Shown here: one piece after another, positions 1 through 64,000 of the stretch
Layout: each line of letters opens with the position of its first letter
Position numbering within the stretch: the stretch's first letter is position 1
Source: an uncultured Ignavibacteria bacterium
GTDB taxonomy: Bacteria; Bacteroidota; Ignavibacteria; Tepidaquicellales; OLB5
NCBI GenBank assembly: GCA_937873695.1
Contig: CALMYL010000021.1
Coordinates: 1 to 64,000 of the forward strand
Direction: 5' to 3'
DNA: 64,000 nucleotides
The notes under the pieces: generated by a model
Database searches by the model: none
Told to the model about the DNA's origin: nothing
Seen by the model: only the letters and a program-made list of their open reading frames with translations
Program-made: the position numbers and the translations under genes

Positions 1-332
1 GACCAATATTTTCGCTGTAGTAAATTTCGATGGGCTTCGCCCATCGCTGAGATATCTCGCCACTACGTGGCTTTTAAAGGCGACCCCACCCATCACGCCT
101 ACGGCGTGATTACCCTCCCCAAAGGGGAGGGTGTAATTGACCAATATTTTCGCTGTAGTAAATTTCGATGGGCTTCGCCCATCGCTGAGATATCTCGCCA
201 CTACGTGGCTTTTAAAGGCGACCCCACCCATCACGCCTACGGCGTGATTACCCTCCCCAAAGGGGAGGGTGTAATTGACCAATATTTTCGCTGTAGTAAA
301 TTTCGATGGGCTTCGCCCATCGCTGAGATATT
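1..332. repeat. 138-bp tandem repeat array (2.4 copies, truncated by window edge)
   Basis: Unit boundaries fall at 1, 139 and 277, so the period is exactly 138 bp. The third copy stops matching near 332. Each unit carries three hairpins: CGATGGGC/GCCCATCG around TTC, TCACGCC/GGCGTGA, and CCCTCCCC/GGGGAGGG around AAA. The copies appear identical by eye. A 96-codon frame runs through the array at 67-357, but it only translates the repeat and is not called as a gene. The array probably continues to the left of the window. Confidence 0.9.
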
Positions 333-356
333 GCGCCCCGTTTGGGGCTTATGCTA

Positions 357-472
357 AATGCCTATTCATTTCGATGGGCTTTGCCCATCGCTGATGTATT
401 GCGCCCCTGCGGGGCTTATGCTGAATGCCTATTCATTTCGATGGGCTACGCCCATCGCTGATATATTGCGCC
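357..472. repeat. Two shorter repeat units sharing the CGATGGGC hairpin
   Basis: Two related units start with AATGCCTATTCATTTCGATG (near 357 and 424). Each continues through the same CGATGGGC/GCCCATCG hairpin and a TATTGCGCC tail. They share the hairpin module of the 138-bp array but lack the other two hairpins, so they look like partial or older copies of the same family. Confidence 0.75.
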
Positions 473-864
473 GCTTCGCAGCTTGATTCAGTTAATTCTT
501 CCCATTGATTCGCTTAAATAGGCAGGTGTGAAATTCGCGAAATTAGTGAAATTCGTGGTTAAGTTTTTTGCTTTTAATTCTGCAATTTAACCCCCGTTGT
601 TGGTGTTGCTTGACTTGTTTCTAAGTTCTCCAACAACCAATAAAGGTCAACTGCGGACGCTTAAATATATGAAATAATTCAGGTAAAAATCCTTTGATTC
701 TTTAATCACTTAGCTGAAATTTCAGGTTTAAGTTACTTAAACCAATAATTTCACAGAGTCGCCTTTAAACCCCTAAAAAATATGACTTATATCATTTGTT
801 TATTTGACCCGTTTTGTTAATTTTGTTAGATAATTTTTTTGAAAATAATCGGATAACAACAATA
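473..864. other. Intergenic region, no gene
   Basis: No convincing reading frame. It holds an imperfect inverted repeat (GTTGTTGG at 596-603 with CCAACAAC at 630-637) resembling the one at 9304-9345. Its right end carries the putative promoter of the pnt operon. Otherwise it is AT-rich sequence in which I see nothing. Confidence 0.6.
795..825 (+). promoter_or_regulatory. Putative Bacteroidota-type promoter of the pnt operon
   Basis: TTTG at 795-798, a 19-nt spacer, and TAATTTTG at 818-825 match the Bacteroidota primary-sigma consensus TTTG-N19-21-TAnnTTTG. Transcription would start near 832, which rules out the upstream TTG at 814 as the pntAA start and leaves a leader of about 33 nt before the GTG at 865. 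Whether this organism uses that consensus is inferred. Confidence 0.5.
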
Positions 865-1989
865 GTGGCTATAATAGGAATTCTCAAAGAGCCGGAAGGT
901 GAAAACAGAGTAGTAGCGCTTCCGGAAATAGCAGCGCAGTTGGTAAAGATGAATTTTCAGGTCCTTGTTGAAAGCGGTGCAGGCAGCAAAGCTTTTGCAA
1001 GTGATGAAGACTACAAGGCGCAGGGCGCTGAAATAGGCGATAAAGCCAAGGTGCTTTCTTCATCAGATATCATCCTCAGAATAAACTCGCTTACAAAAGA
1101 TGAGATCACAAAACTGAAATCAGGCTCAGTGGCATTTGCCATTTTCCAGCCGTTCTTTAACCCCGAAACAGTGAAGCTGCTTTTGGATCAGAAGGTATCA
1201 GGGTTCAGCCTTGAAACCATTCCAAGAACAACACGCGCCCAGTCAATGGATATTTTATCCTCGCAGGCAACAGTAGCAGGTTACAAGGCTGTGTTAGTTG
1301 CGGCATCAAACCTGCCCAAATTCTTCCCGATGTTCATGACAGCGGCCGGAAGTATTACTCCAGCCAAAGTACTGATACTCGGCGCGGGAGTTGCGGGTCT
1401 GCAGGCTATTGCTACATCAAGGAAACTTGGTGCAGTGGTTGAAGCATTTGATACGCGCAGCGCGGTTAAGGAAGAAGTAAATTCACTTGGCGCTAAATTT
1501 GTTGAAGTTGAAGGCGCAAAAGATGATAAGGCTGCCGGCGGTTACGCTGTTGAGCAGAGTGAAGAATTTAAAGCAAAACAAAGACAGGTCATTCATGACC
1601 ATGCTGTCAAATCAGACGTGATAATTACAACAGCGCAGATACCGGGAAGGAAAGCCCCTGTGCTTATCACAAAAGAAACAGTTAAGGCCATGAAAAAAGG
1701 CGCTGTTATAATTGATCTTGCGGCATCAACAGGCGGAAACTGTGAACTTTCAAAGAACGAAGAGACGGTAGATGCTGACGGAGTAAAAATAATTGGTTCA
1801 TCATTTTTACCTTCAACTATCCCGTTTGATGCAAGCAAAATGTTCGGAAAGAATGTTCTTACATTCTTAAAGCTTATTTTGAAAGACGGACAGATCAACC
1901 TGAACTTTGAAGACGATCTAGTAAAAGGCACATGCATAACGCATAACGGAGAAATAGTAAACGAGAAATTAAGAGAGGTGGTTAAATAA
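865..1989 (+). CDS. pntAA: NAD(P) transhydrogenase subunit alpha part 1 (PntAA)
   Basis: This is the cytoplasmic NAD(H)-binding domain I of the proton-translocating transhydrogenase, which passes hydride between NADH and NADP+ at the expense of the proton gradient. The N-terminus has the family opening IIGILKEPEGENRVVALPE. A nucleotide-binding loop (LILGAGVAGLQAIATSRKLG) lies near residues 174-193, followed by EAFDTR. I place the start at GTG 865 (374 aa). An open frame extends to TTG 814, but that adds AT-rich residues absent from the family and lies ahead of the putative promoter. GGATA at 851-855 could serve as ribosome binding site. The stop TAA shares one base with the pntAB ATG, indicating translational coupling. 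The alpha subunit is split as in Rhodospirillum-type three-subunit enzymes. Confidence 0.95.
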   Translation: MAIIGILKEPEGENRVVALPEIAAQLVKMNFQVLVESGAGSKAFASDEDYKAQGAEIGDKAKVLSSSDIILRINSLTKDEITKLKSGSVAFAIFQPFFNPETVKLLLDQKVSGFSLETIPRTTRAQSMDILSSQATVAGYKAVLVAASNLPKFFPMFMTAAGSITPAKVLILGAGVAGLQAIATSRKLGAVVEAFDTRSAVKEEVNSLGAKFVEVEGAKDDKAAGGYAVEQSEEFKAKQRQVIHDHAVKSDVIITTAQIPGRKAPVLITKETVKAMKKGAVIIDLAASTGGNCELSKNEETVDADGVKIIGSSFLPSTIPFDASKMFGKNVLTFLKLILKDGQINLNFEDDLVKGTCITHNGEIVNEKLREVVK

Positions 1990-2300
1990 TGGAACAGGTA
2001 TTAGCTTTCATTAGTGAGAATATCAGGTTTATTTACCTGCTTATACTCATGGTTTTCCTTGGGATCGAGGTTATTTCACACGTTCCCTCGGTTCTGCATA
2101 CACCGCTCATGTCAGGAGCAAACGCTATACACGGAGTTGTTATAGTTGGCGCTATTCTGGTGATGGGAAGGGCAGAACCTGATAATTATCTCGCGATAAT
2201 CCTCGGATTCTTTTCGGTAATATTAGGTACATTAAATGTAGTAGGCGGATTTGTAGTAACAGACCGCATGCTTGAAATGTTTAAGAAGAAGAAGAAATGA
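1989..2300 (+). CDS. pntAB: NAD(P) transhydrogenase subunit alpha part 2 (PntAB)
   Basis: This small membrane subunit forms the first transmembrane helices of transhydrogenase domain II, part of the proton channel. The 103-aa product has about three hydrophobic helices (residues 10-30, 45-60, 67-90) with the family segment HVPSVLHTPLMSGANAIHG. It is lysine-rich at the C-terminus. Its start overlaps the pntAA stop by one base and its stop lies one base before the pntB ATG, so the three genes form one tightly coupled operon. Confidence 0.95.
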   Translation: MEQVLAFISENIRFIYLLILMVFLGIEVISHVPSVLHTPLMSGANAIHGVVIVGAILVMGRAEPDNYLAIILGFFSVILGTLNVVGGFVVTDRMLEMFKKKKK

Positions 2301-2301
2301 C

Positions 2302-3684
2302 ATGGAAAAATATATAGTTGATATAATATACTTAATAGGCTCGGTTACCTTCATATTGGGATTAAAAATGCTGAGCCATCCTGACAGCGCGAGAAAGGGA
2401 AACCTGATAGCTGCTGCAGGTATGACAATTGCTATTCTGGGGGCTATTTTTCTGGAAAAAGGTATTAATAATTATTTATGGATCTTCGGCGGAATCATAA
2501 TTGGAACCATTGTGGGCTGGATAGCTGCAAAGAGAGTTAAAATGACTGCTATGCCGCAAATGGTATCGTTGTTTAACGGAATGGGCGGCGCATGCGCTGC
2601 TGTTATTTCCATTGTTGAATACACCAAACATGATTTCAGCCACGGCGGCGCCGCACTTATTGCCATTATAATGGCGGGATTAATAATAGGTACGGTATCA
2701 TTTACAGGAAGTATGATAGCTTTCGGGAAACTTAACGGTAATATAGGTGATAAGGTTTTCCCGGGGCAGAAGTTCATCAACCTGGTGATACTGCTGGCAG
2801 CAGTTTCGCTTGCAACTTATCTTTCAATGCAGCCTGCAGCAGATAATACACTGCTGCTTGTTACGCTTGGAATTGCTGTATTATACGGTGTAATGTTCGT
2901 AATGCCGATAGGCGGAGCGGATATGCCGGTAGTAATATCACTGCTGAACTCCTTTACAGGTGTTGCAGCGGCATTTGCCGGATTTGTTTACAACAACCAG
3001 GTTATGTTAACAGGCGGTATCCTTGTAGGATCAGCCGGTACGATATTAACCATTCTGATGTGTAAAGCAATGAACCGTTCGCTCTTCAACGTTATTGCAG
3101 GTGCCTTTGGCACAGCAGGCGGAGCAGGCGGCAGCGGCGATAAACAGCAGGGTACTGTAAAAGAGATCTCAGCTTCAGACGCTGCAGTTTTACTGGCTTA
3201 TTCAAAGAAAGTATTCATAGTTCCGGGTTACGGACTTGCTGTTGCTCAGGCACAGCATACATGCCATGAACTTGAAAAACTTCTTGAAGAAAAAGGCGTT
3301 GAAGTTAAATACGCTATTCACCGTGTTGCAGGCAGAATGCCGGGTCATATGAATGTACTTCTTGCTGAAGCAGATGTACCATATGACAAGCTTCTGGAGA
3401 TGGAAGATGCAAACAGTGAAATGCCCAATACGGATGTAAGCATAATCATCGGTGCAAATGACGTTGTAAATCCTGCCGCAAGGCATGACCAGTCCAGCCC
3501 GATATACGGAATGCCGATACTTGATGTTGATAAATCAGCTAACGTGATAATTATGAAACGCTCTATGGCAGCAGGATATGCGGGTATTGATAATGAGCTG
3601 TTCTACTATCCGAACAACCGTATGCTGTTTGGTGATGCTAAGGCATCATTGCAGAAACTGGTTACGGAAGTAAAAGGCTTATAA
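2302..3684 (+). CDS. pntB: NAD(P) transhydrogenase subunit beta (PntB)
   Basis: The beta subunit supplies the remaining membrane helices of domain II and the NADP(H)-binding domain III. Residues 1-260 are very hydrophobic, with glycine-rich helices (FNGMGGACAA, MPIGGADMPVVISLLNSFTG). The C-terminal domain has the NADP-binding features VPGYGLAVAQAQHT, HRVAGRMPGHMNVLLAEA and IIGANDVVNPAA, and the MKRSMAAGYAGIDN loop. I choose ATG 2302 (460 aa) because it directly follows the pntAB stop; the frame remains open to 2272 inside pntAB. A strong terminator follows. Confidence 0.96.
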   Translation: MEKYIVDIIYLIGSVTFILGLKMLSHPDSARKGNLIAAAGMTIAILGAIFLEKGINNYLWIFGGIIIGTIVGWIAAKRVKMTAMPQMVSLFNGMGGACAAVISIVEYTKHDFSHGGAALIAIIMAGLIIGTVSFTGSMIAFGKLNGNIGDKVFPGQKFINLVILLAAVSLATYLSMQPAADNTLLLVTLGIAVLYGVMFVMPIGGADMPVVISLLNSFTGVAAAFAGFVYNNQVMLTGGILVGSAGTILTILMCKAMNRSLFNVIAGAFGTAGGAGGSGDKQQGTVKEISASDAAVLLAYSKKVFIVPGYGLAVAQAQHTCHELEKLLEEKGVEVKYAIHRVAGRMPGHMNVLLAEADVPYDKLLEMEDANSEMPNTDVSIIIGANDVVNPAARHDQSSPIYGMPILDVDKSANVIIMKRSMAAGYAGIDNELFYYPNNRMLFGDAKASLQKLVTEVKGL

Positions 3685-3727
3685 TATCAGATCTTTTTGG
3701 TTTCGTTACGGTTAATTGAATAAATTG

Positions 3728-3756
3728 AAGGACACAGAAATGTGTCCTTTTTTTTA
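3728..3756 (+). terminator. Rho-independent terminator after pntB
   Basis: AAGGACACA / TGTGTCCTT hairpin with GAAA loop, followed by a run of T. It ends the pnt operon. Confidence 0.9.
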
Positions 3757-3838
3757 GTCTGCAGATACTGAAACTGCGCACACACTTATATATTTTAATA
3801 AGAAACTTTAATTACGATATTTATATTGATTTATAATA

Positions 3839-5164
3839 ATGGGCTTGATTAAACCTCTCATACATATAGTATTGTTTTACCTTGTGTTAACGGGTTCAAT
3901 TATGTATTCGCAATGGTCAAAGATCAATACTTCAGGTAGTGTTCCGCATCTTAAAAATGCGACGGCAATATATGATCCGGTTGGGAACCGCATGATAGTT
4001 TTTGGCGGCAGGAATGCCGCCGGCGAGCCTGTTGGTGTGATATGGAGCCTGAACCTCCTGAATAATTCCTGGGTCCAGATAATCCCGAACGGCGGCCCCA
4101 ATCCGCCTGCCAGATTTACACATAATGCCTATTACCATCAAAATGCAAATGCGATGATCATATGGTCAGGGCAGGGTGTATCTTCCGCGCTGTATAACGA
4201 TGTATGGAGATTCAGTTTCGCATCAAACAGCTGGTCTCTTGTTTGGCCGGATGGCAACGCCTCCGGCGTTCCCGTAAAAAGATACGGTACCGCATCTGTG
4301 TTTGAGCCGGTTTCAGGTAAAATAACAACATTTGCGGGTTTCACCGCAAACGGAAGATTTGATGATACATGGAGCTTTGACGTAAACAGCCTGATATGGC
4401 AGGAGAGGACAAATTCAGTTCATCCGCCGAAAAGATGCCTGCATTCCGCTGTTTACGCAAGTGATCTGGGCAAATTTGTTATATACGGCGGTCAGGATAC
4501 AGGTCCATTAGATGATATATGGCAATGTACATTAAGCAATTACCAGTGGGAAAATATCACGCCTCAGATCAAACCACCGGCGAGATTCTGGAATACGATG
4601 ATATATTACACAGGCGGAAACATACTTATTTTCGGGGGACTAGGTACATCTGCAAGGAACGATATGTGGAAATACAGAATGTCAGCCGGAGTTTGGGAAT
4701 ATATAAATCCCGGTGCAACCGTGCCTGCGGCACGCTGGGGACATACAGGCATATACATCCAATCAGAAGACCGTATGATAATTTTCGGAGGTGAAGGCGA
4801 TTCATTGTACAAAGATACGTGGCAGTACAGCAATGTAAGCGCAATAGGTATTGAACCTATATCAAATGTTATCCCGAAGGAGTATAAGTTAGAGCAGAAT
4901 TATCCTAATCCTTTTAATCCGGTTACGAAGATAAGGTTCAAAATTCCAAATGACAAATCCGCCATCGGCGAACAAATGTCAAATGTCAAATTGGAAGTTT
5001 TTGATATTACAGGAGGATTAATTGTTGTTTCAGTTGATGGAATATTACAGGCGGGGGAGTATGAAGTGGGCTTCGATGGCAGCGGACTTCCCAGCGGTGT
5101 ATATTTTTACAGGTTAAGTTCGGGAAGCTTTGTGCAAACACAGAAGATGATACTTTTGAAATAG
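3839..5164 (+). CDS. Secreted kelch-repeat protein with T9SS sorting domain
   Basis: 441 aa. Residues 1-25 form a signal peptide (hydrophobic core IVLFYLVLTGSIMYS). Residues 45-345 hold six or so kelch-type repeats, each with a variant of MIVFGG / W.Y / PPARxxHxA, predicting a beta-propeller. The C-terminal 80 residues are a T9SS type-A sorting domain: NYPNPFNPVTKI, FDITGGLI, SGVYFYRL and a final QKMILLK. The protein should be exported and anchored to, or released from, the cell surface. Ligand or enzymatic function is not evident; kelch propellers are often binding modules, and no galactose-oxidase copper ligands were recognised. It stands alone between two terminators. Confidence 0.85.
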   Translation: MGLIKPLIHIVLFYLVLTGSIMYSQWSKINTSGSVPHLKNATAIYDPVGNRMIVFGGRNAAGEPVGVIWSLNLLNNSWVQIIPNGGPNPPARFTHNAYYHQNANAMIIWSGQGVSSALYNDVWRFSFASNSWSLVWPDGNASGVPVKRYGTASVFEPVSGKITTFAGFTANGRFDDTWSFDVNSLIWQERTNSVHPPKRCLHSAVYASDLGKFVIYGGQDTGPLDDIWQCTLSNYQWENITPQIKPPARFWNTMIYYTGGNILIFGGLGTSARNDMWKYRMSAGVWEYINPGATVPAARWGHTGIYIQSEDRMIIFGGEGDSLYKDTWQYSNVSAIGIEPISNVIPKEYKLEQNYPNPFNPVTKIRFKIPNDKSAIGEQMSNVKLEVFDITGGLIVVSVDGILQAGEYEVGFDGSGLPSGVYFYRLSSGSFVQTQKMILLK

Positions 5165-5205
5165 AAGTACTCTAAGTATTATAAAATTTTATATATTAGA
5201 CCAAA

Positions 5206-5235
5206 AGTCGGGTAATTTATCCGACTATTTTTTTG
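5206..5235 (+). terminator. Rho-independent terminator
   Basis: AGTCGGGTA / TATCCGACT stem (one G-T pair) followed by ATTTTTTTTG, 40 bp after the kelch protein gene. Confidence 0.8.
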
Positions 5236-5334
5236 ATTGATTGAGGTTAAAATTTTGAGTATTTTTGCTGTTTAGTCCAAAATTAACAGTCTATTAGAAT
5301 TAACATAAATTATTGTAGAAATGACAGCTGAAAA

Positions 5335-6399
5335 ATGACAAGAATTGATAAAATCAGAGATATAATAAAGGAACTTGATCTCGATGCATTTTATGTTACT
5401 CACATACCTAACATTCGTTATTTAAGCGGATTTTCGGGTTCATCAGCGTACATCTTAATCACAAGAGATAAGAATTACTTTTTCACAGATTTCCGTTATA
5501 AAACACAATCAGCCGAACAAGTAAAAGGCTTTGAAATTGAGGTCAATTTTTCACCTGCGGTGAAAATAAAAGAGACTATACTTAATGCGAAGCTGGTAAA
5601 TATTGGATTTGAATCATCGCATTTAACAATTCACCAGCTTGAACAATTGAAGGAATCACTGCCCGGTGTGAATTTTGTAAGCGTACCCGAAAGAATTGAA
5701 AAGCTTACAATGATAAAGACACCCGATGAAATTGCAAAAATAAAAGCCGCATGTGAAATTACAGACAGGGTCTTTACGAAGCTGCTTGAAATAATCAAAC
5801 CGGGAATGAAGGAAAGTGATGTATCAGCGGAAATTTCCTATTGGCATAAAAAATACGGGGCGGAAAAAGACTCATTTGACCCTATTGTTGCAAGCGGCTG
5901 GCGCGGAGCGCTTCCGCATGGTATGGCAAGCCATAAAGTGATTGAGTCAGGTGAAATGGTCACACTGGATTTTGGATGCATCTATGAAGGCTTCTGCAGT
6001 GATATGACAAGGACAATATCTGTTGGCAAGCCTAAGAGTGATGAGATGGTTAAGATATATGATGTAGTGCTGCAGTCACAGTTACTTGCTGTTAATGCAA
6101 CAAAAGATGGTGCAGTAACAAAAGACCTGGATACAATATCCCGTGATTATATAAATTCAAAAGGGTATGAAGGAAAGTTTGGGCATGGTTTAGGTCACGG
6201 ACTCGGAATTGAAGTACACGAAATGCCAAGCGTTAGCCAGAGGATGGATATGACAATACCCGAAAACGTAGTGTTTACAATCGAGCCCGGTATATACATT
6301 GAGGGGCTTGGCGGTGTTAGGATAGAAGATGATGTGGTTACCAAAGCCGGCGGCTGTGATGTGCTGAATAAATCATCAAAAGAACTGATTATAATTTAA
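5335..6399 (+). CDS. Xaa-Pro aminopeptidase / M24 family metallopeptidase
   Basis: 354 aa, cytoplasmic. It has the two-domain architecture of aminopeptidase P or prolidase: a creatinase-like N-terminal domain (residues 1-125, opening with MTRIDKIRDIIKELDLDAFY and NIRYLSGFSGS) and a pita-bread M24 domain. The metal ligands are visible in order: LDFGCIYEGFCSDMTRT (two Asp), GHGLGHGLGIEVHE (His), FTIEPGIYI (Glu) and GVRIEDDVV (Glu). It would remove N-terminal residues preceding proline or cleave Xaa-Pro dipeptides; the sequence alone does not separate PepP from PepQ, though the length suits the short PepQ/YpdF-like group. Monocistronic. Confidence 0.92.
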   Translation: MTRIDKIRDIIKELDLDAFYVTHIPNIRYLSGFSGSSAYILITRDKNYFFTDFRYKTQSAEQVKGFEIEVNFSPAVKIKETILNAKLVNIGFESSHLTIHQLEQLKESLPGVNFVSVPERIEKLTMIKTPDEIAKIKAACEITDRVFTKLLEIIKPGMKESDVSAEISYWHKKYGAEKDSFDPIVASGWRGALPHGMASHKVIESGEMVTLDFGCIYEGFCSDMTRTISVGKPKSDEMVKIYDVVLQSQLLAVNATKDGAVTKDLDTISRDYINSKGYEGKFGHGLGHGLGIEVHEMPSVSQRMDMTIPENVVFTIEPGIYIEGLGGVRIEDDVVTKAGGCDVLNKSSKELIII

Positions 6400-6407
6400 A
6401 TTTTTAT

Positions 6408-6528
6408 TGGAGTGAACTGACTGTGTCAGTTCGGGATTATAATTATGATAACACCATATGGTCAGGCAGTCAACACATTTCAAAAATTATTTTAAACAAA
6501 ATGGCATTGACACAGTCAATGCAATCCA
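6408..6528. mobile_element. 121-bp MITE-like element with palindromic inverted ends
   Basis: The ends at 6408-6434 and 6502-6528 are inverted repeats matching at 20 of 27 positions, including an uninterrupted 11-base core (TGACTGTGTCA). Each end also folds by itself: GAACTGAC-TGT-GTCAGTTC at 6414-6432 and GCATTGAC-ACA-GTCAATGC at 6504-6522. No coding capacity. It lies directly in front of the glycosyltransferase gene. Confidence 0.55.
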
Positions 6529-6540
6529 AAAGATATCTAT

Positions 6541-7869
6541 TTGAAAAAAGTTTTAGTAATAACACATGATTTTCCGCCTTTGGGCAAGGGCAGCGTACTG
6601 CGCCCGCTAAAGTTCAGCAAGTATTTTAAAAATTACGGCTGGGAGCCAATAGTGCTCACATCGACGCCGCGGACGTATTATTTCAGGGATGACAGTCTTT
6701 TGAGGGAAGCGGAATCCTGCGGTATAAAAATATACAGGACTCCCGGGAGCAGCAATAACCTGCTTACCGGCAGGAAATTAAAAGATCTGCCCAATGAAGG
6801 CTCGAGAAAACTGAAGCGAAAGCTCAGCCGTTACCGCAAACAGCCCGATGAACACAGAAGCTGGATAAATAAAGCCGTAAAGCTGGGCAAAGAAATAATT
6901 GAATCGCATAAAATTGAAATTATCTATGCAACCGGCCCATCGTTTACCGCACTGATCGCGGCGGGTGAATTAAAGGAGAAATTCAAAATTCCGCTGGTAA
7001 CCGATTACCAGGATTCATGGCTGCACTCGCCAAGCGCTTATTACCCTATGGGGTATCACCGCCTGCGCAATATGAAGCTTGAACAGGAAGTAATTAAGGT
7101 TACTGATGAAATTATCACCACCAACCGCAGAATTAAGGAATACCTGATAGAAGAGTATGATTACCTGAGGCATGATGATATAAATATCATTCACCACGGT
7201 TATGATAACGATGACCTGAAGCTTGCTGCCGAGGGTCAGCTGCCCGAAAAACCAAAGATGCGTTTTACCACTTCGGGCAACTTCTTTGATCTGGTTACAC
7301 CGAAATACTTCTTTGAGGGTATGCGCCTGGCTTTTGAAAAAAGACCTGATATGCGCGGTAAGATAGAAGCGTGTTTTATCGGGGGACTCTCAAAGGAAAA
7401 TCTGAAGCTTATACAAAAAAATAATGTATCTGACGCGGTTATTAACCCCGGGTATGTTGATCACATTGAATCAATCAGATACCTTATGGCAAGTGATGTG
7501 TTATGGTTTATGATCGATAAGGGAGTTGGCGAAGAAGTAATTGCGCCGGTAAGGCTTGCCGAGTATTTTGGCGTACGCAAACCAATACTTGCCTGTGTGC
7601 CGGATGGCGCTGCGAAGCAGCTTATGCGCGATTATGAGGCTGTGAGGATTTGCGAGCCCGATGAGCCTGCAGATATTGCAACGCTGATAATTGAATATTA
7701 TGAGCTATATACAAAACGTATGATGCCTATTGCTAATGAGGAAGTGGTTAAGAAATTCAATATTGATAAATTGACTTACCAGTTAGTACGGTATTTTGAG
7801 TTCCTGCGGGATATACCACCTGAGTTTGGAATAAGGAAAGCGAAGCCTGCTGTAGAGAATGAGTATTAG
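6541..7869 (+). CDS. Glycosyltransferase, GT4-like (GT-B fold)
   Basis: 442 aa. The N-terminus VLVITHDFPPLGKGSVLRPL is typical of GT-B glycosyltransferases that build cell-surface polysaccharides, with a glycine-rich loop after the first beta strand. YATGPSFTALIAA and LVTDYQDSW follow, and the C-terminal half contains the nucleotide-sugar-binding region (GYVDHIESIRYLMASDVLWF, then VAPVRLAEYFGVRKPILA-like sequence near 350-375). The start is TTG at 6541 (TTG AAA AAA GTT), giving the expected MKKVLVITHDF opening; no ATG lies nearby. Donor and acceptor sugars cannot be read from the sequence. No other polysaccharide genes adjoin it except the sugar-dehydrogenase-like gene at 8270. Confidence 0.85.
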   Translation: MKKVLVITHDFPPLGKGSVLRPLKFSKYFKNYGWEPIVLTSTPRTYYFRDDSLLREAESCGIKIYRTPGSSNNLLTGRKLKDLPNEGSRKLKRKLSRYRKQPDEHRSWINKAVKLGKEIIESHKIEIIYATGPSFTALIAAGELKEKFKIPLVTDYQDSWLHSPSAYYPMGYHRLRNMKLEQEVIKVTDEIITTNRRIKEYLIEEYDYLRHDDINIIHHGYDNDDLKLAAEGQLPEKPKMRFTTSGNFFDLVTPKYFFEGMRLAFEKRPDMRGKIEACFIGGLSKENLKLIQKNNVSDAVINPGYVDHIESIRYLMASDVLWFMIDKGVGEEVIAPVRLAEYFGVRKPILACVPDGAAKQLMRDYEAVRICEPDEPADIATLIIEYYELYTKRMMPIANEEVVKKFNIDKLTYQLVRYFEFLRDIPPEFGIRKAKPAVENEY

Positions 7870-8269
7870 ATTTTGATTTAGATTGTGAAGTTGTACATTC
7901 TCCAAATTACATTTGTACCCATACGTACAATAAATAGCTTATTTAAATGTTCTGTTACTTTCTTTTGAGCGATCAAAAGAAAGTAACCAAAGAAAAATCG
8001 CCCGCTGCTGAAAATTACCTGAAATTATTTTCGCTTTATAGGAAAATAAACTTCCTCTGCTATAGCATATTAAGTCCTTCGGCTCGTCACGCTAAAGGCG
8101 TGACTCAAACAAATTTTCCTGTGTTGATTCTGCTCAAATAATTTCCATGACTGCACACGCAGTCAGACGGTAATTTTCAAAGGCGGGTTTATATTAAAAA
8201 TTGTATTATAGTGTTAGGAATTGTAATTGAATTCTCGTTTTTGGCATTTGTGCTTTGGAATTTGGCATT
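7870..8269. other. Intergenic region of stacked palindromes
   Basis: No gene. It holds a perfect 15-bp inverted repeat (7954-7968 with 7973-7987, arms GTTACTTTCTTTTGA / TCAAAAGAAAGTAAC, 4-nt loop), a GTCACGC/GCGTGAC hairpin (8086-8104) and a GACTGC/GCAGTC hairpin (8150-8165). A 64-codon frame at 7947-8141 only reads through these repeats and is rejected as a gene. Confidence 0.7.
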
Positions 8270-9286
8270 TTATCTATTCTTCTCCATACTCTTATAGATC
8301 CGTTCAATTATCTCAACGGTTTTCATGCCTTCAAATGCGTTGGCTGCTATTGTGCCGCCTTTGGTAAGGACATCTATTACATTCTCATACACTTTTTCGT
8401 GGTTACTCATTGAGCCTTGGTAGAAGCCGTAATCATTGGCGGGCCGCGAAGCGGGGAGTCCCTCGATCTTAAATCCGTCTATCGACTGGTATTCAAGCAC
8501 ATTTAAATACTGACCGCCTATCTTTACAGTACCGCTCGAGCCAAAGACAGTAATTGAGCCTTCCATGTTCTGCTTATGGCTGTTGACGGTATAGTTGATA
8601 GTGCATAAAGCTCCGTTTTCAAATTCGCCTATAACAACGCCTGTATCTTCAAATTCTACAAGCTCGTTATGAATAAAATTCCTGCCAATGCCGTTGAGTG
8701 TTTTAAAATCGCCGATTAACCAATAAAGCAAATCTATGAAATGGCTGAATTGCGTGAAGAGCGTTCCGCCATCAATCGCTTTTTTGCCCTTCCAGTCAGA
8801 TTGCCTGTAATACTCATCATTTCTGTTCCAGAAACAGTTCAGTTCAACGTTCAGTATTTTACCCAGCCTGCCAGCTTCTATTACTTCCTTCAGCGCAGCT
8901 ATTGGCGGATTGAAACGGTTCTGCTTAACAATAAAAAGATCCTTCCCTGATTTATCCGCTTCTATCATCATCTTATTGCACTCACTTACGCTTATTGCCA
9001 TAGGTTTTTCGCAAAGTACATTCATGCCCGCATTTAGTGCAAGTATGGTATGCGCTGAATGAAATGAGTTGGGAGTGCAAACAGATACAACATCGATATT
9101 TTTTTCTTTTTCAAGCAGTTCCTCGATTGTTGTGTAAGGCTTAGCTGAGAATTTTTTGGCAAACTCGTTTGCGCGTTCTGGTTTAGTGTCACATACAGCT
9201 GTAAGCTCTGCAATGCTGTTTATTATCTCCGCATGGCGTTTTGCTATTCTGCCGCAGCCTATTATTGCAAATTTTAGCTTATTCAA
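8270..9286 (-). CDS. Gfo/Idh/MocA family oxidoreductase
   Basis: 338 aa. The N-terminal Rossmann domain starts with KFAIIGCGRIAKRHAEII, and the family signature EKPMAIS (residues 94-100) carries the catalytic-site lysine. The C-terminal alpha/beta domain holds GGTLFTQFSHFIDLLYWLIGD, with the conserved His of the active site. Members oxidise or reduce sugar hydroxyls with NAD(P), often on UDP-sugars or inositols; WlbA/WbpB-like UDP-GlcNAcA dehydrogenases are plausible given the neighbouring glycosyltransferase, but substrate is not determined. Its stop lies next to hairpin-rich intergenic DNA and its promoter region faces another repeat-filled gap. Confidence 0.9.
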   Translation of the reverse strand: MNKLKFAIIGCGRIAKRHAEIINSIAELTAVCDTKPERANEFAKKFSAKPYTTIEELLEKEKNIDVVSVCTPNSFHSAHTILALNAGMNVLCEKPMAISVSECNKMMIEADKSGKDLFIVKQNRFNPPIAALKEVIEAGRLGKILNVELNCFWNRNDEYYRQSDWKGKKAIDGGTLFTQFSHFIDLLYWLIGDFKTLNGIGRNFIHNELVEFEDTGVVIGEFENGALCTINYTVNSHKQNMEGSITVFGSSGTVKIGGQYLNVLEYQSIDGFKIEGLPASRPANDYGFYQGSMSNHEKVYENVIDVLTKGGTIAANAFEGMKTVEIIERIYKSMEKNR

Positions 9287-9636
9287 TAAAATAATGTTTT
9301 ATTGTTGTTGGTCAAAAACTGCACCGGCAGTCAAGGACCAACAACGGAGAAATTCATATTATTATGCAAATATCCCGAAAAAGAAGGGGTATTTCAAGTT
9401 AAAATAGCCTGTCATGCTGAATTTTTGACTGCAATGGCATGTAGTTTCAGTATCTGTTTTACCCGATTCCCAAACTGGAGTTTGGGAATCAGAGGGAGAC
9501 CTGGGTATTTGAAAAAGCTAATCGTGCCACGAATATATATGGATTTCATTCTTACAATTCAATTAAAGTATTAACAAACCCGGAAATCTTTTCAAACAAA
9601 TATTCGTGGCACGAATATTTATTATAATAAGTTTCT
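9287..9636. other. Repeat-filled intergenic region
   Basis: Three separate structures and no gene. They are an inverted repeat GTTGTTGGTC / GACCAACAAC (9304-9345) with a smaller inner hairpin, a 12-bp perfect hairpin GATTCCCAAACT/AGTTTGGGAATC (9465-9490), and the 93-bp inverted-repeat element at 9522-9614. Confidence 0.75.
9522..9614. mobile_element. 93-bp MITE-like element, family with 44834-44929
   Basis: Bounded by TCGTGCCACGAAT and its exact inverse ATTCGTGGCACGA. The interior is AT-rich and non-coding. A second element of nearly the same length with the same termini lies at 44834-44929. Confidence 0.55.
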
Positions 9637-10527
9637 TCATTCATATTTTAGTGTCTTCACCCATGCCACATAATCGGCATCGAGCTCACTTATTGATCTG
9701 CCGGTGATTTTTTCCATTTGTGTGATTCCCGTGTTATCAGAATTGTATGTATCACGGAAATGTTTGTAATATTTTTTTAGCAGACCCTGCTCCTGCAGGT
9801 ACATACACAAATAGCGAGCTTGTGAATAATTCACATCGCTGCCCGTGCCGTAGAATTCTTCCCAGTTGGTTTTCATTAATTTTTCAATTGAAGTGTAGCT
9901 TTTATCGGCAAGGGCATCCTGCAGCGCCGGCAGGCGCCAGTTAACATAGCCGAGTATTGTTTTGTTATTCAGCGAGCATCTTTCGTAAAGAGAGCCTAGA
10001 CCTTCATTGAACCAGGAAGGGATATCAGGGAAGTCATACCGCGCAAGCGCATGTGTCATTTCATGCACAAGCGTCCCCGTGCCCGTATTGATATTCATAA
10101 GCATGGTTTTTTCTGATGGCTTGTAGTATCCGTATTTTGAGAGGTCATCATCATCGTAAAGTGTCTTAGCCCAATACCTGTATGTTCTATCATCTTTGAA
10201 CAGGAAAATGGTTGTCGCTTCATCGGGTCTGGTGGAAAAATAATCGTTGTAAAAGCACTCAACAGCTTTATCAATTGTGTTTGTTAATATCTTTTCTGTT
10301 TCTGCTTCGCTTAAGTTACTGGCAATGACAAAATATGAATGCTCCTTTACGATAAAATCATCACTCAGTGAACGCTTTAACTCGTTTATCCGTGCTGTAA
10401 AGTTAATATTTACACTGTCAGAACCGGCGACATGCCGGGTTGGTTTATCCATTACAGAAGGAGTGTTAGCCGGCCGGCAATCTGAAACAAAAAATACCAG
10501 CATCAGATATAAAATAAAAGTCTTCAT
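9637..10527 (-). CDS. Putative secreted or lipid-anchored gluzincin metallopeptidase (MA clan)
   Basis: 296 aa. The N-terminus MKTFILYLMLVFFVSDC is a signal sequence with a possible lipobox Cys at 17. Residues near 155-180 contain HEMTHALARY, an HExxH zinc motif, and 17 residues later WFNEGLGSLYE, whose Glu is the likely third zinc ligand, as in gluzincins and the peptidase MA-like family (DUF1570-type). The protein probably acts outside the cytoplasm. Substrate unknown. It stands alone and is transcribed away from the sigma-factor gene; the two divergent starts are separated by 233 bp of AT-rich sequence. Confidence 0.7.
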   Translation of the reverse strand: MKTFILYLMLVFFVSDCRPANTPSVMDKPTRHVAGSDSVNINFTARINELKRSLSDDFIVKEHSYFVIASNLSEAETEKILTNTIDKAVECFYNDYFSTRPDEATTIFLFKDDRTYRYWAKTLYDDDDLSKYGYYKPSEKTMLMNINTGTGTLVHEMTHALARYDFPDIPSWFNEGLGSLYERCSLNNKTILGYVNWRLPALQDALADKSYTSIEKLMKTNWEEFYGTGSDVNYSQARYLCMYLQEQGLLKKYYKHFRDTYNSDNTGITQMEKITGRSISELDADYVAWVKTLKYE

Positions 10528-10760
10528 ATTTCGTATATATAGTTGTTACAACATTTAACTTAATTAATAAAGATAAGTTTCACGCCTAACGTACGTTAGG
10601 AAATTTTTCAGAAATTTAGTCATTATTACAAATATTTACACCAACTTGAGGAAAATTTTATCATATTAAGTAGTAACTATTTTGGGTAAGTTAACAAAAA
10701 TTTGACTGCTTGAAATAGTGCATTAAATTGCTTAATTTAATGAACTAAAAATAAGGGAAA

Positions 10761-11474
10761 TTGTTGAAAAAAGATAACTCAAAACAAGAGAGAGATATAA
10801 AGAACCGTGAAGTAACAGAGCCTGAAAATCTGCCGGTTAATGAAGAGGATATTGATGCTGATGATTCAATGGGTGAAGATAACCCGTTGGATAAACTTAG
10901 CCCTGCTGAGCTTGAAGCCCGTAAAAAGGACTTTGAAACTGAGGCTATTCCTCACATGAAAATACTGTATAATTATGCACTTCGGATGTCAGGTGACCAG
11001 CTTGAGGCAGATGACCTGGTACAGGATACCTATATGCGCGCTTTCAGGTTTTTCCACAAGTTTGAGCGGGGAACTAACTGCAAAGCATGGTTGTTCAGGA
11101 TAATGAAGAATTGTTATATCAACAAATACCGTAAGACAAAGAAAGAGCCATCAAAAGTTGATTATGAAGATGTACAGAACTTTTACGACTCAATAAGAGA
11201 TGATGTAGTTGATCCGAACGATCTTGAACACAAGGTGTTCAGCAACCTGCTTGATGATGAATTAATGAACGCTCTCAACTCACTGCAGGATGATTATAAA
11301 ACGGTTGTAATACTGTGTGACCTTGAGGGATTAAGCTATGAAGAAATAGCTGAGTTCCTTGATGTGCCGATAGGAACGGTACGAAGCCGCCTTCACAGAG
11401 GAAGAAAAATATTACAGAAAAAGCTTCAGGACTACGCTAAGTCCAGGGGCTATTCGGTTGAATCAATGGCGTAG
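10761..11474 (+). CDS. ECF-type RNA polymerase sigma factor
   Basis: 237 aa. Region 2 spans about residues 70-130 (LYNYALRMSGDQLEADDLVQ, then RAFRFFHKFERGTNCKAWLF), and region 4 spans about 170-225 (SLQDDYKTVVILCDLEGLSY, EEIAEFLDVPIGTVRSRLHR). The first 50 residues are an acidic extension not seen in minimal ECF factors. The start is uncertain: TTG codons at 10761 and 10764 follow AAGGGA at 10753-10758, and 10764 has the better spacing. The next gene encodes a single-pass membrane protein with a cytoplasmic N-terminal domain, consistent with an anti-sigma, so the pair may respond to an envelope signal. Confidence 0.92.
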   Translation: MLKKDNSKQERDIKNREVTEPENLPVNEEDIDADDSMGEDNPLDKLSPAELEARKKDFETEAIPHMKILYNYALRMSGDQLEADDLVQDTYMRAFRFFHKFERGTNCKAWLFRIMKNCYINKYRKTKKEPSKVDYEDVQNFYDSIRDDVVDPNDLEHKVFSNLLDDELMNALNSLQDDYKTVVILCDLEGLSYEEIAEFLDVPIGTVRSRLHRGRKILQKKLQDYAKSRGYSVESMA

Positions 11475-11552
11475 GTCTCATAAACCAGCTTTCATTATTT
11501 TTAACCGGAATTAAACGGAGAAAATTGTTATTATCAAAAACCATCAAATACT

Positions 11553-12488
11553 ATGCCTATGGGTCTAAATACTACTACTTTTAACATAGATGAATTAATT
11601 TCATCTTATGCAGATAACCAAATTACAGATCCTGAAACAAAGAAACAGATTGAAGACCTTTTAAGCAAAGATCAGAAGCTTAGTGCTAAATACAAAGCGG
11701 AAGTTCTTACAAAAGAGTTATTAAGATCAAGGTTACCTGAAGCGGAGCTTCCAAAAGCAACATATCAGAAAGTGATGTTATCAATTGATAACATGATAGC
11801 TGATTCTAAAAAAAAATACAGTGCAGCCTCAGTTACAGGCAATAATATAGCGCCGGCTGAAACTGAATATCCCTCATTCTGGCAATCAATTAAACAGGCA
11901 TTTACCGAGAAATTCATCGGCGTTCCAAGGTATGCATTTGCCGTACTGGCATTTGTAATTATCGGGGGACTTGTTGTATTTTCGGGCGGAAAGAAAACGC
12001 GCAATCCGTATATACTAACCGGCACTGAGTCAAGTTTAATGGTGCAGGCCGTTAACAGCTTCCATAAGGTATTGAAGGGAGATGTTAAGCCGCAGCTTAA
12101 ATCAAGCAATGCCGCAGAGGTTGAAAAATACGTGATGGAAAAAGCGCACTTCGATCCGTACGTGCCGGTAATAGAAAATTACCAGATAGCAGGCGTGGTT
12201 TGCAATGAGTATAAAGGTCAGGAAATGGCTCATATCATTTATGAGAACAGCGATGGCTCTATGCTCTACATTATGCAGGTGCCGATCTCGGCAGTAAACA
12301 AGAAAAGCCTTGATCTGCCGGATGACGTACAAAAGGAAATATCAAAGGCGCAGTTTTATATGTGCGATGAAGTTGATGAAAACGACTGCACAATGACACT
12401 TTGGTACAAGGAAAACAACGTTTGCGCATCTATGACCACGATGCCTAAACAGGAAATGTACGCAACATTTACAAGATTCAATAAATAA
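11553..12488 (+). CDS. Single-pass membrane protein, possible anti-sigma factor
   Basis: 311 aa. Residues 10-75 (NIDELISSYADNQITDPETK and the following LSKD/KLSAKYKAEVLTKEL) resemble the short helical N-terminal domain of zinc-less anti-sigma factors. One transmembrane helix lies at about 126-146 (YAFAVLAFVIIGGLVVF). The C-terminal half, about 160 residues outside the membrane, has no family I recognise. The role is inferred from position directly downstream of the ECF sigma gene and from topology; no HxxxCxxC zinc motif is present. Two in-frame ATGs (11553, 11559) are possible starts. Confidence 0.6.
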   Translation: MPMGLNTTTFNIDELISSYADNQITDPETKKQIEDLLSKDQKLSAKYKAEVLTKELLRSRLPEAELPKATYQKVMLSIDNMIADSKKKYSAASVTGNNIAPAETEYPSFWQSIKQAFTEKFIGVPRYAFAVLAFVIIGGLVVFSGGKKTRNPYILTGTESSLMVQAVNSFHKVLKGDVKPQLKSSNAAEVEKYVMEKAHFDPYVPVIENYQIAGVVCNEYKGQEMAHIIYENSDGSMLYIMQVPISAVNKKSLDLPDDVQKEISKAQFYMCDEVDENDCTMTLWYKENNVCASMTTMPKQEMYATFTRFNK

Positions 12489-12515
12489 AAAAATAAAGTT
12501 AAATCAGAAAAACAG

Positions 12516-13118
12516 ATGATACGGGTACTTTTAGCAGTAATACTTGCCGCAGCAGTTTCCTTTAATTGCTCAAAAACCACAGAAAAAACTGACGTAAAAC
12601 CGCAGGATAATAAACAGAACACCCAACAGCAGAAGCAGGATACAAAACCCGCCTCAGGCAGCTCATTTGTTGTAAAGGATGTTGATAAGGATGTGACGAA
12701 AAATGAAATGGTTGATTTTAAGTGGGATGAGAACGGCAAAGAAATGAAGCTAAGTGATTACAAAGGCAAAGTAATTCTGCTTAATTTCTGGGCAACATGG
12801 TGTCCCCCGTGCAGGAAAGAGCTTCCGGACCTTTCAACACTTTCAACAGAGCTGAAAGATAAGGATTTCAAAATGATCGGCGTATCTGTGGATGATAACC
12901 AGGAAGTGCTGAATAATTTCCTTAAAACAAATAACCTTTCATATACGGTCGTATTCGAACCCAACGAGCTTGTTGCAAAATATATGACATCTGCAGGGCA
13001 GAACCAGAACGTGGTTCCGCAAACGTACATTATAGATAAGAACGGCAAGGTTGTTGAGGCAATCATGGGTTCCCGAAGCAAAGCTGATTTTTTGAGTTTG
13101 ATAAATAAGTATTTGTAG
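12516..13118 (+). CDS. TlpA/ResA-like thioredoxin-fold lipoprotein
   Basis: 200 aa. The signal peptide ends in a lipobox (AVSFNC, Cys18), followed by a Thr/Gln/Lys-rich linker to residue 50. The thioredoxin domain has FWATWCPPCRKELPDL with redox Cys96 and Cys99, and a cis-Pro region VVPQTYIID. It should be a periplasmic, membrane-tethered thiol-disulfide reductase, as in cytochrome c maturation or general envelope thiol reduction. It lies 27 bp after the putative anti-sigma gene and ends at a strong terminator, so the three genes probably form one operon, which would link the sigma factor to envelope redox state. Confidence 0.9.
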   Translation: MIRVLLAVILAAAVSFNCSKTTEKTDVKPQDNKQNTQQQKQDTKPASGSSFVVKDVDKDVTKNEMVDFKWDENGKEMKLSDYKGKVILLNFWATWCPPCRKELPDLSTLSTELKDKDFKMIGVSVDDNQEVLNNFLKTNNLSYTVVFEPNELVAKYMTSAGQNQNVVPQTYIIDKNGKVVEAIMGSRSKADFLSLINKYL

Positions 13119-13129
13119 GAAGATTAACT

Positions 13130-13173
13130 AAATCTAACAAAAAAGGGGCGTTAGCCCCTTTTTTGTTAGATTT
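13130..13173 (+). terminator. Strong, probably bidirectional terminator
   Basis: A perfect 20-bp stem (AAATCTAACAAAAAAGGGGC and its complement) closes on GTTA, with T-runs on both sides. It lies 11 bp after the thioredoxin-like gene. Confidence 0.9.
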
Positions 13174-13276
13174 TGATATTCATACGCGATACAGCTCAGT
13201 TTACTTTTTGATGGCTTGCCGCTTTATTTCTTTACAGGCGGGCGAGCCACGCCTGCTACAAAGTCCATTAGAGTAT

Positions 13277-13323
13277 AATGCAGAGTCTCTCGCTTCTCAG
13301 AGGACTCTGCATTTATTTTTTGC
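13277..13323 (+). terminator. Hairpin with T-rich tail
   Basis: AATGCAGAGTC (13277-13287) pairs with GACTCTGCATT (13303-13313), followed by TATTTTTTG. The loop TCTCGCTTCTCAGAG holds a smaller stem. It may be a terminator or a copy of a palindromic repeat. The surrounding 13174-13371 holds no gene. Confidence 0.5.
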
Positions 13324-13371
13324 CTTTTTATTTCTGCCTTCTTGACTTACTCTGTTCTAACAGAGGAAGTT

Positions 13372-15966
13372 TTATTTTAGCAGCACCATCTTTTTACTAT
13401 CTATAAATTTATTACCATTCGGTTCTTCCGCTTCTATTCGGTAGAAGTAAACTCCTGACGCATAGTTCGATGCATTAAAATCTACAATGTATGAACCTGC
13501 GGTTTTAAGTTCATAGTTCACAAGCCGTTTTACTTCTCTGCCTAATATATCATAAATTATTATCTTTACCTTTGAATCTTTCGGCAGGTCGTAATTTATT
13601 TTTGTTACGGGATTGAACGGATTTGGATAATTTTGTGATATCTTATATACCAATGGAATATTCTTCGGTTCATTGCCTTTACTGCTGGTATTTGAGCCAA
13701 ATACTTTCCTTATATCTTCCGATACTATCCTTACATGTTGGGTTATGCTTTTTGGCTTTTCAGTCTTTACCACTTGTTTTAATGATTTCATCTGAGTAAG
13801 TTCTTTTGATGCGTTCACATCGCCAAGCTCTGATTTCTCTTCAAGCTTCTTTATCTTCGTTTCATCATCATTCTTTGATATTTCTATCGCAGTATTTATC
13901 GATTTACGTATATCCAGCCTTTGCTCCTTGGTGAAAGGTTTCTTATCGTCGCCCAATTCATCAAATTTATCAAATTCATAATAATTATCAGATTCATTAT
14001 ATTCGTTGTTATTGCTCATTGTTAATTGCTCATTGTCTATTGAACTGCGGGCACCGCCCTGCGGCGCCAGCAATGAAGTTGCCATATAATCCCATCTTGC
14101 GATAAGTCCCTCATAGCTGTAAGGATTCTGGTTTATTATCTGCTGAAATCCTGCCATTGCCTGTGAGTATTCACGCATTCTTACTTTACATTTTAATATA
14201 TAATAATTAGCGCGTTTTACAAGTGATGTATTGCCCGGATGGTTCAATATCAGGTTTTCGTAGAATACCTTAAGGGTATTTGCTGCATTGTATGATGTAT
14301 CGCTTGCAACGGTGGCTAAAAAGAGCTTTGATACTGCAAATATGCTCTGAATGCTATCGGGATATGTGTTAATAAGATCCAGACATTTTGTTTTTGCCTG
14401 TGAGTAATTGCGGTAACGCATTAGTACGCTGATGGTATCGTATTTTTGTTTTGGTGTGGATATTACAAACACATCCCGCCCAAGAAACTGCGAAGCAGTT
14501 TCGAAGTCCCGCCTTGGCGGGATCCCGGACACACTTGAATAACTTCCCCCTGAACCTGAACCGCCTGTGTATATTGTATCATAGATACCATTACCAAGGT
14601 TTATAGCCAGTCCGTCACCGCCGCCGATTATTTCACAGCCGGCCAGGTATGGATTAAAATTAAACGTTATCTGTGAGCCTTGATAGCCTGAGGTTACCAT
14701 ATTTATTGGCGGATCAACGGGAGAACCATCCACCTTAAAGCAATTATTGGTTTCTTCGGTCGTGACTGCTGTGAACATCGGGAAGTAGCCGTATAAGTGG
14801 TAGGAGCTCTGGTCACTTGTAATATTAAAAATATTTTCGCCACCCTCAAGCAAAAAGTATGAACCATCTACATTTATATTATTTGAGCCTGTACCTTCGT
14901 TTGAAATAGTATTCAGTCCGCCGAGAGTAAATGCGCCTGAACTGTTGAGCTTTAGCTCACTGCCGCCTGCGGCAAAGATTCCCATTGATCCGCTTACAGT
15001 CGATGATATTGTATTCTGAACAATATCTATGGAAGATGTTAAAGCGTTTATTCCAATGTAATTATCGGTTATTGTGTTTCCTTTAATTGCTCCGCCGATT
15101 ACACCGCTTAGAAAAACTGCTGTGTTACCCTCATTAAATGTATTATTTTCTATAATTAAGGGAGTTGTTACACCTGCATATGATGATACATTTACCGTTG
15201 GTATTGTTGAACCCGATGAATTAAATGTATTACTGCCTATGTATATATTATTTATTGCTATAAAAGGATTATTAAAACAAATCGCGTTCACTCCGCCTTT
15301 GAGTGAGCTGTTTGTATTAAAAGTACAATTCCGTATATCAACAACGGGGCAATCAATGATATTAACCGCGTATGTTGTATCGTTTGCGAGTCCACTAAAC
15401 GTTGCGCCGTAAATTTTTACTTCGCAGTTGGTAAAGCTGTGGCCGCGCCATGAACCGCCCGGTACCGCATCGCTTGTAATATTCTGCGGAGCTGATGTGT
15501 TCTGGTCGCCTACTGTAAATACACCGCCTGACATTACAAACCTTGATGAATCATTAAAATGTATGGTTGTGTTTGCGCCAATTGTAATATTAAAACCGTT
15601 ATTGTAAACGGGAGCTTCACAGGTGAATGATTCAGCTGAGATATTTTCATCGCCTGCTAGAATACCGCCACCAATCATTACAGGTTCCATTTTAAAAATC
15701 TTTCCTTCGCCCGGGTCAAACCAGCCAAAATCAAGCTGCATTTGCCCCTTAACATATGTTATCACTTGATTCCTGTCAGATATATTTGTTATTTTCCAGT
15801 TTTCATATCTTTCAAGCTGTGTCGCATATTGGTCAAAATATACTTTTACAAATCTTCTGCCCCCATTTTCATTTTCAGAGGGTTTATAGGGTGAGCATCG
15901 CTTGTTCAAGATCATAAAATAATTGGCAATGTCATTCGGGTTTTGCTTAAAAGTCGCTATCTGCAA
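13372..15966 (-). CDS. Beta-helix/TPR-like surface protein with T9SS domain (3-prime part of a frameshifted gene)
   Basis: 864 codons. Residues 80-400 are Asn/Gly-rich with recurrent N.F...G / I.NNTF patterns, typical of a right-handed parallel beta-helix (NVSSYAGVTTPLIIENNTFN; GVIGGAIKGNTITDNYIGIN). Residues 510-640 resemble TPR helices (YRNYSQAKTKCLDLINTYPD). The C-terminus is a T9SS type-A domain (NYPNPFNPVTKINY, YDILGREV, ASGVYFYRIEA, KKMVLLK). There is no signal peptide: the first codons (TTG CAG ATA) begin inside the last codons of the upstream frame, with a 10-bp overlap. Together with the upstream ORF, which has a signal peptide and no sorting domain, this is best read as one protein of about 1,565 aa broken by a -1 frameshift. 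Confidence 0.75.
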   Translation of the reverse strand: MQIATFKQNPNDIANYFMILNKRCSPYKPSENENGGRRFVKVYFDQYATQLERYENWKITNISDRNQVITYVKGQMQLDFGWFDPGEGKIFKMEPVMIGGGILAGDENISAESFTCEAPVYNNGFNITIGANTTIHFNDSSRFVMSGGVFTVGDQNTSAPQNITSDAVPGGSWRGHSFTNCEVKIYGATFSGLANDTTYAVNIIDCPVVDIRNCTFNTNSSLKGGVNAICFNNPFIAINNIYIGSNTFNSSGSTIPTVNVSSYAGVTTPLIIENNTFNEGNTAVFLSGVIGGAIKGNTITDNYIGINALTSSIDIVQNTISSTVSGSMGIFAAGGSELKLNSSGAFTLGGLNTISNEGTGSNNINVDGSYFLLEGGENIFNITSDQSSYHLYGYFPMFTAVTTEETNNCFKVDGSPVDPPINMVTSGYQGSQITFNFNPYLAGCEIIGGGDGLAINLGNGIYDTIYTGGSGSGGSYSSVSGIPPRRDFETASQFLGRDVFVISTPKQKYDTISVLMRYRNYSQAKTKCLDLINTYPDSIQSIFAVSKLFLATVASDTSYNAANTLKVFYENLILNHPGNTSLVKRANYYILKCKVRMREYSQAMAGFQQIINQNPYSYEGLIARWDYMATSLLAPQGGARSSIDNEQLTMSNNNEYNESDNYYEFDKFDELGDDKKPFTKEQRLDIRKSINTAIEISKNDDETKIKKLEEKSELGDVNASKELTQMKSLKQVVKTEKPKSITQHVRIVSEDIRKVFGSNTSSKGNEPKNIPLVYKISQNYPNPFNPVTKINYDLPKDSKVKIIIYDILGREVKRLVNYELKTAGSYIVDFNASNYASGVYFYRIEAEEPNGNKFIDSKKMVLLK
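14473..14524. repeat. Palindromic repeat inside coding sequence
   Basis: Hairpin GAAACTGC/GCAGTTTC (14484-14502) followed by CCCGCC/GGCGGG (14508-14521), with an outer ATCCCGCC arm at 14473. The segment is read in frame within the beta-helix gene as a charged stretch (SGIPPRRDFETASQFLGRD) between the beta-helix and the TPR-like region. The CCCGCCTTG hairpin core also occurs in the intergenic copies at 19617-19631 and 22802-22816. Confidence 0.55.
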
Positions 15967-18062
15967 ATATCTTTCATCTCTGCACTCACAATTGTATTTA
16001 CGGGAGGAACATCGCCTTCCGGATAATCTTCAACACAAGGATATGGTGCAGTGCCCGGCTTATAAGTGTATATATCATAAAAATAAGAATTCTGGTACAT
16101 TAAATTACGTTCAGTAGAAAATCTGTAAATATATGAGCTTGTCTGCCTGTTATCAAAGCTCATCAGTGTCGGCCCCCAATCTTCAAGTCGCTGGTTTATA
16201 CGTTTTAGTGTATCCCACTTAAGCTGTCCGTAAACATTTAGAGCGCGCGGTGTTCCGTTTGGATTTGTAAAGCCTAAAGTATAATCACAAGCGTTAGTAA
16301 TTACCGAGGGGTACCACCAGTAAATGATACCCTTCGCGCCGTAAGATACTGCCATGTTGGTCATCATATTCAGCTCTTCATTTGTAGGCTCACGGTCAAT
16401 TTCGCCGCCGGAGTACCACTGGTGAGCCTGAAGCATCGCTACAAAAGGAATATTCAGGCTCTTTGAAAGCGCGTTGCCGCGCTTCATAAGGAACTGGTAC
16501 ACACCCGCAATATGCGGATCGTTGCGACCGGCTGTATAATCCGGGCTTTCATACGCTTCACAGGTTGTATCCATCTGTCCCTGCAGCCATCTGTCATACG
16601 TTATTGGGTCTGCTTCCTGATACAGGTCTGAAGTGGAAGGATTCAGATTAAATGTTTCAGGTATAAGGCTGTATTGTGAATTTCCTCCGCAATATGAAGG
16701 TGTATCTGCGGTTATAGGGTACGGGTCACCAAGGTAGATCTGCCTCATTTCTGTTCTTTCAAAAAATAACTCCTCTATCATTTCAGGGGTATTAATGGTA
16801 TGCCTTAACCCCCAGGGCATATGGTGGTTGAACTGAGTAAGCTGATCCGCCATAAAGTTAATTTTACCGCCCGTTATGGAATCAATCTTTTTGTTTACAT
16901 AAGCCATGCAGGGTATGTTATTAAACTCAAAAAGCTCTGTGTAAAAATTAAATACATAAGGCGGTACATTTACAGCATTTGCTTCTTCTGTTATCCATCT
17001 TTCAAATTCTTGATCGTTACCTTTCAACAATCTATCCGCCACATCATTTTCAACTTTAATATAATCAATCCACATTTCGCAGTTGCCTGACCATTCAATT
17101 TTAAAATCAGCGTGGGTTGCAAGCGGATGGTCCGAATCACTCACACCCCGTGCATTATAGATCCATGAATCGCCTAAATCACCATGAAATTTTAAATCTG
17201 TCTCTCCAAAAAAATTATATTCTTCTATATAGTGTCCATTATAAGATCCATTTTGGTCAAGGAAGTATTTTGCTTTGATGGTAGTTTGCTTCTTTATTGT
17301 AAAACCATCCTGCTCATATACTAATATCCTGCATACAGGCGTTTCATAATTTGCCGGTATTACAAAGGATTGAGGTATCCTTATCCGCGGCTTCACGTAC
17401 CAGTCACATTCAGAATCGCCGCACCATTCGTTACCGCCGCTTGTCATCTTTCTGCATTGCTCCGAATTTGCCATCAGCCTTTCAAGAACTATTTTTGTAC
17501 CCGGTCCGGATACAAGTTCACTTACATACAGCGCATCCCTTCCTTCGTTAAATTGAATATCCGGTTTCACTTCACCCGTAAAGTTATTAAAAGTATAAAA
17601 CCAATAAGGGTCAGTACCCGGTAATTTCTTTTCAGCCTGGTAAATACTGCTCTGCCCGAATGCGAGCCATTCTATCTTGGGTCTTTGCCAGATAAAGCGC
17701 GTTTGATTATGGTTATTGTACATATCATCTAACGCATTTCGTATATCAGTTACCGGGACAGCATCAAAGAGATGCTCGCCTGTAAAACCAATAGGGGTAT
17801 GCCTGTCAGGATCACCCGGGTAGTTACCAAGTACATCATCCTGAATATATTTATGAGTCGTATTAAATCCTGTTTCGTTATAATATGTGTTATTTGGGTC
17901 AGTACCGTACGGGTTATAAGAATGCATACATCCTATCAGGAATTTATCAGTATATGGAAGAGGCGGCGATGTGGGTTTGGTTTCTTCCTGAGGGATATAA
18001 AAGTTTAAAACTAAAATTGGGGTGAGCAATACAAATGCAATGATATAAAGTTTATTTTTCAT
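15957..18062 (-). CDS. Large secreted protein, possible glycosidase-like (5-prime part of frameshifted gene)
   Basis: 701 aa from ATG 18062 (a GTG at 18065 is also in frame). Signal peptide MKNKLYIIAFVLLTPILVLNF. Most of the protein belongs to no family I can name. Residues 560-650 contain PFVAMLQAHQWYSGGE and AVSYGAKGIIYWWYPS, which resemble the barrel strands of clan-A glycoside hydrolases, but a catalytic Glu pair is not assigned. The frame ends abruptly (EMKDICR, stop) where the -1 frame continues into the 13372-15966 ORF. One extra T in the ATATTTGCAG run (plus-strand AAA at 15965-15967) would fuse them as KDILQIATF. The neighbouring genes upstream are four surface proteins on the same strand. 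Confidence 0.6.
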   Translation of the reverse strand: MKNKLYIIAFVLLTPILVLNFYIPQEETKPTSPPLPYTDKFLIGCMHSYNPYGTDPNNTYYNETGFNTTHKYIQDDVLGNYPGDPDRHTPIGFTGEHLFDAVPVTDIRNALDDMYNNHNQTRFIWQRPKIEWLAFGQSSIYQAEKKLPGTDPYWFYTFNNFTGEVKPDIQFNEGRDALYVSELVSGPGTKIVLERLMANSEQCRKMTSGGNEWCGDSECDWYVKPRIRIPQSFVIPANYETPVCRILVYEQDGFTIKKQTTIKAKYFLDQNGSYNGHYIEEYNFFGETDLKFHGDLGDSWIYNARGVSDSDHPLATHADFKIEWSGNCEMWIDYIKVENDVADRLLKGNDQEFERWITEEANAVNVPPYVFNFYTELFEFNNIPCMAYVNKKIDSITGGKINFMADQLTQFNHHMPWGLRHTINTPEMIEELFFERTEMRQIYLGDPYPITADTPSYCGGNSQYSLIPETFNLNPSTSDLYQEADPITYDRWLQGQMDTTCEAYESPDYTAGRNDPHIAGVYQFLMKRGNALSKSLNIPFVAMLQAHQWYSGGEIDREPTNEELNMMTNMAVSYGAKGIIYWWYPSVITNACDYTLGFTNPNGTPRALNVYGQLKWDTLKRINQRLEDWGPTLMSFDNRQTSSYIYRFSTERNLMYQNSYFYDIYTYKPGTAPYPCVEDYPEGDVPPVNTIVSAEMKDICR

Positions 18063-18142
18063 CACTTTTTGAAGTTTAAGTTATTAATTATGTTTTTGGC
18101 ACCCCTACCTAACGCGAAGTATAATAACCGCTTTGAATTTAC

Positions 18143-19513
18143 TTATTTAATCAAGATCATTTTTTTAGTTTCAGTAAATACCTCCTTTCCATTGTTTACT
18201 GTTAATTTGTAAGAATATGTACCTGAAGATAAACCTGATGCATTGAAATCTATTTCATACTCACCGGCATTAAGTTCATCATTCAGTAATTTCTGTATTC
18301 TCCTGCCTGTTATATCATATATTGTAATTTCTGCATAACTTCTTTTCGTTAACTGAAATTTTATTTTCGTGTTTGGATTAAATGGATTTGGATAGTTCTG
18401 AAACAGTTTAAATTCTTTTGGTATCTCATTGCTTATCTGTTCAATTGCAGTTATCCAAACTGGGTCTCCGCCTGTCGTGGTATGTATCCCTCTTAGTGTT
18501 GTATAAGCCCAACCGTGATTTTTATCGCTAAACTGAATGAAGTAGTATAAAAAATTATTTATTGCTGTATCAGGCACTTGATATTGCCAGTTAACGCCTC
18601 CATTGGTTGTTCTTAATAATATTGCTCTTACCTGACTGTTTGGGTAAAACACTGCATTTCCCGCAGCCCAAAGTGTATCTTTATTTAATAATGCTAGTTC
18701 ATTAATTCCAAGATTCAATAAATCAGGACCCGACGGCACATTTTGAAGTACCCAATTATTTCCCCCATTGGTAGTCTTGTAAATATTGCTTGCGGCTGAA
18801 TACCACCCTGTTAAGCTATCTGCAAATGTAATATCAAAATACCACTGCCCGCTCACATTCAGATTCCAGTTCAAGCCGCCGTTTGTGGTTTTGCGTATGC
18901 TGGGTGAGCCTGAATTATCCGATATAAACCCTATCCGCGCATTATACATATATATCTTCTCAGGGTTCTGGCTCCCTGCACTATATTGCTGTACCCAATT
19001 CGTTCCGCCCGTGGAGGTGAAGAAGACGCCACCAGTGAGTGGATTTGCGGATACTATCCATATATTATCATTATTCAATACACTCATATCCTGAAAAGAT
19101 TCACCTGTACGAAGTGGTGTCCAGTTTGCTCCACCGTTAATTGTTTTATCAAAGCCCAATGTATAACATGCATACCCAGTATCTTGATTTAAAAAATAAA
19201 CTCTGTTATACCCGGGAGTTCCTCCGCCAGTTTGTACTTTTCTAAAATGTATCGTCCAGTTATCACCTGAATTTGAAGTTTTAAGAACAAACATCGTATC
19301 TGTAGTTGATTTATTTGTAACGGCGTAGCCAGTCAAGCTATCCAAAAAGAATATATCTGTGATAGATCTGCTTCCTATATTCGGCATAAACTGCTGGTAC
19401 CAGTTGCCTACTGCTGTTGATGCAGGTGTGCTGTTTAATATTGCAGGCATTAAGGCAAAAGTCAAAAGTGAAAAGGCAAAAATGATGAATAGTATTTTAA
19501 TGTGGTTTTTCAA
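18143..19513 (-). CDS. YCF48/BNR-like repeat surface protein with T9SS domain (paralogue P1)
   Basis: 456 aa from TTG 19513. Signal peptide in residues 1-30. Repeated units contain LDSLTGYAV, LKTSNSGDNW, KTTNGGLNW and RTTNGGVNW, the signature of YCF48/sortilin-BNR beta-propellers (about seven blades). The C-terminal T9SS domain has NYPNPFNPNTKIKF, YDITGRRI, LSSGTYSYKL and KKMILIK. The region 18484-18901 is identical by eye over 418 bp to 19993-20410 in P2, and 18849-19027 matches 22049-22227 in P3 over 179 bp. Most likely an exported binding or structural protein; ligand unknown. Last of four tandem paralogues in transcription order. Confidence 0.85.
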   Translation of the reverse strand: MKNHIKILFIIFAFSLLTFALMPAILNSTPASTAVGNWYQQFMPNIGSRSITDIFFLDSLTGYAVTNKSTTDTMFVLKTSNSGDNWTIHFRKVQTGGGTPGYNRVYFLNQDTGYACYTLGFDKTINGGANWTPLRTGESFQDMSVLNNDNIWIVSANPLTGGVFFTSTGGTNWVQQYSAGSQNPEKIYMYNARIGFISDNSGSPSIRKTTNGGLNWNLNVSGQWYFDITFADSLTGWYSAASNIYKTTNGGNNWVLQNVPSGPDLLNLGINELALLNKDTLWAAGNAVFYPNSQVRAILLRTTNGGVNWQYQVPDTAINNFLYYFIQFSDKNHGWAYTTLRGIHTTTGGDPVWITAIEQISNEIPKEFKLFQNYPNPFNPNTKIKFQLTKRSYAEITIYDITGRRIQKLLNDELNAGEYEIDFNASGLSSGTYSYKLTVNNGKEVFTETKKMILIK

Positions 19514-19680
19514 ATTATCTTTTTGGGATTTTTAAATAATAATTTTACTTAAATTAATGTATTTAATTTGATGTTACAATACTTAATATTCAAGTATTTA
19601 GTATGTTATTTATACTCCCGCCTTGCGGGACTTCTGTTCAAATAGCTATCGCTATTTGATCATCAGCATCTTTTTAGTTT
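19506..19680. repeat. Duplicated intergenic block (copy of 22691-22865)
   Basis: The 152 bp at 19506-19657 look identical to 22691-22842; after one mismatch another 22 bp match. The block spans the start codon region of one paralogue, the whole intergenic gap and the stop region of the next. It includes hairpins TCCCGC/GCGGGA and CAAATAGC/GCTATTTG. It shows that gene and spacer were duplicated as a unit. Confidence 0.85.
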
Positions 19681-21019
19681 GAGTAAACACCTCCTTTCCT
19701 GTTGTTACAGTTAATTTGTAAAAATATGTTCCTGAAGATAAGCCTGCTGCATTGAAATCTATTTCATACTCACCGGCAATAAGTTCATCATTCAGTAATT
19801 TCTGTATTCTTCTGCCTGTTATATCATATATTGTTATTTCTGCGTTACTGTGTTTTAACAATTGAAACTTTATCTTAGTGTTAGGATTAAACGGGTTAGG
19901 ATAATTTTGAAATAGTTTGAAACCTTTTGGCACCTCAGTACTGGTTTGTTCCAATGCTGTGATCCATATAGGGTCGCCGCCTGTTGTAGTGTGTATCCCT
20001 CTTAGTGTTGTATAAGCCCAACCGTGATTTTTATCGCTAAACTGAATGAAGTAGTATAAAAAATTATTTATTGCTGTATCAGGCACTTGATATTGCCAGT
20101 TAACGCCTCCATTGGTTGTTCTTAATAATATTGCTCTTACCTGACTGTTTGGGTAAAACACTGCATTTCCCGCAGCCCAAAGTGTATCTTTATTTAATAA
20201 TGCTAGTTCATTAATTCCAAGATTCAATAAATCAGGACCCGACGGCACATTTTGAAGTACCCAATTATTTCCCCCATTGGTAGTCTTGTAAATATTGCTT
20301 GCGGCTGAATACCACCCTGTTAAGCTATCTGCAAATGTAATATCAAAATACCACTGCCCGCTCACATTCAGATTCCAGTTCAAGCCGCCGTTTGTGGTTT
20401 TGCGTATGCTTGACGAGCCTGAATTATCCGATATAAACCCTATCCGCTCATTAAACATATATATCTTCTCAGGGTTCTGGCTGCCCGCTGAATACTGCTG
20501 TACCCAGTTTGCGCCGCCGGTGGAGGTGAAAAATACGCCGCCAGTAAGACTGCTACTTGATACTAACCATATTGTATTTTCATTTAATACTGCCATATCT
20601 TCATAAGTTGCGGTCGTTGGATCGGAAATTGAAAACCACGAATTCCCACTATCAGTTGTTTTTGTGATTTTTGTACTACCTGTAAAGTGGTCATTACCGC
20701 ATGTGAATCCTGTATTATTATTTAAAAATATTATTTTATTTCTTCCAACAAATTGACCATAACCCGCAAATTGGATGAACCAGTTATCCCCACTATTGGT
20801 AGTCTTCATTACAAATGTTGTATCGTTTTGAAATCTAAAAGGTGTTACGGCCCAACCAGTTAGACTATCTAAGAAAAAAATGTCTGATATAGACCTTCCA
20901 TTTAGGTTCGGCAAAAACTGCTGATACCAGTTATCAACCGGATTTAACGGCATTATAAATGCAAAAGTAAACAGGCAAAAAGCAAAAAATGTGAGCAGTA
21001 TTTTAAAGAGATTATTCAA
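19652..21019 (-). CDS. YCF48/BNR-like repeat surface protein with T9SS domain (paralogue P2)
   Basis: 455 aa from TTG 21019. Signal peptide (ILLTFFAFCLFTFAF), propeller repeats of the LDSLTGWAV / KTTNSGDNW / KTTNGGNNW kind, and a C-terminal T9SS domain (NYPNPFNPNTKI, YDITGRRI, SSGTYFYKL, KKMLMIK). The second half (from about residue 190) is almost the same protein as P1, while the first half differs substantially, so the gene is a mosaic. Its stop codon lies within the CAAATAGC/GCTATTTG hairpin of the shared spacer. Confidence 0.85.
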   Translation of the reverse strand: MNNLFKILLTFFAFCLFTFAFIMPLNPVDNWYQQFLPNLNGRSISDIFFLDSLTGWAVTPFRFQNDTTFVMKTTNSGDNWFIQFAGYGQFVGRNKIIFLNNNTGFTCGNDHFTGSTKITKTTDSGNSWFSISDPTTATYEDMAVLNENTIWLVSSSSLTGGVFFTSTGGANWVQQYSAGSQNPEKIYMFNERIGFISDNSGSSSIRKTTNGGLNWNLNVSGQWYFDITFADSLTGWYSAASNIYKTTNGGNNWVLQNVPSGPDLLNLGINELALLNKDTLWAAGNAVFYPNSQVRAILLRTTNGGVNWQYQVPDTAINNFLYYFIQFSDKNHGWAYTTLRGIHTTTGGDPIWITALEQTSTEVPKGFKLFQNYPNPFNPNTKIKFQLLKHSNAEITIYDITGRRIQKLLNDELIAGEYEIDFNAAGLSSGTYFYKLTVTTGKEVFTQTKKMLMIK

Positions 21020-21336
21020 ACTGGTACGATTTGATTAGTATAAAATAATGCTAAATAATTATAATTACAAACAAAAAGGAAGTCATAATATGGCTGATGC
21101 CACAATGAAGAAATCGCGCCATAGTAGAATTTATCTGTATTAGGAGCAGGCGGAACAGAGGGAGATTGCGTTTCTTTTTGAAAGGTTATAGAAGTTTAAA
21201 ATTAATATTGGGGTTAACAATATCAATGCGATGACATAAAGTTTGTTTTTCATCACTTTTTACGTTTTAGTTATTGGATTTTGTTTTTTATCATCCCTGT
21301 ATACAACCCCCTATAGTGAAATAACTAATATAAAGC
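21020..21336. other. Gap between paralogues P2 and P3, containing a gene remnant
   Basis: About half of this gap is the pseudogene fragment at 21079-21253 described separately. The rest is AT-rich with no reading frame or clear terminator. Confidence 0.6.
21079..21253 (-). pseudogene. 5-prime remnant of a paralogue of the 15957-18062 secreted protein
   Basis: From ATG 21253 the minus strand reads MKNKLYVIALILLTPILILN, against MKNKLYIIAFVLLTPILVLN in the intact gene. After NFY the frame must shift by one base; it then continues QKETQSPSVPPAPNTDKFYY, parallel to PQEETKPTSPPLPYTDKFLI in the intact gene. Similarity ends near 21079, next to P2. The sequence upstream (CACTTTTTACGTTTTAGTTATT) also matches the intact gene's upstream region. 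It is a broken leftover of a duplicated signal-peptide region and would make no functional protein. Confidence 0.75.
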
Positions 21337-22698
21337 TTATTTTATTAAAATCATTTTCTTAGTTTCAGTAAATTCCTCCTTTCCGGTTGTTACAGTTAGT
21401 TTATAAAAATATGTACCTGAAGATAAACCTGAAGCGTTGAAATCTATTTCATATTCACCGGCATTCAATTCATCATTCAGTAATTTCTGTATTCTTCTGC
21501 CTGTTATATCATATATTGTTATTTCTGCATAACTTCTTTTCGTTAATTGAAACTTTATTTTTGTGTTAGGGTTGAACGGATTGGGATGGTTCTGAAATAA
21601 TTTAAATTCCTTTGGTATTTCTGTACTAATTTGTTCAAATGCAGTTATCCATACAGGGTCTCCGCCTGTGGTAGTGTGTATGCCGCCATAAAACCCTAAT
21701 GTATATGCCCATCCGTGATTCTTATCGGTAAACTGAATATAATTGTAAGGTCCGGGAACATAAATTGAAGTATCAGGTATTTGGAATGTCCAGTTAACGC
21801 CTCCGTTAACTGTTCTGTATATTATTCCGCGGGACTGCATCCCGGTTATTATTTCAGCTCCTATTGCAAGCAAAGTATCTTTGTTTATTGCAGAAAATTC
21901 ATTTATGCCTACAGATATTAAATTACCGCCATAAGGTAATACCTGCAATTGCCAGTTTGTTCCGCCATTGGTCGTTTTATAAACATTATTTCCATAAGAA
22001 TACCATCCTGTAAGACTATCTGTAAAAATAATATCTCTGTAATATTGTCCGCTCACATTCAGATTCCAGTTCAAGCCGCCGTTTGTGGTTTTGCGTATGC
22101 TGGGTGAGCCTGAATTATCCGATATAAACCCTATCCGCGCATTATACATATATATCTTCTCAGGGTTCTGGCTCCCTGCACTATATTGCTGTACCCAATT
22201 CGTTCCGCCCGTGGAGGTGAAGAAGACACCGCCAGCAAAACTTTCACCATAGACATACCATCCGGTATCTTTGCTTTTGAAACTTAAATCTTCAATAAAT
22301 ACAGACGGATTTATTGTATTCCAGTTTAGTCCGCCGTTTGTGGTTTTTATTAAACCTGTTCCACCAACAAAACCTGTATTTTGGTTCAAGAACTGAATTC
22401 TTTTAAAAATATAGCCTGTCTGTGCATAATTAATAAACCAGTTATCTCCTGAATCTGTAGTTTTAAGAATCAAAGAAGTATCAGAAATGGTTAACCTGTT
22501 GGAAATTGCATAACCTGTTAAGCTATCCAAAAAAGTTATATCAACAATTTGTCTTCCATTTAAGTTTGGCATCCACTGCTGGTACCAGTTGCCAACGGCG
22601 GGTGAGGCTGGTGTGCTGTTTAATATTGCAGGCAATAATGCAAAAGAAAAAAAGGAGAAAGCAAAAATATAAAGTAGTATTTTGAGGCCATTTTTCAA
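21337..22698 (-). CDS. YCF48/BNR-like repeat surface protein with T9SS domain (paralogue P3)
   Basis: 453 aa from TTG 22698. Signal peptide (ILLYIFAFSFFSFALLPAIL), then propeller repeats and a T9SS C-terminal domain (NHPNPFNPNTKI, where the usual NYPNPFNP has His for Tyr; YDITGRRI; KKMILIK). The first third is nearly identical to P4: 22237-22616 equals 23734-24113 over 380 bp by eye. A middle block matches P1 (22049-22227), and the distal propeller (residues 235-350) is its own. It is thus a mosaic of segments shared with different neighbours. Confidence 0.85.
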   Translation of the reverse strand: MKNGLKILLYIFAFSFFSFALLPAILNSTPASPAVGNWYQQWMPNLNGRQIVDITFLDSLTGYAISNRLTISDTSLILKTTDSGDNWFINYAQTGYIFKRIQFLNQNTGFVGGTGLIKTTNGGLNWNTINPSVFIEDLSFKSKDTGWYVYGESFAGGVFFTSTGGTNWVQQYSAGSQNPEKIYMYNARIGFISDNSGSPSIRKTTNGGLNWNLNVSGQYYRDIIFTDSLTGWYSYGNNVYKTTNGGTNWQLQVLPYGGNLISVGINEFSAINKDTLLAIGAEIITGMQSRGIIYRTVNGGVNWTFQIPDTSIYVPGPYNYIQFTDKNHGWAYTLGFYGGIHTTTGGDPVWITAFEQISTEIPKEFKLFQNHPNPFNPNTKIKFQLTKRSYAEITIYDITGRRIQKLLNDELNAGEYEIDFNASGLSSGTYFYKLTVTTGKEEFTETKKMILIK

Positions 22699-22836
22699 AT
22701 TATCTTTTTGGGATTTTTAAATAATAATTTTACTTAAATTAATGTATTTAATTTGATGTTACAATACTTAATATTCAAGTATTTAGTATGTTATTTATAC
22801 TCCCGCCTTGCGGGACTTCTGTTCAAATAGCTATCG

Positions 22837-24198
22837 CTATTTTATCATCAGCATCTTTTTAGTTTCAGTAAACACCTCCTTCCCTGAATTTATTATCAGT
22901 TTGTAAAAATATACTCCTGAAGCATACCCATTACCATTAAAATCTACTTCATAAGTGCCTGCATTCTGTTTTTGATCTACAAGTACTTCAATTTGCTTTC
23001 CCAAAATATCATATATTAAAAGTTTCACATTTGACGTTTCACTTTTCACGTTGTATTTAATACTTGTTTCCGGATTAAACGGGTTTGGATAGTTTTGGAA
23101 TAATTTATATTCCTTCGGAATTTGAGAAGAGATTTGATTTATTCCTGTAAGCCAAACAGGGTCGCCGCCTGTTGCTGTATGAATGCCCCTTAATGTAGTA
23201 TATGCCCAACCGTGATTTTTATCTGCAAACTGAATGAAGTAGTATACAAAATTATTTATTGCTGTATCGGGCACTTGATATTGCCAGTTAACTCCTCCAT
23301 TGGTTGTTCGTAATAATATTGCTCTTACCTGGCTGTTTGGGTAAAATACTGCATTTCCCGCAGCCCAAACTGTATCTTTATTTATTAGTGCCAGTTTGTT
23401 AATACCAAGATTCAATAAATCGGGACCAGTGGGCACATTTTGAAGTACCCAGTTGTTTCCGCCATTGGTAGTCTTGTAAATATTGCTTGCCGCTGAATAC
23501 CACCCTGTTAAGCTATCTGCAAATGTAATATCAAAATACCACTGCCCGCTCACATTCAAATTCCAATTCAAGCCGCCGTTTGTGGTTTTCCGTATGCTTG
23601 ATGAGCCTGAATTATCAGATATAAAACCAATCCTCGCATTATACATATATATCTTCTCAGGGTTCTGGCTCCCGGCTGAATACTGCTGTACCCAGTTTGC
23701 ACCGCCGTCGGAGGTGAAGAAGACGCCGCCAGTAAAACTTTCACCATAGACATACCATCCGGTATCTTTGCTTTTGAAACTTAAATCTTCAATAAATACA
23801 GACGGATTTATTGTATTCCAGTTTAGTCCGCCGTTTGTGGTTTTTATTAAACCTGTTCCACCAACAAAACCTGTATTTTGGTTCAAGAACTGAATTCTTT
23901 TAAAAATATAGCCTGTCTGTGCATAATTAATAAACCAGTTATCTCCTGAATCTGTAGTTTTAAGAATCAAAGAAGTATCAGAAATGGTTAACCTGTTGGA
24001 AATTGCATAACCTGTTAAGCTATCCAAAAAAGTTATATCAACAATTTGTCTTCCATTTAAGTTTGGCATCCACTGCTGGTACCAGTTGCCAACGGCGGGT
24101 GAGGCTGGTGTGCCCATTATTATTTCAGGCATTATTATGCCTGTTACAAGTATTACTGTAATTGCAAGCGTAAGCGATATTTTAAGCAGTTTTTTCAA
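22837..24198 (-). CDS. YCF48/BNR-like repeat surface protein with T9SS domain (paralogue P4)
   Basis: I start this gene at TTG 24198 (453 aa). This matches the TTG starts and lengths of its three paralogues and gives a proper signal peptide (LLKISLTLAITVILVTGII); the frame is open to 24288, adding 30 unlikely residues. N-terminal third as in P3, propeller centre as in P1/P2. The C-terminal T9SS domain belongs to a different subtype (NYPNPFNPETSIKYN, YDILGKQIEVLVD, ASGVYFYKL, KKMLMIK), so the sorting domain was exchanged independently of the propeller. First gene of the array in transcription order; an unassigned leader of about 90 bp precedes it. Confidence 0.85.
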   Translation of the reverse strand: MKKLLKISLTLAITVILVTGIIMPEIIMGTPASPAVGNWYQQWMPNLNGRQIVDITFLDSLTGYAISNRLTISDTSLILKTTDSGDNWFINYAQTGYIFKRIQFLNQNTGFVGGTGLIKTTNGGLNWNTINPSVFIEDLSFKSKDTGWYVYGESFTGGVFFTSDGGANWVQQYSAGSQNPEKIYMYNARIGFISDNSGSSSIRKTTNGGLNWNLNVSGQWYFDITFADSLTGWYSAASNIYKTTNGGNNWVLQNVPTGPDLLNLGINKLALINKDTVWAAGNAVFYPNSQVRAILLRTTNGGVNWQYQVPDTAINNFVYYFIQFADKNHGWAYTTLRGIHTATGGDPVWLTGINQISSQIPKEYKLFQNYPNPFNPETSIKYNVKSETSNVKLLIYDILGKQIEVLVDQKQNAGTYEVDFNGNGYASGVYFYKLIINSGKEVFTETKKMLMIK

Positions 24199-24439
24199 AT
24201 TGTCTGGAATTTGATTATTGTAAATTAATATAATTTCATAAAATATACAAATTAATAATAAACATGATATTTTAGCGAGAAAGGACATTTACCCTGCCGA
24301 TATAATCGGCAAATTTTATGTATATTTGTAATTGTAAGCATTAATAGATTAATTGAAATTAACCTAAAAATTTCGTAAATTTATTAGTTTATCGGCAATA
24401 GATGCCGGTAAAATACCTGTTTTTACATAGTACAATCCA

Positions 24440-24523
24440 GCCCGGATGGTGAAATTGGTATACACGCTGTGTTCAGGGCGCAGTTCCGGTTACGGAGTGC
24501 GAGTTCGAGTCTCGCTCCGGGCA
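24440..24523 (+). tRNA. tRNA-Leu (anticodon CAG)
   Basis: Acceptor stem GCCCGGA / TCCGGGC, D-arm GTG...CAC with GG in the loop, anticodon stem CTGTG/CGCAG (one G-T pair) closing loop TTCAGGG with anticodon CAG. There is a long variable arm TTCCGGTTACGGAGT, typical of class II tRNAs, and a T-arm GCGAG-TTCGAGT-CTCGC. The discriminator is A; CCA is not encoded. Confidence 0.95.
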
Positions 24524-24546
24524 CTATAAAAATAAATTAAAATTGA

Positions 24547-26331
24547 ATGTCCAGTGCAATCAGGAAGAAATGGACAATATCAAGCGCAGCGGATGAAGAA
24601 AAAGTTAAAATACTTTCTCAGGAGATAAATGTTCCCTCCTCACTTGCCGGAATTCTTGTTACGAGGAAGATCCACTCACGCTCTGATGCGAAGAAGTTTT
24701 TCGTCCATGATCTGAAAAATCTCTATGACCCGTTCCTTATGAAGGGAATGGAAAAAGCATCCGAAAGGATCATAGAGGTCATAAAGAATAAAGAAAAGAT
24801 CCTTATCTTTGGCGACTACGATGTAGACGGTACATCGGGGGTTTCCATGTTCCACACATTTTTAAGAGATCTAGGCGTACCCAACGAAGTTTTTATACCA
24901 GATAGGTTTACAGACGGCTATGGCCTATCCAACACAGGGATAGATCACGCGAATTCGCTTGGCATAAAGCTTATTGTTGCCATCGATTGCGGCATCACCG
25001 CTGTTGATAAAGTGGAGTATGCCTCCTCCCTTGGAATTGATATGATAATCTGCGACCATCACCAGCCGCCCGAAACAATACCAAACGCATACGCAATACT
25101 TGATGCTCTTCAGGCGGATTGTAATTATCCGTTCAAGAGTCTTTGCGGTACCGGCGTGGCGTTTAAGCTCATACAGGCAGTATGCCGGAAGCTTGAGCTT
25201 GATGACTGGATGGGTCTGCTTGATTTTGTAGCCGTTGCAACGGCTGCGGATATGGTTCCCGTAATTGATGAGAACAGAACACTCATAAGCTACGGCTTTA
25301 AGCAGATACTTAATAACCCCAGGCCCAGCTTTGCCACGATATTCAAAAATTCCAGCCTAAAGCTTGAGCATATCACAACATCAAATGTTGTCTTCACTAT
25401 CGGTCCGCGTATTAACGCAGTTGGCAGACTTGGTGACGCGACGCGTGCTGTAAAATTCCTTACCAGCAAAACAATTGAAGATGCCGAAGAGTTAATGAGC
25501 GTTCTTGAGTCGGAAAATTCTAACCGTAAGAAAATTGACAGCGAAATTTATCTGCAGGCGCAGAGTACTTACGAAAATTATAAAATTGAATCAGTTAACA
25601 GTGATGCTAAGGATGATGTTGCAATTGTGCTCCATAATCCTGAGTGGCACCCCGGCGTGCTTGGCATAATAGCTTCAAGAATGGTTGAGAAGTATTATAG
25701 GCCTTCAATTATTCTCACTACGTTCAACGGTTACGCAAAAGGTTCAGCGCGCAGTATAAATAATTTCAATATTTACGAAGCAATTAAGCGCACATCGGAA
25801 GAATGCGGAGCGGTTGTTCAGTTCGGCGGCCATTTCCACGCAGCTGGCATTGAAATAGAAATTGAAAAGGTCGAGGAGTTCCGGAATACATTTAACAGGA
25901 TAGCCAAAACGATCATTAACGATACAGTGAACGGCAAAGAGCTTCTTGTGCCTGAAATTAAGGTTGATGCTGAAATAGATGTATCAGAGGTAAACCAGCG
26001 TTTTGTTAAGATATTAAGCCACTTCGAGCCGTTCGGCCCGGGTAATATGACTCCCATATTCTTAACCCGTGACCTTGTTATTGTAGGTGACCCGAAGACG
26101 TATAACGGTTCAACTACAGTGTTTAAAGTCCGTAAGGGCATACAAAACGGTAACAGGTTTGATAATTACAGTTTTGATTGTGTGTACTACCAGTCACCTG
26201 ATCTTGATGAAACATCGCGTTATCATTTAAAGACCGGAACAAGGCTTGATATAATATATTCCGTTGAAGAGAATCACTGGAATGGTAATACGAAGACGCA
26301 GTTCAGGATAAGAGACCTGAAGATTAATTAG
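24547..26331 (+). CDS. recJ: Single-stranded-DNA-specific exonuclease RecJ
   Basis: 594 aa, cytoplasmic 5-prime to 3-prime ssDNA exonuclease acting in recombination and mismatch/base-excision repair. The DHH-family motifs are visible: GDYDVDGTSG (motif I, residues 95-104), AIDCGIT (motif II), CDHHQPP (motif III DHH) and, in the DHHA1 domain, QFGGHFHAAGIEI (residues 425-437). The C-terminal OB-like domain (PFGPGNMTPIFLTRDL) completes the RecJ architecture, at usual length. It starts 24 bp after the tRNA-Leu gene and may be co-transcribed with it. The next genes (yebC, ruvC, ruvA) also concern recombination. Confidence 0.96.
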   Translation: MSSAIRKKWTISSAADEEKVKILSQEINVPSSLAGILVTRKIHSRSDAKKFFVHDLKNLYDPFLMKGMEKASERIIEVIKNKEKILIFGDYDVDGTSGVSMFHTFLRDLGVPNEVFIPDRFTDGYGLSNTGIDHANSLGIKLIVAIDCGITAVDKVEYASSLGIDMIICDHHQPPETIPNAYAILDALQADCNYPFKSLCGTGVAFKLIQAVCRKLELDDWMGLLDFVAVATAADMVPVIDENRTLISYGFKQILNNPRPSFATIFKNSSLKLEHITTSNVVFTIGPRINAVGRLGDATRAVKFLTSKTIEDAEELMSVLESENSNRKKIDSEIYLQAQSTYENYKIESVNSDAKDDVAIVLHNPEWHPGVLGIIASRMVEKYYRPSIILTTFNGYAKGSARSINNFNIYEAIKRTSEECGAVVQFGGHFHAAGIEIEIEKVEEFRNTFNRIAKTIINDTVNGKELLVPEIKVDAEIDVSEVNQRFVKILSHFEPFGPGNMTPIFLTRDLVIVGDPKTYNGSTTVFKVRKGIQNGNRFDNYSFDCVYYQSPDLDETSRYHLKTGTRLDIIYSVEENHWNGNTKTQFRIRDLKIN

Positions 26332-26444
26332 TAATGATCAATGAGCCTTCCTCCTTTGGAGTAAGGTTTCGCCACAAAAGTGTGGCTCAAGAATTACGAA
26401 TTCACAAAACAAATTTTAAAAAGTAATAATATTCATTTTTAAGT

Positions 26445-27200
26445 ATGTCAGGACACTCGAAGTGGTCAACAATAAAGAGGAAAAAGGGCGCAATTGATGC
26501 GGCCCGCGGTAAAGTATTTACCAAGATAATAAAAGAAATCACAGTTGCGGCAAGAATTGGCGGCGGCGATGTAGAGGCGAATCCGCGTTTAAGATTAGCT
26601 GTTAACAGCGCGAAATCGAATAACATGCCCGCCGATAATATTACACGCGCCATTAAAAAAGGTACCGGCGAGCTTGAAGGTGTAAGTTATGATGAAATAA
26701 CCTACGAAGGATACGGACCCGGCGGTGTAGCGCTGATAATTGAATCAATGACAGATAATAAGAACCGTACGGTGGCAGAGCTGCGGCATTTGCTTTCCAA
26801 ACATGGCGGTAATCTTGCGGAATCAGGCGCGGTTAGCTGGAACTTTGAACGAAAGGGTGTGATAACTGTTACAAAGGGTACTTACACTGAAGATGACCTA
26901 ATGAATGTGATACTTGATGCGGGTGCGGATGATATGACAGATGAAGATGATTTTTTTGAAGTGACCGCTTCACTGGAAAACTTTGAGACAGTACGAAAGG
27001 CAATTGAAGCTTCATCGTTAAACGGAGCAAAGATAGAAAGCGCATCACTGCAGTACGTGCCAAAACAGACAACAAAAGTTGAAGGCGGCGCGGCGGAATC
27101 CACAATAAAGCTGATAAGCGTGATTGAAGATAATGATGATGTGCAGAATGTGTACTCAAATGCCGATATTGATGAAAAAGTAATGGAAGAATTTGGATAA
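26445..27200 (+). CDS. yebC: YebC/PmpR-family protein (TACO1-like)
   Basis: 251 aa. It opens with MSGHSKWSTIKRKKGAIDAA, the family hallmark, and contains KSNNMPADNITRAIKKGTGE and YEGYGPGGVALIIE. The family was described first as transcriptional regulators; more recent work on close relatives indicates help in translating proline-rich stretches. YebC commonly precedes ruvC, as here. The acidic segment around 160-175 (DADDMTDEDDFFEV) is typical. A 113-bp gap with a GCCACA/TGTGGC hairpin (26371-26386) separates it from recJ. Confidence 0.95.
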   Translation: MSGHSKWSTIKRKKGAIDAARGKVFTKIIKEITVAARIGGGDVEANPRLRLAVNSAKSNNMPADNITRAIKKGTGELEGVSYDEITYEGYGPGGVALIIESMTDNKNRTVAELRHLLSKHGGNLAESGAVSWNFERKGVITVTKGTYTEDDLMNVILDAGADDMTDEDDFFEVTASLENFETVRKAIEASSLNGAKIESASLQYVPKQTTKVEGGAAESTIKLISVIEDNDDVQNVYSNADIDEKVMEEFG

Positions 27201-27238
27201 GGTAATACAATTACAAATTTCAAATTACAGATTTAGAA

Positions 27239-27796
27239 TTGATAATACTTGGAGTTGATCCCGGAACGCTTTTTACTGGTTATGCTGTAATCAGCGGTGT
27301 GAATGAAAAGCTGAAGATGCTGTGCTGTGATGTAATAAAAATACCCGCCAAGAATAATTTTCCAATAAGATTAAAACAGATATATGACCGGCTGGTTGAT
27401 GTAATTGAAGAATACAAGCCGGATGAATTTGCCATTGAAACAGCTTATTACGGCAAGAATGTTCAGTCAACATTAAAGCTTGGACATGCAAGGGGAGTAT
27501 CAATTCTTGCGGCTGTCAATAAACAGATTCCCACCACAGAATACTCACCCCGCGAAGTCAAGAAGTCTGTTTCGGGTCTTGGTGCGGCATCCAAAGAGCA
27601 GGTGAAGTTTATGGTTTGCAGAATATTGAATATTGATATAAATTCGCTGCCAAAACAGAGCGATATTTCCGATGCAATAGCTGTAGCTATATGCCATCAC
27701 AATAGAATGCTTGGCGGAAATGTAAAGAAATCCAAAGGCAGCAATTGGGAGGTATATGTGAAAGAGAATCCAAAGAAAGTTAAAGTACAGAAGTAA
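27239..27796 (+). CDS. ruvC: Crossover junction endodeoxyribonuclease RuvC
   Basis: 185 aa from TTG 27239 (TTG ATA ATA CTT GGA), giving the family opening MIILGVDPGTLFTGYAV. RuvC resolves Holliday junctions by paired nicking with RuvAB. The four acidic active-site residues are Asp7 (GVDPG), Glu67 (AIETAYYGKN), and the pair in SDISDAIAVAICH near residue 143. The lysine-rich tail is unremarkable. The 38-bp gap after yebC contains a 25-bp sequence repeated at 45738-45762. Confidence 0.95.
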   Translation: MIILGVDPGTLFTGYAVISGVNEKLKMLCCDVIKIPAKNNFPIRLKQIYDRLVDVIEEYKPDEFAIETAYYGKNVQSTLKLGHARGVSILAAVNKQIPTTEYSPREVKKSVSGLGAASKEQVKFMVCRILNIDINSLPKQSDISDAIAVAICHHNRMLGGNVKKSKGSNWEVYVKENPKKVKVQK

Positions 27797-27807
27797 CAAT
27801 TTAGGAA

Positions 27808-28419
27808 ATGATAGATTACATAAAAGGAAAACTTGTATGCAAAAAAACAGCAGGCCTGATAGTTGAATCCGGCGGCATTGGCTACAGTATAAACTGTACA
27901 CTTGGAACAATTGAAAATACAGGCAGTGTTGGCGATGAAGTGAAGATCTCTGTTCACCTGAATATTAAAGATAACCCGTTTTCTGTAACGCTCTACGGCT
28001 TCCGTGATGAAAATGAAAGGGAGTGTTTCAGGCAGATAATTTCAGTATCAGGTATAGGTCCAAAAACAGGTTTGAGTATCCTTTCAGCAATCAGTTACAA
28101 CGAGCTTATTGATATGATATCAAAAGGGAATTATCATCCATTGACCTCAATTTCCGGAGTTGGTAAAAAGACCGCTGAAAGGCTGGCAGTTGAGCTGAAG
28201 GATAAGCTGGGCAAGATAGAATCAGATACGCAAAGTGCAAGTGTTAATACCGGTAAGCTTGGCGAGCTTGGCAAGGCATCGGAAGTAATAGGGGCATTAA
28301 TGGCACTTGGTTACAACAGGCTTGAAGCCGATAAGATGGTACGCGCGATATCATCACGCAGTGATTTTATGGATATGCCGACAGAATCAGCAGTACGTGA
28401 AATTTTAAGAGGAAAGTAA
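27808..28419 (+). CDS. ruvA: Holliday junction branch-migration protein RuvA
   Basis: 203 aa. The N-terminal OB domain (MIDYIKGKLVCKKTAGLIVE, then GIGYSINCT) is followed by two helix-hairpin-helix motifs (SVSGIGPKTGLSILSA, SISGVGKKTAERLAVEL) that grip the junction, and a C-terminal domain (ALMALGYNRLEADKMVRAI) that contacts RuvB. RuvA tetramers hold the junction while RuvB hexamers drive branch migration. It lies 11 bp after ruvC. ruvB is not in the window. Confidence 0.96.
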   Translation: MIDYIKGKLVCKKTAGLIVESGGIGYSINCTLGTIENTGSVGDEVKISVHLNIKDNPFSVTLYGFRDENERECFRQIISVSGIGPKTGLSILSAISYNELIDMISKGNYHPLTSISGVGKKTAERLAVELKDKLGKIESDTQSASVNTGKLGELGKASEVIGALMALGYNRLEADKMVRAISSRSDFMDMPTESAVREILRGK

Positions 28420-28471
28420 TTGTTGTATAATTAAAGTAATCTAATAATCTAGTAATTTAATTATTAAATTT

Positions 28472-28678
28472 ATGAGACAAATTATCTTATTTCCGGGTGA
28501 AGATGGTTATTGGGTTGTCGAGTGCCCGAGCCTTCCAGGTTGTATAAGTCAGGGGAAAACCAAGGAAGAAGCAATCACCAATATAAAAGAAGCTATTACA
28601 GGTTATGTGGAAGCTTTGAAAGCTGATAATCTTCCTGTCCCTGAAGAGAATTTCGAGACATTTGTACTTGCAGTATGA
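28472..28678 (+). CDS. hicB: HicB-family antitoxin (short form)
   Basis: 68 aa. The HicB/UPF0150 fold is evident: beta-strand FPGEDGYWVVECPSLPGCIS, then GKTKEEAITNIKEAITGYVE. It is a single domain with no C-terminal DNA-binding extension, so autoregulation would have to come through the hicA-HicB complex or other means. It precedes and overlaps hicA by 4 bp (ATGA), giving antitoxin-first order. It lies 52 bp after ruvA. Confidence 0.9.
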   Translation: MRQIILFPGEDGYWVVECPSLPGCISQGKTKEEAITNIKEAITGYVEALKADNLPVPEENFETFVLAV

Positions 28679-28899
28679 GTAAACTACCCGGTATTTCAGG
28701 AAAGGAGTGTATTAAAGCTTTGGAAAAAGCCGGTTTCTATTTTAAGCGCCAAGAGGGAAGCCATATTATTTTAAGAAGAGATGATCCATTCTCTCAAGTC
28801 GTTGTTCCAAATCACAAAGAATTAGATAAAGGTACTTTACGTTCAATTATAAGAATGTCATCCCTCACAGTGGATGAATTTATTGATCTTCTCAAATAA
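28675..28899 (+). CDS. hicA: HicA-family mRNA interferase toxin
   Basis: 74 aa, YcfA-like double-stranded-RNA-binding fold. The catalytic His30 is in RQEGSHIILRR, followed by VVVPNHKELDKGTLRSIIR. HicA toxins cleave mRNA without ribosome dependence until neutralised by HicB. Its ATG overlaps the hicB stop and it ends 3 bp before the convergent purF stop, so the TA pair is inserted tightly between housekeeping genes. Confidence 0.92.
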   Translation: MSKLPGISGKECIKALEKAGFYFKRQEGSHIILRRDDPFSQVVVPNHKELDKGTLRSIIRMSSLTVDEFIDLLK

Positions 28900-28902
28900 A
28901 AG

Positions 28903-30447
28903 TTACCCCTCAAAAGCAGTTTTTTCTATTTCCTCTATCGGTATCGGGTAATTTCCGCTGAAGCATGCATCACAGTAGCTTATATTTTCACCATGTTTAT
29001 TCACGCCCTGCGGCACTGAATCATGCAGTTTTTCGAGTGAGAGATACTCAACTGAATTCACATCAAGGTATTCCCTTATCTTTTCAAGATCCTGTTCACA
29101 TTGATTCGCAATAAGTTCACTTTTTGAAGGGAAATCCATACCATAATAACACGGCGAAATTATCGGGGGAGAAGTTATCCGTAAATGAATCTCCTTCGGA
29201 CCGGCCTCCTTCACAAGTTTCACAAGCTGTTTGGCAGTTGTGCCCCTTACAATTGAATCATCAACTATTACTACAATTCTATCTTTCAGAACTGATTTAA
29301 CAGTATTGAATTTTGATTTAACTTTTATCTCACGATTATCCTGACCCGGCTGTATAAAGGTCCTGCCGATGTAATGGCTCCTGATAAGGCCAAGTTCAAG
29401 CTTAACATAAGGATTGCTTTTGATGGTTTCTGTTACAAACCCTAATGCCGCAGTGTTGCTAGAATCAGGTACGCTTATTACCACTACTTTTTTATCTTCA
29501 ATGTTAGCCTTCGGCGCGGGTTTTTCGAGCGATAGGTTCTTGCCGAGTTTTCTGCGTACTTTATCAACTGTATGTCCGAAGATAGTTGAATCAGGCCGCG
29601 AAAAATATATATACTCAAAAATGCAGTGTTTGGTCTCGGGTTTTTTATCTATGAAATAAGATTTCACTTTACCGGTCTTTATGACTTCGTCATCTATCTG
29701 AATGACTTCACCGGCTTTAAGGTCACGTATATAATCAGCGTTAATAATATCGAATGCGCATGTTTCTGAAGCGAACACAAAGCTTGAACCAAGCTTAGCC
29801 ATGGAAAGCGGCCTAACTGCATACGGGTCACGAATAGCGAAGAGTTTATCATCTGTGATAAGGATTATTGAATAAGCACCGCGTATCTGCCTGGCAGCGT
29901 CAAGTATCTTATCTATCATTTCCGTTTCACGTGAGCGGGCGATAAGATGAAGGAAAATTTCACTGTCGGTAGATGTCTGGAAAAGGGTTCCTTCGTTTTG
30001 CAGCTTATCGCGCAGTTCACGGGTATTGGTAAAATTCCCGTTGTGCGAAAGAGCCAGATGGCCTTCCTTAAAATTAACTTTGAATGGCTGAATATTCGCG
30101 CGGCTATCGGATGCGCCGGTTGTGGAATAACGGTTATGTCCAATGGCTGCAGTACCTTTAAGAACGTTTGCAAGAATGTTTTTTCCTGAAAAAACATTCA
30201 GCGCGATACCGTGTCCTTTATGGATATTGAAACGGTGTTTACCGCTTTCAAGTAATTCTGATGTACATATACCCGATGCTTCCTGGCCGCGGTGCTGCTG
30301 TGAGTGGAGTCCGTAGTAAGTCATTACCGCTGCCTGCGGATGATCAAAAATTCCGAAAATAGCGCAATTGCTGCGCGGCTTATCTTCACCGTCAAAATCT
30401 TTTGGATCAGTGTTTATTAAATCCGGGTCAATTCTTTTTTTATCCAA
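28903..30447 (-). CDS. purF: Amidophosphoribosyltransferase PurF
   Basis: 514 aa. It catalyses the first step of purine synthesis, PRPP + glutamine to phosphoribosylamine. The N-terminal nucleophile glutaminase begins at Cys28 (SNCAIFGIFD) after a 27-residue propeptide, followed by YYGLHSQQHRGQEASGI and GHNRYSTTG. The phosphoribosyltransferase domain has the PRPP loop VVIVDDSIVRGTT. Cysteines at CIFEYIYFSRPDS, SPPIISPCYYGMD and YCDACFSGNYP suit the Fe-S-containing, propeptide-bearing Bacillus-type enzyme. It lies 14 bp after the PHP-domain gene, so the two are probably co-transcribed. Confidence 0.96.
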   Translation of the reverse strand: MDKKRIDPDLINTDPKDFDGEDKPRSNCAIFGIFDHPQAAVMTYYGLHSQQHRGQEASGICTSELLESGKHRFNIHKGHGIALNVFSGKNILANVLKGTAAIGHNRYSTTGASDSRANIQPFKVNFKEGHLALSHNGNFTNTRELRDKLQNEGTLFQTSTDSEIFLHLIARSRETEMIDKILDAARQIRGAYSIILITDDKLFAIRDPYAVRPLSMAKLGSSFVFASETCAFDIINADYIRDLKAGEVIQIDDEVIKTGKVKSYFIDKKPETKHCIFEYIYFSRPDSTIFGHTVDKVRRKLGKNLSLEKPAPKANIEDKKVVVISVPDSSNTAALGFVTETIKSNPYVKLELGLIRSHYIGRTFIQPGQDNREIKVKSKFNTVKSVLKDRIVVIVDDSIVRGTTAKQLVKLVKEAGPKEIHLRITSPPIISPCYYGMDFPSKSELIANQCEQDLEKIREYLDVNSVEYLSLEKLHDSVPQGVNKHGENISYCDACFSGNYPIPIEEIEKTAFEG

Positions 30448-30461
30448 AATATATTTTTAGT

Positions 30462-31535
30462 TTATTTTATCCTTATGTGATTTGAAAAAATCCATCCTCT
30501 TTCAGAAAGCCAGCACTCAACTCTGTATACACCGGGTTCAGTAATATCCCATGCGGCGTTCATACCTCTTGATTCGTGTATTTGGCTTCCGTTATGGATC
30601 AGTTTTATTTCGCACTCTTTAGGAACGAGAGCACGAAGTATTACTTTTTCGCCGTTTGAACTGATGGTATCTCCCATATTGCATGTGATCCCTTTGAATT
30701 CCGCGTAAAAGCGGAATCCCCTGGCATCACCATTGTAATAATTGGCAATAAAACATTTTCCTTTTCTCAGGGCCTCAATGATCTTTGTTTTATCATTTCT
30801 AAAAGACTCTTCATTATTTTTTGCGACCGGTTCATCTATCAACACATGAGTGCGGATTGATTTAAAAAGTACCTTGTACGCAAATATTTCAACTTCAAAA
30901 AATCCTAAAACGTTCTGCTTTAGTGCATGTGCGTCAACTCCGCCAATGCCGGTTACGTGGCGTTTTTTGGCAGCATCATCCCACCGTTTGAGCGTTTTGA
31001 TGTTTGGGGCTATTATTGATTTTAGCGGGTGGAGGAACCTATCGAGCTTGTTCCCTTCGTCCATTCCTTCGATCCATTCGCTCATATGATTCCATATTTC
31101 GATCCCGGTATAATCATCTGTTTTTTCTATCCACGGGTAGGGAGGATGTTCAGGTAAATGAGAGCGTTCTTCGTCAGGATGTGCGAGAAATCCGATTCCG
31201 CCTTTATCTTTGATCTGTTTAACATACTCTTTGGCTGAAAGCTTGCAGCCAAGCTCTCCGTTGCCAAGCTCCTGGTATGAACCTATTACTTCATTTATTC
31301 CAAACGTAAGGTAGTGATTTTTGTTGGCCATATCATTAACTTCATAACCGATTATGACCATAACATTATTCAGCCATTTTTCATAACCGTCTGCTATTGG
31401 CTTCAGAGTGTTATGATCGGTCATCAGGATGAAATCCAGGTCCGAATCACCAGCAGCCCTGGCAATATCTTCAATTTTCCCTGTTCCATCTGAATAGACA
31501 GAATGTATATGAACCGCTCCGGCGTATTCGTACAT
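30462..31535 (-). CDS. PHP-domain phosphoesterase-like protein
   Basis: 357 aa. PHP metal-binding motifs appear in order: HIHSVYSDGTG (residues 9-19), MTDHNT, FLAHPDEERSH and GGVDAHALK. The last 80 residues form a beta-rich domain ending in a lone strand (VECWLSERGWIFSNHIRIK). PHP proteins hydrolyse phosphoesters such as histidinol phosphate, oligoribonucleotides or pAp; the substrate is not evident here. It is upstream of purF in an apparent operon, which might suggest nucleotide-related use but is weak evidence. Confidence 0.85.
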   Translation of the reverse strand: MYEYAGAVHIHSVYSDGTGKIEDIARAAGDSDLDFILMTDHNTLKPIADGYEKWLNNVMVIIGYEVNDMANKNHYLTFGINEVIGSYQELGNGELGCKLSAKEYVKQIKDKGGIGFLAHPDEERSHLPEHPPYPWIEKTDDYTGIEIWNHMSEWIEGMDEGNKLDRFLHPLKSIIAPNIKTLKRWDDAAKKRHVTGIGGVDAHALKQNVLGFFEVEIFAYKVLFKSIRTHVLIDEPVAKNNEESFRNDKTKIIEALRKGKCFIANYYNGDARGFRFYAEFKGITCNMGDTISSNGEKVILRALVPKECEIKLIHNGSQIHESRGMNAAWDITEPGVYRVECWLSERGWIFSNHIRIK

Positions 31536-31592
31536 TTAAACTCTAAAATTTTGGATGAAGTACAAAAATAACTTTAAAAGAAATTAATATAA

Positions 31593-32213
31593 ATGTATTA
31601 TTGTATATCTATGGAATTTGAAGGTGTAATTGTAAAGAAATTCAGAATTTTCATTATTTTAGGGATAATTTGGCTGACTCAAAGCAGCTTAAGCCAGCTG
31701 AAAGATGAAAATGTGCTGTTGAAATGGGGAAGCTGGACTTTACTTCAGGCTATCCCATCCCCGGTATTTTTTGATGACAGGAGTGATGATAAGACCGGAA
31801 TAAAATTTGGTTTACAATGGCATGTAGTGCCCGTTTCTTATTCATTTAATTCAAACAAATATGTTTCACCTTTCAATTTTTTTTATATTAAGCCTGTAAA
31901 CAGGTTTTCAGGTTCGGTTGAAACATATTTTGAGCCTTCTTTAATTCCCGGTGGATTCAGGTACAATTCACTCAATAAATTTATGTATAATACAGGAGCA
32001 AGGATAGTATTGCCGGTGTTTCATAAAGGTGAGTATCTTGCAGTATCGTTAGGTGCCGGGTATTACAACCAGCAATCATTTGAACGGAAGTATGACGGAG
32101 TGACATATGAAGCAGGAGTATACAGCTTTTTCGGGATGATGGGACTGAAATTTCAATATAATCAGAATGGATTGAGCAGGTATAATGTTGGTTTATATAT
32201 CAAATATTATTAA
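31593..32213 (+). CDS. Exported hypothetical protein, possible outer-membrane beta-barrel
   Basis: 206 aa from ATG 31593, or 200 aa from ATG 31611. A signal peptide (FRIFIILGIIWLTQSSLS) is followed by alternating polar/aromatic segments (GLQWHVVPVSYSFN, FNFFYIKPVNRFSGSVETYF, YLAVSLGAGYYNQQSF, LKFQYNQNGLSRYNVGLYIKYY). The final aromatic residue is typical of outer-membrane barrels. I recognise no family. It starts divergently from the PHP gene and lies 13 bp before the MBL-fold lipoprotein gene, so the two may be one operon. Confidence 0.6.
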   Translation: MYYCISMEFEGVIVKKFRIFIILGIIWLTQSSLSQLKDENVLLKWGSWTLLQAIPSPVFFDDRSDDKTGIKFGLQWHVVPVSYSFNSNKYVSPFNFFYIKPVNRFSGSVETYFEPSLIPGGFRYNSLNKFMYNTGARIVLPVFHKGEYLAVSLGAGYYNQQSFERKYDGVTYEAGVYSFFGMMGLKFQYNQNGLSRYNVGLYIKYY

Positions 32214-32226
32214 ATAAAAATACGGC

Positions 32227-33198
32227 ATGAAGATAAGAAAGTTAATATATTTTATTTTTACAATTTTGCTGCTGTTTAACTTGAACTCATGCAATCTATT
32301 ACTTGTTGCTGTACGGAACGTTCCAACATTTTTTGAGGCGCCCGAGAAAGTAAAAAATAAGATAACAGACCCCATAAAGAGTGATGTAAGGCTCTCAGCA
32401 TTGTGGATCGGGCACGCAACTGTTCTGCTTCAAATGGATGACAAGGTAATTATCACCGATCCGTTTTTGACCGAAACCGCGGGCGAGTTTGCCCGCAGAG
32501 TTGTTGAACCCGGAATTGACGCAGAAAATATCCCGCCGTGTGACCTGGTGCTGATTTCTCACTCACATTTTGACCATCTAAACCTTGCAAGCATAGAAAT
32601 GCTTGCAGAAAAAAGCAGCAATACAGCGCTTGTGTTCCCCGCAGACCTGGAAAATTATATACCAGATTATGACCTGAAACTATACAGGATGAAAAATGAT
32701 AACGGTTATGAAAGCAAAATAATCGGTGAAACAAAGGTCATTAACGGGATAAAGGTCACAACAGTTTTTGCGCAGCATTGGGGCGGCAGATATGGTGTAG
32801 ACGGCTACTTGTGGGCTGATAAGGCATTTACAGGATATATTATTGAATACAACGGAATGACGGTCTACTTTGCCGGTGATACGGGGTATGATTCTCTTAA
32901 GTTTAAGCAACTTGGTGAAATATTTAAGATCGATCTGGCGCTGATACCAATAGGTCCTTGTGCTGATTGTAAACAATGCGGAACATACAGTCATGTTTTC
33001 CCGCCTGATGCATACAGTATTTATCTGGATATCAAAGCTAATTGGATGATCCCGATCCATTATGGCACGCTGCACTTTGCTCAGGCTGACCCAATGGAGC
33101 CGGTTTTCGCATTCCGTGAAATTATTAAAAATAATAAAGCTGAAGAAAGAATAAGTATATTGAATATTGGTGAACAAAAGATATTAATGAAGAAATAA
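32227..33198 (+). CDS. MBL-fold hydrolase lipoprotein (UlaG/NAPE-PLD-like)
   Basis: 323 aa. The signal peptide ends at a lipobox (LNLNSC, Cys22). The beta-lactamase-fold domain opens with LSALWIGHATVLLQMDDKVI and TDPFL, carries the zinc motif SHSHFDHLNLASIE (HxHxDH), then FAGDTGYD (bridging Asp) and IPIHYGTLHFA (final His). NAPE-PLD and UlaG-like enzymes share the WIGHAT opening; substrates range from phospholipids to lactones, and it is not assigned here. The lipid anchor suggests an envelope location. Confidence 0.88.
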   Translation: MKIRKLIYFIFTILLLFNLNSCNLLLVAVRNVPTFFEAPEKVKNKITDPIKSDVRLSALWIGHATVLLQMDDKVIITDPFLTETAGEFARRVVEPGIDAENIPPCDLVLISHSHFDHLNLASIEMLAEKSSNTALVFPADLENYIPDYDLKLYRMKNDNGYESKIIGETKVINGIKVTTVFAQHWGGRYGVDGYLWADKAFTGYIIEYNGMTVYFAGDTGYDSLKFKQLGEIFKIDLALIPIGPCADCKQCGTYSHVFPPDAYSIYLDIKANWMIPIHYGTLHFAQADPMEPVFAFREIIKNNKAEERISILNIGEQKILMKK

Positions 33199-33231
33199 AA
33201 AGCGAAAGTCCGCTACATTGGTCGCGGACTT
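33195..33231 (-). terminator. Possible terminator for the small gene at 33280
   Basis: AAGTCCGC (33206-33213) pairs with GCGGACTT (33224-33231). Read on the minus strand it is followed by TCGCTTTTTATTT. It could also slow transcription from the opposite side. Confidence 0.5.
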
Positions 33232-33279
33232 CCAGGGGATAAAACGGGGGTAATTGAGAATTGTTTTTTTGTATCTGCG

Positions 33280-33495
33280 TTAAATTCTTTTCCAGTGTCC
33301 CGGAACCCATACAAGCTTTCCGAATTTGTTATGTTTATAGTGGCCGGCTACCCAAACATACTTTGGTCCGGGTTTGATCTTATTAACAATTGCAGCTGAA
33401 TTGGTGTTTGCAAACATATGGTTTGTGCCTGAAAATCCGAAGAAGAGCAGAAATACTGCTGAAATTGTCAGTAATGATAATTTTAAATTTCTCAT
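33280..33495 (-). CDS. Small exported protein with YxWV/WVPGHW repeats
   Basis: 71 aa. Signal peptide at residues 1-30 (LLTISAVFLLFFGFSG), then a 41-residue mature part with two related units, KYVWVAGHYKHNKFGK and LVWVPGHWKR. This WVxGHW pattern is the YXWGXW-type repeat seen in small periplasmic or outer-membrane-associated proteins of Gram-negative bacteria. Function unknown. ATTCTCATTT and an AGGAGT (minus strand, before ATG 33495) give a good ribosome binding site. Confidence 0.75.
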   Translation of the reverse strand: MRNLKLSLLTISAVFLLFFGFSGTNHMFANTNSAAIVNKIKPGPKYVWVAGHYKHNKFGKLVWVPGHWKRI

Positions 33496-33624
33496 TTTGA
33501 ATACTCCTTTAGTTGGTTTTACTTTATTAACTTCTATTGTATTTTAGACAAAGAGAGTTCGAAATGGTTTAATGATTTTTTTGAAATTGGAATATAAAGC
33601 AAAGGGAATTCTGGCGATTTTAGT

Positions 33625-34764
33625 TTAAACAGCAGGTTTTACAAAATATTTTTTTAATTTTATTGAAAGATTAACAAGTATAAGTGTCAGTTGAATGTTC
33701 TGCCCGATGAGTTTATCCGCCTCTTCTAGCTGGAGTACAATATTGAATATATCACTTTCCGGAAAATTGCTGTTCAGTTTTCCGAGGCGTTCAGCGAGGT
33801 CATAGTTTGTCAGCAGATCAGGAATGGCTTCACCAGCGGCTTTCACTCTTAACAGATCCCTTATCCAAATATTGAGGAAGAACAAAAATTGGCGGGTCTT
33901 TTCTTTATCATTCTTAGCAGAAATATTTCTGCATATTGATATTACCGAAGCGGGATCGTTTCTGAGCAGTGAAACCAGATATTCAAGCGCAGTATTGCGC
34001 AATTCTTCTATTCCCATGTGCAGCAGATCAATTGCCCTGCTGTAGCTTCCAAAGCACAATCGCGCTGCCAAATTCACCTGTTTTTCAGTATATCCGCCAT
34101 CTGTCAGAAGCTTTTCGGCGATATCTTTTTCATGCAGGGCTTCAAAATGCACACGCTGGCATCTTCCAATAATTGTTTGAGGAAGAGAGTTTACTTTGGA
34201 TGTTGTGAGGATCAATATGCTGTTCTTGGGTGGTTCTTCAAGTATTTTCAGAAGGGCATTTGAGGCTTCCTGTTTCATCTTATCTGCTTCTGAAACAATA
34301 AAAACTTTTGTTATTCCCGAAGGCGCGGAAAGATAAATCTTACTTACGAGGTCACGTATGCTGTTTATCCGGATATTATTGGCTCCGGAAATACTGATCC
34401 TGTGATAAGGGTCATCAGATTTAGCTGAGATCTGCTCCATATATTCATCAAAATCTGAACCGGCAAGTTTATCAACAGGGTCTGAATCTGATTCATCGCT
34501 TTTGGAGGCGGGCAGTGCGCATATGAACTTAAAGTACTCTGACCTGAAGGCTGAGATCTTTCTGCAGTTATCACATTTATCGCACGCTTCATTTCCGTTT
34601 ACAGGGTCCAGGCAATTAAGAAGTTTAGCGAATTCAATTGCCACAGCATCTTTACCAACTCCTCCTGACCCTTCAAACAGGTAAGCGTGCCCGGTTTTTC
34701 CGCTCAGGAAAACCGATTTAAGATTTTCAATAACATGGTCCTGTCCTATTATATTTTTCCACAT
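33625..34764 (-). CDS. holB: DNA polymerase III delta-prime-like subunit (HolB)
   Basis: 379 aa clamp-loader AAA+ protein. It opens with MWKNIIGQDHVIENLKSVFL; Walker A is GSGGVGKDAVA (residues 33-43), the zinc module is CDKCDNC (residues 60-66), sensor/Walker B region KVFIVSEADKMKQEASNALL, and the arginine-containing sensor LTTSKVNSLPQTIIGRCQRV. Delta-prime lies opposite the dnaX subunit and opens the sliding clamp with delta. Lys replaces the usual Ser/Thr after the P-loop lysine position by Asp (GKD), as in many non-hydrolysing delta-prime subunits, so ATPase activity is doubtful. It is 21 bp downstream of the bamA-like gene. Confidence 0.9.
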   Translation of the reverse strand: MWKNIIGQDHVIENLKSVFLSGKTGHAYLFEGSGGVGKDAVAIEFAKLLNCLDPVNGNEACDKCDNCRKISAFRSEYFKFICALPASKSDESDSDPVDKLAGSDFDEYMEQISAKSDDPYHRISISGANNIRINSIRDLVSKIYLSAPSGITKVFIVSEADKMKQEASNALLKILEEPPKNSILILTTSKVNSLPQTIIGRCQRVHFEALHEKDIAEKLLTDGGYTEKQVNLAARLCFGSYSRAIDLLHMGIEELRNTALEYLVSLLRNDPASVISICRNISAKNDKEKTRQFLFFLNIWIRDLLRVKAAGEAIPDLLTNYDLAERLGKLNSNFPESDIFNIVLQLEEADKLIGQNIQLTLILVNLSIKLKKYFVKPAV

Positions 34765-34785
34765 TGTAAAACCGATTCTCTATTT

Positions 34786-36813
34786 TTAAAATGCATTACC
34801 AAGCCCAAACTGAATGGCATATTTTTTATCTTTAAATATCCGTGAAGGATTGTCCCAAAGCCATTTGTTACCTTCTTCAGCCATAGGATCGAACAACTTG
34901 AATCCCAGATCGATCCTGACTGGACCAACAAAAGTATCATACCTTATACCAAATCCGGCAGAAAGCGCAATTTGATTAATTTTGAATAATCTGCCAGACT
35001 CCCACACATTACCATAATCAAGGAATAAAACACCCCAAACCGGGTTCAGGAAACTGCGGACAGGAAATGGTTTTCTTCTCCACTCAATGCTGCCTTCAAT
35101 CAGGAACTTTCCTCCCAGCGAAGGATTTGCAAGTATGCCGCCTGTTTGTCCCCTCCAGCCTCTCAGGCTGTTGCCGCCACCCATGTAATACTTGTAGAGC
35201 GGGTCAACCGGCTGGATATTTTCTCCGCTGCCGTATTCAATTATATCACCAATTTCAAAATGAGTTGCAACAATAGATGTAGCGCGATCACCGGAAATAT
35301 CGAAATAGAAGCTGTTTACTGATCCCAGTTTGACATATTGTGAGTATAACAGGCCTTTGTTGAACAAAGTGAGGAACTTTGGCAATGCGCCCGCTGATTC
35401 TAATGAAATTGTGTGGTAAAATCCCTTTGAAGGATTGAACAGGCTGTTTGTATTATTATGTACCAGCGTAACCCCAAGAATGCTGTTTACAAGAAAGACC
35501 TGGGTACCTTCGGGTATCAAAACTGAATCCTGTGCGTCAAAGAATGTTCTTTTTGCTTTAGCCGTAACATAATCAAAAGTAAGATCAGAAAACGCGTTAT
35601 TGTAGAATGTATAATCAGCGATAAAATAGGTAAGTCTCAGCAGATTAGATGAAACCAGATACTGCAGGTCTTCATTGAGATTTACCAATGCAAGTTTAGG
35701 GGTTAGAGTTGCAGTAATATTATTGTTGAACAAAAAAGGCTGGTACAGAGACATTTCAAAGGAAAGAATGTTCACATCAAGTGAATTATACAGTCCTTCG
35801 GCAGTCATACTAAAAACCCTGCCTCCCTGAAAGAAGTCTTTATCTTTGTATTCAATATTTCCGCCCACGTAAAGCCTGTTTGCCTGGTAAGAAGAAGTTA
35901 AACCGGGTGTTAATTCGTATTTGTTGTTAAGATCAATTTTTACAAGTGTATTAATTTTTTTCTCTGCTTCAATAACTGTATCTACCAGAACTCTTCCAAG
36001 CTGGATAATTGCAAGTTTGGTAAAATTCCGTTCACTTTCAATCATTTTGCTCCGATTGAAAATATCTCCCTCCTTAAAAGCAACTTCCCGTTCTATTACA
36101 GATCTGTTTAACTTGTATTTATTATTTTCAATATTAACTTTCACTCTTCCAAATCTGTAAACATCCTGCGTACCAATAAAACGCATTCTTACAAGCACCT
36201 TGTTCTTATACTCGGGTTTCTCCTGCATTTCTTCAGAAAATTTCCCGATAATGATCCCCCTTCTTGAAGAATCAATTTTGCTTCTTATGGTATCTATCTG
36301 CGAATAGTAATAGCCGTTATCCTGAAGTATGTTCAGGATCCTGTCCTTTTCGAGATTAATTTTGTTCCTGTTATAAGGGGAACCCGGCTCAACAAGCTGG
36401 TTAGAATATATTGCGCTTTTAACACCATCAGAAACTTTATCAAGTCCCTGCAGCTTGAATTCTTTTACTGTGTACTGAACATTTTCAATTATGGTGAACT
36501 TTATGTTCACCTGTTCATCTTCTTTGTTGTATATGGTAGATGTATCAATTGCAACGTCAAAAAAACCGTTATCAAAGTAAAATTTATTAAGCCTGCCCAG
36601 ATCTTCTTCAAGATTCACCCGGTTAAAATATTTTTCACGCGGCAGCAGCATAATATCAAGCAGGGCAGCATCGCTGAAAGATTCGGTTTTTTTGAAATTG
36701 AATTCTATATCGCCCGTTTCGACCTTCTTCCCCTGCGCAAAAAGCCCGGGAGAGCAAACGACCAGTAATAATAAGCAGGCACAGAGTATTTTTTTTACAG
36801 ACGGTTTTTCCAA
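34786..36813 (-). CDS. BamA/Omp85-family outer-membrane protein
   Basis: 675 aa from TTG 36813: signal peptide KPSVKKILCACLLLLVVCSPGLFAQ, then POTRA domains (residues about 35-300; e.g. VQYTVKEFKLQGLDKVSDGV and RFGRVKVNIENNKYKLN), then a 16-strand-type barrel with LYKYYMGGGNSLRGWRGQTG (the xRGWR motif of strand-6 loop) and FGIRYDTFVGPVRIDLGFKL. Family members insert barrel proteins or transport across the outer membrane. The frame is open to ATG 36873, but this crosses a transcription terminator (36829-36852), so the downstream TTG is preferred. BamA versus TamA is not settled. Confidence 0.85.
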   Translation of the reverse strand: MEKPSVKKILCACLLLLVVCSPGLFAQGKKVETGDIEFNFKKTESFSDAALLDIMLLPREKYFNRVNLEEDLGRLNKFYFDNGFFDVAIDTSTIYNKEDEQVNIKFTIIENVQYTVKEFKLQGLDKVSDGVKSAIYSNQLVEPGSPYNRNKINLEKDRILNILQDNGYYYSQIDTIRSKIDSSRRGIIIGKFSEEMQEKPEYKNKVLVRMRFIGTQDVYRFGRVKVNIENNKYKLNRSVIEREVAFKEGDIFNRSKMIESERNFTKLAIIQLGRVLVDTVIEAEKKINTLVKIDLNNKYELTPGLTSSYQANRLYVGGNIEYKDKDFFQGGRVFSMTAEGLYNSLDVNILSFEMSLYQPFLFNNNITATLTPKLALVNLNEDLQYLVSSNLLRLTYFIADYTFYNNAFSDLTFDYVTAKAKRTFFDAQDSVLIPEGTQVFLVNSILGVTLVHNNTNSLFNPSKGFYHTISLESAGALPKFLTLFNKGLLYSQYVKLGSVNSFYFDISGDRATSIVATHFEIGDIIEYGSGENIQPVDPLYKYYMGGGNSLRGWRGQTGGILANPSLGGKFLIEGSIEWRRKPFPVRSFLNPVWGVLFLDYGNVWESGRLFKINQIALSAGFGIRYDTFVGPVRIDLGFKLFDPMAEEGNKWLWDNPSRIFKDKKYAIQFGLGNAF

Positions 36814-36828
36814 AATAGAATAGATTAC

Positions 36829-36852
36829 AAAAAACCCCGATGGCTCGGGGTT
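36829..36852 (-). terminator. Rho-independent terminator upstream of the bamA-like gene
   Basis: On the minus strand AAACCCCGA-GCCA-TCGGGGTTTTTT. It ends the transcript of the small gene at 36877-37104 and sits inside the spurious N-terminal extension of the bamA-like ORF. Confidence 0.9.
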
Positions 36853-36876
36853 TATAATATTTGTGAGCTTCAATAA

Positions 36877-37104
36877 TCAGAAATCTTTTTCTTCGTCGTC
36901 GTAGAAAAAGTCTTCTTTTGTCGGATAGTCAAGCCAGATCTCCTCAATGCTTTCATAGGGCTCATCAGTGTCTTCCAGATCACGCAGATTTTCGATTACC
37001 TCCTGCGGAGCGCCTGTTCTTAGTGCATAATCTATGAGCTCTGCTTTGTTAGCCGGCCATGGTGCATCATCAAGGTAAGAAGCCAGTTCCAGAGTCCATA
37101 CCAT
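36877..37104 (-). CDS. DUF2795-like small acidic protein
   Basis: 75 aa, highly acidic C-terminus. The core ELASYLDDAPWPANKAELID with TGAPQEVIENLRDLEDTDEPYES matches the DUF2795 pattern (a short helical domain beginning with an xYL...WPA...L motif and ending near a Pro/Tyr-rich turn). Cytoplasmic, function unknown. GGAGAT on the minus strand immediately upstream of ATG gives a good ribosome binding site. It is flanked by a terminator on its 3-prime side, so it is a monocistronic unit. Confidence 0.8.
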   Translation of the reverse strand: MVWTLELASYLDDAPWPANKAELIDYALRTGAPQEVIENLRDLEDTDEPYESIEEIWLDYPTKEDFFYDDEEKDF

Positions 37105-37189
37105 ATATTACATCTCCTTTTGAATATAGTTTGTATTTTGTTTGTTCAATTTGAAAATAAAATTTATCAATGAATTTAGATTCTGTTCG

Positions 37190-38341
37190 TTAATCTCTTA
37201 GTCTTGGGTCAAGGGCGTCTCTTAATCCTTCACCAACAAGATTATAAGCAACAACAGTCAGGAAGATCATGAAGCCCGGAAAAACCGCAAGCCACCAAGA
37301 ACTGGTAGCGCCGCGGGCTTCTGAGAGTACTGAACCCCACGTTACTTTTGTAGCCGCAACGCCAAAACCAAGGAAACTTAAACCGGCTTCGGATAAAATC
37401 GCCCCGGCAATTTCAAATGATGCTGCAATAAGTACGGGCGCGATCGCGTTGGGCAGAACGTGCCTGAAAATTATCCTGGTATTGGATAGGCCAAGTGAAA
37501 CAGCTGCCTGAACATAGTCCATATTTCTTACCTTCAGTATCTCACCTCTAATAAGTTTGGTATTGCCAGTCCAGCTTGTAAGCCCGATTGCTATCATAAT
37601 ATACCATATACTTGAACCATAGAGTGCAACTATGGTGATTATCAGGAAAAATGACGGGAAAAGCTGCATAATTTCCACAAATCTCATTATAATAAGATCA
37701 ACTTTGCCGCCATAATAACCAGCCATAGAGCCAAGCAATACGCCGATAAAAATGGCGATACCCGCAGCAATAAATCCTACGGATAGTGAAACTCTTGAGC
37801 CGTGTATGAGCCCGGAGAGTACATCTCTTCCTATGGCATCAGTACCCAGATAGTGACCTGATTCAGTTGATGGCGGAGCGGAAGTATTGAAAAGATCAAC
37901 ATTGCCGGGTGAGTATTTAATAGGAGGCCAAATAGCGGTTTCAAATTCCAGAGATTTCCAATCAACATTCAGGAAATCACCTTCCCATTTTGAAAGACCA
38001 AGATCAACCATATATTCCTTGATAACCGGGAAATATGAACTTCCTTTATAACTGCAGTACAGCGGTTTATCGTTGGCAACAAAATCGGCAGTCAATGCCA
38101 TTGCTACCAGGAAAATTACGACATATAATGCAGCTACAGCAAGTTTATTTTTTCTGTACTGGTGTTTTACCAAAGACCAGTAAGTTTGATCAACTTTTCT
38201 TACAGAACCATCGATATTTTTATCACCATTACCATTTCTCGGTATTTCATTACCTTCGGTTACCATACCCTGCGGCATAGGACCGCCAGCCATGGTATTA
38301 TCAGCTATAAATTCGCTTTCTGGTACTTTTCTATCAGCCAT
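37190..38341 (-). CDS. Oligopeptide ABC transporter permease OppC-like
   Basis: 383 aa inner-membrane permease. A polar N-terminal extension of about 60 residues precedes the first helix (LAVAALYVVIFLVAMALTAD). A periplasmic segment with GHYLGTDAIGRDVLSGLIHG leads into five more helices, and the cytoplasmic EAA loop is seen in AAVSLGLSNTRIIFRHVLPNAI (near 285-306), which docks on the ATPase. The final DALDPRLRD is the OppC/DppC C-terminal signature. It lies 17 bp after the OppB-like gene. No ATPase gene follows; the next gene downstream is the small DUF2795-like gene. Confidence 0.9.
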   Translation of the reverse strand: MADRKVPESEFIADNTMAGGPMPQGMVTEGNEIPRNGNGDKNIDGSVRKVDQTYWSLVKHQYRKNKLAVAALYVVIFLVAMALTADFVANDKPLYCSYKGSSYFPVIKEYMVDLGLSKWEGDFLNVDWKSLEFETAIWPPIKYSPGNVDLFNTSAPPSTESGHYLGTDAIGRDVLSGLIHGSRVSLSVGFIAAGIAIFIGVLLGSMAGYYGGKVDLIIMRFVEIMQLFPSFFLIITIVALYGSSIWYIMIAIGLTSWTGNTKLIRGEILKVRNMDYVQAAVSLGLSNTRIIFRHVLPNAIAPVLIAASFEIAGAILSEAGLSFLGFGVAATKVTWGSVLSEARGATSSWWLAVFPGFMIFLTVVAYNLVGEGLRDALDPRLRD

Positions 38342-38358
38342 ATGATAATTAAAATTTT

Positions 38359-39369
38359 TTATTTCTTTGAGAATGCTATTCTTGGATCAACAATAGCATA
38401 AAGAATATCAACAAGAAGCAAACCTAACATAGTAAGTACAGCTGCCAGAACAAGCTCAGCCATAATCAGCGGGTAATCTCTTGCAATGAGCGCCTGGAAG
38501 GCAAGCTGCCCAATGCCCGGGATACTGAAAATTGATTCGATAATTACCGAACCGCCGACCAAACTTGGTAATATACCGCCTAACAATGTTATGATTGGTA
38601 TCAAAGAATTTCTTAGCGCGTGTTTTAAAACTACTTTTTTTTCAGTCAGTCCTTTAGCGCGTGCTGTTCTTACATAATCCTGCCTGATAACCTCAAGCAT
38701 ACTGCCGCGCATCTGCCTTGAAAGGAACGCGAAGCTTGCAAGTGAACTGCAAGCAACAGGAAGGATAAGATGGTACAGCCTGTCCCACAGTTTTTCAAAA
38801 AAGCTCCAGTTTTCTGAACCTAATGTATAAAGCCCTGATGTTGGAAATATTTTTATATATTCAACATTTGCAAGAAACACAATTGCCATGGTAGCTACCC
38901 AGAAAGAAGGCAGAGAGTAGAATACAAAAAGCATGAAGGTAGAAAACCTGTCAATTGTGCTGTATTGCCTTGCCGCAGAATATATCCCGATAGGGATTGC
39001 AATAAGATAACTGAGCGAAATGATCATAAGTGTAATAGGAGCAGTTACAGGAATTCTTTCCAGAATTTTATCCATAACCGGCCTGTTATCAACAAATGAA
39101 TTACCGAAATCACCGGTAGCCATATTGCCAAGCCAGATAAAATACTGCATATAAATAGGTTTATCCAAACCCCATTTCTGCTTGTAATAATCTTTGGCCT
39201 GCTGGTTCATCTGGCTTTTTTCATCGGCTTTCATATTTTCGCCGCTTACGCCTACTTTAAGCTCGGTAGGGTCACCGGGAGCCAAACGCGAGATAGTGAA
39301 GGTGATAATAGTAATTGCTATCAGCGTTGGTATGAATAACAGGATCCTTTTTAAAATGTACTGTGACAT
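38359..39369 (-). CDS. Oligopeptide ABC transporter permease OppB-like
   Basis: 336 aa. First helix LFIPTLIAITIITFTISRLA, then GDPTELKVG, a periplasmic stretch (YYKQKWGLDKPIYMQYFIWL) and GDFGNSF, all as in OppB/DppB. The EAA loop TARAKGLTEKKVVLKHALRN precedes SLIPIITLLGGILPSLVGGSVIIE, and the protein ends LVDILYAIVDPRI. It pairs with OppC to form the peptide pore. Its gene starts 32 bp after the stop of the first solute-binding lipoprotein. Confidence 0.92.
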   Translation of the reverse strand: MSQYILKRILLFIPTLIAITIITFTISRLAPGDPTELKVGVSGENMKADEKSQMNQQAKDYYKQKWGLDKPIYMQYFIWLGNMATGDFGNSFVDNRPVMDKILERIPVTAPITLMIISLSYLIAIPIGIYSAARQYSTIDRFSTFMLFVFYSLPSFWVATMAIVFLANVEYIKIFPTSGLYTLGSENWSFFEKLWDRLYHLILPVACSSLASFAFLSRQMRGSMLEVIRQDYVRTARAKGLTEKKVVLKHALRNSLIPIITLLGGILPSLVGGSVIIESIFSIPGIGQLAFQALIARDYPLIMAELVLAAVLTMLGLLLVDILYAIVDPRIAFSKK

Positions 39370-39401
39370 TCTTAATTAAAGTTTACTTATTTTTTTATGG
39401 A

Positions 39402-41204
39402 TTAATTGTTCTTATTCTGAGTATACTTCTGCGAACCTGCCGGTACCCACCACTCATTGTAGGTAGGACTTGGCTGAATGTTATACCATCTTGCGTTCTT
39501 AAATCTTTTATCATATATATATCTTGCTCTTGGGCTCCATAAAAATGTATATGGCTGTTCGTCATAAATGAGCTTCTGCCATTCTTTTATCATGGCAATA
39601 CGCTTTGACTCATCCATTTCATTTCTGTATGCTTCAATTAAGCTATCGCTTGTTTTGTTTTTGAAGCTGATGTAATTACTTCCTTCGCCTTCTGACTGTG
39701 ATGAATGCCAGATCTGGAACGGATCAGGCGGGGTTGTTGGAGAGGTCCATGCAGAATATGTTGCTTCAAATTCATGTTTTTTGGTTTTATCAAGGTAAAC
39801 AGACCATTCAAGCTCCTGCACTTCAGCCTGAATACCGACTTTCTTTAAAGCATCAACTATAACCAGAAGGATCTGCTTTCTTACAGGGTTGGTATTGCTT
39901 AAGAATGTGAATTTGAAATCGGTTTTCTTACCATTTATAACTTTATCAAGTACACCGTCTCCATCTGAATCCTTCCATCCCGCCTGCTCTAAAAGCTTTT
40001 TAGCTTTTTCAGGATCGTACTGTATCTCGGGAAGATCAGCATTCAGTAATTTGGTGTTTTTGTAAAATATGTGTGATTGTATTGGTGTACCATCACCAAA
40101 CATAACTTTATCAATAATTGTTTTTCTATCTACCAAGTGAGCGAGGGCGAGTCTGACTGTCTTATCCTGGAAAAGCGGGTTTAACTGATTCCATGCTAAA
40201 TATGTGTATGCCGGTTCATACGGTCTTGCTTTCAGCAGGCTGAACTGGTCAGCATTTTCAAGATCTTTATAGAAATCTGACGGTTTGATAACGTACATAG
40301 CATCAACTTCTTTATTCTTTGCAGAAACAAGCGCTGCTGAGTTATCCTGAATGGTTTTGAAAATGATCTTTGTCGGGTACCCGGGAGTAACTGTTCCGCC
40401 GCCCCAGTAGTTTGGATTCTTAACAAGTGTTACACCGGCGCCGGTATCCCATTTTTCAAACATATAGGGTCCTGAGCCTATCAAATATTTTGCTTCCCTT
40501 GAGACTTCCTGAGAATTCATGAAATCAGCAAATTTCTGCATTTCAGGATTCTTTTTGGCTACATTCATATCCTTGAATTCATCCCAGTTAAATCCATCAG
40601 TTACATTTCCGGGATCAAGAACATGTTTTGGAAGCACCTGGAAGCTGGCAAGAGTGTAAAGCCCTCTCCAGTTGGGTTTTGTTAATGTAAATCTAACTTT
40701 GTACGGATCGTTATCTACCATTTCAGCTTTTTCTACCATATCAAAATAATTTCTTAAAGCTGCATCATCAACAAAAGGGTTCTTAATGGTCTTTAGCGTG
40801 AAAACTACATCAGTGGCCGTTAATGGTTTGCCATCAGAGAACTTTGCGTTCTTATTTAAAGTGAATGTATATGTTAAATTATCAGGTGATACTTCGGGTA
40901 ATGTTGAAAGTGAGGGAATCAGCTCATACGTAATTTTATCCTGAGCCAGAAGTGATTCATATATATAAGAACAAATTTCTGTTGCACTTGCATCGTTTGA
41001 AACTATAGGATTAAGTTTTTCAGGGTCTGACATCTCCCTTATAATCAGCCAGTCGCCTGATACTGCACTTACGGTATCAACGGCAGGTATTTCATCAGAT
41101 GTTTGTTTATTATCGGTCTTCTGAGTAGTTTTGCCGCCGCAGCCGATCATTAAAATTGAAATTACTAAAACTGCTAGGAGGGCAGTTGATCTTAATTTAA
41201 TCAT
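39402..41204 (-). CDS. Peptide ABC transporter solute-binding lipoprotein (OppA1)
   Basis: 600 aa. Signal peptide with lipobox (LMIGC, Cys22). Family 5 solute-binding domain: EMSDPEKLNPIVSNDASATE, KNAKFSDGKPLTATDVVFTL, GSGPYMFEKWDTGAGVTLVK, NPNYWG and, late, the C-terminal lobe GSNYISFKNKTSDSLIEA. It should capture oligopeptides or a similar ligand in the periplasm and deliver it to OppB/OppC. About half its residues match the upstream paralogue OppA2, including the EAGWKDSDGDGVLDK-like segment, which may bind calcium (DSDGDG). Confidence 0.93.
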   Translation of the reverse strand: MIKLRSTALLAVLVISILMIGCGGKTTQKTDNKQTSDEIPAVDTVSAVSGDWLIIREMSDPEKLNPIVSNDASATEICSYIYESLLAQDKITYELIPSLSTLPEVSPDNLTYTFTLNKNAKFSDGKPLTATDVVFTLKTIKNPFVDDAALRNYFDMVEKAEMVDNDPYKVRFTLTKPNWRGLYTLASFQVLPKHVLDPGNVTDGFNWDEFKDMNVAKKNPEMQKFADFMNSQEVSREAKYLIGSGPYMFEKWDTGAGVTLVKNPNYWGGGTVTPGYPTKIIFKTIQDNSAALVSAKNKEVDAMYVIKPSDFYKDLENADQFSLLKARPYEPAYTYLAWNQLNPLFQDKTVRLALAHLVDRKTIIDKVMFGDGTPIQSHIFYKNTKLLNADLPEIQYDPEKAKKLLEQAGWKDSDGDGVLDKVINGKKTDFKFTFLSNTNPVRKQILLVIVDALKKVGIQAEVQELEWSVYLDKTKKHEFEATYSAWTSPTTPPDPFQIWHSSQSEGEGSNYISFKNKTSDSLIEAYRNEMDESKRIAMIKEWQKLIYDEQPYTFLWSPRARYIYDKRFKNARWYNIQPSPTYNEWWVPAGSQKYTQNKNN

Positions 41205-41352
41205 GGTTTAGTATGGTCTGTTAAATTCTAAAAAAATTGATTTTTGTGAAAAATCTTAAAAATTTTGATATATAATGCGCAATTTATCTATATTAATGAG
41301 AAATTCAACTGCAAAATGAATTCTGTTTAATTTAATTAATTTTGCTGTCTTC

Positions 41353-43158
41353 CTATTTATCTGATTGATATTTACGCTGGTTTGCCGGAACCCACCATTC
41401 AGGGGTGTGGTATGCCGTAGGCGGGGTAGGATACCATCTTACATTTTTGAACCTATCGGCGTAAACATATTTTGCCTTTGGGGTCCAAAGGAATGTATAT
41501 GCCTGGTCGTCATACAATACCTTCTGAAGTTCTTTATTTATTGCTGCTCGTTTTGTTTCGTCAAACTCACTTCTGTACGCCTCCATCAAAGAATCGGCAA
41601 GCGGGCTGGAATAACTTCCGTAATTCGAACCGTCATTTTTTGATTGTGAGGAATGGAATATCTGGTACTGGTCCGGCGGATAGTCTGTGAGTACCCATGC
41701 GCCCATTAGCGCGTCAAATTCATGCTTCTTAATTTTTTCAAGGAAAACAGACCACTCAAGAGTTTGTATTTCAGCAATAATGCCGACTTTCCTTAATGCA
41801 TCTGCAACTACAAGTATTGTCTGTTTTCTCGACTCATTGGTATTAAGCAGGTAAGTGAACTTAAAATCAACTTTTTTACCGTTTATCATCTTATCAAGCA
41901 CACCGTCACCGTCAGAATCTTTCCAGCCGGCTTCGCTTAACAGCTGCTTGGCTTTTTCGGGGTCAAATTCTATTGGCGGCAGGTCAGGGTTAAAATTCTT
42001 TTTATCACCAAAGTAAACCGGACTTTGAATAGGCACTGCAAGCCCGTACTGAATTTTATCAATTATGAGTTTTCTATCTACCAGGTAAGTGAGAGCCCAT
42101 CTTACTTTTACATCACTGAAAAGTACGTTGTTATGATTGTATCCTATATATACAAATTGCGGTTCAAACGGGTCGGCCTTCTTCATATTGAACTGTTCAG
42201 GTGAGGCAAGCTCTTTAACAAAATCCATGGGCTTTACAACATACATCAGGTCTATTTCTTTATTCTTTGCAGCAACAGTAGCAGCACTTTGATCCTGTAT
42301 GACTTTTATGATCAATTTCTCCGGATATGTCATGCCGTGAACGGCGGTTTTGTTCCAGTAATTGGGGTTTCGCCTGAAATACACCCACTGGCCGGTATCC
42401 CATTTTTCGAAAATGTAAGGACCTGAACCGATGAGCCTTGAAGGGTCGCGGTTAGCTTCCTGTGAATTGAAGAAGTCAGCGAACTTTTTCATAACCGGAT
42501 TCTTCTGTGCGGTTGCCATATCTCTGCATTCTTCAAAAGTATACTTTTCTGTCAGCTTCTCGGGGTCTGCGGCTGCCATAGACATTATCTGGTAATCAGA
42601 TAATGAATAGATAGCTTTAAAATATGGACGGGACAGAGTAAACTTCACGGTATATTCATCACCATTCACCAGTTCAACATTCTTTAGCATATCAATTGCC
42701 TGCCTTGACTGCGCAGCATCAACAAGCGGGTTCATCATAGCCTTGAATGTAAATATCACATCTCTGCCGGTCAGCGGTTTACCGTCTGAAAATGTAACGC
42801 CTTTTCTTATCTTAAATGTATAGTTTAAGTGGTCCGGGGTCTCTTCCGGCGGAGCTTCGGCAAGCCACGGAACAAGCTCATAATCTTCTCTTCCGGCTGC
42901 CCACATCAGTCTTTCAAACACATGAAGCGAGAACTCCCTGCCGGTAGCATCCTGCAGAGTAACGGGGTTAAGGCTCTGCGGGTCAGCCAGCTCACGCTGA
43001 ATGATCCAGTCGCCAATTACTGCGCCCGCCGTATCGGTAGCGGCTACTTTGGAGTAGTCATTATTATTTTCTGTTGTAGTGTTATCTTTTTTGGAGCAGT
43101 TAAAAGAAAAAAGGGCTAAAAGAGCTGTGCAAAGAAGCAGGTTAAAATGCGATTTCAT
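41353..43158 (-). CDS. Peptide ABC transporter solute-binding lipoprotein (OppA2)
   Basis: 601 aa, tandem paralogue of OppA1 with the same layout: lipobox SFNC (Cys21), RKGVTFSDGKPLTGRDVIFT, GSGPYIFEKWDTGQWVYFRR and NPNYWN, plus the DSDGDGVLDK insert. Two binding proteins for one permease pair suggest different ligand preferences. It begins 15 bp after the hprK stop and ends 148 bp before OppA1, so it may be read both from an hpf-hprK promoter and from its own. Confidence 0.93.
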   Translation of the reverse strand: MKSHFNLLLCTALLALFSFNCSKKDNTTTENNNDYSKVAATDTAGAVIGDWIIQRELADPQSLNPVTLQDATGREFSLHVFERLMWAAGREDYELVPWLAEAPPEETPDHLNYTFKIRKGVTFSDGKPLTGRDVIFTFKAMMNPLVDAAQSRQAIDMLKNVELVNGDEYTVKFTLSRPYFKAIYSLSDYQIMSMAAADPEKLTEKYTFEECRDMATAQKNPVMKKFADFFNSQEANRDPSRLIGSGPYIFEKWDTGQWVYFRRNPNYWNKTAVHGMTYPEKLIIKVIQDQSAATVAAKNKEIDLMYVVKPMDFVKELASPEQFNMKKADPFEPQFVYIGYNHNNVLFSDVKVRWALTYLVDRKLIIDKIQYGLAVPIQSPVYFGDKKNFNPDLPPIEFDPEKAKQLLSEAGWKDSDGDGVLDKMINGKKVDFKFTYLLNTNESRKQTILVVADALRKVGIIAEIQTLEWSVFLEKIKKHEFDALMGAWVLTDYPPDQYQIFHSSQSKNDGSNYGSYSSPLADSLMEAYRSEFDETKRAAINKELQKVLYDDQAYTFLWTPKAKYVYADRFKNVRWYPTPPTAYHTPEWWVPANQRKYQSDK

Positions 43159-43173
43159 ACAGTTTGTATTTAT

Positions 43174-44220
43174 TTATTCAAAGTCGTGTTCCAGGTATTC
43201 AACAGAACGTTCATAACCTATGTTCCCGTCTTTGAATTTTGATTTATTGTTTATTGCTATTTCAAGTTTTTCACTCAGCGCCTTTGCTGCATCATATCCA
43301 TAATGTTTGCAAAGGTAGTTCAGCGCTATTATTTCTGATATAACTGTGATATTTTTCCCCGGAAAAATTGGCAGTCTTACAAAAGGCAATTCAACTCCCA
43401 GGAGGTCTATAGTTTCGCTATCCAGCCCTGTCCTTGTATATTCCTTCTTTGGGTCCCATTCTTCAAGGTTCACCAAAAGCTCGACCCTCTTCTGGAACCT
43501 TATAGCTCTGATGCCGAAAACACTGCGAACGTCTATAATACCAAGTCCGCGGATCTCCATAAAGTGTTTCACCAGTTCTGTGCCTGTACCCATCAAAATG
43601 CCATCGCCTTTGCGGGAGATCATAACAACATCATCAGCAACCAGGCGGTGGCCGCGCTCAACCAGATCAAGCGCAATTTCGCTCTTCCCAATACCGCTTC
43701 TGCCATAGAAGAGCAGGCCAACGCCGTACACATCCACAAAGGAACCGTGGAGCGCAACCTGCGGTGAGAACTGGTCATCAAGAAAATCGTTGATAAAGTA
43801 TGCGAATTTTGTTGTTTCAAGCGGTGTGATAAAAACCGGGATCTCTTTTTTATCAGCCATTTCCATGAATTCATCGCTGGGCTTGTTGCTGAATGTTAAA
43901 CAAATGCAGGGCATATTGAATGAGAAGAATTTCTTAAGAGCCTTAGTCCGCTGCTCGGCTGAAAGTGTCTTAAGGTAACGCATCTCTGTATTACCAAGTA
44001 TCTGAACCCTATCGAAAGTGAACAAAGCTGTATAACCTGCCAGGGCCAGACCCGGCCTGTGAATATGCGGGTCTCTGATAATTTTATCCAAACCCTTTGT
44101 GGGGTCGGAGATCATTGTAAGTTTAAAACGCTCTTTTGCGGCGTTATAGAAAAAATCAACAGTGATCTTTTCTTTTCTGATCTCTTCAATATTCTTCAGA
44201 ACTTTATGAATGTGCTTCAT
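43174..44220 (-). CDS. hprK: HPr kinase/phosphorylase HprK
   Basis: 348 aa. The C-terminal kinase domain has the P-loop YGRSGIGKSEIALDLVERGH (near residues 155-175), followed by RLVADDVV, and the HprK signature EIRGLGIIDVRSVFG (near residues 204-218). The N-terminal domain (FDRVQILGNTEMRYLKTLS) is also typical. In Gram-positives it phosphorylates HPr Ser46 in carbon control; in Gram-negatives it is often found with incomplete PTS genes. No HPr or PTS enzyme is in the window. It follows hpf by 10 bp. Confidence 0.93.
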   Translation of the reverse strand: MKHIHKVLKNIEEIRKEKITVDFFYNAAKERFKLTMISDPTKGLDKIIRDPHIHRPGLALAGYTALFTFDRVQILGNTEMRYLKTLSAEQRTKALKKFFSFNMPCICLTFSNKPSDEFMEMADKKEIPVFITPLETTKFAYFINDFLDDQFSPQVALHGSFVDVYGVGLLFYGRSGIGKSEIALDLVERGHRLVADDVVMISRKGDGILMGTGTELVKHFMEIRGLGIIDVRSVFGIRAIRFQKRVELLVNLEEWDPKKEYTRTGLDSETIDLLGVELPFVRLPIFPGKNITVISEIIALNYLCKHYGYDAAKALSEKLEIAINNKSKFKDGNIGYERSVEYLEHDFE

Positions 44221-44230
44221 ACAAGTTTTA

Positions 44231-44569
44231 TTATTCTGCTGATTCTTTATGTTTTACTGATTTCTCTCCGCTGTGATCGGTAAGTTTGTCCTTGAATTTT
44301 CTCATCTGGATGCCTACTTTTTCCATGGATGCAAGGATAGATTTCATGAAATCTTCGGAGGACTCTTTTGCCGTGAAGGTGTGATTATTCTTAGCGTGTA
44401 CTATTACTTCGGCGTGCTTGATGCTGTTTTCAGGTTTGTCATAACTTAATATGACTTCTGTCTTGATGATGCCGTCGTATATCTTTGAGAATTTTTTGGA
44501 TTCTTCTTCGGCGAATTCTCTGAGTGAATCGTGGGCTTTGAAATGGCGTGCTGTAAAGATGAATGACAT
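44231..44569 (-). CDS. hpf: Ribosome hibernation-promoting factor, short form (HPF/RaiA)
   Basis: 112 aa. The ribosome-binding domain reads FTARHFKAHDSLREFAEEES, then KKFSKIYDGIIKTEVILSYD, with VIVHAKNNHTFTAKESSEDF. It lacks the C-terminal dimerisation domain of long HPF, so it belongs to the short class, which with RMF forms 100S ribosomes or acts like YfiA. The C-terminus is lysine-rich (HSGEKSVKHKESAE). It is the first gene of an operon with hprK. A GGGAGG-like sequence on the minus strand just upstream (44576-44582) is a good ribosome binding site. Confidence 0.9.
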   Translation of the reverse strand: MSFIFTARHFKAHDSLREFAEEESKKFSKIYDGIIKTEVILSYDKPENSIKHAEVIVHAKNNHTFTAKESSEDFMKSILASMEKVGIQMRKFKDKLTDHSGEKSVKHKESAE

Positions 44570-44950
44570 AAGTACCTCCCTATAATAAAATGAACAAAAA
44601 ATTAGAATTATATCTCTTGTTTTGCAAATATGCTAAAGTACTTCGTTAATTTCAACAATGGAATAAATCGTACCTATTCATAACCTCACCCCTAACCCCT
44701 CTCCTGAAAGGAGAGGGGGAACATGCATCAATATAATGGGTTTTCTTTACGGATAACCCTTTTGGAAAGACTGTTTAGTAAAATTTATTGATTTGAAATG
44801 GTTTTAAATGGTGGGTATATTAGCTGATATTTAACTCGTGCCACGAATAAGTAAATTGTGCATTTTGGAATTCAGAGATTTTTCAGCAATATCATAAAAT
44901 CTTAACTTATCCAGTTTCGTGGAACGAGTAAACAAATAATTGTAATTATT
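44570..44950. other. Intergenic region with two palindromic elements
   Basis: No gene. It holds a 10-bp hairpin CCCCTCTCCT-GAA-AGGAGAGGGG (44696-44718) and the 96-bp inverted-repeat element at 44834-44929. It separates divergent genes, so promoters for both must lie here, but I cannot pick them out. Confidence 0.7.
44834..44929. mobile_element. 96-bp MITE-like element, family with 9522-9614
   Basis: Termini ACTCGTGCCACGAA and TTCGTGGAACGAGT are inverted repeats with one mismatch. The core GTGCCACGAA is shared with the element at 9522. The interior is AT-rich and non-coding and does not resemble that of the other copy in detail. Confidence 0.5.
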
Positions 44951-45733
44951 ATGGAAACAGGCAAATTTTTACAGACAATGGGCAATATGTTCATTGATGG
45001 CAGCGCGAAACTAGGAAAAAACTGCACAATCGGGCAGTTTACGGTGATCGAAAAGGATGTTGTAATTGGCGAGGAGTGCCAGATAGGCCACAATGTTGTG
45101 ATCCATGCCGGTACAAAGCTTGGCAAGGGAGTCAGAATTGATGCCAATTCCGTAATAGGCAAGCAGCCGCTGCGCTCAAAGCGCAGCATATTTAAGTCAG
45201 ATAAGACCTACGAGCCCGCCGAAATTGGCGATGAATGTTTGATTGGCGCTCAGGTGATAATCTATACCGGCTGTAAAATTGCAAATAATGTGCTCATAGC
45301 CGATAGCGCCGCAGTGCGCGAAGATGTAACCGTTGGTGAGTATACTATAATAGGAAGAAGCTGTACCATTGAGAATTTTACAACTGTAGGAAAGAAATGC
45401 AAGCTTGAAACAAATTCATACATTACGGCATACTCAACTATTGAAGATTATTGCTTTGTTGCGCCCGGTGTTGTTACAACTAACGATAATTATTTGGGCA
45501 GAACGGAAGAGCGCTTTAGACACTTCAAAGGTGTAACCATCCGCAAGGGCGGGAGGATAGGCGGGGGAGCGGTAATACTGCCCGGACTCGAAATCGGCGA
45601 AGATGCGCTCGTAGCGGCCGGCGCAGTTGTGACGAAGAACGTTCCCGCTAAAACAATTTATGTGGGAATGCCCGCGAAAGAATTCCGCGATGTACCGCCT
45701 GAGCAGCTACTGGAAAATCAGGGGTGGGAGTAG
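44951..45733 (+). CDS. Left-handed beta-helix acyltransferase (LpxA/LpxD-like)
   Basis: 260 aa. Hexapeptide repeats run from residue 14 to 220, e.g. IDGSAKLGKNCTIGQFTVIE and VVIGEECQIGHNVVIHAG. It carries a C-terminal GGRIGGGAVILPGLEIGEDA with VAAGAVVTKNVPAKTIYVGM, as in sugar O/N-acyltransferases. A long non-repeat loop (residues 70-95, RSKRSIFKSDKTYEPAEIGD) interrupts the helix. The shape is that of UDP-sugar acyltransferases used in lipid A or polysaccharide synthesis; substrate not determined. Later in-frame ATGs at 44978 and 44987 are possible starts. Confidence 0.8.
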   Translation: METGKFLQTMGNMFIDGSAKLGKNCTIGQFTVIEKDVVIGEECQIGHNVVIHAGTKLGKGVRIDANSVIGKQPLRSKRSIFKSDKTYEPAEIGDECLIGAQVIIYTGCKIANNVLIADSAAVREDVTVGEYTIIGRSCTIENFTTVGKKCKLETNSYITAYSTIEDYCFVAPGVVTTNDNYLGRTEERFRHFKGVTIRKGGRIGGGAVILPGLEIGEDALVAAGAVVTKNVPAKTIYVGMPAKEFRDVPPEQLLENQGWE

Positions 45734-46344
45734 AATAATTACAAATTTCACATTACAGATTTGTTATTTGTCATCTTTGTTAATCAATGGGCCACTGATC
45801 TATCCGTAGGAAAATTATTTTTGAAGTTTTCTTAAACCACTCTTAGTGGTTTAAACCTTTAAAACATAGCCCACGGATTTATCCGTGGGAAAATGTCTTT
45901 GGAATATTCCAAAACCACTTCAGTGGTTTAAACCGTTAAAACGGTTAAGATTATTTTGCGCTTCAAATAACCCACGACTGAAGTCGTGGGCTGATGTTAC
46001 GCAGTGTTGCTTCTTATGTGATTCTTTGAAGGCATCGAACAGTTTACAAGTTTTTTAAATGTTATCATTGTTAATCTATAGCCCACGGATTTATCCGTGG
46101 GAAAATGTCTTTGGAATATTCCAAAACCACTTCAGTGGTTTAAACCGTTAAAACGGTTAAGATTATTTTGCGCTTCAAATAACCCACGACTGAAGTCGTG
46201 GGCTGTTCATTAACTGAGTCATTAAGTTGATTCTTCAGGCTTCGAAACAGCATTAATATACCCCAAAAAATAGACTTTAAAATCAATAAAATTATCATTA
46301 AAATTGCAGTTCTACATTACAGTTAAAAATATAAAGGATTTAAA
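45734..46344. other. Long intergenic region filled by a triplicated hairpin cassette
   Basis: No gene in 611 bp. It starts with a 25-bp sequence (45738-45762) that differs at one base from 27210-27234 after yebC. The remainder is the threefold hairpin cassette at 45788-46205. The final 140 bp lead into secG and contain no structure I recognise. Confidence 0.75.
45788..46205. repeat. Palindromic hairpin cassette, three copies
   Basis: Two copies at 45867-45993 and 46079-46205 look identical over 127 bp; the spacing is 212 bp. Each holds four hairpins: CCCACGGAT/ATCCGTGGG, AAACCAC/GTGGTTT, AACCGTT/AACGGTT and CCCACGAC/GTCGTGGG. A third, degenerate copy starts at 45788, and the spacers between copies also resemble each other (GATTCTTTGAAGGC against GATTCTTCAGGC). 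Confidence 0.85.
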
Positions 46345-46743
46345 ATGATCAGTATTTTGATAATTTTGCTTGTTTTAGTGGCAATTATGCTAATGGGAGT
46401 TATCCTCATCCAGTCATCAAAGGGCGGCGGTTTAGCCGGTACATTTGGCGGCGGGGGAGCTGATGCTTCAATGGTTTTCGGTGTTCGCAGAACTGCCGAT
46501 TTTTTGATCAAGTTAACAAGTATTCTGGCAACAATATTGCTTTTATTCTCATTGGTTACAAATGTTCTTATCAACAAAACAGGCGGAACAAACGAAAGTA
46601 TAATTCAGCAGAACTCAGGACAGCAGAATTTCCCTCAGCCTAATGTGCCGAGTGAAATGCAGCAGCCGCAGCAGCAGACTGATCCGAATCAGCAGCCTAA
46701 CCAGCAGCAGCCGGTTGACCCGAATCAGCAGCCGCCTAAATAA
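46345..46743 (+). CDS. secG: Preprotein translocase subunit SecG
   Basis: 132 aa. Two transmembrane helices (residues 1-20 and 52-75) frame the conserved cytoplasmic loop QSSKGGGLAGTFGGGGADAS. SecG sits beside SecYE and helps SecA-driven export. The C-terminal 50 residues are a Gln/Pro/Asn-rich tail (QQPNQQQPVDPNQQPPK) unlike the short tail of E. coli SecG; tails of this kind are common in this phylum and probably unstructured. Followed by the DUF5683 gene after 30 bp. Confidence 0.92.
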   Translation: MISILIILLVLVAIMLMGVILIQSSKGGGLAGTFGGGGADASMVFGVRRTADFLIKLTSILATILLLFSLVTNVLINKTGGTNESIIQQNSGQQNFPQPNVPSEMQQPQQQTDPNQQPNQQQPVDPNQQPPK

Positions 46744-46773
46744 TACAGTATATTCTGAAATCTAAATGATTTA

Positions 46774-47421
46774 ATGAATAAAGTAATAAAGTTTTTTTTA
46801 AAAGGTACAGTTATTTTTTTAATAGCTGTGCCTTTTTTATTTTGTACAGAGTCGTTTGGGCAGGATGTGGTGAGGCTTAAATTGAAGGATGAAAAGATTG
46901 CCGCGCTCACTTCGTTCGCTCGCAAAGTTGATTCGCTTGAGGTTGATTCACTTAAGGCAGATTCAAACATGACAATTATTAAGCCAAAGGAACCGGTAGT
47001 GAAGAAGTTCAGGATGAGGAAATCACCAACTACAGCCGTACTGCTTAGCGCAGTACTGCCGGGGGCGGGTCAGTTCTACAATCAGTCATACTGGAAAGTG
47101 CCCATTATTGGCGGGCTGGTAGGCTATTTTGGTTATGAGTATTTCAGGAACAATAATCTTTATAAGGATTACAGGGATGAATATGCCGCCTCTCAGACAG
47201 AAATAAATCCTGATGGTGATTTCACGCTGAAAACTCTGCGTGAGTTTTACCGCGACCAGCGCGATGATTTTGTGTGGTATTTCCTTATAGTTTATGTAAT
47301 AAGTATGGTTGATGCATATGTTGACGCTCACTTATTTGATTTTGATGTGAGCGAAGATAAGTTTACCAAAGGCGGCTTTCGCGGAAGGGAATACAAACTG
47401 AGGCTGAATCTGAAATTTTAA
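46774..47421 (+). CDS. DUF5683-family membrane protein with an embedded 32-bp repeat
   Basis: 215 aa. Signal or anchor helix at residues 8-24. The DUF5683 core is TAVLLSAVLPGAGQFYNQSY, then WKVPIIGGLVGYFGYEYFRN and the second hydrophobic segment VWYFLIVYVISMVDAYVDAH. Residues 41-51 (KIAALTSFARK) are encoded by a 32-bp sequence (46895-46926) that also occurs, unchanged by eye, in the non-coding region at 52478-52509, so a mobile palindrome arm has been incorporated in frame. Followed by a terminator. Function unknown. Confidence 0.85.
   Translation: MNKVIKFFLKGTVIFLIAVPFLFCTESFGQDVVRLKLKDEKIAALTSFARKVDSLEVDSLKADSNMTIIKPKEPVVKKFRMRKSPTTAVLLSAVLPGAGQFYNQSYWKVPIIGGLVGYFGYEYFRNNNLYKDYRDEYAASQTEINPDGDFTLKTLREFYRDQRDDFVWYFLIVYVISMVDAYVDAHLFDFDVSEDKFTKGGFRGREYKLRLNLKF
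46895..46926. repeat. 32-bp repeat arm inside the DUF5683 coding sequence
   Basis: AGATTGCCGCGCTCACTTCG... ; identical by eye to 52478-52509, where it forms one arm of a larger inverted repeat (52443-52509). Here the opposite arm is absent. Confidence 0.8.
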
Positions 47422-47435
47422 AAAAGTTCAATAAA

Positions 47436-47468
47436 AAAAACCCGGTCATTTGCTGACCGGGTTTTTTT
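47436..47468. terminator. Bidirectional terminator between convergent genes
   Basis: AAACCCGGTCA / TGACCGGGTTT with a TTTGC loop, flanked by A-run and T-run, so it serves both the DUF5683 gene and the convergent secreted-protein gene. Confidence 0.9.
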
Positions 47469-47529
47469 ACAATTAAAAGAAACAATTATTTTATCAACTT
47501 TAGAAACAAGGTTATCAAAAACAGCTCCG

Positions 47530-49314
47530 CTATTTTATTAACATCATTTTTTTGGTTTCGCTGAACTCGCCTGCTGTTATCCTGTAGAAGTAAATTCCGC
47601 TTGTCAGATCTGACGCGTTGAAATCATATGTATAATATCCGGCATTCATATCCTGTGAAACAAGCTGTGCAACTATCTGCCCAAGAGTATTATAAATACT
47701 TATTGTAACAAATGCTGCCTGTGGAATTGTGAAGTTTATCTTTGTTTCAGGATTGAACGGATTCGGGTAATTCTGTGAAAGACTGAAATTCTTTGGAATT
47801 CCGCTGCCGTTATTATTAATGCCAACCACAGGTGAAACGTTTGAACCATCATAAAATATGCGGTTCTGCTGTGCGCCAACAAATACCACGCCGCCGCCGT
47901 AAGCACCTACACCTGTTCTGAATCCAGATACATCAGGTGATGTAGTTGTATTGGCATTTATATTTGTTGTTACAACAGTTCTGGATGTTGGCGGCAATGT
48001 GAATGCTGAAGTATAAATTACTGTATCAGCAGTGGAACCTTTTGATACGTATGAAATTCTGTATGCGCCCTGCTGCTCGCTGCATTCAATTCTTCCTCTG
48101 TCGCAATCATTTGGAAAGTTTGCAATAGTTCCCAAATTTGGCCAGTAAGCGCCTGTTTCAGCGGAATAATTGTAATTCACTTTTTTAATGCCGCCGGTTG
48201 TTTGTGTCCACATACAAGCCATTTCATTAGTCTGCCTGTTTACCGCAATTTCGGGGTCAACTTCAGGATCCGAAGTTGCCTGCACATTGTACTGTGTCCA
48301 TGCTGTAGCTGTTCCAAAGTTACCCAGAGCAATTCTTTGCAGTCTCAAATTCGGATTTGAAGCAGTTAAGTCATTTGTGAATACAACATAAATAGAATCA
48401 TATGAAGCGCCGTGTCTGTAATCGATATCAATGTTAAAATCATTAAATGAATTTCTCACGGTATCCTGTATCCATGCATTTCCGCCGTTATTGGTCAAGG
48501 CTGCCCTTAAGCCAATTCCGACACCTGTTCCGGAATTTACATGCTGGTATGCCACATACCAATATGTTAAACCGTAAGACCAGTAATAACTATCAGCAAC
48601 AATTGATGGATTAATATGACCGCCGCCGGATGGAGTTGTACTGATCTGAACAACATTCAGACCTGCACCATTTGCATCGCATACCATCCAGTACAGTTCT
48701 CCGTCAAATGCAGAAACTGTCGAAGTCCTTGCAGCCGCAAAACCCAGCTTAAATGTGCTTGCGGAATCTGCAATGAAAAAATCGAATGAATGCCATTTTG
48801 TTGTGCCGCCCGGATTAATTGAAAGAATGTAAGCCCATGTTACGCCCTGGTCAGTTGATTTCATTATGCGAAGTGTATCTCTGTTAGCGGAAATGTACGC
48901 GACATATTTATTTCCGAGAGAGTCAACTTCAAGATCAAGACCTGCCTGTGTATTATTTGCAGGCGGCAAGTATGCAGGCGCATTATTAACTATATAATCT
49001 CCTGCTCCCCAGTCACCGTTAAATGGCGGCTGGATGCTGCTTTCAATATTTGCTGAGGGTTTACTTTCAGTAAACTGGTTTCCTGAAAATCTTTCAGGAA
49101 ACTCTCTTAAGAGTCTATCCCTAAGATGATTAAACAACTGCAAATTGCCGTTTTTCCTTGCTTCAAGGTGCTGACGCCATAAAGTGGCAAAATCTGAATT
49201 ATCATGCACGTATGATTGATTCGGATAAGCCTCTGATTGTATATTAGAAGATTGTGAATTTGCAGAAGAAATACATAAAAATAATACCAAAAACACAAAT
49301 AATGCTGATTTCAC
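47530..49314 (-). CDS. Secreted BNR/sialidase-like surface protein with T9SS domain
   Basis: 594 aa. Signal peptide at 1-20 (ALFVFLVLFLCISSANS). A helical propeptide-like stretch (residues 35-75, LWRQHLEARKNGNLQLFNHL) is followed by a beta-rich region with sialidase-type features (DRDTLRIMKSTDQGVTWAYI-like; NNGGNAWIQDTV). The C-terminal T9SS domain has NYPNPFNPETKINF, YNTLGQIV, LTSGIYFYRI and KKMMLIK. Likely exported and surface-attached; function unknown. The RIP and Asp residues of active sialidases were not found, so catalysis is not claimed. Confidence 0.8.
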   Translation of the reverse strand: MKSALFVFLVLFLCISSANSQSSNIQSEAYPNQSYVHDNSDFATLWRQHLEARKNGNLQLFNHLRDRLLREFPERFSGNQFTESKPSANIESSIQPPFNGDWGAGDYIVNNAPAYLPPANNTQAGLDLEVDSLGNKYVAYISANRDTLRIMKSTDQGVTWAYILSINPGGTTKWHSFDFFIADSASTFKLGFAAARTSTVSAFDGELYWMVCDANGAGLNVVQISTTPSGGGHINPSIVADSYYWSYGLTYWYVAYQHVNSGTGVGIGLRAALTNNGGNAWIQDTVRNSFNDFNIDIDYRHGASYDSIYVVFTNDLTASNPNLRLQRIALGNFGTATAWTQYNVQATSDPEVDPEIAVNRQTNEMACMWTQTTGGIKKVNYNYSAETGAYWPNLGTIANFPNDCDRGRIECSEQQGAYRISYVSKGSTADTVIYTSAFTLPPTSRTVVTTNINANTTTSPDVSGFRTGVGAYGGGVVFVGAQQNRIFYDGSNVSPVVGINNNGSGIPKNFSLSQNYPNPFNPETKINFTIPQAAFVTISIYNTLGQIVAQLVSQDMNAGYYTYDFNASDLTSGIYFYRITAGEFSETKKMMLIK

Positions 49315-49467
49315 TTTTAGCTCCTTTGTTTTTTTTTAATTTTACCCCAATTTGAATGTATCAAATTCGAGCAAATTTCAGAATTTATCAATTCAAAAAT
49401 TCCTGCCTACAAACTATCTGAACAGGTGAGTTAAAAAAGAACTATGATGAACTTCATATGGAAAATA

Positions 49468-49498
49468 AAAAAGCCTGTTCAAAACTGAACAGGCTTTT
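49468..49498. terminator. Terminator between two minus-strand secreted-protein genes
   Basis: AAAAGCCTGTTCA / TGAACAGGCTTTT with loop AAAC; T-runs on both strands. On the minus strand it ends the small gene at 49518-49850. Confidence 0.9.
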
Positions 49499-49517
49499 TG
49501 AAAAAATATACTTTTGT

Positions 49518-49850
49518 TTACTTTGAAAGCGTTATGGTTGTTATGCTGCAAAGATCAACACCCCTCATATAATATTTATTACCATCATCAGCGGTAAACA
49601 GAATATCCCAGCTGCAATGTTCGGGATCAATACCGGTGAATGTGAAATCGAATGTTTCACCATCAAGTATCATATCTTTCGGGATAACATCTGAACCCCA
49701 GTTATCTGAAGCGCTTGGTGAAATGAAGACATCAACGAGAATCATACCTGTATTGTTTACCATAGAAAAATTCTGGCTCTGCGCACTAACACTTTGACCC
49801 ATAATGAACAGGCAAACAACAGCTGCTAAAACTAAAAATGTTCTTTTCAA
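49518..49850 (-). CDS. Small exported beta-rich protein
   Basis: 110 aa from TTG 49850, which follows GGAGGAAGAA on the minus strand. The frame extends to 49946 but the upstream part has no start with a comparable ribosome site. Signal peptide RTFLVLAAVVCLFIMGQSVSA is followed by a compact domain (NFSMVNNTGMILVDVFISPS, WGSDVIPKDMILDGETFDFT, CSWDILFTADDGNKYY). It has two Cys that could form a disulfide. I recognise similar short secreted proteins by pattern but no function is known to me. Confidence 0.75.
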   Translation of the reverse strand: MKRTFLVLAAVVCLFIMGQSVSAQSQNFSMVNNTGMILVDVFISPSASDNWGSDVIPKDMILDGETFDFTFTGIDPEHCSWDILFTADDGNKYYMRGVDLCSITTITLSK

Positions 49851-49946
49851 TTCTTCCTCCTTTAGGAATTTATTTTTTTGTGAACGTGAAATTAAACAAT
49901 AACTTGAATCGACGCAATAGGAAGATGGACATCTAAATGTAGGCAT

Positions 49947-50378
49947 TATCCTACAAGATTGATTTGATTAGACCAGATTCGACAATTTAATGTAATTAAG
50001 TTTATTTTTACTGCATATTCATGCTTTTTGCATTAGCTTGCCGACGACAACAAGGATTATTTTTCTTTTACATCAGGGATTACGGAAAGTTATATTTGAA
50101 GCGTTAAGAAAAATATACTTAACTGTTTATTTTAACTGCTTCATGTATGACCCCCTAAACCCCTCCTGTGATCCGGAAAGTATACGCCTTGTTAGATAGA
50201 GCGAAGAGCGAAGGAAAAGCAGGAGGGTATTTTATTATCAGGCACTTACAATTAAAATTCCGGGTAGAATTAACTCAATTGAGTAAATCGGTTTAAATAC
50301 GTATTTTTGTAATTACTATCAATAAAAGTAATTAATAAAACATATATTTTCCCAAAACCAGGGAAACAGGATAAGCAA
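49947..50378. other. Intergenic region before lpd
   Basis: No gene (a frame to 49946 is part of the minus-strand ORF extension). It contains a long-range inverted repeat ACCCCTCCTG (50156-50165) with CAGGAGGGT (50220-50228), enclosing AGAGCGAAGAGCGAAGG, and a possible promoter for lpd at 50278-50309. Confidence 0.6.
50278..50309 (+). promoter_or_regulatory. Possible promoter of lpd
   Basis: ATTG at 50278 (against TTTG), about 20 nt, then TATTTTTG at 50302-50309 (TAnnTTTG). A start of transcription near 50316 would leave a 63-nt leader. Only partly matches the consensus. Confidence 0.35.
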
Positions 50379-51803
50379 ATGGCAAAAAGTGAATTTGATG
50401 TAGTTGTTCTTGGCGGCGGAGTGGGCGGATACTCGGCAGCTATCCGCGCTTCACAGCTTGGATTAAAAACTGCGCTGGTGGAAACAGCGAGACTTGGCGG
50501 AATCTGCCTAAACTGGGGATGTATACCTTCTAAATCGCTGCTGAAAGCAGCAGAAGTGATGCATATGATGAAAAAAACAAAAGAGTTCGGTATTACCGTA
50601 AGCGGCGTGGAGTTTGATTTTGCTGCTGTTGTAAAGCGCTCACGTGATGTTGCCGATAAATCTGAAAAAGGCGTGCAGTACCTTATGAAGAAAAATAAGA
50701 TCACAAATATCGCAGGCTATGGCAAATTAAAAAAACATGCCGGCGGTACATTGATAGAAGTATATAACGACGGCAAAATTACCGAAGAACTTATTGCCAA
50801 ACATACTCTGGTAGCAACCGGTTCAAGAGCCCGCTCTTTTCCGGGAATGAATGTAGACGGCAAACGTGTACTTTCATTTATGGAAGGCATTGTACTTGAT
50901 AAACTTCCGGAGAGCGTTACAATAATAGGCGCGGGCGCAATTGGTATGGAATTCGCATACTTCTGGAATGCGTTCGGCGCAAAAGTTACCGTTGTTGAAA
51001 TGCTTGATCAGCCTTTGCCGATGGAAGATAAAGAAATGAGCGACGTTGTTGGCAGGGAATACAGGAAAATGGGAATTAATGTAATGACATCCACAAAAGT
51101 GGAAAGCATTACAGTCGAAAAAACCGCACCGAACAGCAAGACTGAAAAGGTTATAACAAAGGTCAGCGGTAAAAATAACGCTGAAATTGAAAGTGATATA
51201 GCTTTGGTGGCAGTTGGATTTGCAGGTAATGTAGAAGGATTCGGACTTGAAGAGCTTGGCGTTCAGCTTGAAAAAGGATTTATTAAGGTTGACAGCAATT
51301 ACAAAACCAGTGTGGATGGAATTTACGCCATTGGAGATGTTAACGGTCCGCCATGGCTGGCGCACGTTGCCGCAGCAGAAGGCATAAACTGCGTTGAAAA
51401 AATTGCGGGTCACGAAGTGCCCGATGTTGATTATAACTGCATTCCTGCGGTTACTTTCTGCCAGCCCCAGGTTGCTTCTGTTGGTATGACTGAGAAGAAA
51501 GCAAAAGAGCTTGGGTATGAAGTTAAAGTCGGCAAGTTCCCGTTTTCAGCAAGCGGCAAGGCAAGAGCAGTTGGCGAAACAGCGGGACTTGTGAAGCTGA
51601 TATTTGATGCCAAATACGGTGAGCTGCTTGGAGCGCATATATGCGGAAATGAAGCAAGTGAGCTGATAGCAGAAGTAACGCTTGGCAAAGCTATGGAAGC
51701 TACATTTGAGTCATTTGTAAGGACTGTTCACGCGCATCCGACTTTGGCTGAAGCTACAATGGAAGCAGCAGGCGATGCATACGGCGAAGCGATCAATATA
51801 TAA
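50379..51803 (+). CDS. lpdA: Dihydrolipoyl dehydrogenase (E3)
   Basis: 474 aa flavoprotein that reoxidises dihydrolipoamide in 2-oxo acid dehydrogenase or glycine cleavage complexes. FAD-binding GGGVGGYSAAIRASQLG (residues 12-28), redox disulfide in GGICLNWGCIPSK (Cys43, Cys48), NAD-binding GAGAIGMEFAYFW, second FAD contact GIYAIGDVNGPPWLAH, and C-terminal catalytic HAHPTLAEA. The ICLNWGC variant of the redox motif (usually TCLNVGC) is seen in a plastid/cyanobacterial-like subgroup. No E1/E2 genes are nearby, so the complex is encoded elsewhere. Confidence 0.95.
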   Translation: MAKSEFDVVVLGGGVGGYSAAIRASQLGLKTALVETARLGGICLNWGCIPSKSLLKAAEVMHMMKKTKEFGITVSGVEFDFAAVVKRSRDVADKSEKGVQYLMKKNKITNIAGYGKLKKHAGGTLIEVYNDGKITEELIAKHTLVATGSRARSFPGMNVDGKRVLSFMEGIVLDKLPESVTIIGAGAIGMEFAYFWNAFGAKVTVVEMLDQPLPMEDKEMSDVVGREYRKMGINVMTSTKVESITVEKTAPNSKTEKVITKVSGKNNAEIESDIALVAVGFAGNVEGFGLEELGVQLEKGFIKVDSNYKTSVDGIYAIGDVNGPPWLAHVAAAEGINCVEKIAGHEVPDVDYNCIPAVTFCQPQVASVGMTEKKAKELGYEVKVGKFPFSASGKARAVGETAGLVKLIFDAKYGELLGAHICGNEASELIAEVTLGKAMEATFESFVRTVHAHPTLAEATMEAAGDAYGEAINI

Positions 51804-51956
51804 GGTTACATCCCGCCGGGGCGTGACCGGCAGAAACTGCCGGGGTTACTGTTTACATGATATATAAATTAAAACGAAATATTTAAATAATAAAATCTGA
51901 GTTAAGGAACGATTGATGAGATCCTTCGCTTCGCTCAGGATTAAAGGGGAAATAAA

Positions 51957-52436
51957 ATGTCATTAAAGGTTGGAGATAAAGCACCGGAATTCACATTACC
52001 ATCATTTACACCATCTGCTGAGCTTGAGCAGATTTCATTAAATAACTACAAAGGAAAGAATGTAGTATTATTGTTCTTTCCGCAGGCATTCACAGGCGTT
52101 TGCACTACCGAAATATGTACAATGAACGATAACTTCAATGCATACCAGGGTATGAATGCTGAAATACTGGGTATAAGCGTTGATGGTACATTTGTACAGC
52201 GCGCATTTGCTGAGAAGAACGGAATTAAAATTCCGCTCTTAAGTGATTTTAATAAGCAGGTTATAAGGCTGTATGATGTTGTTCAGCCGGAATTCGCACA
52301 CGGTCAGAAAGAAACCGCTCAGAGAGCAGTATATCTTATCGATAAAGATGGTGTGATAAAATATGTAGAAGTCACCGAAAATCCGGGCGTGCAGGTTAAT
52401 TTTGATGCGCTTAAAAACGCTGCAGCAGGGCTTTAG
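51957..52436 (+). CDS. Peroxiredoxin (AhpC/TSA superfamily, AhpE/Prx-like)
   Basis: 159 aa, cytoplasmic. The thioredoxin-fold opens LKVGDKAPEFTLPSF; the peroxidatic Cys49 is in FFPQAFTGVCTTEICT, and a second Cys54 lies five residues on, a spacing as in PrxQ-type resolving cysteines. The conserved Arg is in the segment AQRAVYLIDKDGVI. It should reduce H2O2 and alkyl hydroperoxides. GGGGAAATAAA at 51947-51957 includes the ribosome binding site. A 153-bp leader with a palindrome (ATCCTTCGCTTCGCTCAGGA) separates it from lpd. Confidence 0.9.
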   Translation: MSLKVGDKAPEFTLPSFTPSAELEQISLNNYKGKNVVLLFFPQAFTGVCTTEICTMNDNFNAYQGMNAEILGISVDGTFVQRAFAEKNGIKIPLLSDFNKQVIRLYDVVQPEFAHGQKETAQRAVYLIDKDGVIKYVEVTENPGVQVNFDALKNAAAGL

Positions 52437-52794
52437 AGATCTTTGCGAGCGTAAGCGAAGCAATCTCATTATTAATAAGATTGCCGCGCTCACTTCGTTC
52501 GCTCGCAAAATGAATCTAAAATTTTAGATTGTTAAGGGAAATGGCTTTGATTTTCAATTGCGGCTTGCCAAAGTCACTCCTTGGGAGAAAGCCGCAAAGA
52601 TTTTTTGGACTTTTCCTTCCGCTCTAAAGGGCGGAGCTAATCATTGGATAATTTAACAGAAGATTTATAGCCACTTGTTTGATTTACTATTAATTCGATT
52701 ATTTGAGTTGCCACGGGCTTTAGCCCGTGGATAACGAAAAAAAAACGAGCGGCTTTAGCCGCAATTCAAATTATTTTAAGGGGGCAGCCGCCCC
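52437..52794. other. Palindrome-rich intergenic region between two peroxiredoxins
   Basis: No gene. Elements in order: a long inverted repeat 52443-52509 (arms TTGCGAGCG...CAATCT and its complement), CCACGGGC/GCCCGTGG (52711-52730), GCGGC/GCCGC (52749-52762) and GGGGC/GCCCC (52781-52794), the last one just ahead of the prxQ ribosome site. Each is a different family. Confidence 0.75.
52478..52509. repeat. 32-bp repeat, second copy of the one in the DUF5683 gene
   Basis: Same 32 bases as 46895-46926; here it pairs with a related left arm at 52443-52467, forming a complete inverted repeat. Confidence 0.8.
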
Positions 52795-52815
52795 TTGTTG
52801 TTTAAGGAGAGTAAT

Positions 52816-53268
52816 ATGCTGAAAGTTGGAGATAAAGCACCTGAGTTCAGTCTATTGGCTGATAGCGGTGAGAAAATTTCATTGAAAGATTACCGGGGCA
52901 AAAAAGTTGTGCTCTATTTCTATCCAAAGGATATGACAAGCGGATGCACGCAGGAAGCTTGTGATTTCCGTGATAACATCAAAAAGATAGAAAAGAAAAA
53001 TGCCGTTGTAATTGGTGTATCACCTGATGATTCCAAAAGTCACAACAAGTTCAAGGATAAATATGAGCTGCCGTTCACATTATTAAGTGATGAAACAAAA
53101 ACAATGCTCAACGATTACGGCGTATGGCAGGAAAAAAGCATGTACGGAAGGAAATATATGGGTGTGGTTAGAACAACCTTCATAATTGATGAGAAAGGCA
53201 AAATAGAAAAGGTATATGAGAAGGTAAAAGTGCCGGGTCACATTGAAGAAATTATTGAAGGTTTGTAG
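52816..53268 (+). CDS. bcp: Thioredoxin-dependent peroxiredoxin PrxQ/BCP
   Basis: 150 aa from ATG 52816, which follows AAGGAGA at 52804-52810; the frame is open to TTG 52795 but the ribosome site favours ATG. KVGDKAPEFSLLADSGEKIS, peroxidatic Cys44 in YPKDMTSGCTQEACDFRD with resolving Cys49, and the later GRKYMGVVRTTFIIDEKGKI. This is the BCP/PrxQ class, reduced by thioredoxin. The two adjacent peroxiredoxins are only distantly related and have different leaders, so they are probably expressed separately. Confidence 0.92.
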   Translation: MLKVGDKAPEFSLLADSGEKISLKDYRGKKVVLYFYPKDMTSGCTQEACDFRDNIKKIEKKNAVVIGVSPDDSKSHNKFKDKYELPFTLLSDETKTMLNDYGVWQEKSMYGRKYMGVVRTTFIIDEKGKIEKVYEKVKVPGHIEEIIEGL

Positions 53269-53290
53269 ATTATTAATTTATTGCAAAGTT

Positions 53291-53318
53291 AAAAAGGGAG
53301 CCGTATCTCCCTTTTTTT
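53291..53318 (+). terminator. Rho-independent terminator after prxQ
   Basis: AAAAGGGAG / CTCCCTTTT with CCGTAT loop and a T-run. Confidence 0.9.
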
Positions 53319-53336
53319 ATATACTATAATTGATAT

Positions 53337-53366
53337 TTTTAGATAATCGTTAAACACTTATCTTTG
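53337..53366 (+). promoter_or_regulatory. Possible promoter of the HerA-like gene
   Basis: TATCTTTG at 53359-53366 fits TAnnTTTG exactly. The upstream element is only TTTT (53337-53340) at an 18-nt spacing. Leader of about 20 nt to ATG 53392. Confidence 0.35.
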
Positions 53367-53391
53367 CCGATACATCTAAATTACAATAATT

Positions 53392-54963
53392 ATGGCTGAT
53401 ACTGAAAGAAAAGATAAATTTATCCAATCAATTAATGACGGATATACATTTAAAAGCGAAACTATTACCCTTGGCGCGGCAATTCTGGATAAAGAAGTTT
53501 TGACAGGCACTCACATTAAGCTGCCATTAAAAACAATGAACAGGCACGGGCTTATTGCCGGCGCTACGGGAACAGGCAAAACTAAAACACTTCAGCTGAT
53601 TACGGAGTCACTTGCAGCAAAAAGTGTGCCTGTGGTTGTGATGGATATAAAGGGCGACTTAAGCGGTGTGGCAAAACCGGGTACAGCCAATCCAAAAGTT
53701 GATGAACGTATGCAGCACATAGGTCTGCCATGGAATCCAGAAGGAAATACCATAGAATTTCTGACAATTTCGGCTGAAAAAGGTACAAGGCTGAGGGCAA
53801 CAACATCTGAATTCGGACCCGTACTGTTTTCAAGAATGCTTGAGCTGAATGAAACACAGTCAAGTTTGGTATCGGTAATTTTCAAATATTCAGATGATAA
53901 ACAATTGCCATTGCTTGATCTTGCTGATATGAAACGCCTTCTCCAATATATACAGGAAGAAGGCAAAGCGGAGTTTGAAGCTTCTTACGGCAAGGTGTCA
54001 TCCAGCTCGCTTGGGATTATTCTGCGTAAAATAGTTGAACTTGAACAACAGGGCGCGAACCAGTTCTTTGGCGAGAGGTCATTTGAAGTTGAAGACCTTG
54101 CAAGATGCGACAGTAACGGCAGGGGAATAATTTCAGTTATCAGGCTGGTTGATATGCAGCAAAAGCCGAAGTTGTTTTCTACTTTCCTTTTGAGCCTGCT
54201 TGCAGAAATATACAGCACTTTCCCCGAAGAAGGCGACTTGGACCAGCCGAAGCTTGTGATATTTATTGATGAAGCTCATTTATTATTTAATGAAGCAAGT
54301 GATGCGCTGTTGAGCCAGATTGAAAGCATCATAAAACTTATAAGGTCAAAGGGAGTCGGTATATTTTTCTGCACACAGAATCCCAATGATATACCAAATG
54401 TTGTGTTGAGTCAGTTAGGCATGAAAGTTCAGCACGCTTTGCGTGCATTTACTGCAAAGGATAGAAAAGATATCAAGCTTATTTCAGAAAATTACCCGAT
54501 GAGTGAATATTATGATATCGATGACCTGCTTACCAGTATGGGTATAGGTGAAGCTGCTGTAACAGTGCTGAGCGAAAAGGGTAACCCTACGCCGCTTGCA
54601 GCGACGCTGCTCTGCGCTCCGCGCTCAAGGATGGATATCCTGACCGCCGCCGAAATTGATGAGATAATGGCAGGTTCAAAAATTGCAACGAAATATAATG
54701 AGGTTATTGACAGAGAAAGCGCGCTTGAAATATTGAACAAAAAAATTGAAGAGCATGCTGCTGAACAGCAGAAAGAAGAGGCGGAGAAAGTTGAAGCTAA
54801 GACAAAATCAGGTAAGACAGAAAAAAGCACAGTTGAAAAAGTATTGACGAGCACTACAGCAAAACAGGTCGGCAGGACTGTTGCGCGTGAAGTTACGCGC
54901 GGCTTGCTTGGAATATTGGGAATAGGCGGCACAAGGACGAAGAAGAAATCAAGCTGGTTTTGA
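53392..54963 (+). CDS. HerA-like ATPase (DUF853/YjgR family)
   Basis: 523 aa. Walker A is GATGTGKT (residues 57-64), the strand VVVMDIKGDLSGVAKPG follows, and Walker B is KLVIFIDEAHLLF (near residues 286-298). A conserved FFCTQNPNDIPNVVLSQLGM segment lies near 325-344. The C-terminal 90 residues are charged (KEEAEKVEAKTKSGKTEKST) and end in a basic tail. The family forms FtsK/HerA-type hexameric ATPases of unclear role. No NurA-like nuclease gene adjoins it, so a DNA-end-resection pairing is not supported here. Ends 63 bp before a 9-bp minisatellite. Confidence 0.88.
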   Translation: MADTERKDKFIQSINDGYTFKSETITLGAAILDKEVLTGTHIKLPLKTMNRHGLIAGATGTGKTKTLQLITESLAAKSVPVVVMDIKGDLSGVAKPGTANPKVDERMQHIGLPWNPEGNTIEFLTISAEKGTRLRATTSEFGPVLFSRMLELNETQSSLVSVIFKYSDDKQLPLLDLADMKRLLQYIQEEGKAEFEASYGKVSSSSLGIILRKIVELEQQGANQFFGERSFEVEDLARCDSNGRGIISVIRLVDMQQKPKLFSTFLLSLLAEIYSTFPEEGDLDQPKLVIFIDEAHLLFNEASDALLSQIESIIKLIRSKGVGIFFCTQNPNDIPNVVLSQLGMKVQHALRAFTAKDRKDIKLISENYPMSEYYDIDDLLTSMGIGEAAVTVLSEKGNPTPLAATLLCAPRSRMDILTAAEIDEIMAGSKIATKYNEVIDRESALEILNKKIEEHAAEQQKEEAEKVEAKTKSGKTEKSTVEKVLTSTTAKQVGRTVAREVTRGLLGILGIGGTRTKKKSSWF

Positions 54964-55026
54964 CCATGATTTGCTTGATTGGCTTGATTGGCTTGATTGG
55001 CATGATTGGCATGATTGGCATGATTC
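54964..55026. repeat. 9-bp minisatellite, seven units
   Basis: Starts right after the stop codon of the HerA-like gene. One imperfect unit (CCATGATTT), then three of GCTTGATTG (54973-54999), two of GCATGATTG and a final GCATGATTC (55000-55026). The period is a multiple of three; the minus strand reads as repeated NHA/NQA triplets but is not a gene. Confidence 0.9.
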
Positions 55027-55042
55027 ACTTTGTTTTACTATT

Positions 55043-55721
55043 GTGTCAGGTTGCAAACCTGACACGACGTGTTAAATCGTAATGTAAGGTTTGTAACCTG
55101 ACATGCCGGGCTTGCCCGGCGAAACACAAGCAATTTTATAAATGGCAAGACGAGGCAGGAAAGAGTTAGACAAACTGGGTCATACTTATTTCATAACTAC
55201 TACAGTTGTTAATTATGAAAGGGTTTTTTCGATCGAAGAAAGCTATAATTATATACTTCTTGATTCTATGAAATATTTATGCAGAGAACATAGTTCGGAG
55301 ATAATTGCATTTGTATATATGCCAAGCCATATACATTTCATAATTACCATGAATGAAGGCGAAAGTATTTCAGATTATTTAAGGGATTTCAAAAAATATA
55401 CTTCTAAAGAAATCAAATCAAGGCTTTTGGCCTCCGATAACAAGGGGTTGTTCACTAAATTACAGGAATCAGGAAAATATAAATTCTGGATGGATAGATT
55501 TGACAGCCAAATCATGTTAACGGAAAAAATTCTGAATATTAAAATTAACTATATCCATTATAATCCTTTAAGGGCAGGCTTGGTAAATGAAATAGATGAA
55601 TGGAAATTTTCAAGTGCATATAAATATTATAGCGATTTTATTAGTTTTAATCCCTGAAAATATTTGATGATTGAAGCGACAGGCATACTGCCTGCCGCGT
55701 GTCAGGTTGCAAACCTGACAC
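55043..55721. mobile_element. RAYT transposase unit flanked by identical hairpins
   Basis: Identical 23-bp hairpins with arms GTGTCAGGTT/AACCTGACAC and loop GCA lie at 55043-55065 and 55699-55721. Additional palindromes lie at each side: a degenerate copy at 55084-55104, GCCGGGC/GCCCGGC at 55105-55120, and AGGCA-TAC-TGCCT at 55681-55693. This is the REP-plus-RAYT arrangement, with the transposase gene in between. Confidence 0.8.
55142..55657 (+). CDS. REP-associated tyrosine transposase (RAYT, Y1 family)
   Basis: 171 aa. Y1/IS200-like fold: GHTYFITTTVVNYERVFS at the start, the HUH motif in YMPSHIHFIITM (His-Ile-His), and near the end INYIHYNPLRAGLVNE with the catalytic Tyr of the RAYT family. 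Such enzymes nick single-stranded DNA at REP hairpins and are thought to spread them; they rarely move as autonomous IS. The flanking hairpins support this assignment. Complete, no frameshift. The closest structural relatives are IS200/IS605 TnpA. Confidence 0.9.
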   Translation: MARRGRKELDKLGHTYFITTTVVNYERVFSIEESYNYILLDSMKYLCREHSSEIIAFVYMPSHIHFIITMNEGESISDYLRDFKKYTSKEIKSRLLASDNKGLFTKLQESGKYKFWMDRFDSQIMLTEKILNIKINYIHYNPLRAGLVNEIDEWKFSSAYKYYSDFISFNP

Positions 55722-55782
55722 ACATGTTAAATTATTTTTTTTAAATTTTGCCCTCTGAACATAATAATGGAGGGCATTTAAT

Positions 55783-56625
55783 ATGAATGAAGTAAGTAAA
55801 CACAGACTCACACAGGCAAAAGATAACCTGAGATTATTTGATTTTCTCGATATTCGCGCTGCTGCGATAACCGGTTCAGTTGCTAAAGGATATGCTGATG
55901 ATAATTCAGATATCGATACGATTGTTATGCTGAATAACCCTATGACGCAGGGCGAATTTGATAAAATAGTTGAGGATGCTAAGGCATCCGGGGGTGACTT
56001 TTATCACGGTTCACCCGAAGAAGGATTTGCGGTTTACTCTTATGTTGATGGCGTGAGATGTGATTTCGGGTTTGGGCATTACAGTGAAACTGAAACATTG
56101 ATAAATGAAATGCTTGAGAAGCCTGAAGTTGACCTTACAAAGCATCTTATGATATCGGGACTGATTGACGGTTATATATTGAAGGATTCCAATTGGCTGG
56201 CTCCCCTGATAAAAAAGGCGGAGGATAATTATCCGCAAGAATTGCAGGTAATGCTGGTTAGCCATTTTAAAAAATTCCACCCTGAGTGGGCAATAGAAAA
56301 AATGACAATTGGCAGGGGTGATATTCTGTATTATTATGAATCACTGGTTGAAATGACAGGGAATATCATCGGCATTTTGTGCGGATTGAATAAATTTTAC
56401 CATCCGGGCAAGTTAAAAGGAGTTGAACATACAATTACAAAGATGCATATAAAACCACATGATTTTGTTAAGCGGTATAATTTTGTTTTATCAGCGGAAA
56501 AATATGAAGCAATAAAGGAGATGTTCAGTCTGGTAAGGGAGACTTTTGACCTGATAGATGTACATTTGCCGGAAGTAATTACAAAGCGCTCAAGGGAAGT
56601 ACTTGAAATGGTTCTGAGGAAGTGA
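55783..56625 (+). CDS. Nucleotidyltransferase-fold protein (DUF4037-like)
   Basis: 280 aa. The minimal nucleotidyltransferase motif is AAAITGSVAKGYADDNSDID (residues 27-46), with the two Asp of SDID, then a later Asp in YVDGVRCDFGFG as the probable third metal ligand. The C-terminal half is helical (KFHPEWAIEKMTIGRGDILY). It may transfer nucleotides to an RNA, protein or small-molecule acceptor such as an aminoglycoside; the target is unknown. GGAGG at 55770-55774 precedes ATG. No partner such as an HEPN-domain (MNT/HEPN) toxin is next to it. Confidence 0.75.
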   Translation: MNEVSKHRLTQAKDNLRLFDFLDIRAAAITGSVAKGYADDNSDIDTIVMLNNPMTQGEFDKIVEDAKASGGDFYHGSPEEGFAVYSYVDGVRCDFGFGHYSETETLINEMLEKPEVDLTKHLMISGLIDGYILKDSNWLAPLIKKAEDNYPQELQVMLVSHFKKFHPEWAIEKMTIGRGDILYYYESLVEMTGNIIGILCGLNKFYHPGKLKGVEHTITKMHIKPHDFVKRYNFVLSAEKYEAIKEMFSLVRETFDLIDVHLPEVITKRSREVLEMVLRK

Positions 56626-56771
56626 CTTGTGTAGATATGGTGTTTGCATAGGCTTGCTTTCGCAGGTTGCTTTCTCAAACTGGAGTTTGGGAAAGAGTGA
56701 GTCATTAAGTATGAGAAAGATGGGATTAACGAGTTTAGGGAAGAAATATTTCACAGAGATAAAGTTCAAAT

Positions 56772-57317
56772 ATGTCTAAAGTAAATAAAAAAACAGGCAG
56801 GAATAGTAAGATTCCAAAAGTACCTTTTTGGAAAACAAAAAAAATATTAATTGCATTTATACCTGTAGTGGTTTTCTTTGTCATTTATTTTTTATACATC
56901 AAAAAGAGCTCAAATGAGCCGGAGTGGGTTAAGGAAGGCGAAGTGACATTTGTTAGTAAAGATTCAAGACAGAAGCTTGCCAAGATAGATGTTGAGGTCG
57001 CGATAAATCCGGCTGAAAGGCAGCAGGGACTTATGTACCGCTCAAAAATGGATGAAGATAAAGGAATGATATTCATTTTTGAGCGTGATGATATGCAGTC
57101 GTTCTGGATGAAAAATACGATAATTCCGCTTGATATAATGTTTATAGATAGCAAAGGAGTTATAAATACTATTCACAAAAACACAGTCCCTTATTCTGAA
57201 AAACCATTGCCCTCAAAGAGCAGATCACAATTTGTAGTTGAAGTGAACGGAGGATACTCTGACCGGCACGGAATAAAAGAGGGTGACCTGATAGAATATA
57301 AATTAGATCACAGGTAA
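56772..57317 (+). CDS. DUF192-family envelope protein
   Basis: 181 aa. A basic N-terminal segment is followed by one transmembrane helix (KILIAFIPVVVFFVIYFLYI, residues 26-45), anchoring the domain outside the cytoplasm. The DUF192 core has EVAINPAERQQGLMYRSKMD, then KGMIFIFERDDMQSFWMKNT and IPLDIMFID. Function unknown; the fold is a small beta-barrel. It ends one base before the convergent stop at 57319 of the UreH-like gene. An FKNSPRQ-like terminator is not seen between them. Confidence 0.85.
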   Translation: MSKVNKKTGRNSKIPKVPFWKTKKILIAFIPVVVFFVIYFLYIKKSSNEPEWVKEGEVTFVSKDSRQKLAKIDVEVAINPAERQQGLMYRSKMDEDKGMIFIFERDDMQSFWMKNTIIPLDIMFIDSKGVINTIHKNTVPYSEKPLPSKSRSQFVVEVNGGYSDRHGIKEGDLIEYKLDHR

Positions 57318-57318
57318 A

Positions 57319-58029
57319 TTACAGACCCAGCAGATTAATAGCAAGTCCTGATGCGAATATGGCAAAGCCTGCAAGTGCATGCGAGTATCTTTCAAGTTTA
57401 CCCATCGGCATCAGATTCAGACCCCACATTGATACAGCAACAATTGAAACCATTGTTGAAATTGTTACAATTCCGAATACTGCAGTAACCGTTGTTAATC
57501 CAATTACACTGTGCTGCGCGGCAGGGAACATGAGTAATGGTATTAATGGTTCACAGGGTCCGAGTATAAATACTACAAACAGTATCCATGGAGTAAGTGA
57601 TTTTTTTTCTTCTTTGTGAACGTGAACGTGTTCGCCGTGATGCTCATGGTGATGAGTTGAATAAGTGCCTTTATCAGAAACATGGATATGAGAGTGCGGT
57701 TTATTGTTGTAAGCTTTTTTTATTCCCCATATCATATAAAGAAATCCAAAAGAAATAAGTGCCCACCCGGCAATTTCGCCCCGGGTTCCTTCAATAAGTT
57801 CAAGCTTATCAAGTGCAATTCCTGCAGCAATACCAATAACCCCCAAAACAACAGAGCTCAGCACGTGGCCAATTCCGCATAAAATTGTAACCCAAATTGT
57901 TTTGTTTTTTGACCATTTTCCGGCTTTTGCCATCATAATGAAGGGTAAATAGTGGTCTGGTCCAATTAGTGTATGTATAAATCCTATGGATGCAGCAGTT
58001 AGCGAGAGAATGTATATATCAGTATTCAT
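57319..58029 (-). CDS. UreH/TauE-like membrane protein with His-rich loop
   Basis: 236 aa, about six transmembrane helices. Motifs HTLIGPDHYLPFIMMAKAG and GPCEPLIPLLMFPAA are shared with the UreH/NicO/TauE branch of transporters. The cytoplasmic loop between helices 3 and 4 carries 12 His in 30 residues (HSHIHVSDKGTYSTHHHEHH, then GEHVHVHKEE), suggesting metal sensing or export of nickel, cobalt or copper. No urease or hydrogenase genes are near. Cargo is inferred only. Confidence 0.8.
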   Translation of the reverse strand: MNTDIYILSLTAASIGFIHTLIGPDHYLPFIMMAKAGKWSKNKTIWVTILCGIGHVLSSVVLGVIGIAAGIALDKLELIEGTRGEIAGWALISFGFLYMIWGIKKAYNNKPHSHIHVSDKGTYSTHHHEHHGEHVHVHKEEKKSLTPWILFVVFILGPCEPLIPLLMFPAAQHSVIGLTTVTAVFGIVTISTMVSIVAVSMWGLNLMPMGKLERYSHALAGFAIFASGLAINLLGL

Positions 58030-58160
58030 ATTGCGCCAAATTTACATACAAAAATGCCTAAAAAATCTTCAAGGGCAAATGATTCAAATCATATTATTAT
58101 GGAATTTATTTATCTAACAATTAATGCTATTTTTGAATGAATTTGATTTCTAATATGTTC

Positions 58161-58197
58161 TTAACATTAAATTAACAAAGTAATGCTAATTTTAACA
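58161..58197 (+). promoter_or_regulatory. Putative PhoP-type box upstream of the response regulator
   Basis: TTAACA at 58161 and 58172 are 11 bp apart; a third TTAACA at 58192 is 20 bp further. The 11-bp direct repeat matches the spacing of PhoB/PhoP sites (Bacillus PhoP consensus TT(A/T)ACA with about 5-bp spacers). It lies 37-70 bp ahead of the ATG at 58234, so autoregulation is likely. Confidence 0.55.
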
Positions 58198-58233
58198 AAG
58201 AGAAAACTATTAGAACATTAAATATTCTTTAAT

Positions 58234-58923
58234 ATGAAGGAAAAAATACTTGTAGTTGACGATGAAAAAGATATTCTTGAGCTCATTGATTACAACTTAA
58301 CAAAGAACGGATACAGGGTAAAAACAGCAACTACGGGTGAAGATGCACTTGAGCTGGTTAAAGAAAATGATTATGACCTCATTATACTCGACCTAATGCT
58401 GCCCGGTGTGGACGGTTTTGATATCACTAAAATTATAAAAGCTGATAAACAAAAAGCGGGTATCCCGATCGTAATGGTTACCGCCAAAGCAGATGAGGCT
58501 GATAAAGTAGCCGGACTTGAAATTGGGGCAGATCATTACGTAACAAAACCATTCAGTCCAAGAGAGCTGCTGGCAATAGTTAAAGCAACTCTGAGGCGCA
58601 GACCGCCTAAGGAAGAGGAAGAGAAGCCCATTATTGAACGCGGTGACCTGAAAATACATGTTGGCAGACATGAAGTCACAATTAAGGGCAAACATGTAGA
58701 TCTAACTCATCTTGAATTCAGGATTCTTCTGACACTTGCTAAAAAGCCGGGCTGGGTTATGACACGCTACCAGATAGTTGATTCAACAAGGGGCGAGGGT
58801 GTATCGGTTACAGACAGAAGTATTGATGTTCATATAGTATCACTGCGCAAAAAGCTGGGTGAAGAGAATGAGTATATTGAAACTGTAAGGGGTGTCGGTT
58901 ACAAATTTAAAGAGATATTCTGA
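58234..58923 (+). CDS. phoB: Response regulator, OmpR/PhoB family
   Basis: 229 aa. Receiver domain with acidic pocket Asp9-Asp10, phospho-acceptor Asp53 (LIILDLMLPG) and Lys of YVTKPFSPREL. The winged-helix domain ends RSIDVHIVSLRKKLGEENEY, then IETVRGVGYKF. It precedes a PhoR-like kinase and the pst genes and has Pho-box-like repeats ahead, so it is the phosphate-starvation regulator (PhoB/PhoP). Its recognition sequence is predicted as TTAACA at 11-bp spacing. Confidence 0.93.
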   Translation: MKEKILVVDDEKDILELIDYNLTKNGYRVKTATTGEDALELVKENDYDLIILDLMLPGVDGFDITKIIKADKQKAGIPIVMVTAKADEADKVAGLEIGADHYVTKPFSPRELLAIVKATLRRRPPKEEEEKPIIERGDLKIHVGRHEVTIKGKHVDLTHLEFRILLTLAKKPGWVMTRYQIVDSTRGEGVSVTDRSIDVHIVSLRKKLGEENEYIETVRGVGYKFKEIF

Positions 58924-58949
58924 TGTTAAGTAATTGAACGGAGTTGTAA

Positions 58950-60719
58950 TTGCTGAGGAAAAAATTCCTTTGGAAGTTATATTATATATTCGCGCTGCTT
59001 GCTGTTATCCCAATGATAATCCTTGCATGGTACGCATCTTCATTATTTAATGAAACGCTGATCACCACAGACCTGGAAGTTCTGCATCAAAGAACGAACC
59101 TCATCAAAGAAAAACTTGAGACATCTGAAACAGATACTGCAGATCTGCAGCAGTTTTCAGTAAGATATGATAATTTAAGCGGTGCCAGGGTAACAATTAT
59201 TCAGCCCAACGGTAAGGTATCAGCTGATTCGCGTGAAGAGCCGGCGCAAATGGATAATCATGCTGACAGGCCGGAAGTAATTGAAGCGCTTGATGGCAGA
59301 ACCGGCTATTCACAGAGATACAGCTTTACATTAAAGGCGGATTTTATATATGCCGCATTACCTGTTTATGATAAACAGGGGAAATTGGTTTATGTTCTTA
59401 GGACCGGGTACCCGCTTACAGGTGTACAGAAGGAGGCTGCCAACGCGAATACCGCACTGATGTTAACAGTGGTATTCTTTACTTTGGTGATACTGGTTAT
59501 CGGATTCCTTGCGTTAAAGAACCTTACAAAACCAATTTCAGAGATAAGCACTGCCGCAGAAAAGATCTCAAAAGGTGATTTCTCGCAGAAGCTATACCCA
59601 TATGGTGATGAAGAATTGAAAATACTTGCAGAGAGCCTGAACTCGATGGCAAAGCAGCTTGATGAAAAACTTGATATAATTGGCGAGCAGGATAATCTGC
59701 AGAAGGTTGTATTAAAGAGCATGAAGGAAGGGATCCTGGCGGTTGATTACGATGAAAGAATACTTCTTCTGAATCAGACTGCGGCAGAAATACTTGGCAT
59801 AAATGATAACAATGTAACCGGCAAGACGCTGCAGGAAGTTGTTCGTGTTTCCGAGATCCAGAAATTTTTCCTCAAGCTGCTTTCAGAAGGTAATCCTCAG
59901 GAAGCAGAAGTTCTGCTGCAGCATGAAAAAGATAAGTTCCTCCAGTTAAGCGGCACTTTGCTTTATGATGCTGATAATAAGGCGCTTGGCGCCCTTGTGG
60001 TATTTAATGACATTTCGAACCTGAAACATCTTGATACATTGAAGAAAGACCTTGTTGCGAATGTATCGCACGAGCTGAGAACACCGGTTACTACCATAAA
60101 AGGGTTCATTGAAACCCTTAAAGAGGGCGCTATCAATGACCCGGAGAATTCCGGAAGATTTCTGGATATTATTACAAAACACATAAACAGGCTTAACCTG
60201 CTGATCGATGACTTGCTGATACTTGCCAAGCTGGAGGAAAAACCTGATGAAATGAAGATGGATACTGAAAATATTGGTAATGTACTTGGTTCTGTTGCGG
60301 AAGATTATGAATTTAAGGCCGGTGAAAAAAGGATTAAGATAAAGATAGAGTGTGATGATAAATTAACAGGTAAGATCAATAAACATCTTATGGAGCAGGC
60401 AATAGGAAACCTTGTTGATAACGCGATTAAGTACAGCAATAAAAAGACAAACATAGAAGTTGGCGCATTTCTGAATAATGATTCACTTGTAATTTACGTA
60501 GATGATGAAGGTTACGGAATCAGTGAGGATCATATTCCCAGGCTTTTTGAGAGGTTCTACAGGATCGATAAAGGCAGAAGCAGGGATGAAGGCGGTACCG
60601 GTCTTGGATTGGCAATTGTGAAACACATAGTGAACACTATGAACGGGACCATTGAAGTAGAATCTAAGCCGGGTAAGGGCACAAGATTTGTGCTTAATAT
60701 ACCTCAAAAAAACGATTAA
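58950..60719 (+). CDS. phoR: Phosphate-sensing histidine kinase (PhoR-like)
   Basis: 589 aa from TTG 58950, preceded by GGAG at 58940-58943. Two transmembrane helices (10-28, 170-190) flank a 140-residue periplasmic domain (GRTGYSQRYSFTLKADFIYA). HAMP follows (NLTKPISEISTAAEKISKGD), then a PAS domain (MKEGILAVDYDERILLLNQT), HisKA with His374 (VANVSHELRTPVTTIKG) and HATPase (NLVDNAIKYS; GYGISEDHIPRLFERFYRID; GGTGLGLAIVKHI). A large periplasmic sensor domain differs from E. coli PhoR, which lacks one, so this kinase could sense outside ligands. Confidence 0.92.
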   Translation: MLRKKFLWKLYYIFALLAVIPMIILAWYASSLFNETLITTDLEVLHQRTNLIKEKLETSETDTADLQQFSVRYDNLSGARVTIIQPNGKVSADSREEPAQMDNHADRPEVIEALDGRTGYSQRYSFTLKADFIYAALPVYDKQGKLVYVLRTGYPLTGVQKEAANANTALMLTVVFFTLVILVIGFLALKNLTKPISEISTAAEKISKGDFSQKLYPYGDEELKILAESLNSMAKQLDEKLDIIGEQDNLQKVVLKSMKEGILAVDYDERILLLNQTAAEILGINDNNVTGKTLQEVVRVSEIQKFFLKLLSEGNPQEAEVLLQHEKDKFLQLSGTLLYDADNKALGALVVFNDISNLKHLDTLKKDLVANVSHELRTPVTTIKGFIETLKEGAINDPENSGRFLDIITKHINRLNLLIDDLLILAKLEEKPDEMKMDTENIGNVLGSVAEDYEFKAGEKRIKIKIECDDKLTGKINKHLMEQAIGNLVDNAIKYSNKKTNIEVGAFLNNDSLVIYVDDEGYGISEDHIPRLFERFYRIDKGRSRDEGGTGLGLAIVKHIVNTMNGTIEVESKPGKGTRFVLNIPQKND

Positions 60720-60734
60720 TTGCTCAAATAAATC

Positions 60735-60762
60735 TTAACAGAATCTTAACAAATCTCTAACA
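60735..60762 (+). promoter_or_regulatory. Putative Pho box of pstS (three 11-bp repeats)
   Basis: TTAACA (60735), TTAACA (60746) and CTAACA (60757) are spaced exactly 11 bp. The gap to the putative -10-like TAATTTG at 60783-60789 is 20 bp, which places the repeats at the -35 region, the usual activator position for PhoB/PhoP. Downstream is pstS at 60833. Confidence 0.65.
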
Positions 60763-60832
60763 GTACAATAAATTTATTAACATAATTTGCATAAAAAGTT
60801 AATAAGTTAAAACTAAACAAATCCAGAAAGAA

Positions 60833-61699
60833 ATGAAAAGTCCAGCAATTAAACTTGCAGTTTTAGTACTTGTCCTGTTTTCTTTTGCGGCAGCAGGCTG
60901 CGCAAAGAAGGATAAAACAGATTCAAAAGACAAAAAATCAGTTACAGTAAAAGGTTCAGATACAATGGTGCATCTTATGAGTACGCTTGCGGAGGCATTT
61001 ATGAAGAAGAACCCGGAAGTTCAGGTATCAGTGACCGGGGGCGGCTCTGGTACCGGTATTGCGGCTTTGCTGAATGGCACTACCGATGTTTGCGCTTCAT
61101 CCAGAGATATGCAGCAGAAAGAAAAAGATCAGGCAAAAGAAAAGAATATCAACCCGGTTGAAAAAGTAATAGCTTTTGACGGTATTGCAATAGTTGTACA
61201 CCCGGAAAACCCGATCAAAGATTTTACCATAGAGCAGCTTAAAAAAATATACACAGGAGCATATAAGAACTGGAAAGAAATTGGCGGACCCGACCAGCCG
61301 ATAACTGTACTTTCAAGAGAAAGCAATTCAGGAACATATGTGTTTTTCCAGGAACATGTTTTGGGTAAGGAAAATTACGCACCTACAGTAAAGCTTATGC
61401 CGGCTTCATCATCAATAGTGCAGTCAGTATCAGCTGATAAATGGTCAATTGGTTACGTTGGTTTGGGTTATACAAAAGAAGGTAACATAAAAGTTGTTCC
61501 TGTAAAAAAGGATGATTCATCGCCTGCAGTAACGCCCACTCACGAAACTGTACTTGATAAATCATATGGTATAGCAAGACCCCTGTTCCTGTATTTTAAC
61601 GGTGAACCGGCAAATAATAATAAACTTCTGCTTGATTTCGCAATGTCTCCTGAGGGTCAGAAAATTGTGGAAGAAACAGGTTATATTACGCTTAAATAA
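60833..61699 (+). CDS. pstS: Phosphate-binding lipoprotein PstS
   Basis: 288 aa. Lipobox AAAGC (Cys23). The phosphate-binding fold begins VTVKGSDTMVHLMSTLAEAF and shows TGGGSGTGIAALLNGTTDVC, then SSRDMQ; the second lobe has LSRESNSGTYVFFQEHVLGK. It binds inorganic phosphate at the membrane face and hands it to PstCA. The sequence is of the small PstS class with no domain extension. It is the first of pstS-pstC-pstA-pstB. Confidence 0.95.
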   Translation: MKSPAIKLAVLVLVLFSFAAAGCAKKDKTDSKDKKSVTVKGSDTMVHLMSTLAEAFMKKNPEVQVSVTGGGSGTGIAALLNGTTDVCASSRDMQQKEKDQAKEKNINPVEKVIAFDGIAIVVHPENPIKDFTIEQLKKIYTGAYKNWKEIGGPDQPITVLSRESNSGTYVFFQEHVLGKENYAPTVKLMPASSSIVQSVSADKWSIGYVGLGYTKEGNIKVVPVKKDDSSPAVTPTHETVLDKSYGIARPLFLYFNGEPANNNKLLLDFAMSPEGQKIVEETGYITLK

Positions 61700-61743
61700 T
61701 TATTTTATTCAGCAGAAGATTCATTTGAACATTCCGGAAATTA

Positions 61744-62625
61744 TTGAATAAGCAAAGATTAAAAGCCAAAATAATAAAATATTTTCTGCAGAGCTGTGGT
61801 TCTCTTTCGATAATCATAGTTCTGCTGATATTTTTATTTCTTTTTAAGGAAGCGTTCCCGTTTATAAGCTCACCGGGTATTGGTGAACTGTTCCATAATA
61901 TATGGAACCCTGTTTCATTCCAGAAGGAAGAATTCGGGCTTTATCCGCTGATAACAGGGTCAGTATTGGTTACAATGCTGGCAACTATTATTGCGATACC
62001 GTTCGGTATAATAGGAGCTGTATATATATCTGAAGTAGCCTCAGCAAAAGAACGGGAGTTTTTAAAACCCTTCATAGAGATCCTTGCAGGAATACCCTCG
62101 GTTGTATTAGGATTTTTTGGATTAATAGTAATTGCACCTCTCATAAAAGAGCTATTTGGGCTAAACACAGGTCTTACAGCGTTGACCGGTGCTGTACTGC
62201 TTGCCTTTATGGCAATTCCAACAATAATGTCAATTTCGGAAGATGCAATAAAAAGCGTCCCCGCGGCTTATAAGGAAGCATCACTGGCGCTTGGCGCCAG
62301 TAAACTGGAGACAATATGGAAAGTAGTAGTTCCCGCAGCGCTTTCGGGTATTGTTGCATCTGTTATGCTTGGTATGGGAAGGGTTGTTGGCGAAACAATG
62401 ACTGTTATGATGGTTACAGGAAATGCTCCGGTTATAAGCCTGAACCCGTTTACCTCAGTAAGAACGATGACTGCAACAATAGCCGCGGAAATGGGTGAAG
62501 TTACTATTGGTTCAGAACATTACATGGCTTTATTCTGGGTTGGAATAGTACTGATGCTTATGACTTTCAGTTTGAACATGATATCATACAGGGTTTTGAA
62601 GAAATACGGAATGATAGAGAAATAA
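61744..62625 (+). CDS. pstC: Phosphate ABC transporter permease PstC
   Basis: 293 aa from TTG 61744 (TTG AAT AAG CAA). Six transmembrane helices; conserved FPFISSPGIGELF near the start and the EAA loop EASLALGASKLETIWKVVVP (near 179-198). The permease core segment FIEILAGIPSVVLGFFGLIV is characteristic of PstC. Its stop codon shares a base with the pstA ATG (TAATG), so the two are coupled. Confidence 0.95.
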   Translation: MNKQRLKAKIIKYFLQSCGSLSIIIVLLIFLFLFKEAFPFISSPGIGELFHNIWNPVSFQKEEFGLYPLITGSVLVTMLATIIAIPFGIIGAVYISEVASAKEREFLKPFIEILAGIPSVVLGFFGLIVIAPLIKELFGLNTGLTALTGAVLLAFMAIPTIMSISEDAIKSVPAAYKEASLALGASKLETIWKVVVPAALSGIVASVMLGMGRVVGETMTVMMVTGNAPVISLNPFTSVRTMTATIAAEMGEVTIGSEHYMALFWVGIVLMLMTFSLNMISYRVLKKYGMIEK

Positions 62626-63479
62626 TGAACAGTAAAAGAACAGGCGAAAAAGTTATTTATTGGTTTATGCGCGGAATTACATACCTTGTAGTGATTTTCA
62701 TTGCTTATATCCTGATAGATATACTGATACACGGGCTGCCTGCAATTTCATGGGAGTTTATTACCGGTGACCCCGAGAAGAGCGGCGCTGAAGGAGGAAT
62801 CTTTCCCGCAATACTCGGCACGTTCTTTCTTGTGATAGGCACAATTGTAGTTGCATTACCGCTCGGAATGTTCAGCGCAGTGTATTTAACTGAATACGCG
62901 AAACAATCGAAATTCACGCAGACAATAAGGATGGCAATAGTAACCCTGGCAGGCGTTCCATCAATTGTGTTTGGGTTGTTTGGACTTGGATTGTTTGTGG
63001 TGGCGCTTGATTTTGGAGCTTCCATTCTTGCAGGAAGCCTGACATTGGCATGTATGATTTTGCCTACAATTATTGTAGCAAGCGAAGAGGCACTGAAAGC
63101 TGTTCCCAGGTACATGAGGGAAGGCAGCCTGGCATTAGGCGCTACAAAATGGGAAACTATCTATAAGAATGTTCTGCCCTACGCATTGCCGGGTATGCTT
63201 ACTGGAGCAATTCTTGGCATAGGAAGGGCGGCGGGTGAAACCGCGCCGATACTTTTGACTGCGGCTGCGTTTTTCCTGCCGGAGCTTCCAAGCTCTGTTT
63301 ACGATCAGGTGATGGCATTGCCATATCACTTATACATACTTGCAACCCAGCACCCTGAGGCCCAGAAGATACTGCCAATGCAGTACGGGACCGCGCTTGT
63401 GCTGTTATTTTTGGTTATCGGATTAAATTTTGTTGCTATAATTTTAAGGATAAAAGTCAGAAAGAAATATAAATGGTAA
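62625..63479 (+). CDS. pstA: Phosphate ABC transporter permease PstA
   Basis: 284 aa. GIFPAILGTFFLVIGTIVVA, then PLGMFSAVYLTEYAKQ, VTLAGVPSIVFGLFGLGLFV, the EAA-type loop GSLALGATKWETIYKNVLPY and GIGRAAGETAPILLTAA, all as in PstA. Starts with the overlapping ATG. It ends 39 bp before pstB. Confidence 0.95.
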   Translation: MNSKRTGEKVIYWFMRGITYLVVIFIAYILIDILIHGLPAISWEFITGDPEKSGAEGGIFPAILGTFFLVIGTIVVALPLGMFSAVYLTEYAKQSKFTQTIRMAIVTLAGVPSIVFGLFGLGLFVVALDFGASILAGSLTLACMILPTIIVASEEALKAVPRYMREGSLALGATKWETIYKNVLPYALPGMLTGAILGIGRAAGETAPILLTAAAFFLPELPSSVYDQVMALPYHLYILATQHPEAQKILPMQYGTALVLLFLVIGLNFVAIILRIKVRKKYKW

Positions 63480-63518
63480 GAGAGATGTTTACAATTTTCT
63501 TGACCAAGGGAAAAATAA

Positions 63519-64000
63519 ATGGCTGAAATACTTGCGGAAAATACAAATAAGGTGCACGTTGAAAATATGAATTTTTATTACGGCAATGTGCAGGCTTTAT
63601 TTGATATTAATATGGATATAGCCGAAAAGAAAGTTACCGCTTTTATAGGGCCATCCGGATGCGGCAAATCAACTTTTTTAAGGACCCTTAACAGGATGAA
63701 TGATATCATTGACGGCACCAGGATAGAAGGTAAAGTTCTTATTGACGGCAGTGATATTTATAACCCGATGACCGATGTGGTGGCGCTCAGAAAAAAAGTA
63801 GGCATGATATTTCAGAAATCGAACCCGTTTCCAAAGTCGATATTTGATAATATTGCTTACGGCCCCAGGCTTCATGGTGTAAAAGATAAGAACCAGCTTA
63901 TGGAAATTGTTGAATCATGCCTGATAAAATCCGCGTTGTGGGATGAGGTAAAGGACAGGCTTGATAAAAGCGCAATGGGTTTATCCGGCGGTCAGCAGCA
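63519..64000 (+). CDS. pstB: Phosphate ABC transporter ATP-binding protein PstB (3-prime truncated by window)
   Basis: 160 codons visible, running off the window end. ATG 63519 follows AAGGG at 63506-63510. Walker A is GPSGCGKST; the Q-loop [20 protein letters not shown] is typical of PstB. The signature LSGGQQQ lies at the very edge, so Walker B and the switch His are beyond it. The protein energises phosphate import with PstC and PstA. Normal PstB is about 250 aa; only about 60 percent is here. Confidence 0.95.

Follow-up and report, generated by a model that had tools for sequence, protein, structure and literature searches.

A tandem array of Ycf48-like propeller genes with T9SS sorting domains in an uncultured Ignavibacteria bacterium, probably diversified by homologous recombination

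Results

Four tandem genes for putative surface propellers

The window, by which we mean the whole stretch of 64,000 nucleotides analysed here, belongs to the genome of an uncultured Ignavibacteria bacterium (G000; 3.78 Mb in 30 contigs, scored 99.9% complete and 0.4% contaminated), whose closest named relatives in a genome scan were MAGs with the label Ignavibacteria. The window begins, at the contig start, with a perfect 138-bp tandem repeat of 2.4 copies (1-331). On the minus strand it carries four tandem paralogous genes, P1 (18143..19513), P2 (19652..21019), P3 (21337..22698) and P4 (22837..24198), the last of which adjoins tRNA-Leu and recJ. All four are intact full-length open frames, each with its own start. 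For P4 a TTG start at 24198 is favoured by the alignment with the paralogues, the open frame beginning with the ATG at 24288.

To the AlphaFold2 model of P2 (pLDDT 85.5) the best PDB match was Ycf48 (E 1.6e-11, TM 0.76 by target length). A sequence-profile search agreed with this structural match, and seven Asp-box motifs were matched in P2 and in P3. P1-P4 thus encode Ycf48-like propellers, seven-bladed as judged by their motifs. The model of the mosaic protein P1 retains the propeller fold (pLDDT 83), and the models of P2 and P1 place a hydrophobic helix, a candidate Sec signal peptide, near the N-terminus (residues 3-21 and 2-28, respectively). The Ycf48 equivalog, that is the photosystem II assembly factor, was ruled out for all four proteins, which reach 31-43 bits with the NCBIfam profile and stay far under its cut-off of 326 bits.

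The type A T9SS sorting domain (PF18962 and TIGR04183) was found above the curated cut-off in each of P1-P4. A first-pass annotation of this DNA had assigned the sorting domain of P4 to another subtype. This domain is divergent, with 56-60% amino acid identity to those of P1-P3, yet it is of type A and represents a divergent lineage inside that family. The translocon protein SprA is encoded on another contig of the same genome (C28; 916 bits, neighbours in frame), and P1-P4 would be exported to the surface by the T9SS.

Exact blocks within diverged paralogues

Identity among the four genes is patchy, as had been noticed in the first-pass annotation. An exact block of 419 bp is common to P1 (18483..18901) and P2 (19992..20410), and starts one base before the 418 bp first given for it. 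The exact blocks of 380 bp in P3 (22237..22616) and P4 (23734..24113) and of 179 bp in P1 (18849..19027) and P3 (22049..22227) were recovered just as first described. We found a fourth exact block, previously missed, which is mostly intergenic: 152 bp spanning the P2/P1 gap and the P1 leader (19506..19657) are identical to 22691..22842 in the P4/P3 gap. All these blocks lie on the minus strand. In the first copy of the fourth block 107 bp are also present on contig C5, and at the second copy 137 bp (22736-22872) recur at C5:5156-5292.

In terms of the propeller, the P1/P2 block covers blades 5-7, starting slightly ahead of Asp-box 4 and reaching Asp-box 7; the P3/P4 block covers blades 1-3, between the end of the signal region and a point shortly before Asp-box 3; and the P1/P3 block, a blade-4 module, extends from Asp-box 3 to slightly beyond Asp-box 4. 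P1 in this way has its block of blades 5-7 in common with P2 and its blade-4 block in common with P3, and P3 combines blades 1-3 identical to those of P4 with a C-half of its own, closest to that of a gene in a congener (G010:C171a). We make no statistical claim on the position of block ends at Asp boxes because conserved motifs themselves lengthen exact matches.

The segments outside the blocks are 45-75% identical. Exact matches so long cannot arise by chance, and descent from a common ancestor does not by itself explain them next to segments so diverged. Silent sites, on which the first-pass annotation had proposed a check, gave a strong contrast. At 73 silent sites blades 1-3 of P3 and P4 do not differ at all (pS at most about 0.04 as the 95% upper bound), and dS is 0.06 both for blades 5-7 of P1 and P2 and for the blade-4 module of P1 and P3, whereas the adjoining segments of the same gene pairs range from dS 0.4 to saturation. 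In 3,000 run-length permutations the longest shared run of polymorphic sites was at most 24 for P1/P2 and at most 18 for P3/P4, against 150 and 212 observed. With the N-half data, approximately unbiased (AU) tests rejected the C-half grouping (p 3e-5); with the C-half data they rejected the N-half grouping (p 1e-7). A clade of P1 and P2 was not rejected with the N-half data (p 0.25), and therefore the claim of recombination rests on the other tests. The permutations and the AU tests reject a single shared history of P1-P4. Uniform divergence of the paralogues is ruled out by the patchy identity and the permutations.

The cassettes are under purifying selection, as silent sites saturate while dN remains low, and therefore novelty arises from recombining preserved halves. 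This selection does not look like point-mutational immune escape.

An old duplication and a second locus

The spacer between P3 and P2 (21020..21336, minus strand) contains a degenerate remnant of the gene lying after P1, a copy of its 5' end. Because this stub, absent from the first-pass annotation, sits between P3 and P2, the order P4-P3-stub/P2-P1-gene is the trace of a tandem duplication of about 3.19 kb, whose unit comprised two propeller genes and the start of the next gene. The duplication is old, since outside their common block P1 and P3 differ by a dS of about 0.8 in the signal peptide and the C-terminal sorting domain (CTD). The regions upstream of P1 and P3 are identical. The gene following P1 is represented by an ORF of 702 amino acids (15957..18065, minus strand), the 5' end of which was duplicated along with the array. 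It overlaps a T9SS ORF of 864 amino acids (13372..15966, minus strand), which probably represents the 3' portion of that gene, cut off by a frameshift. The relative on C5 is a single open frame of 1,196 amino acids and shares an exact block of 224 bp with the window (16699-16922). The two overlapping ORFs at 13372-18065 look frameshifted, by a real mutation or a sequencing error.

Further related genes of the genome are found on C5 (one, 68% identity to P2) and on C28 (one, 56%). On C5 a stretch of 1,195 bp is repeated without mismatch at a spacing of 1,390 bp, and the gene at 6635-7921 has the N-half of the gene at 5257-6531 and the C-half of a stub located at 8025-8750. Such a hybrid is what an unequal crossover within two tandem genes would be expected to produce. 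By its sequence this unequal crossover is very recent and independent of the events in the array; it duplicated gene halves and made a hybrid. Contigs C5 and C11 start with the same 47 bases (C5:1-47 = C11:9-55), a sign of an assembly break at a repeat.

A perfect repeat of 1,195 bp is hard for short reads, some contigs of this genome terminate within or next to repeats of this sort (C5 begins inside the duplicated gene), and related contigs break at the recJ/tRNA-Leu locus. These observations speak for an assembly or binning artefact: repeats may have been collapsed, paths joined into chimeras, or one paralogue overwritten by another during polishing. However, the block ends vary in place and length and the homologous flanks are diverged, mosaics arise independently in other assemblies including the low-contig genomes G002 and G009, and the completeness and contamination scores of the genome are good. 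We consider an artefact highly improbable.

Polarity and mechanism of the exchange

Since both partners carry the identical block, copying is needed and not reciprocal exchange. A gene of a congener (G001:C306) has the N-half and C-half combination of P2 (75% and 88% amino acid identity), and because of this blades 5-7 were probably transferred from P2 to P1. A second congener gene, G005:C25, joins a P4-like signal peptide (92% nucleotide identity) to P4-type blades 1-3 (77%), and the signal peptide of P3 is closer to that of P1. These features make P4 the probable source of blades 1-3 of P3. In G001:C306 (L047), tandem paralogous ORFs of 274-288 amino acids, barrel-like as in the outer membrane, lie at 2222-6749 upstream of the P2-like gene, a neighbourhood unlike that in the window.

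The first-pass annotation had put forward gene conversion or unequal recombination. The silent-site contrast, the run-length permutations and the conflict between segment trees strongly support this reading, as do the crossover on C5 and the same pattern in other species. We think it likely that the array is a locus at which T9SS-exported Ycf48-like propeller genes swap pieces by homologous recombination. The sequence shows that an old unit of about 3.19 kb was duplicated in tandem and that entire blade stretches were later copied unchanged between neighbours, probably by nonreciprocal gene conversion or by unequal exchange through the general recombination machinery. The conserved 5' leader with the signal peptide, the Asp-box motifs, the blade-4 module and the CTD may have served as homology handles, which would keep the swapped products exported and folded. 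Of the possible agents, general homologous recombination is the simplest. The genome encodes DprA, the presence of which is compatible with DNA uptake. The genes recJ, yebC, ruvC and ruvA adjoin the array (24547-28419); this proximity of recombination genes is probably a coincidence because congeners lacking the array also keep recJ next to the tRNA.

The first-pass annotation had also compared the array with phase and antigen variation in other bacteria. One-way segmental copying among tandem surface-protein genes does resemble programmed systems in which donor cassettes feed an expression site frequently within a population, and some of the blocks are very recent. Against such a system stand four full-length open frames with starts of their own, the identity of the regions upstream of P1 and P3, by which no single expression site is evident, and a truncated copy seen only once, on C5. 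No invertase or resolvase was found, and the search for a tyrosine or other site-specific recombinase on C21 and C5 was negative. The analogy is so far unsupported, and we regard programmed variation as quite improbable. The search for inversion sites gave only weak, short inverted repeats, none of them convincing, and no Rfam element was found within the island that holds the array. A site-specific inversion system was ruled out, there being neither a linked recombinase nor convincing inverted sites.

A diversity-generating retroelement (DGR) could likewise make variable proteins, and the genome does have one reverse transcriptase gene beside candidate variable proteins. This gene, however, belongs to a prophage-like stretch on C20, where it has candidate targets of its own, and the array shows whole-block copying and not scattered changes. 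On these two grounds a DGR was ruled out as the source of the array, and there is next to no chance that it or a site-specific system (no resolvase; no tyrosine recombinase on C21 or C5) makes the variation. The prophage-like stretch is a candidate DGR in its own right, unrelated to the array: at C20:142000-150000 (L088; positions 1966-4159 and 5852-7357) the reverse transcriptase ORF lies beside two ORFs with a common SGSGLSYD...VPARLC end.

The island and its counterparts in related species

The array forms part of a variable island (13121..24293) between a thioredoxin-like gene and tRNA-Leu/recJ, with the tRNA-Leu (CAG; 24440..24524, plus strand) as a conserved edge. At this position six congeners (G002, G003, G006, G009, G010 and G012) have no array, a family gene is present in G005 and G011, and short traces are seen in G008 and G001. 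In these last four genomes the contig ends less than 2 kb away on the array side. Between G005, a sister species, and the window, recJ is 92% identical, the tRNA with its spacer 98% and the leader with the signal peptide 92%; past the signal peptide identity falls to about 60% in the blades and is 70% in the CTD.

Congeners carry the same kinds of propeller segments in other combinations. In G010, the gene on C19 is 93% identical to C167a in the N-half and 62% in the CTD, and 55% and 85% identical, respectively, to C167b. Mosaics within one genome were also detected in G010:C171 and G002 and, more weakly, in G011, which has little within-genome run-length signal. Between G009 and G011, blades 1-3 and 5-7 are at a dS of about 0-0.2 against 0.84 for recJ, and the blade-4 module and the CTD are far more diverged than these blades. 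The G011 gene comes from a MAG contig of 6.4 kb, which could be misbinned; the mosaic within that gene is independent of binning. Between G003 and G010, blades 1-3 are at a dS of 0.26-0.50 against 2.34 for recJ. In both pairs the blade blocks are far younger than the species, and this sharing points to exchange between species.

Similar tandem neighbours with common motifs may convert each other without adaptive value, and such neutral concerted evolution would also leave mosaics. Neighbours do exchange most, and CTD and body sharing is seen between other adjacent T9SS cargo genes as well, so that a general side effect is possible. The homogenisation is patchy, however, and leaves very different halves next to each other; distinct combinations are met repeatedly in several species, and blade blocks cross species; and at one locus the bodies diverge between a fixed leader and a better-kept CTD. 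We regard a purely neutral origin as unlikely, while giving it some weight.

When selected stretches with other T9SS arrays of the genome were compared, bodies were common to genes with different CTDs, or CTDs common to different bodies. P1-P4 thus stand as a clear instance of a wider habit among the T9SS cargo genes of this genome. A cargo pair at C17:43000-58000 (L087) shares 868 bp at 97% with different ends (2853-3716 and 11109-11970), and sharing restricted to the T9SS CTD, over 266-285 bp at 92-94%, was seen in L073 (C17; 7304-7569 and 8702-8967) and L078 (C8; 2173-2457 and 3105-3389).

Discussion

Pathogens provide the best-known cases of surface proteins in which homologous recombination has produced mosaics. 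The same patchwork is now seen in propellers predicted to be exported by the T9SS of an Ignavibacteria-related bacterium, in an array whose history can be read: an old duplication, recent conversions, a fresh crossover, divergence of bodies at one locus where the ends stay fixed, and blade blocks common to more than one species. A literature search gave no report of T9SS mosaics in Ignavibacteria, although such an absence is weak evidence. Arrays of this kind may also account for the contig breaks in these genes in relatives.

The function is less certain than the mechanism. Our best guess, at about even odds, is that the array serves to diversify displayed binding proteins over evolutionary time, for adhesion, for the capture of substrates or in encounters with phages or predators. 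More tentatively, and with the weight of our judgement against it, a genus-wide pool of propeller halves might move between species and be spliced into T9SS surface genes at fixed handles. If so, cells or sister populations should show ever new propeller combinations, and the pool would be an environmental counterpart of the cassette-type surface variation of pathogens. The array would be a well-defined site at which to follow the pace of surface-protein reshuffling in an uncultured population.

Among known proteins, P1-P4 resemble the photosystem II assembly factors Ycf48/HCF136, their best PDB matches, in fold and in the Asp-box propeller. They differ from them by their T9SS CTD, and a photosystem function is not implied. 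Among known recombining systems, those of the cassette type (vls, MgPa, pilE) combine segmental nonreciprocal copying with a single expression site and silent truncated donors. The first feature can be inferred for the array from one assembly and its relatives; the second was not seen. In Borrelia, vls and vmp undergo one-way segmental copying between surface-protein cassettes, and fixed upstream and downstream homology regions have been proposed as crossover points for vmp (PMC11499132; PMC6011951). The array likewise has segmental one-way copying within a surface-protein family, but the Borrelia layout of silent cassettes and one expression site was not seen in it. The MgPa adhesins of Mycoplasma genitalium have seven-bladed propeller domains that are varied by segmental recombination between repeated copies, with the MgPar sequences as donors (PMC2169797; PMC9262362). 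Here too putative surface proteins with propellers recombine segmentally between gene copies, a likeness in mode. M. genitalium uses a single expression site and truncated donors, and its variation has been observed in passages and patients, whereas the array in the window consists of full-length genes. In Porphyromonas gingivalis, recombination and allelic exchange in T9SS surface proteins (the adhesin domains of Kgp, RgpA and HagA, and others) give mosaics unrelated to strain phylogeny (PMC5266723). Common to the two cases would be that domains of T9SS-exported surface proteins are diversified by homologous recombination. In P. gingivalis the cargo consists of proteases and adhesin domains and the variants are mainly alleles across strains of one pathogen; in the array, by contrast, tandem Ycf48-like propellers appear to exchange parts with their neighbours and across the species of an uncultured genus.
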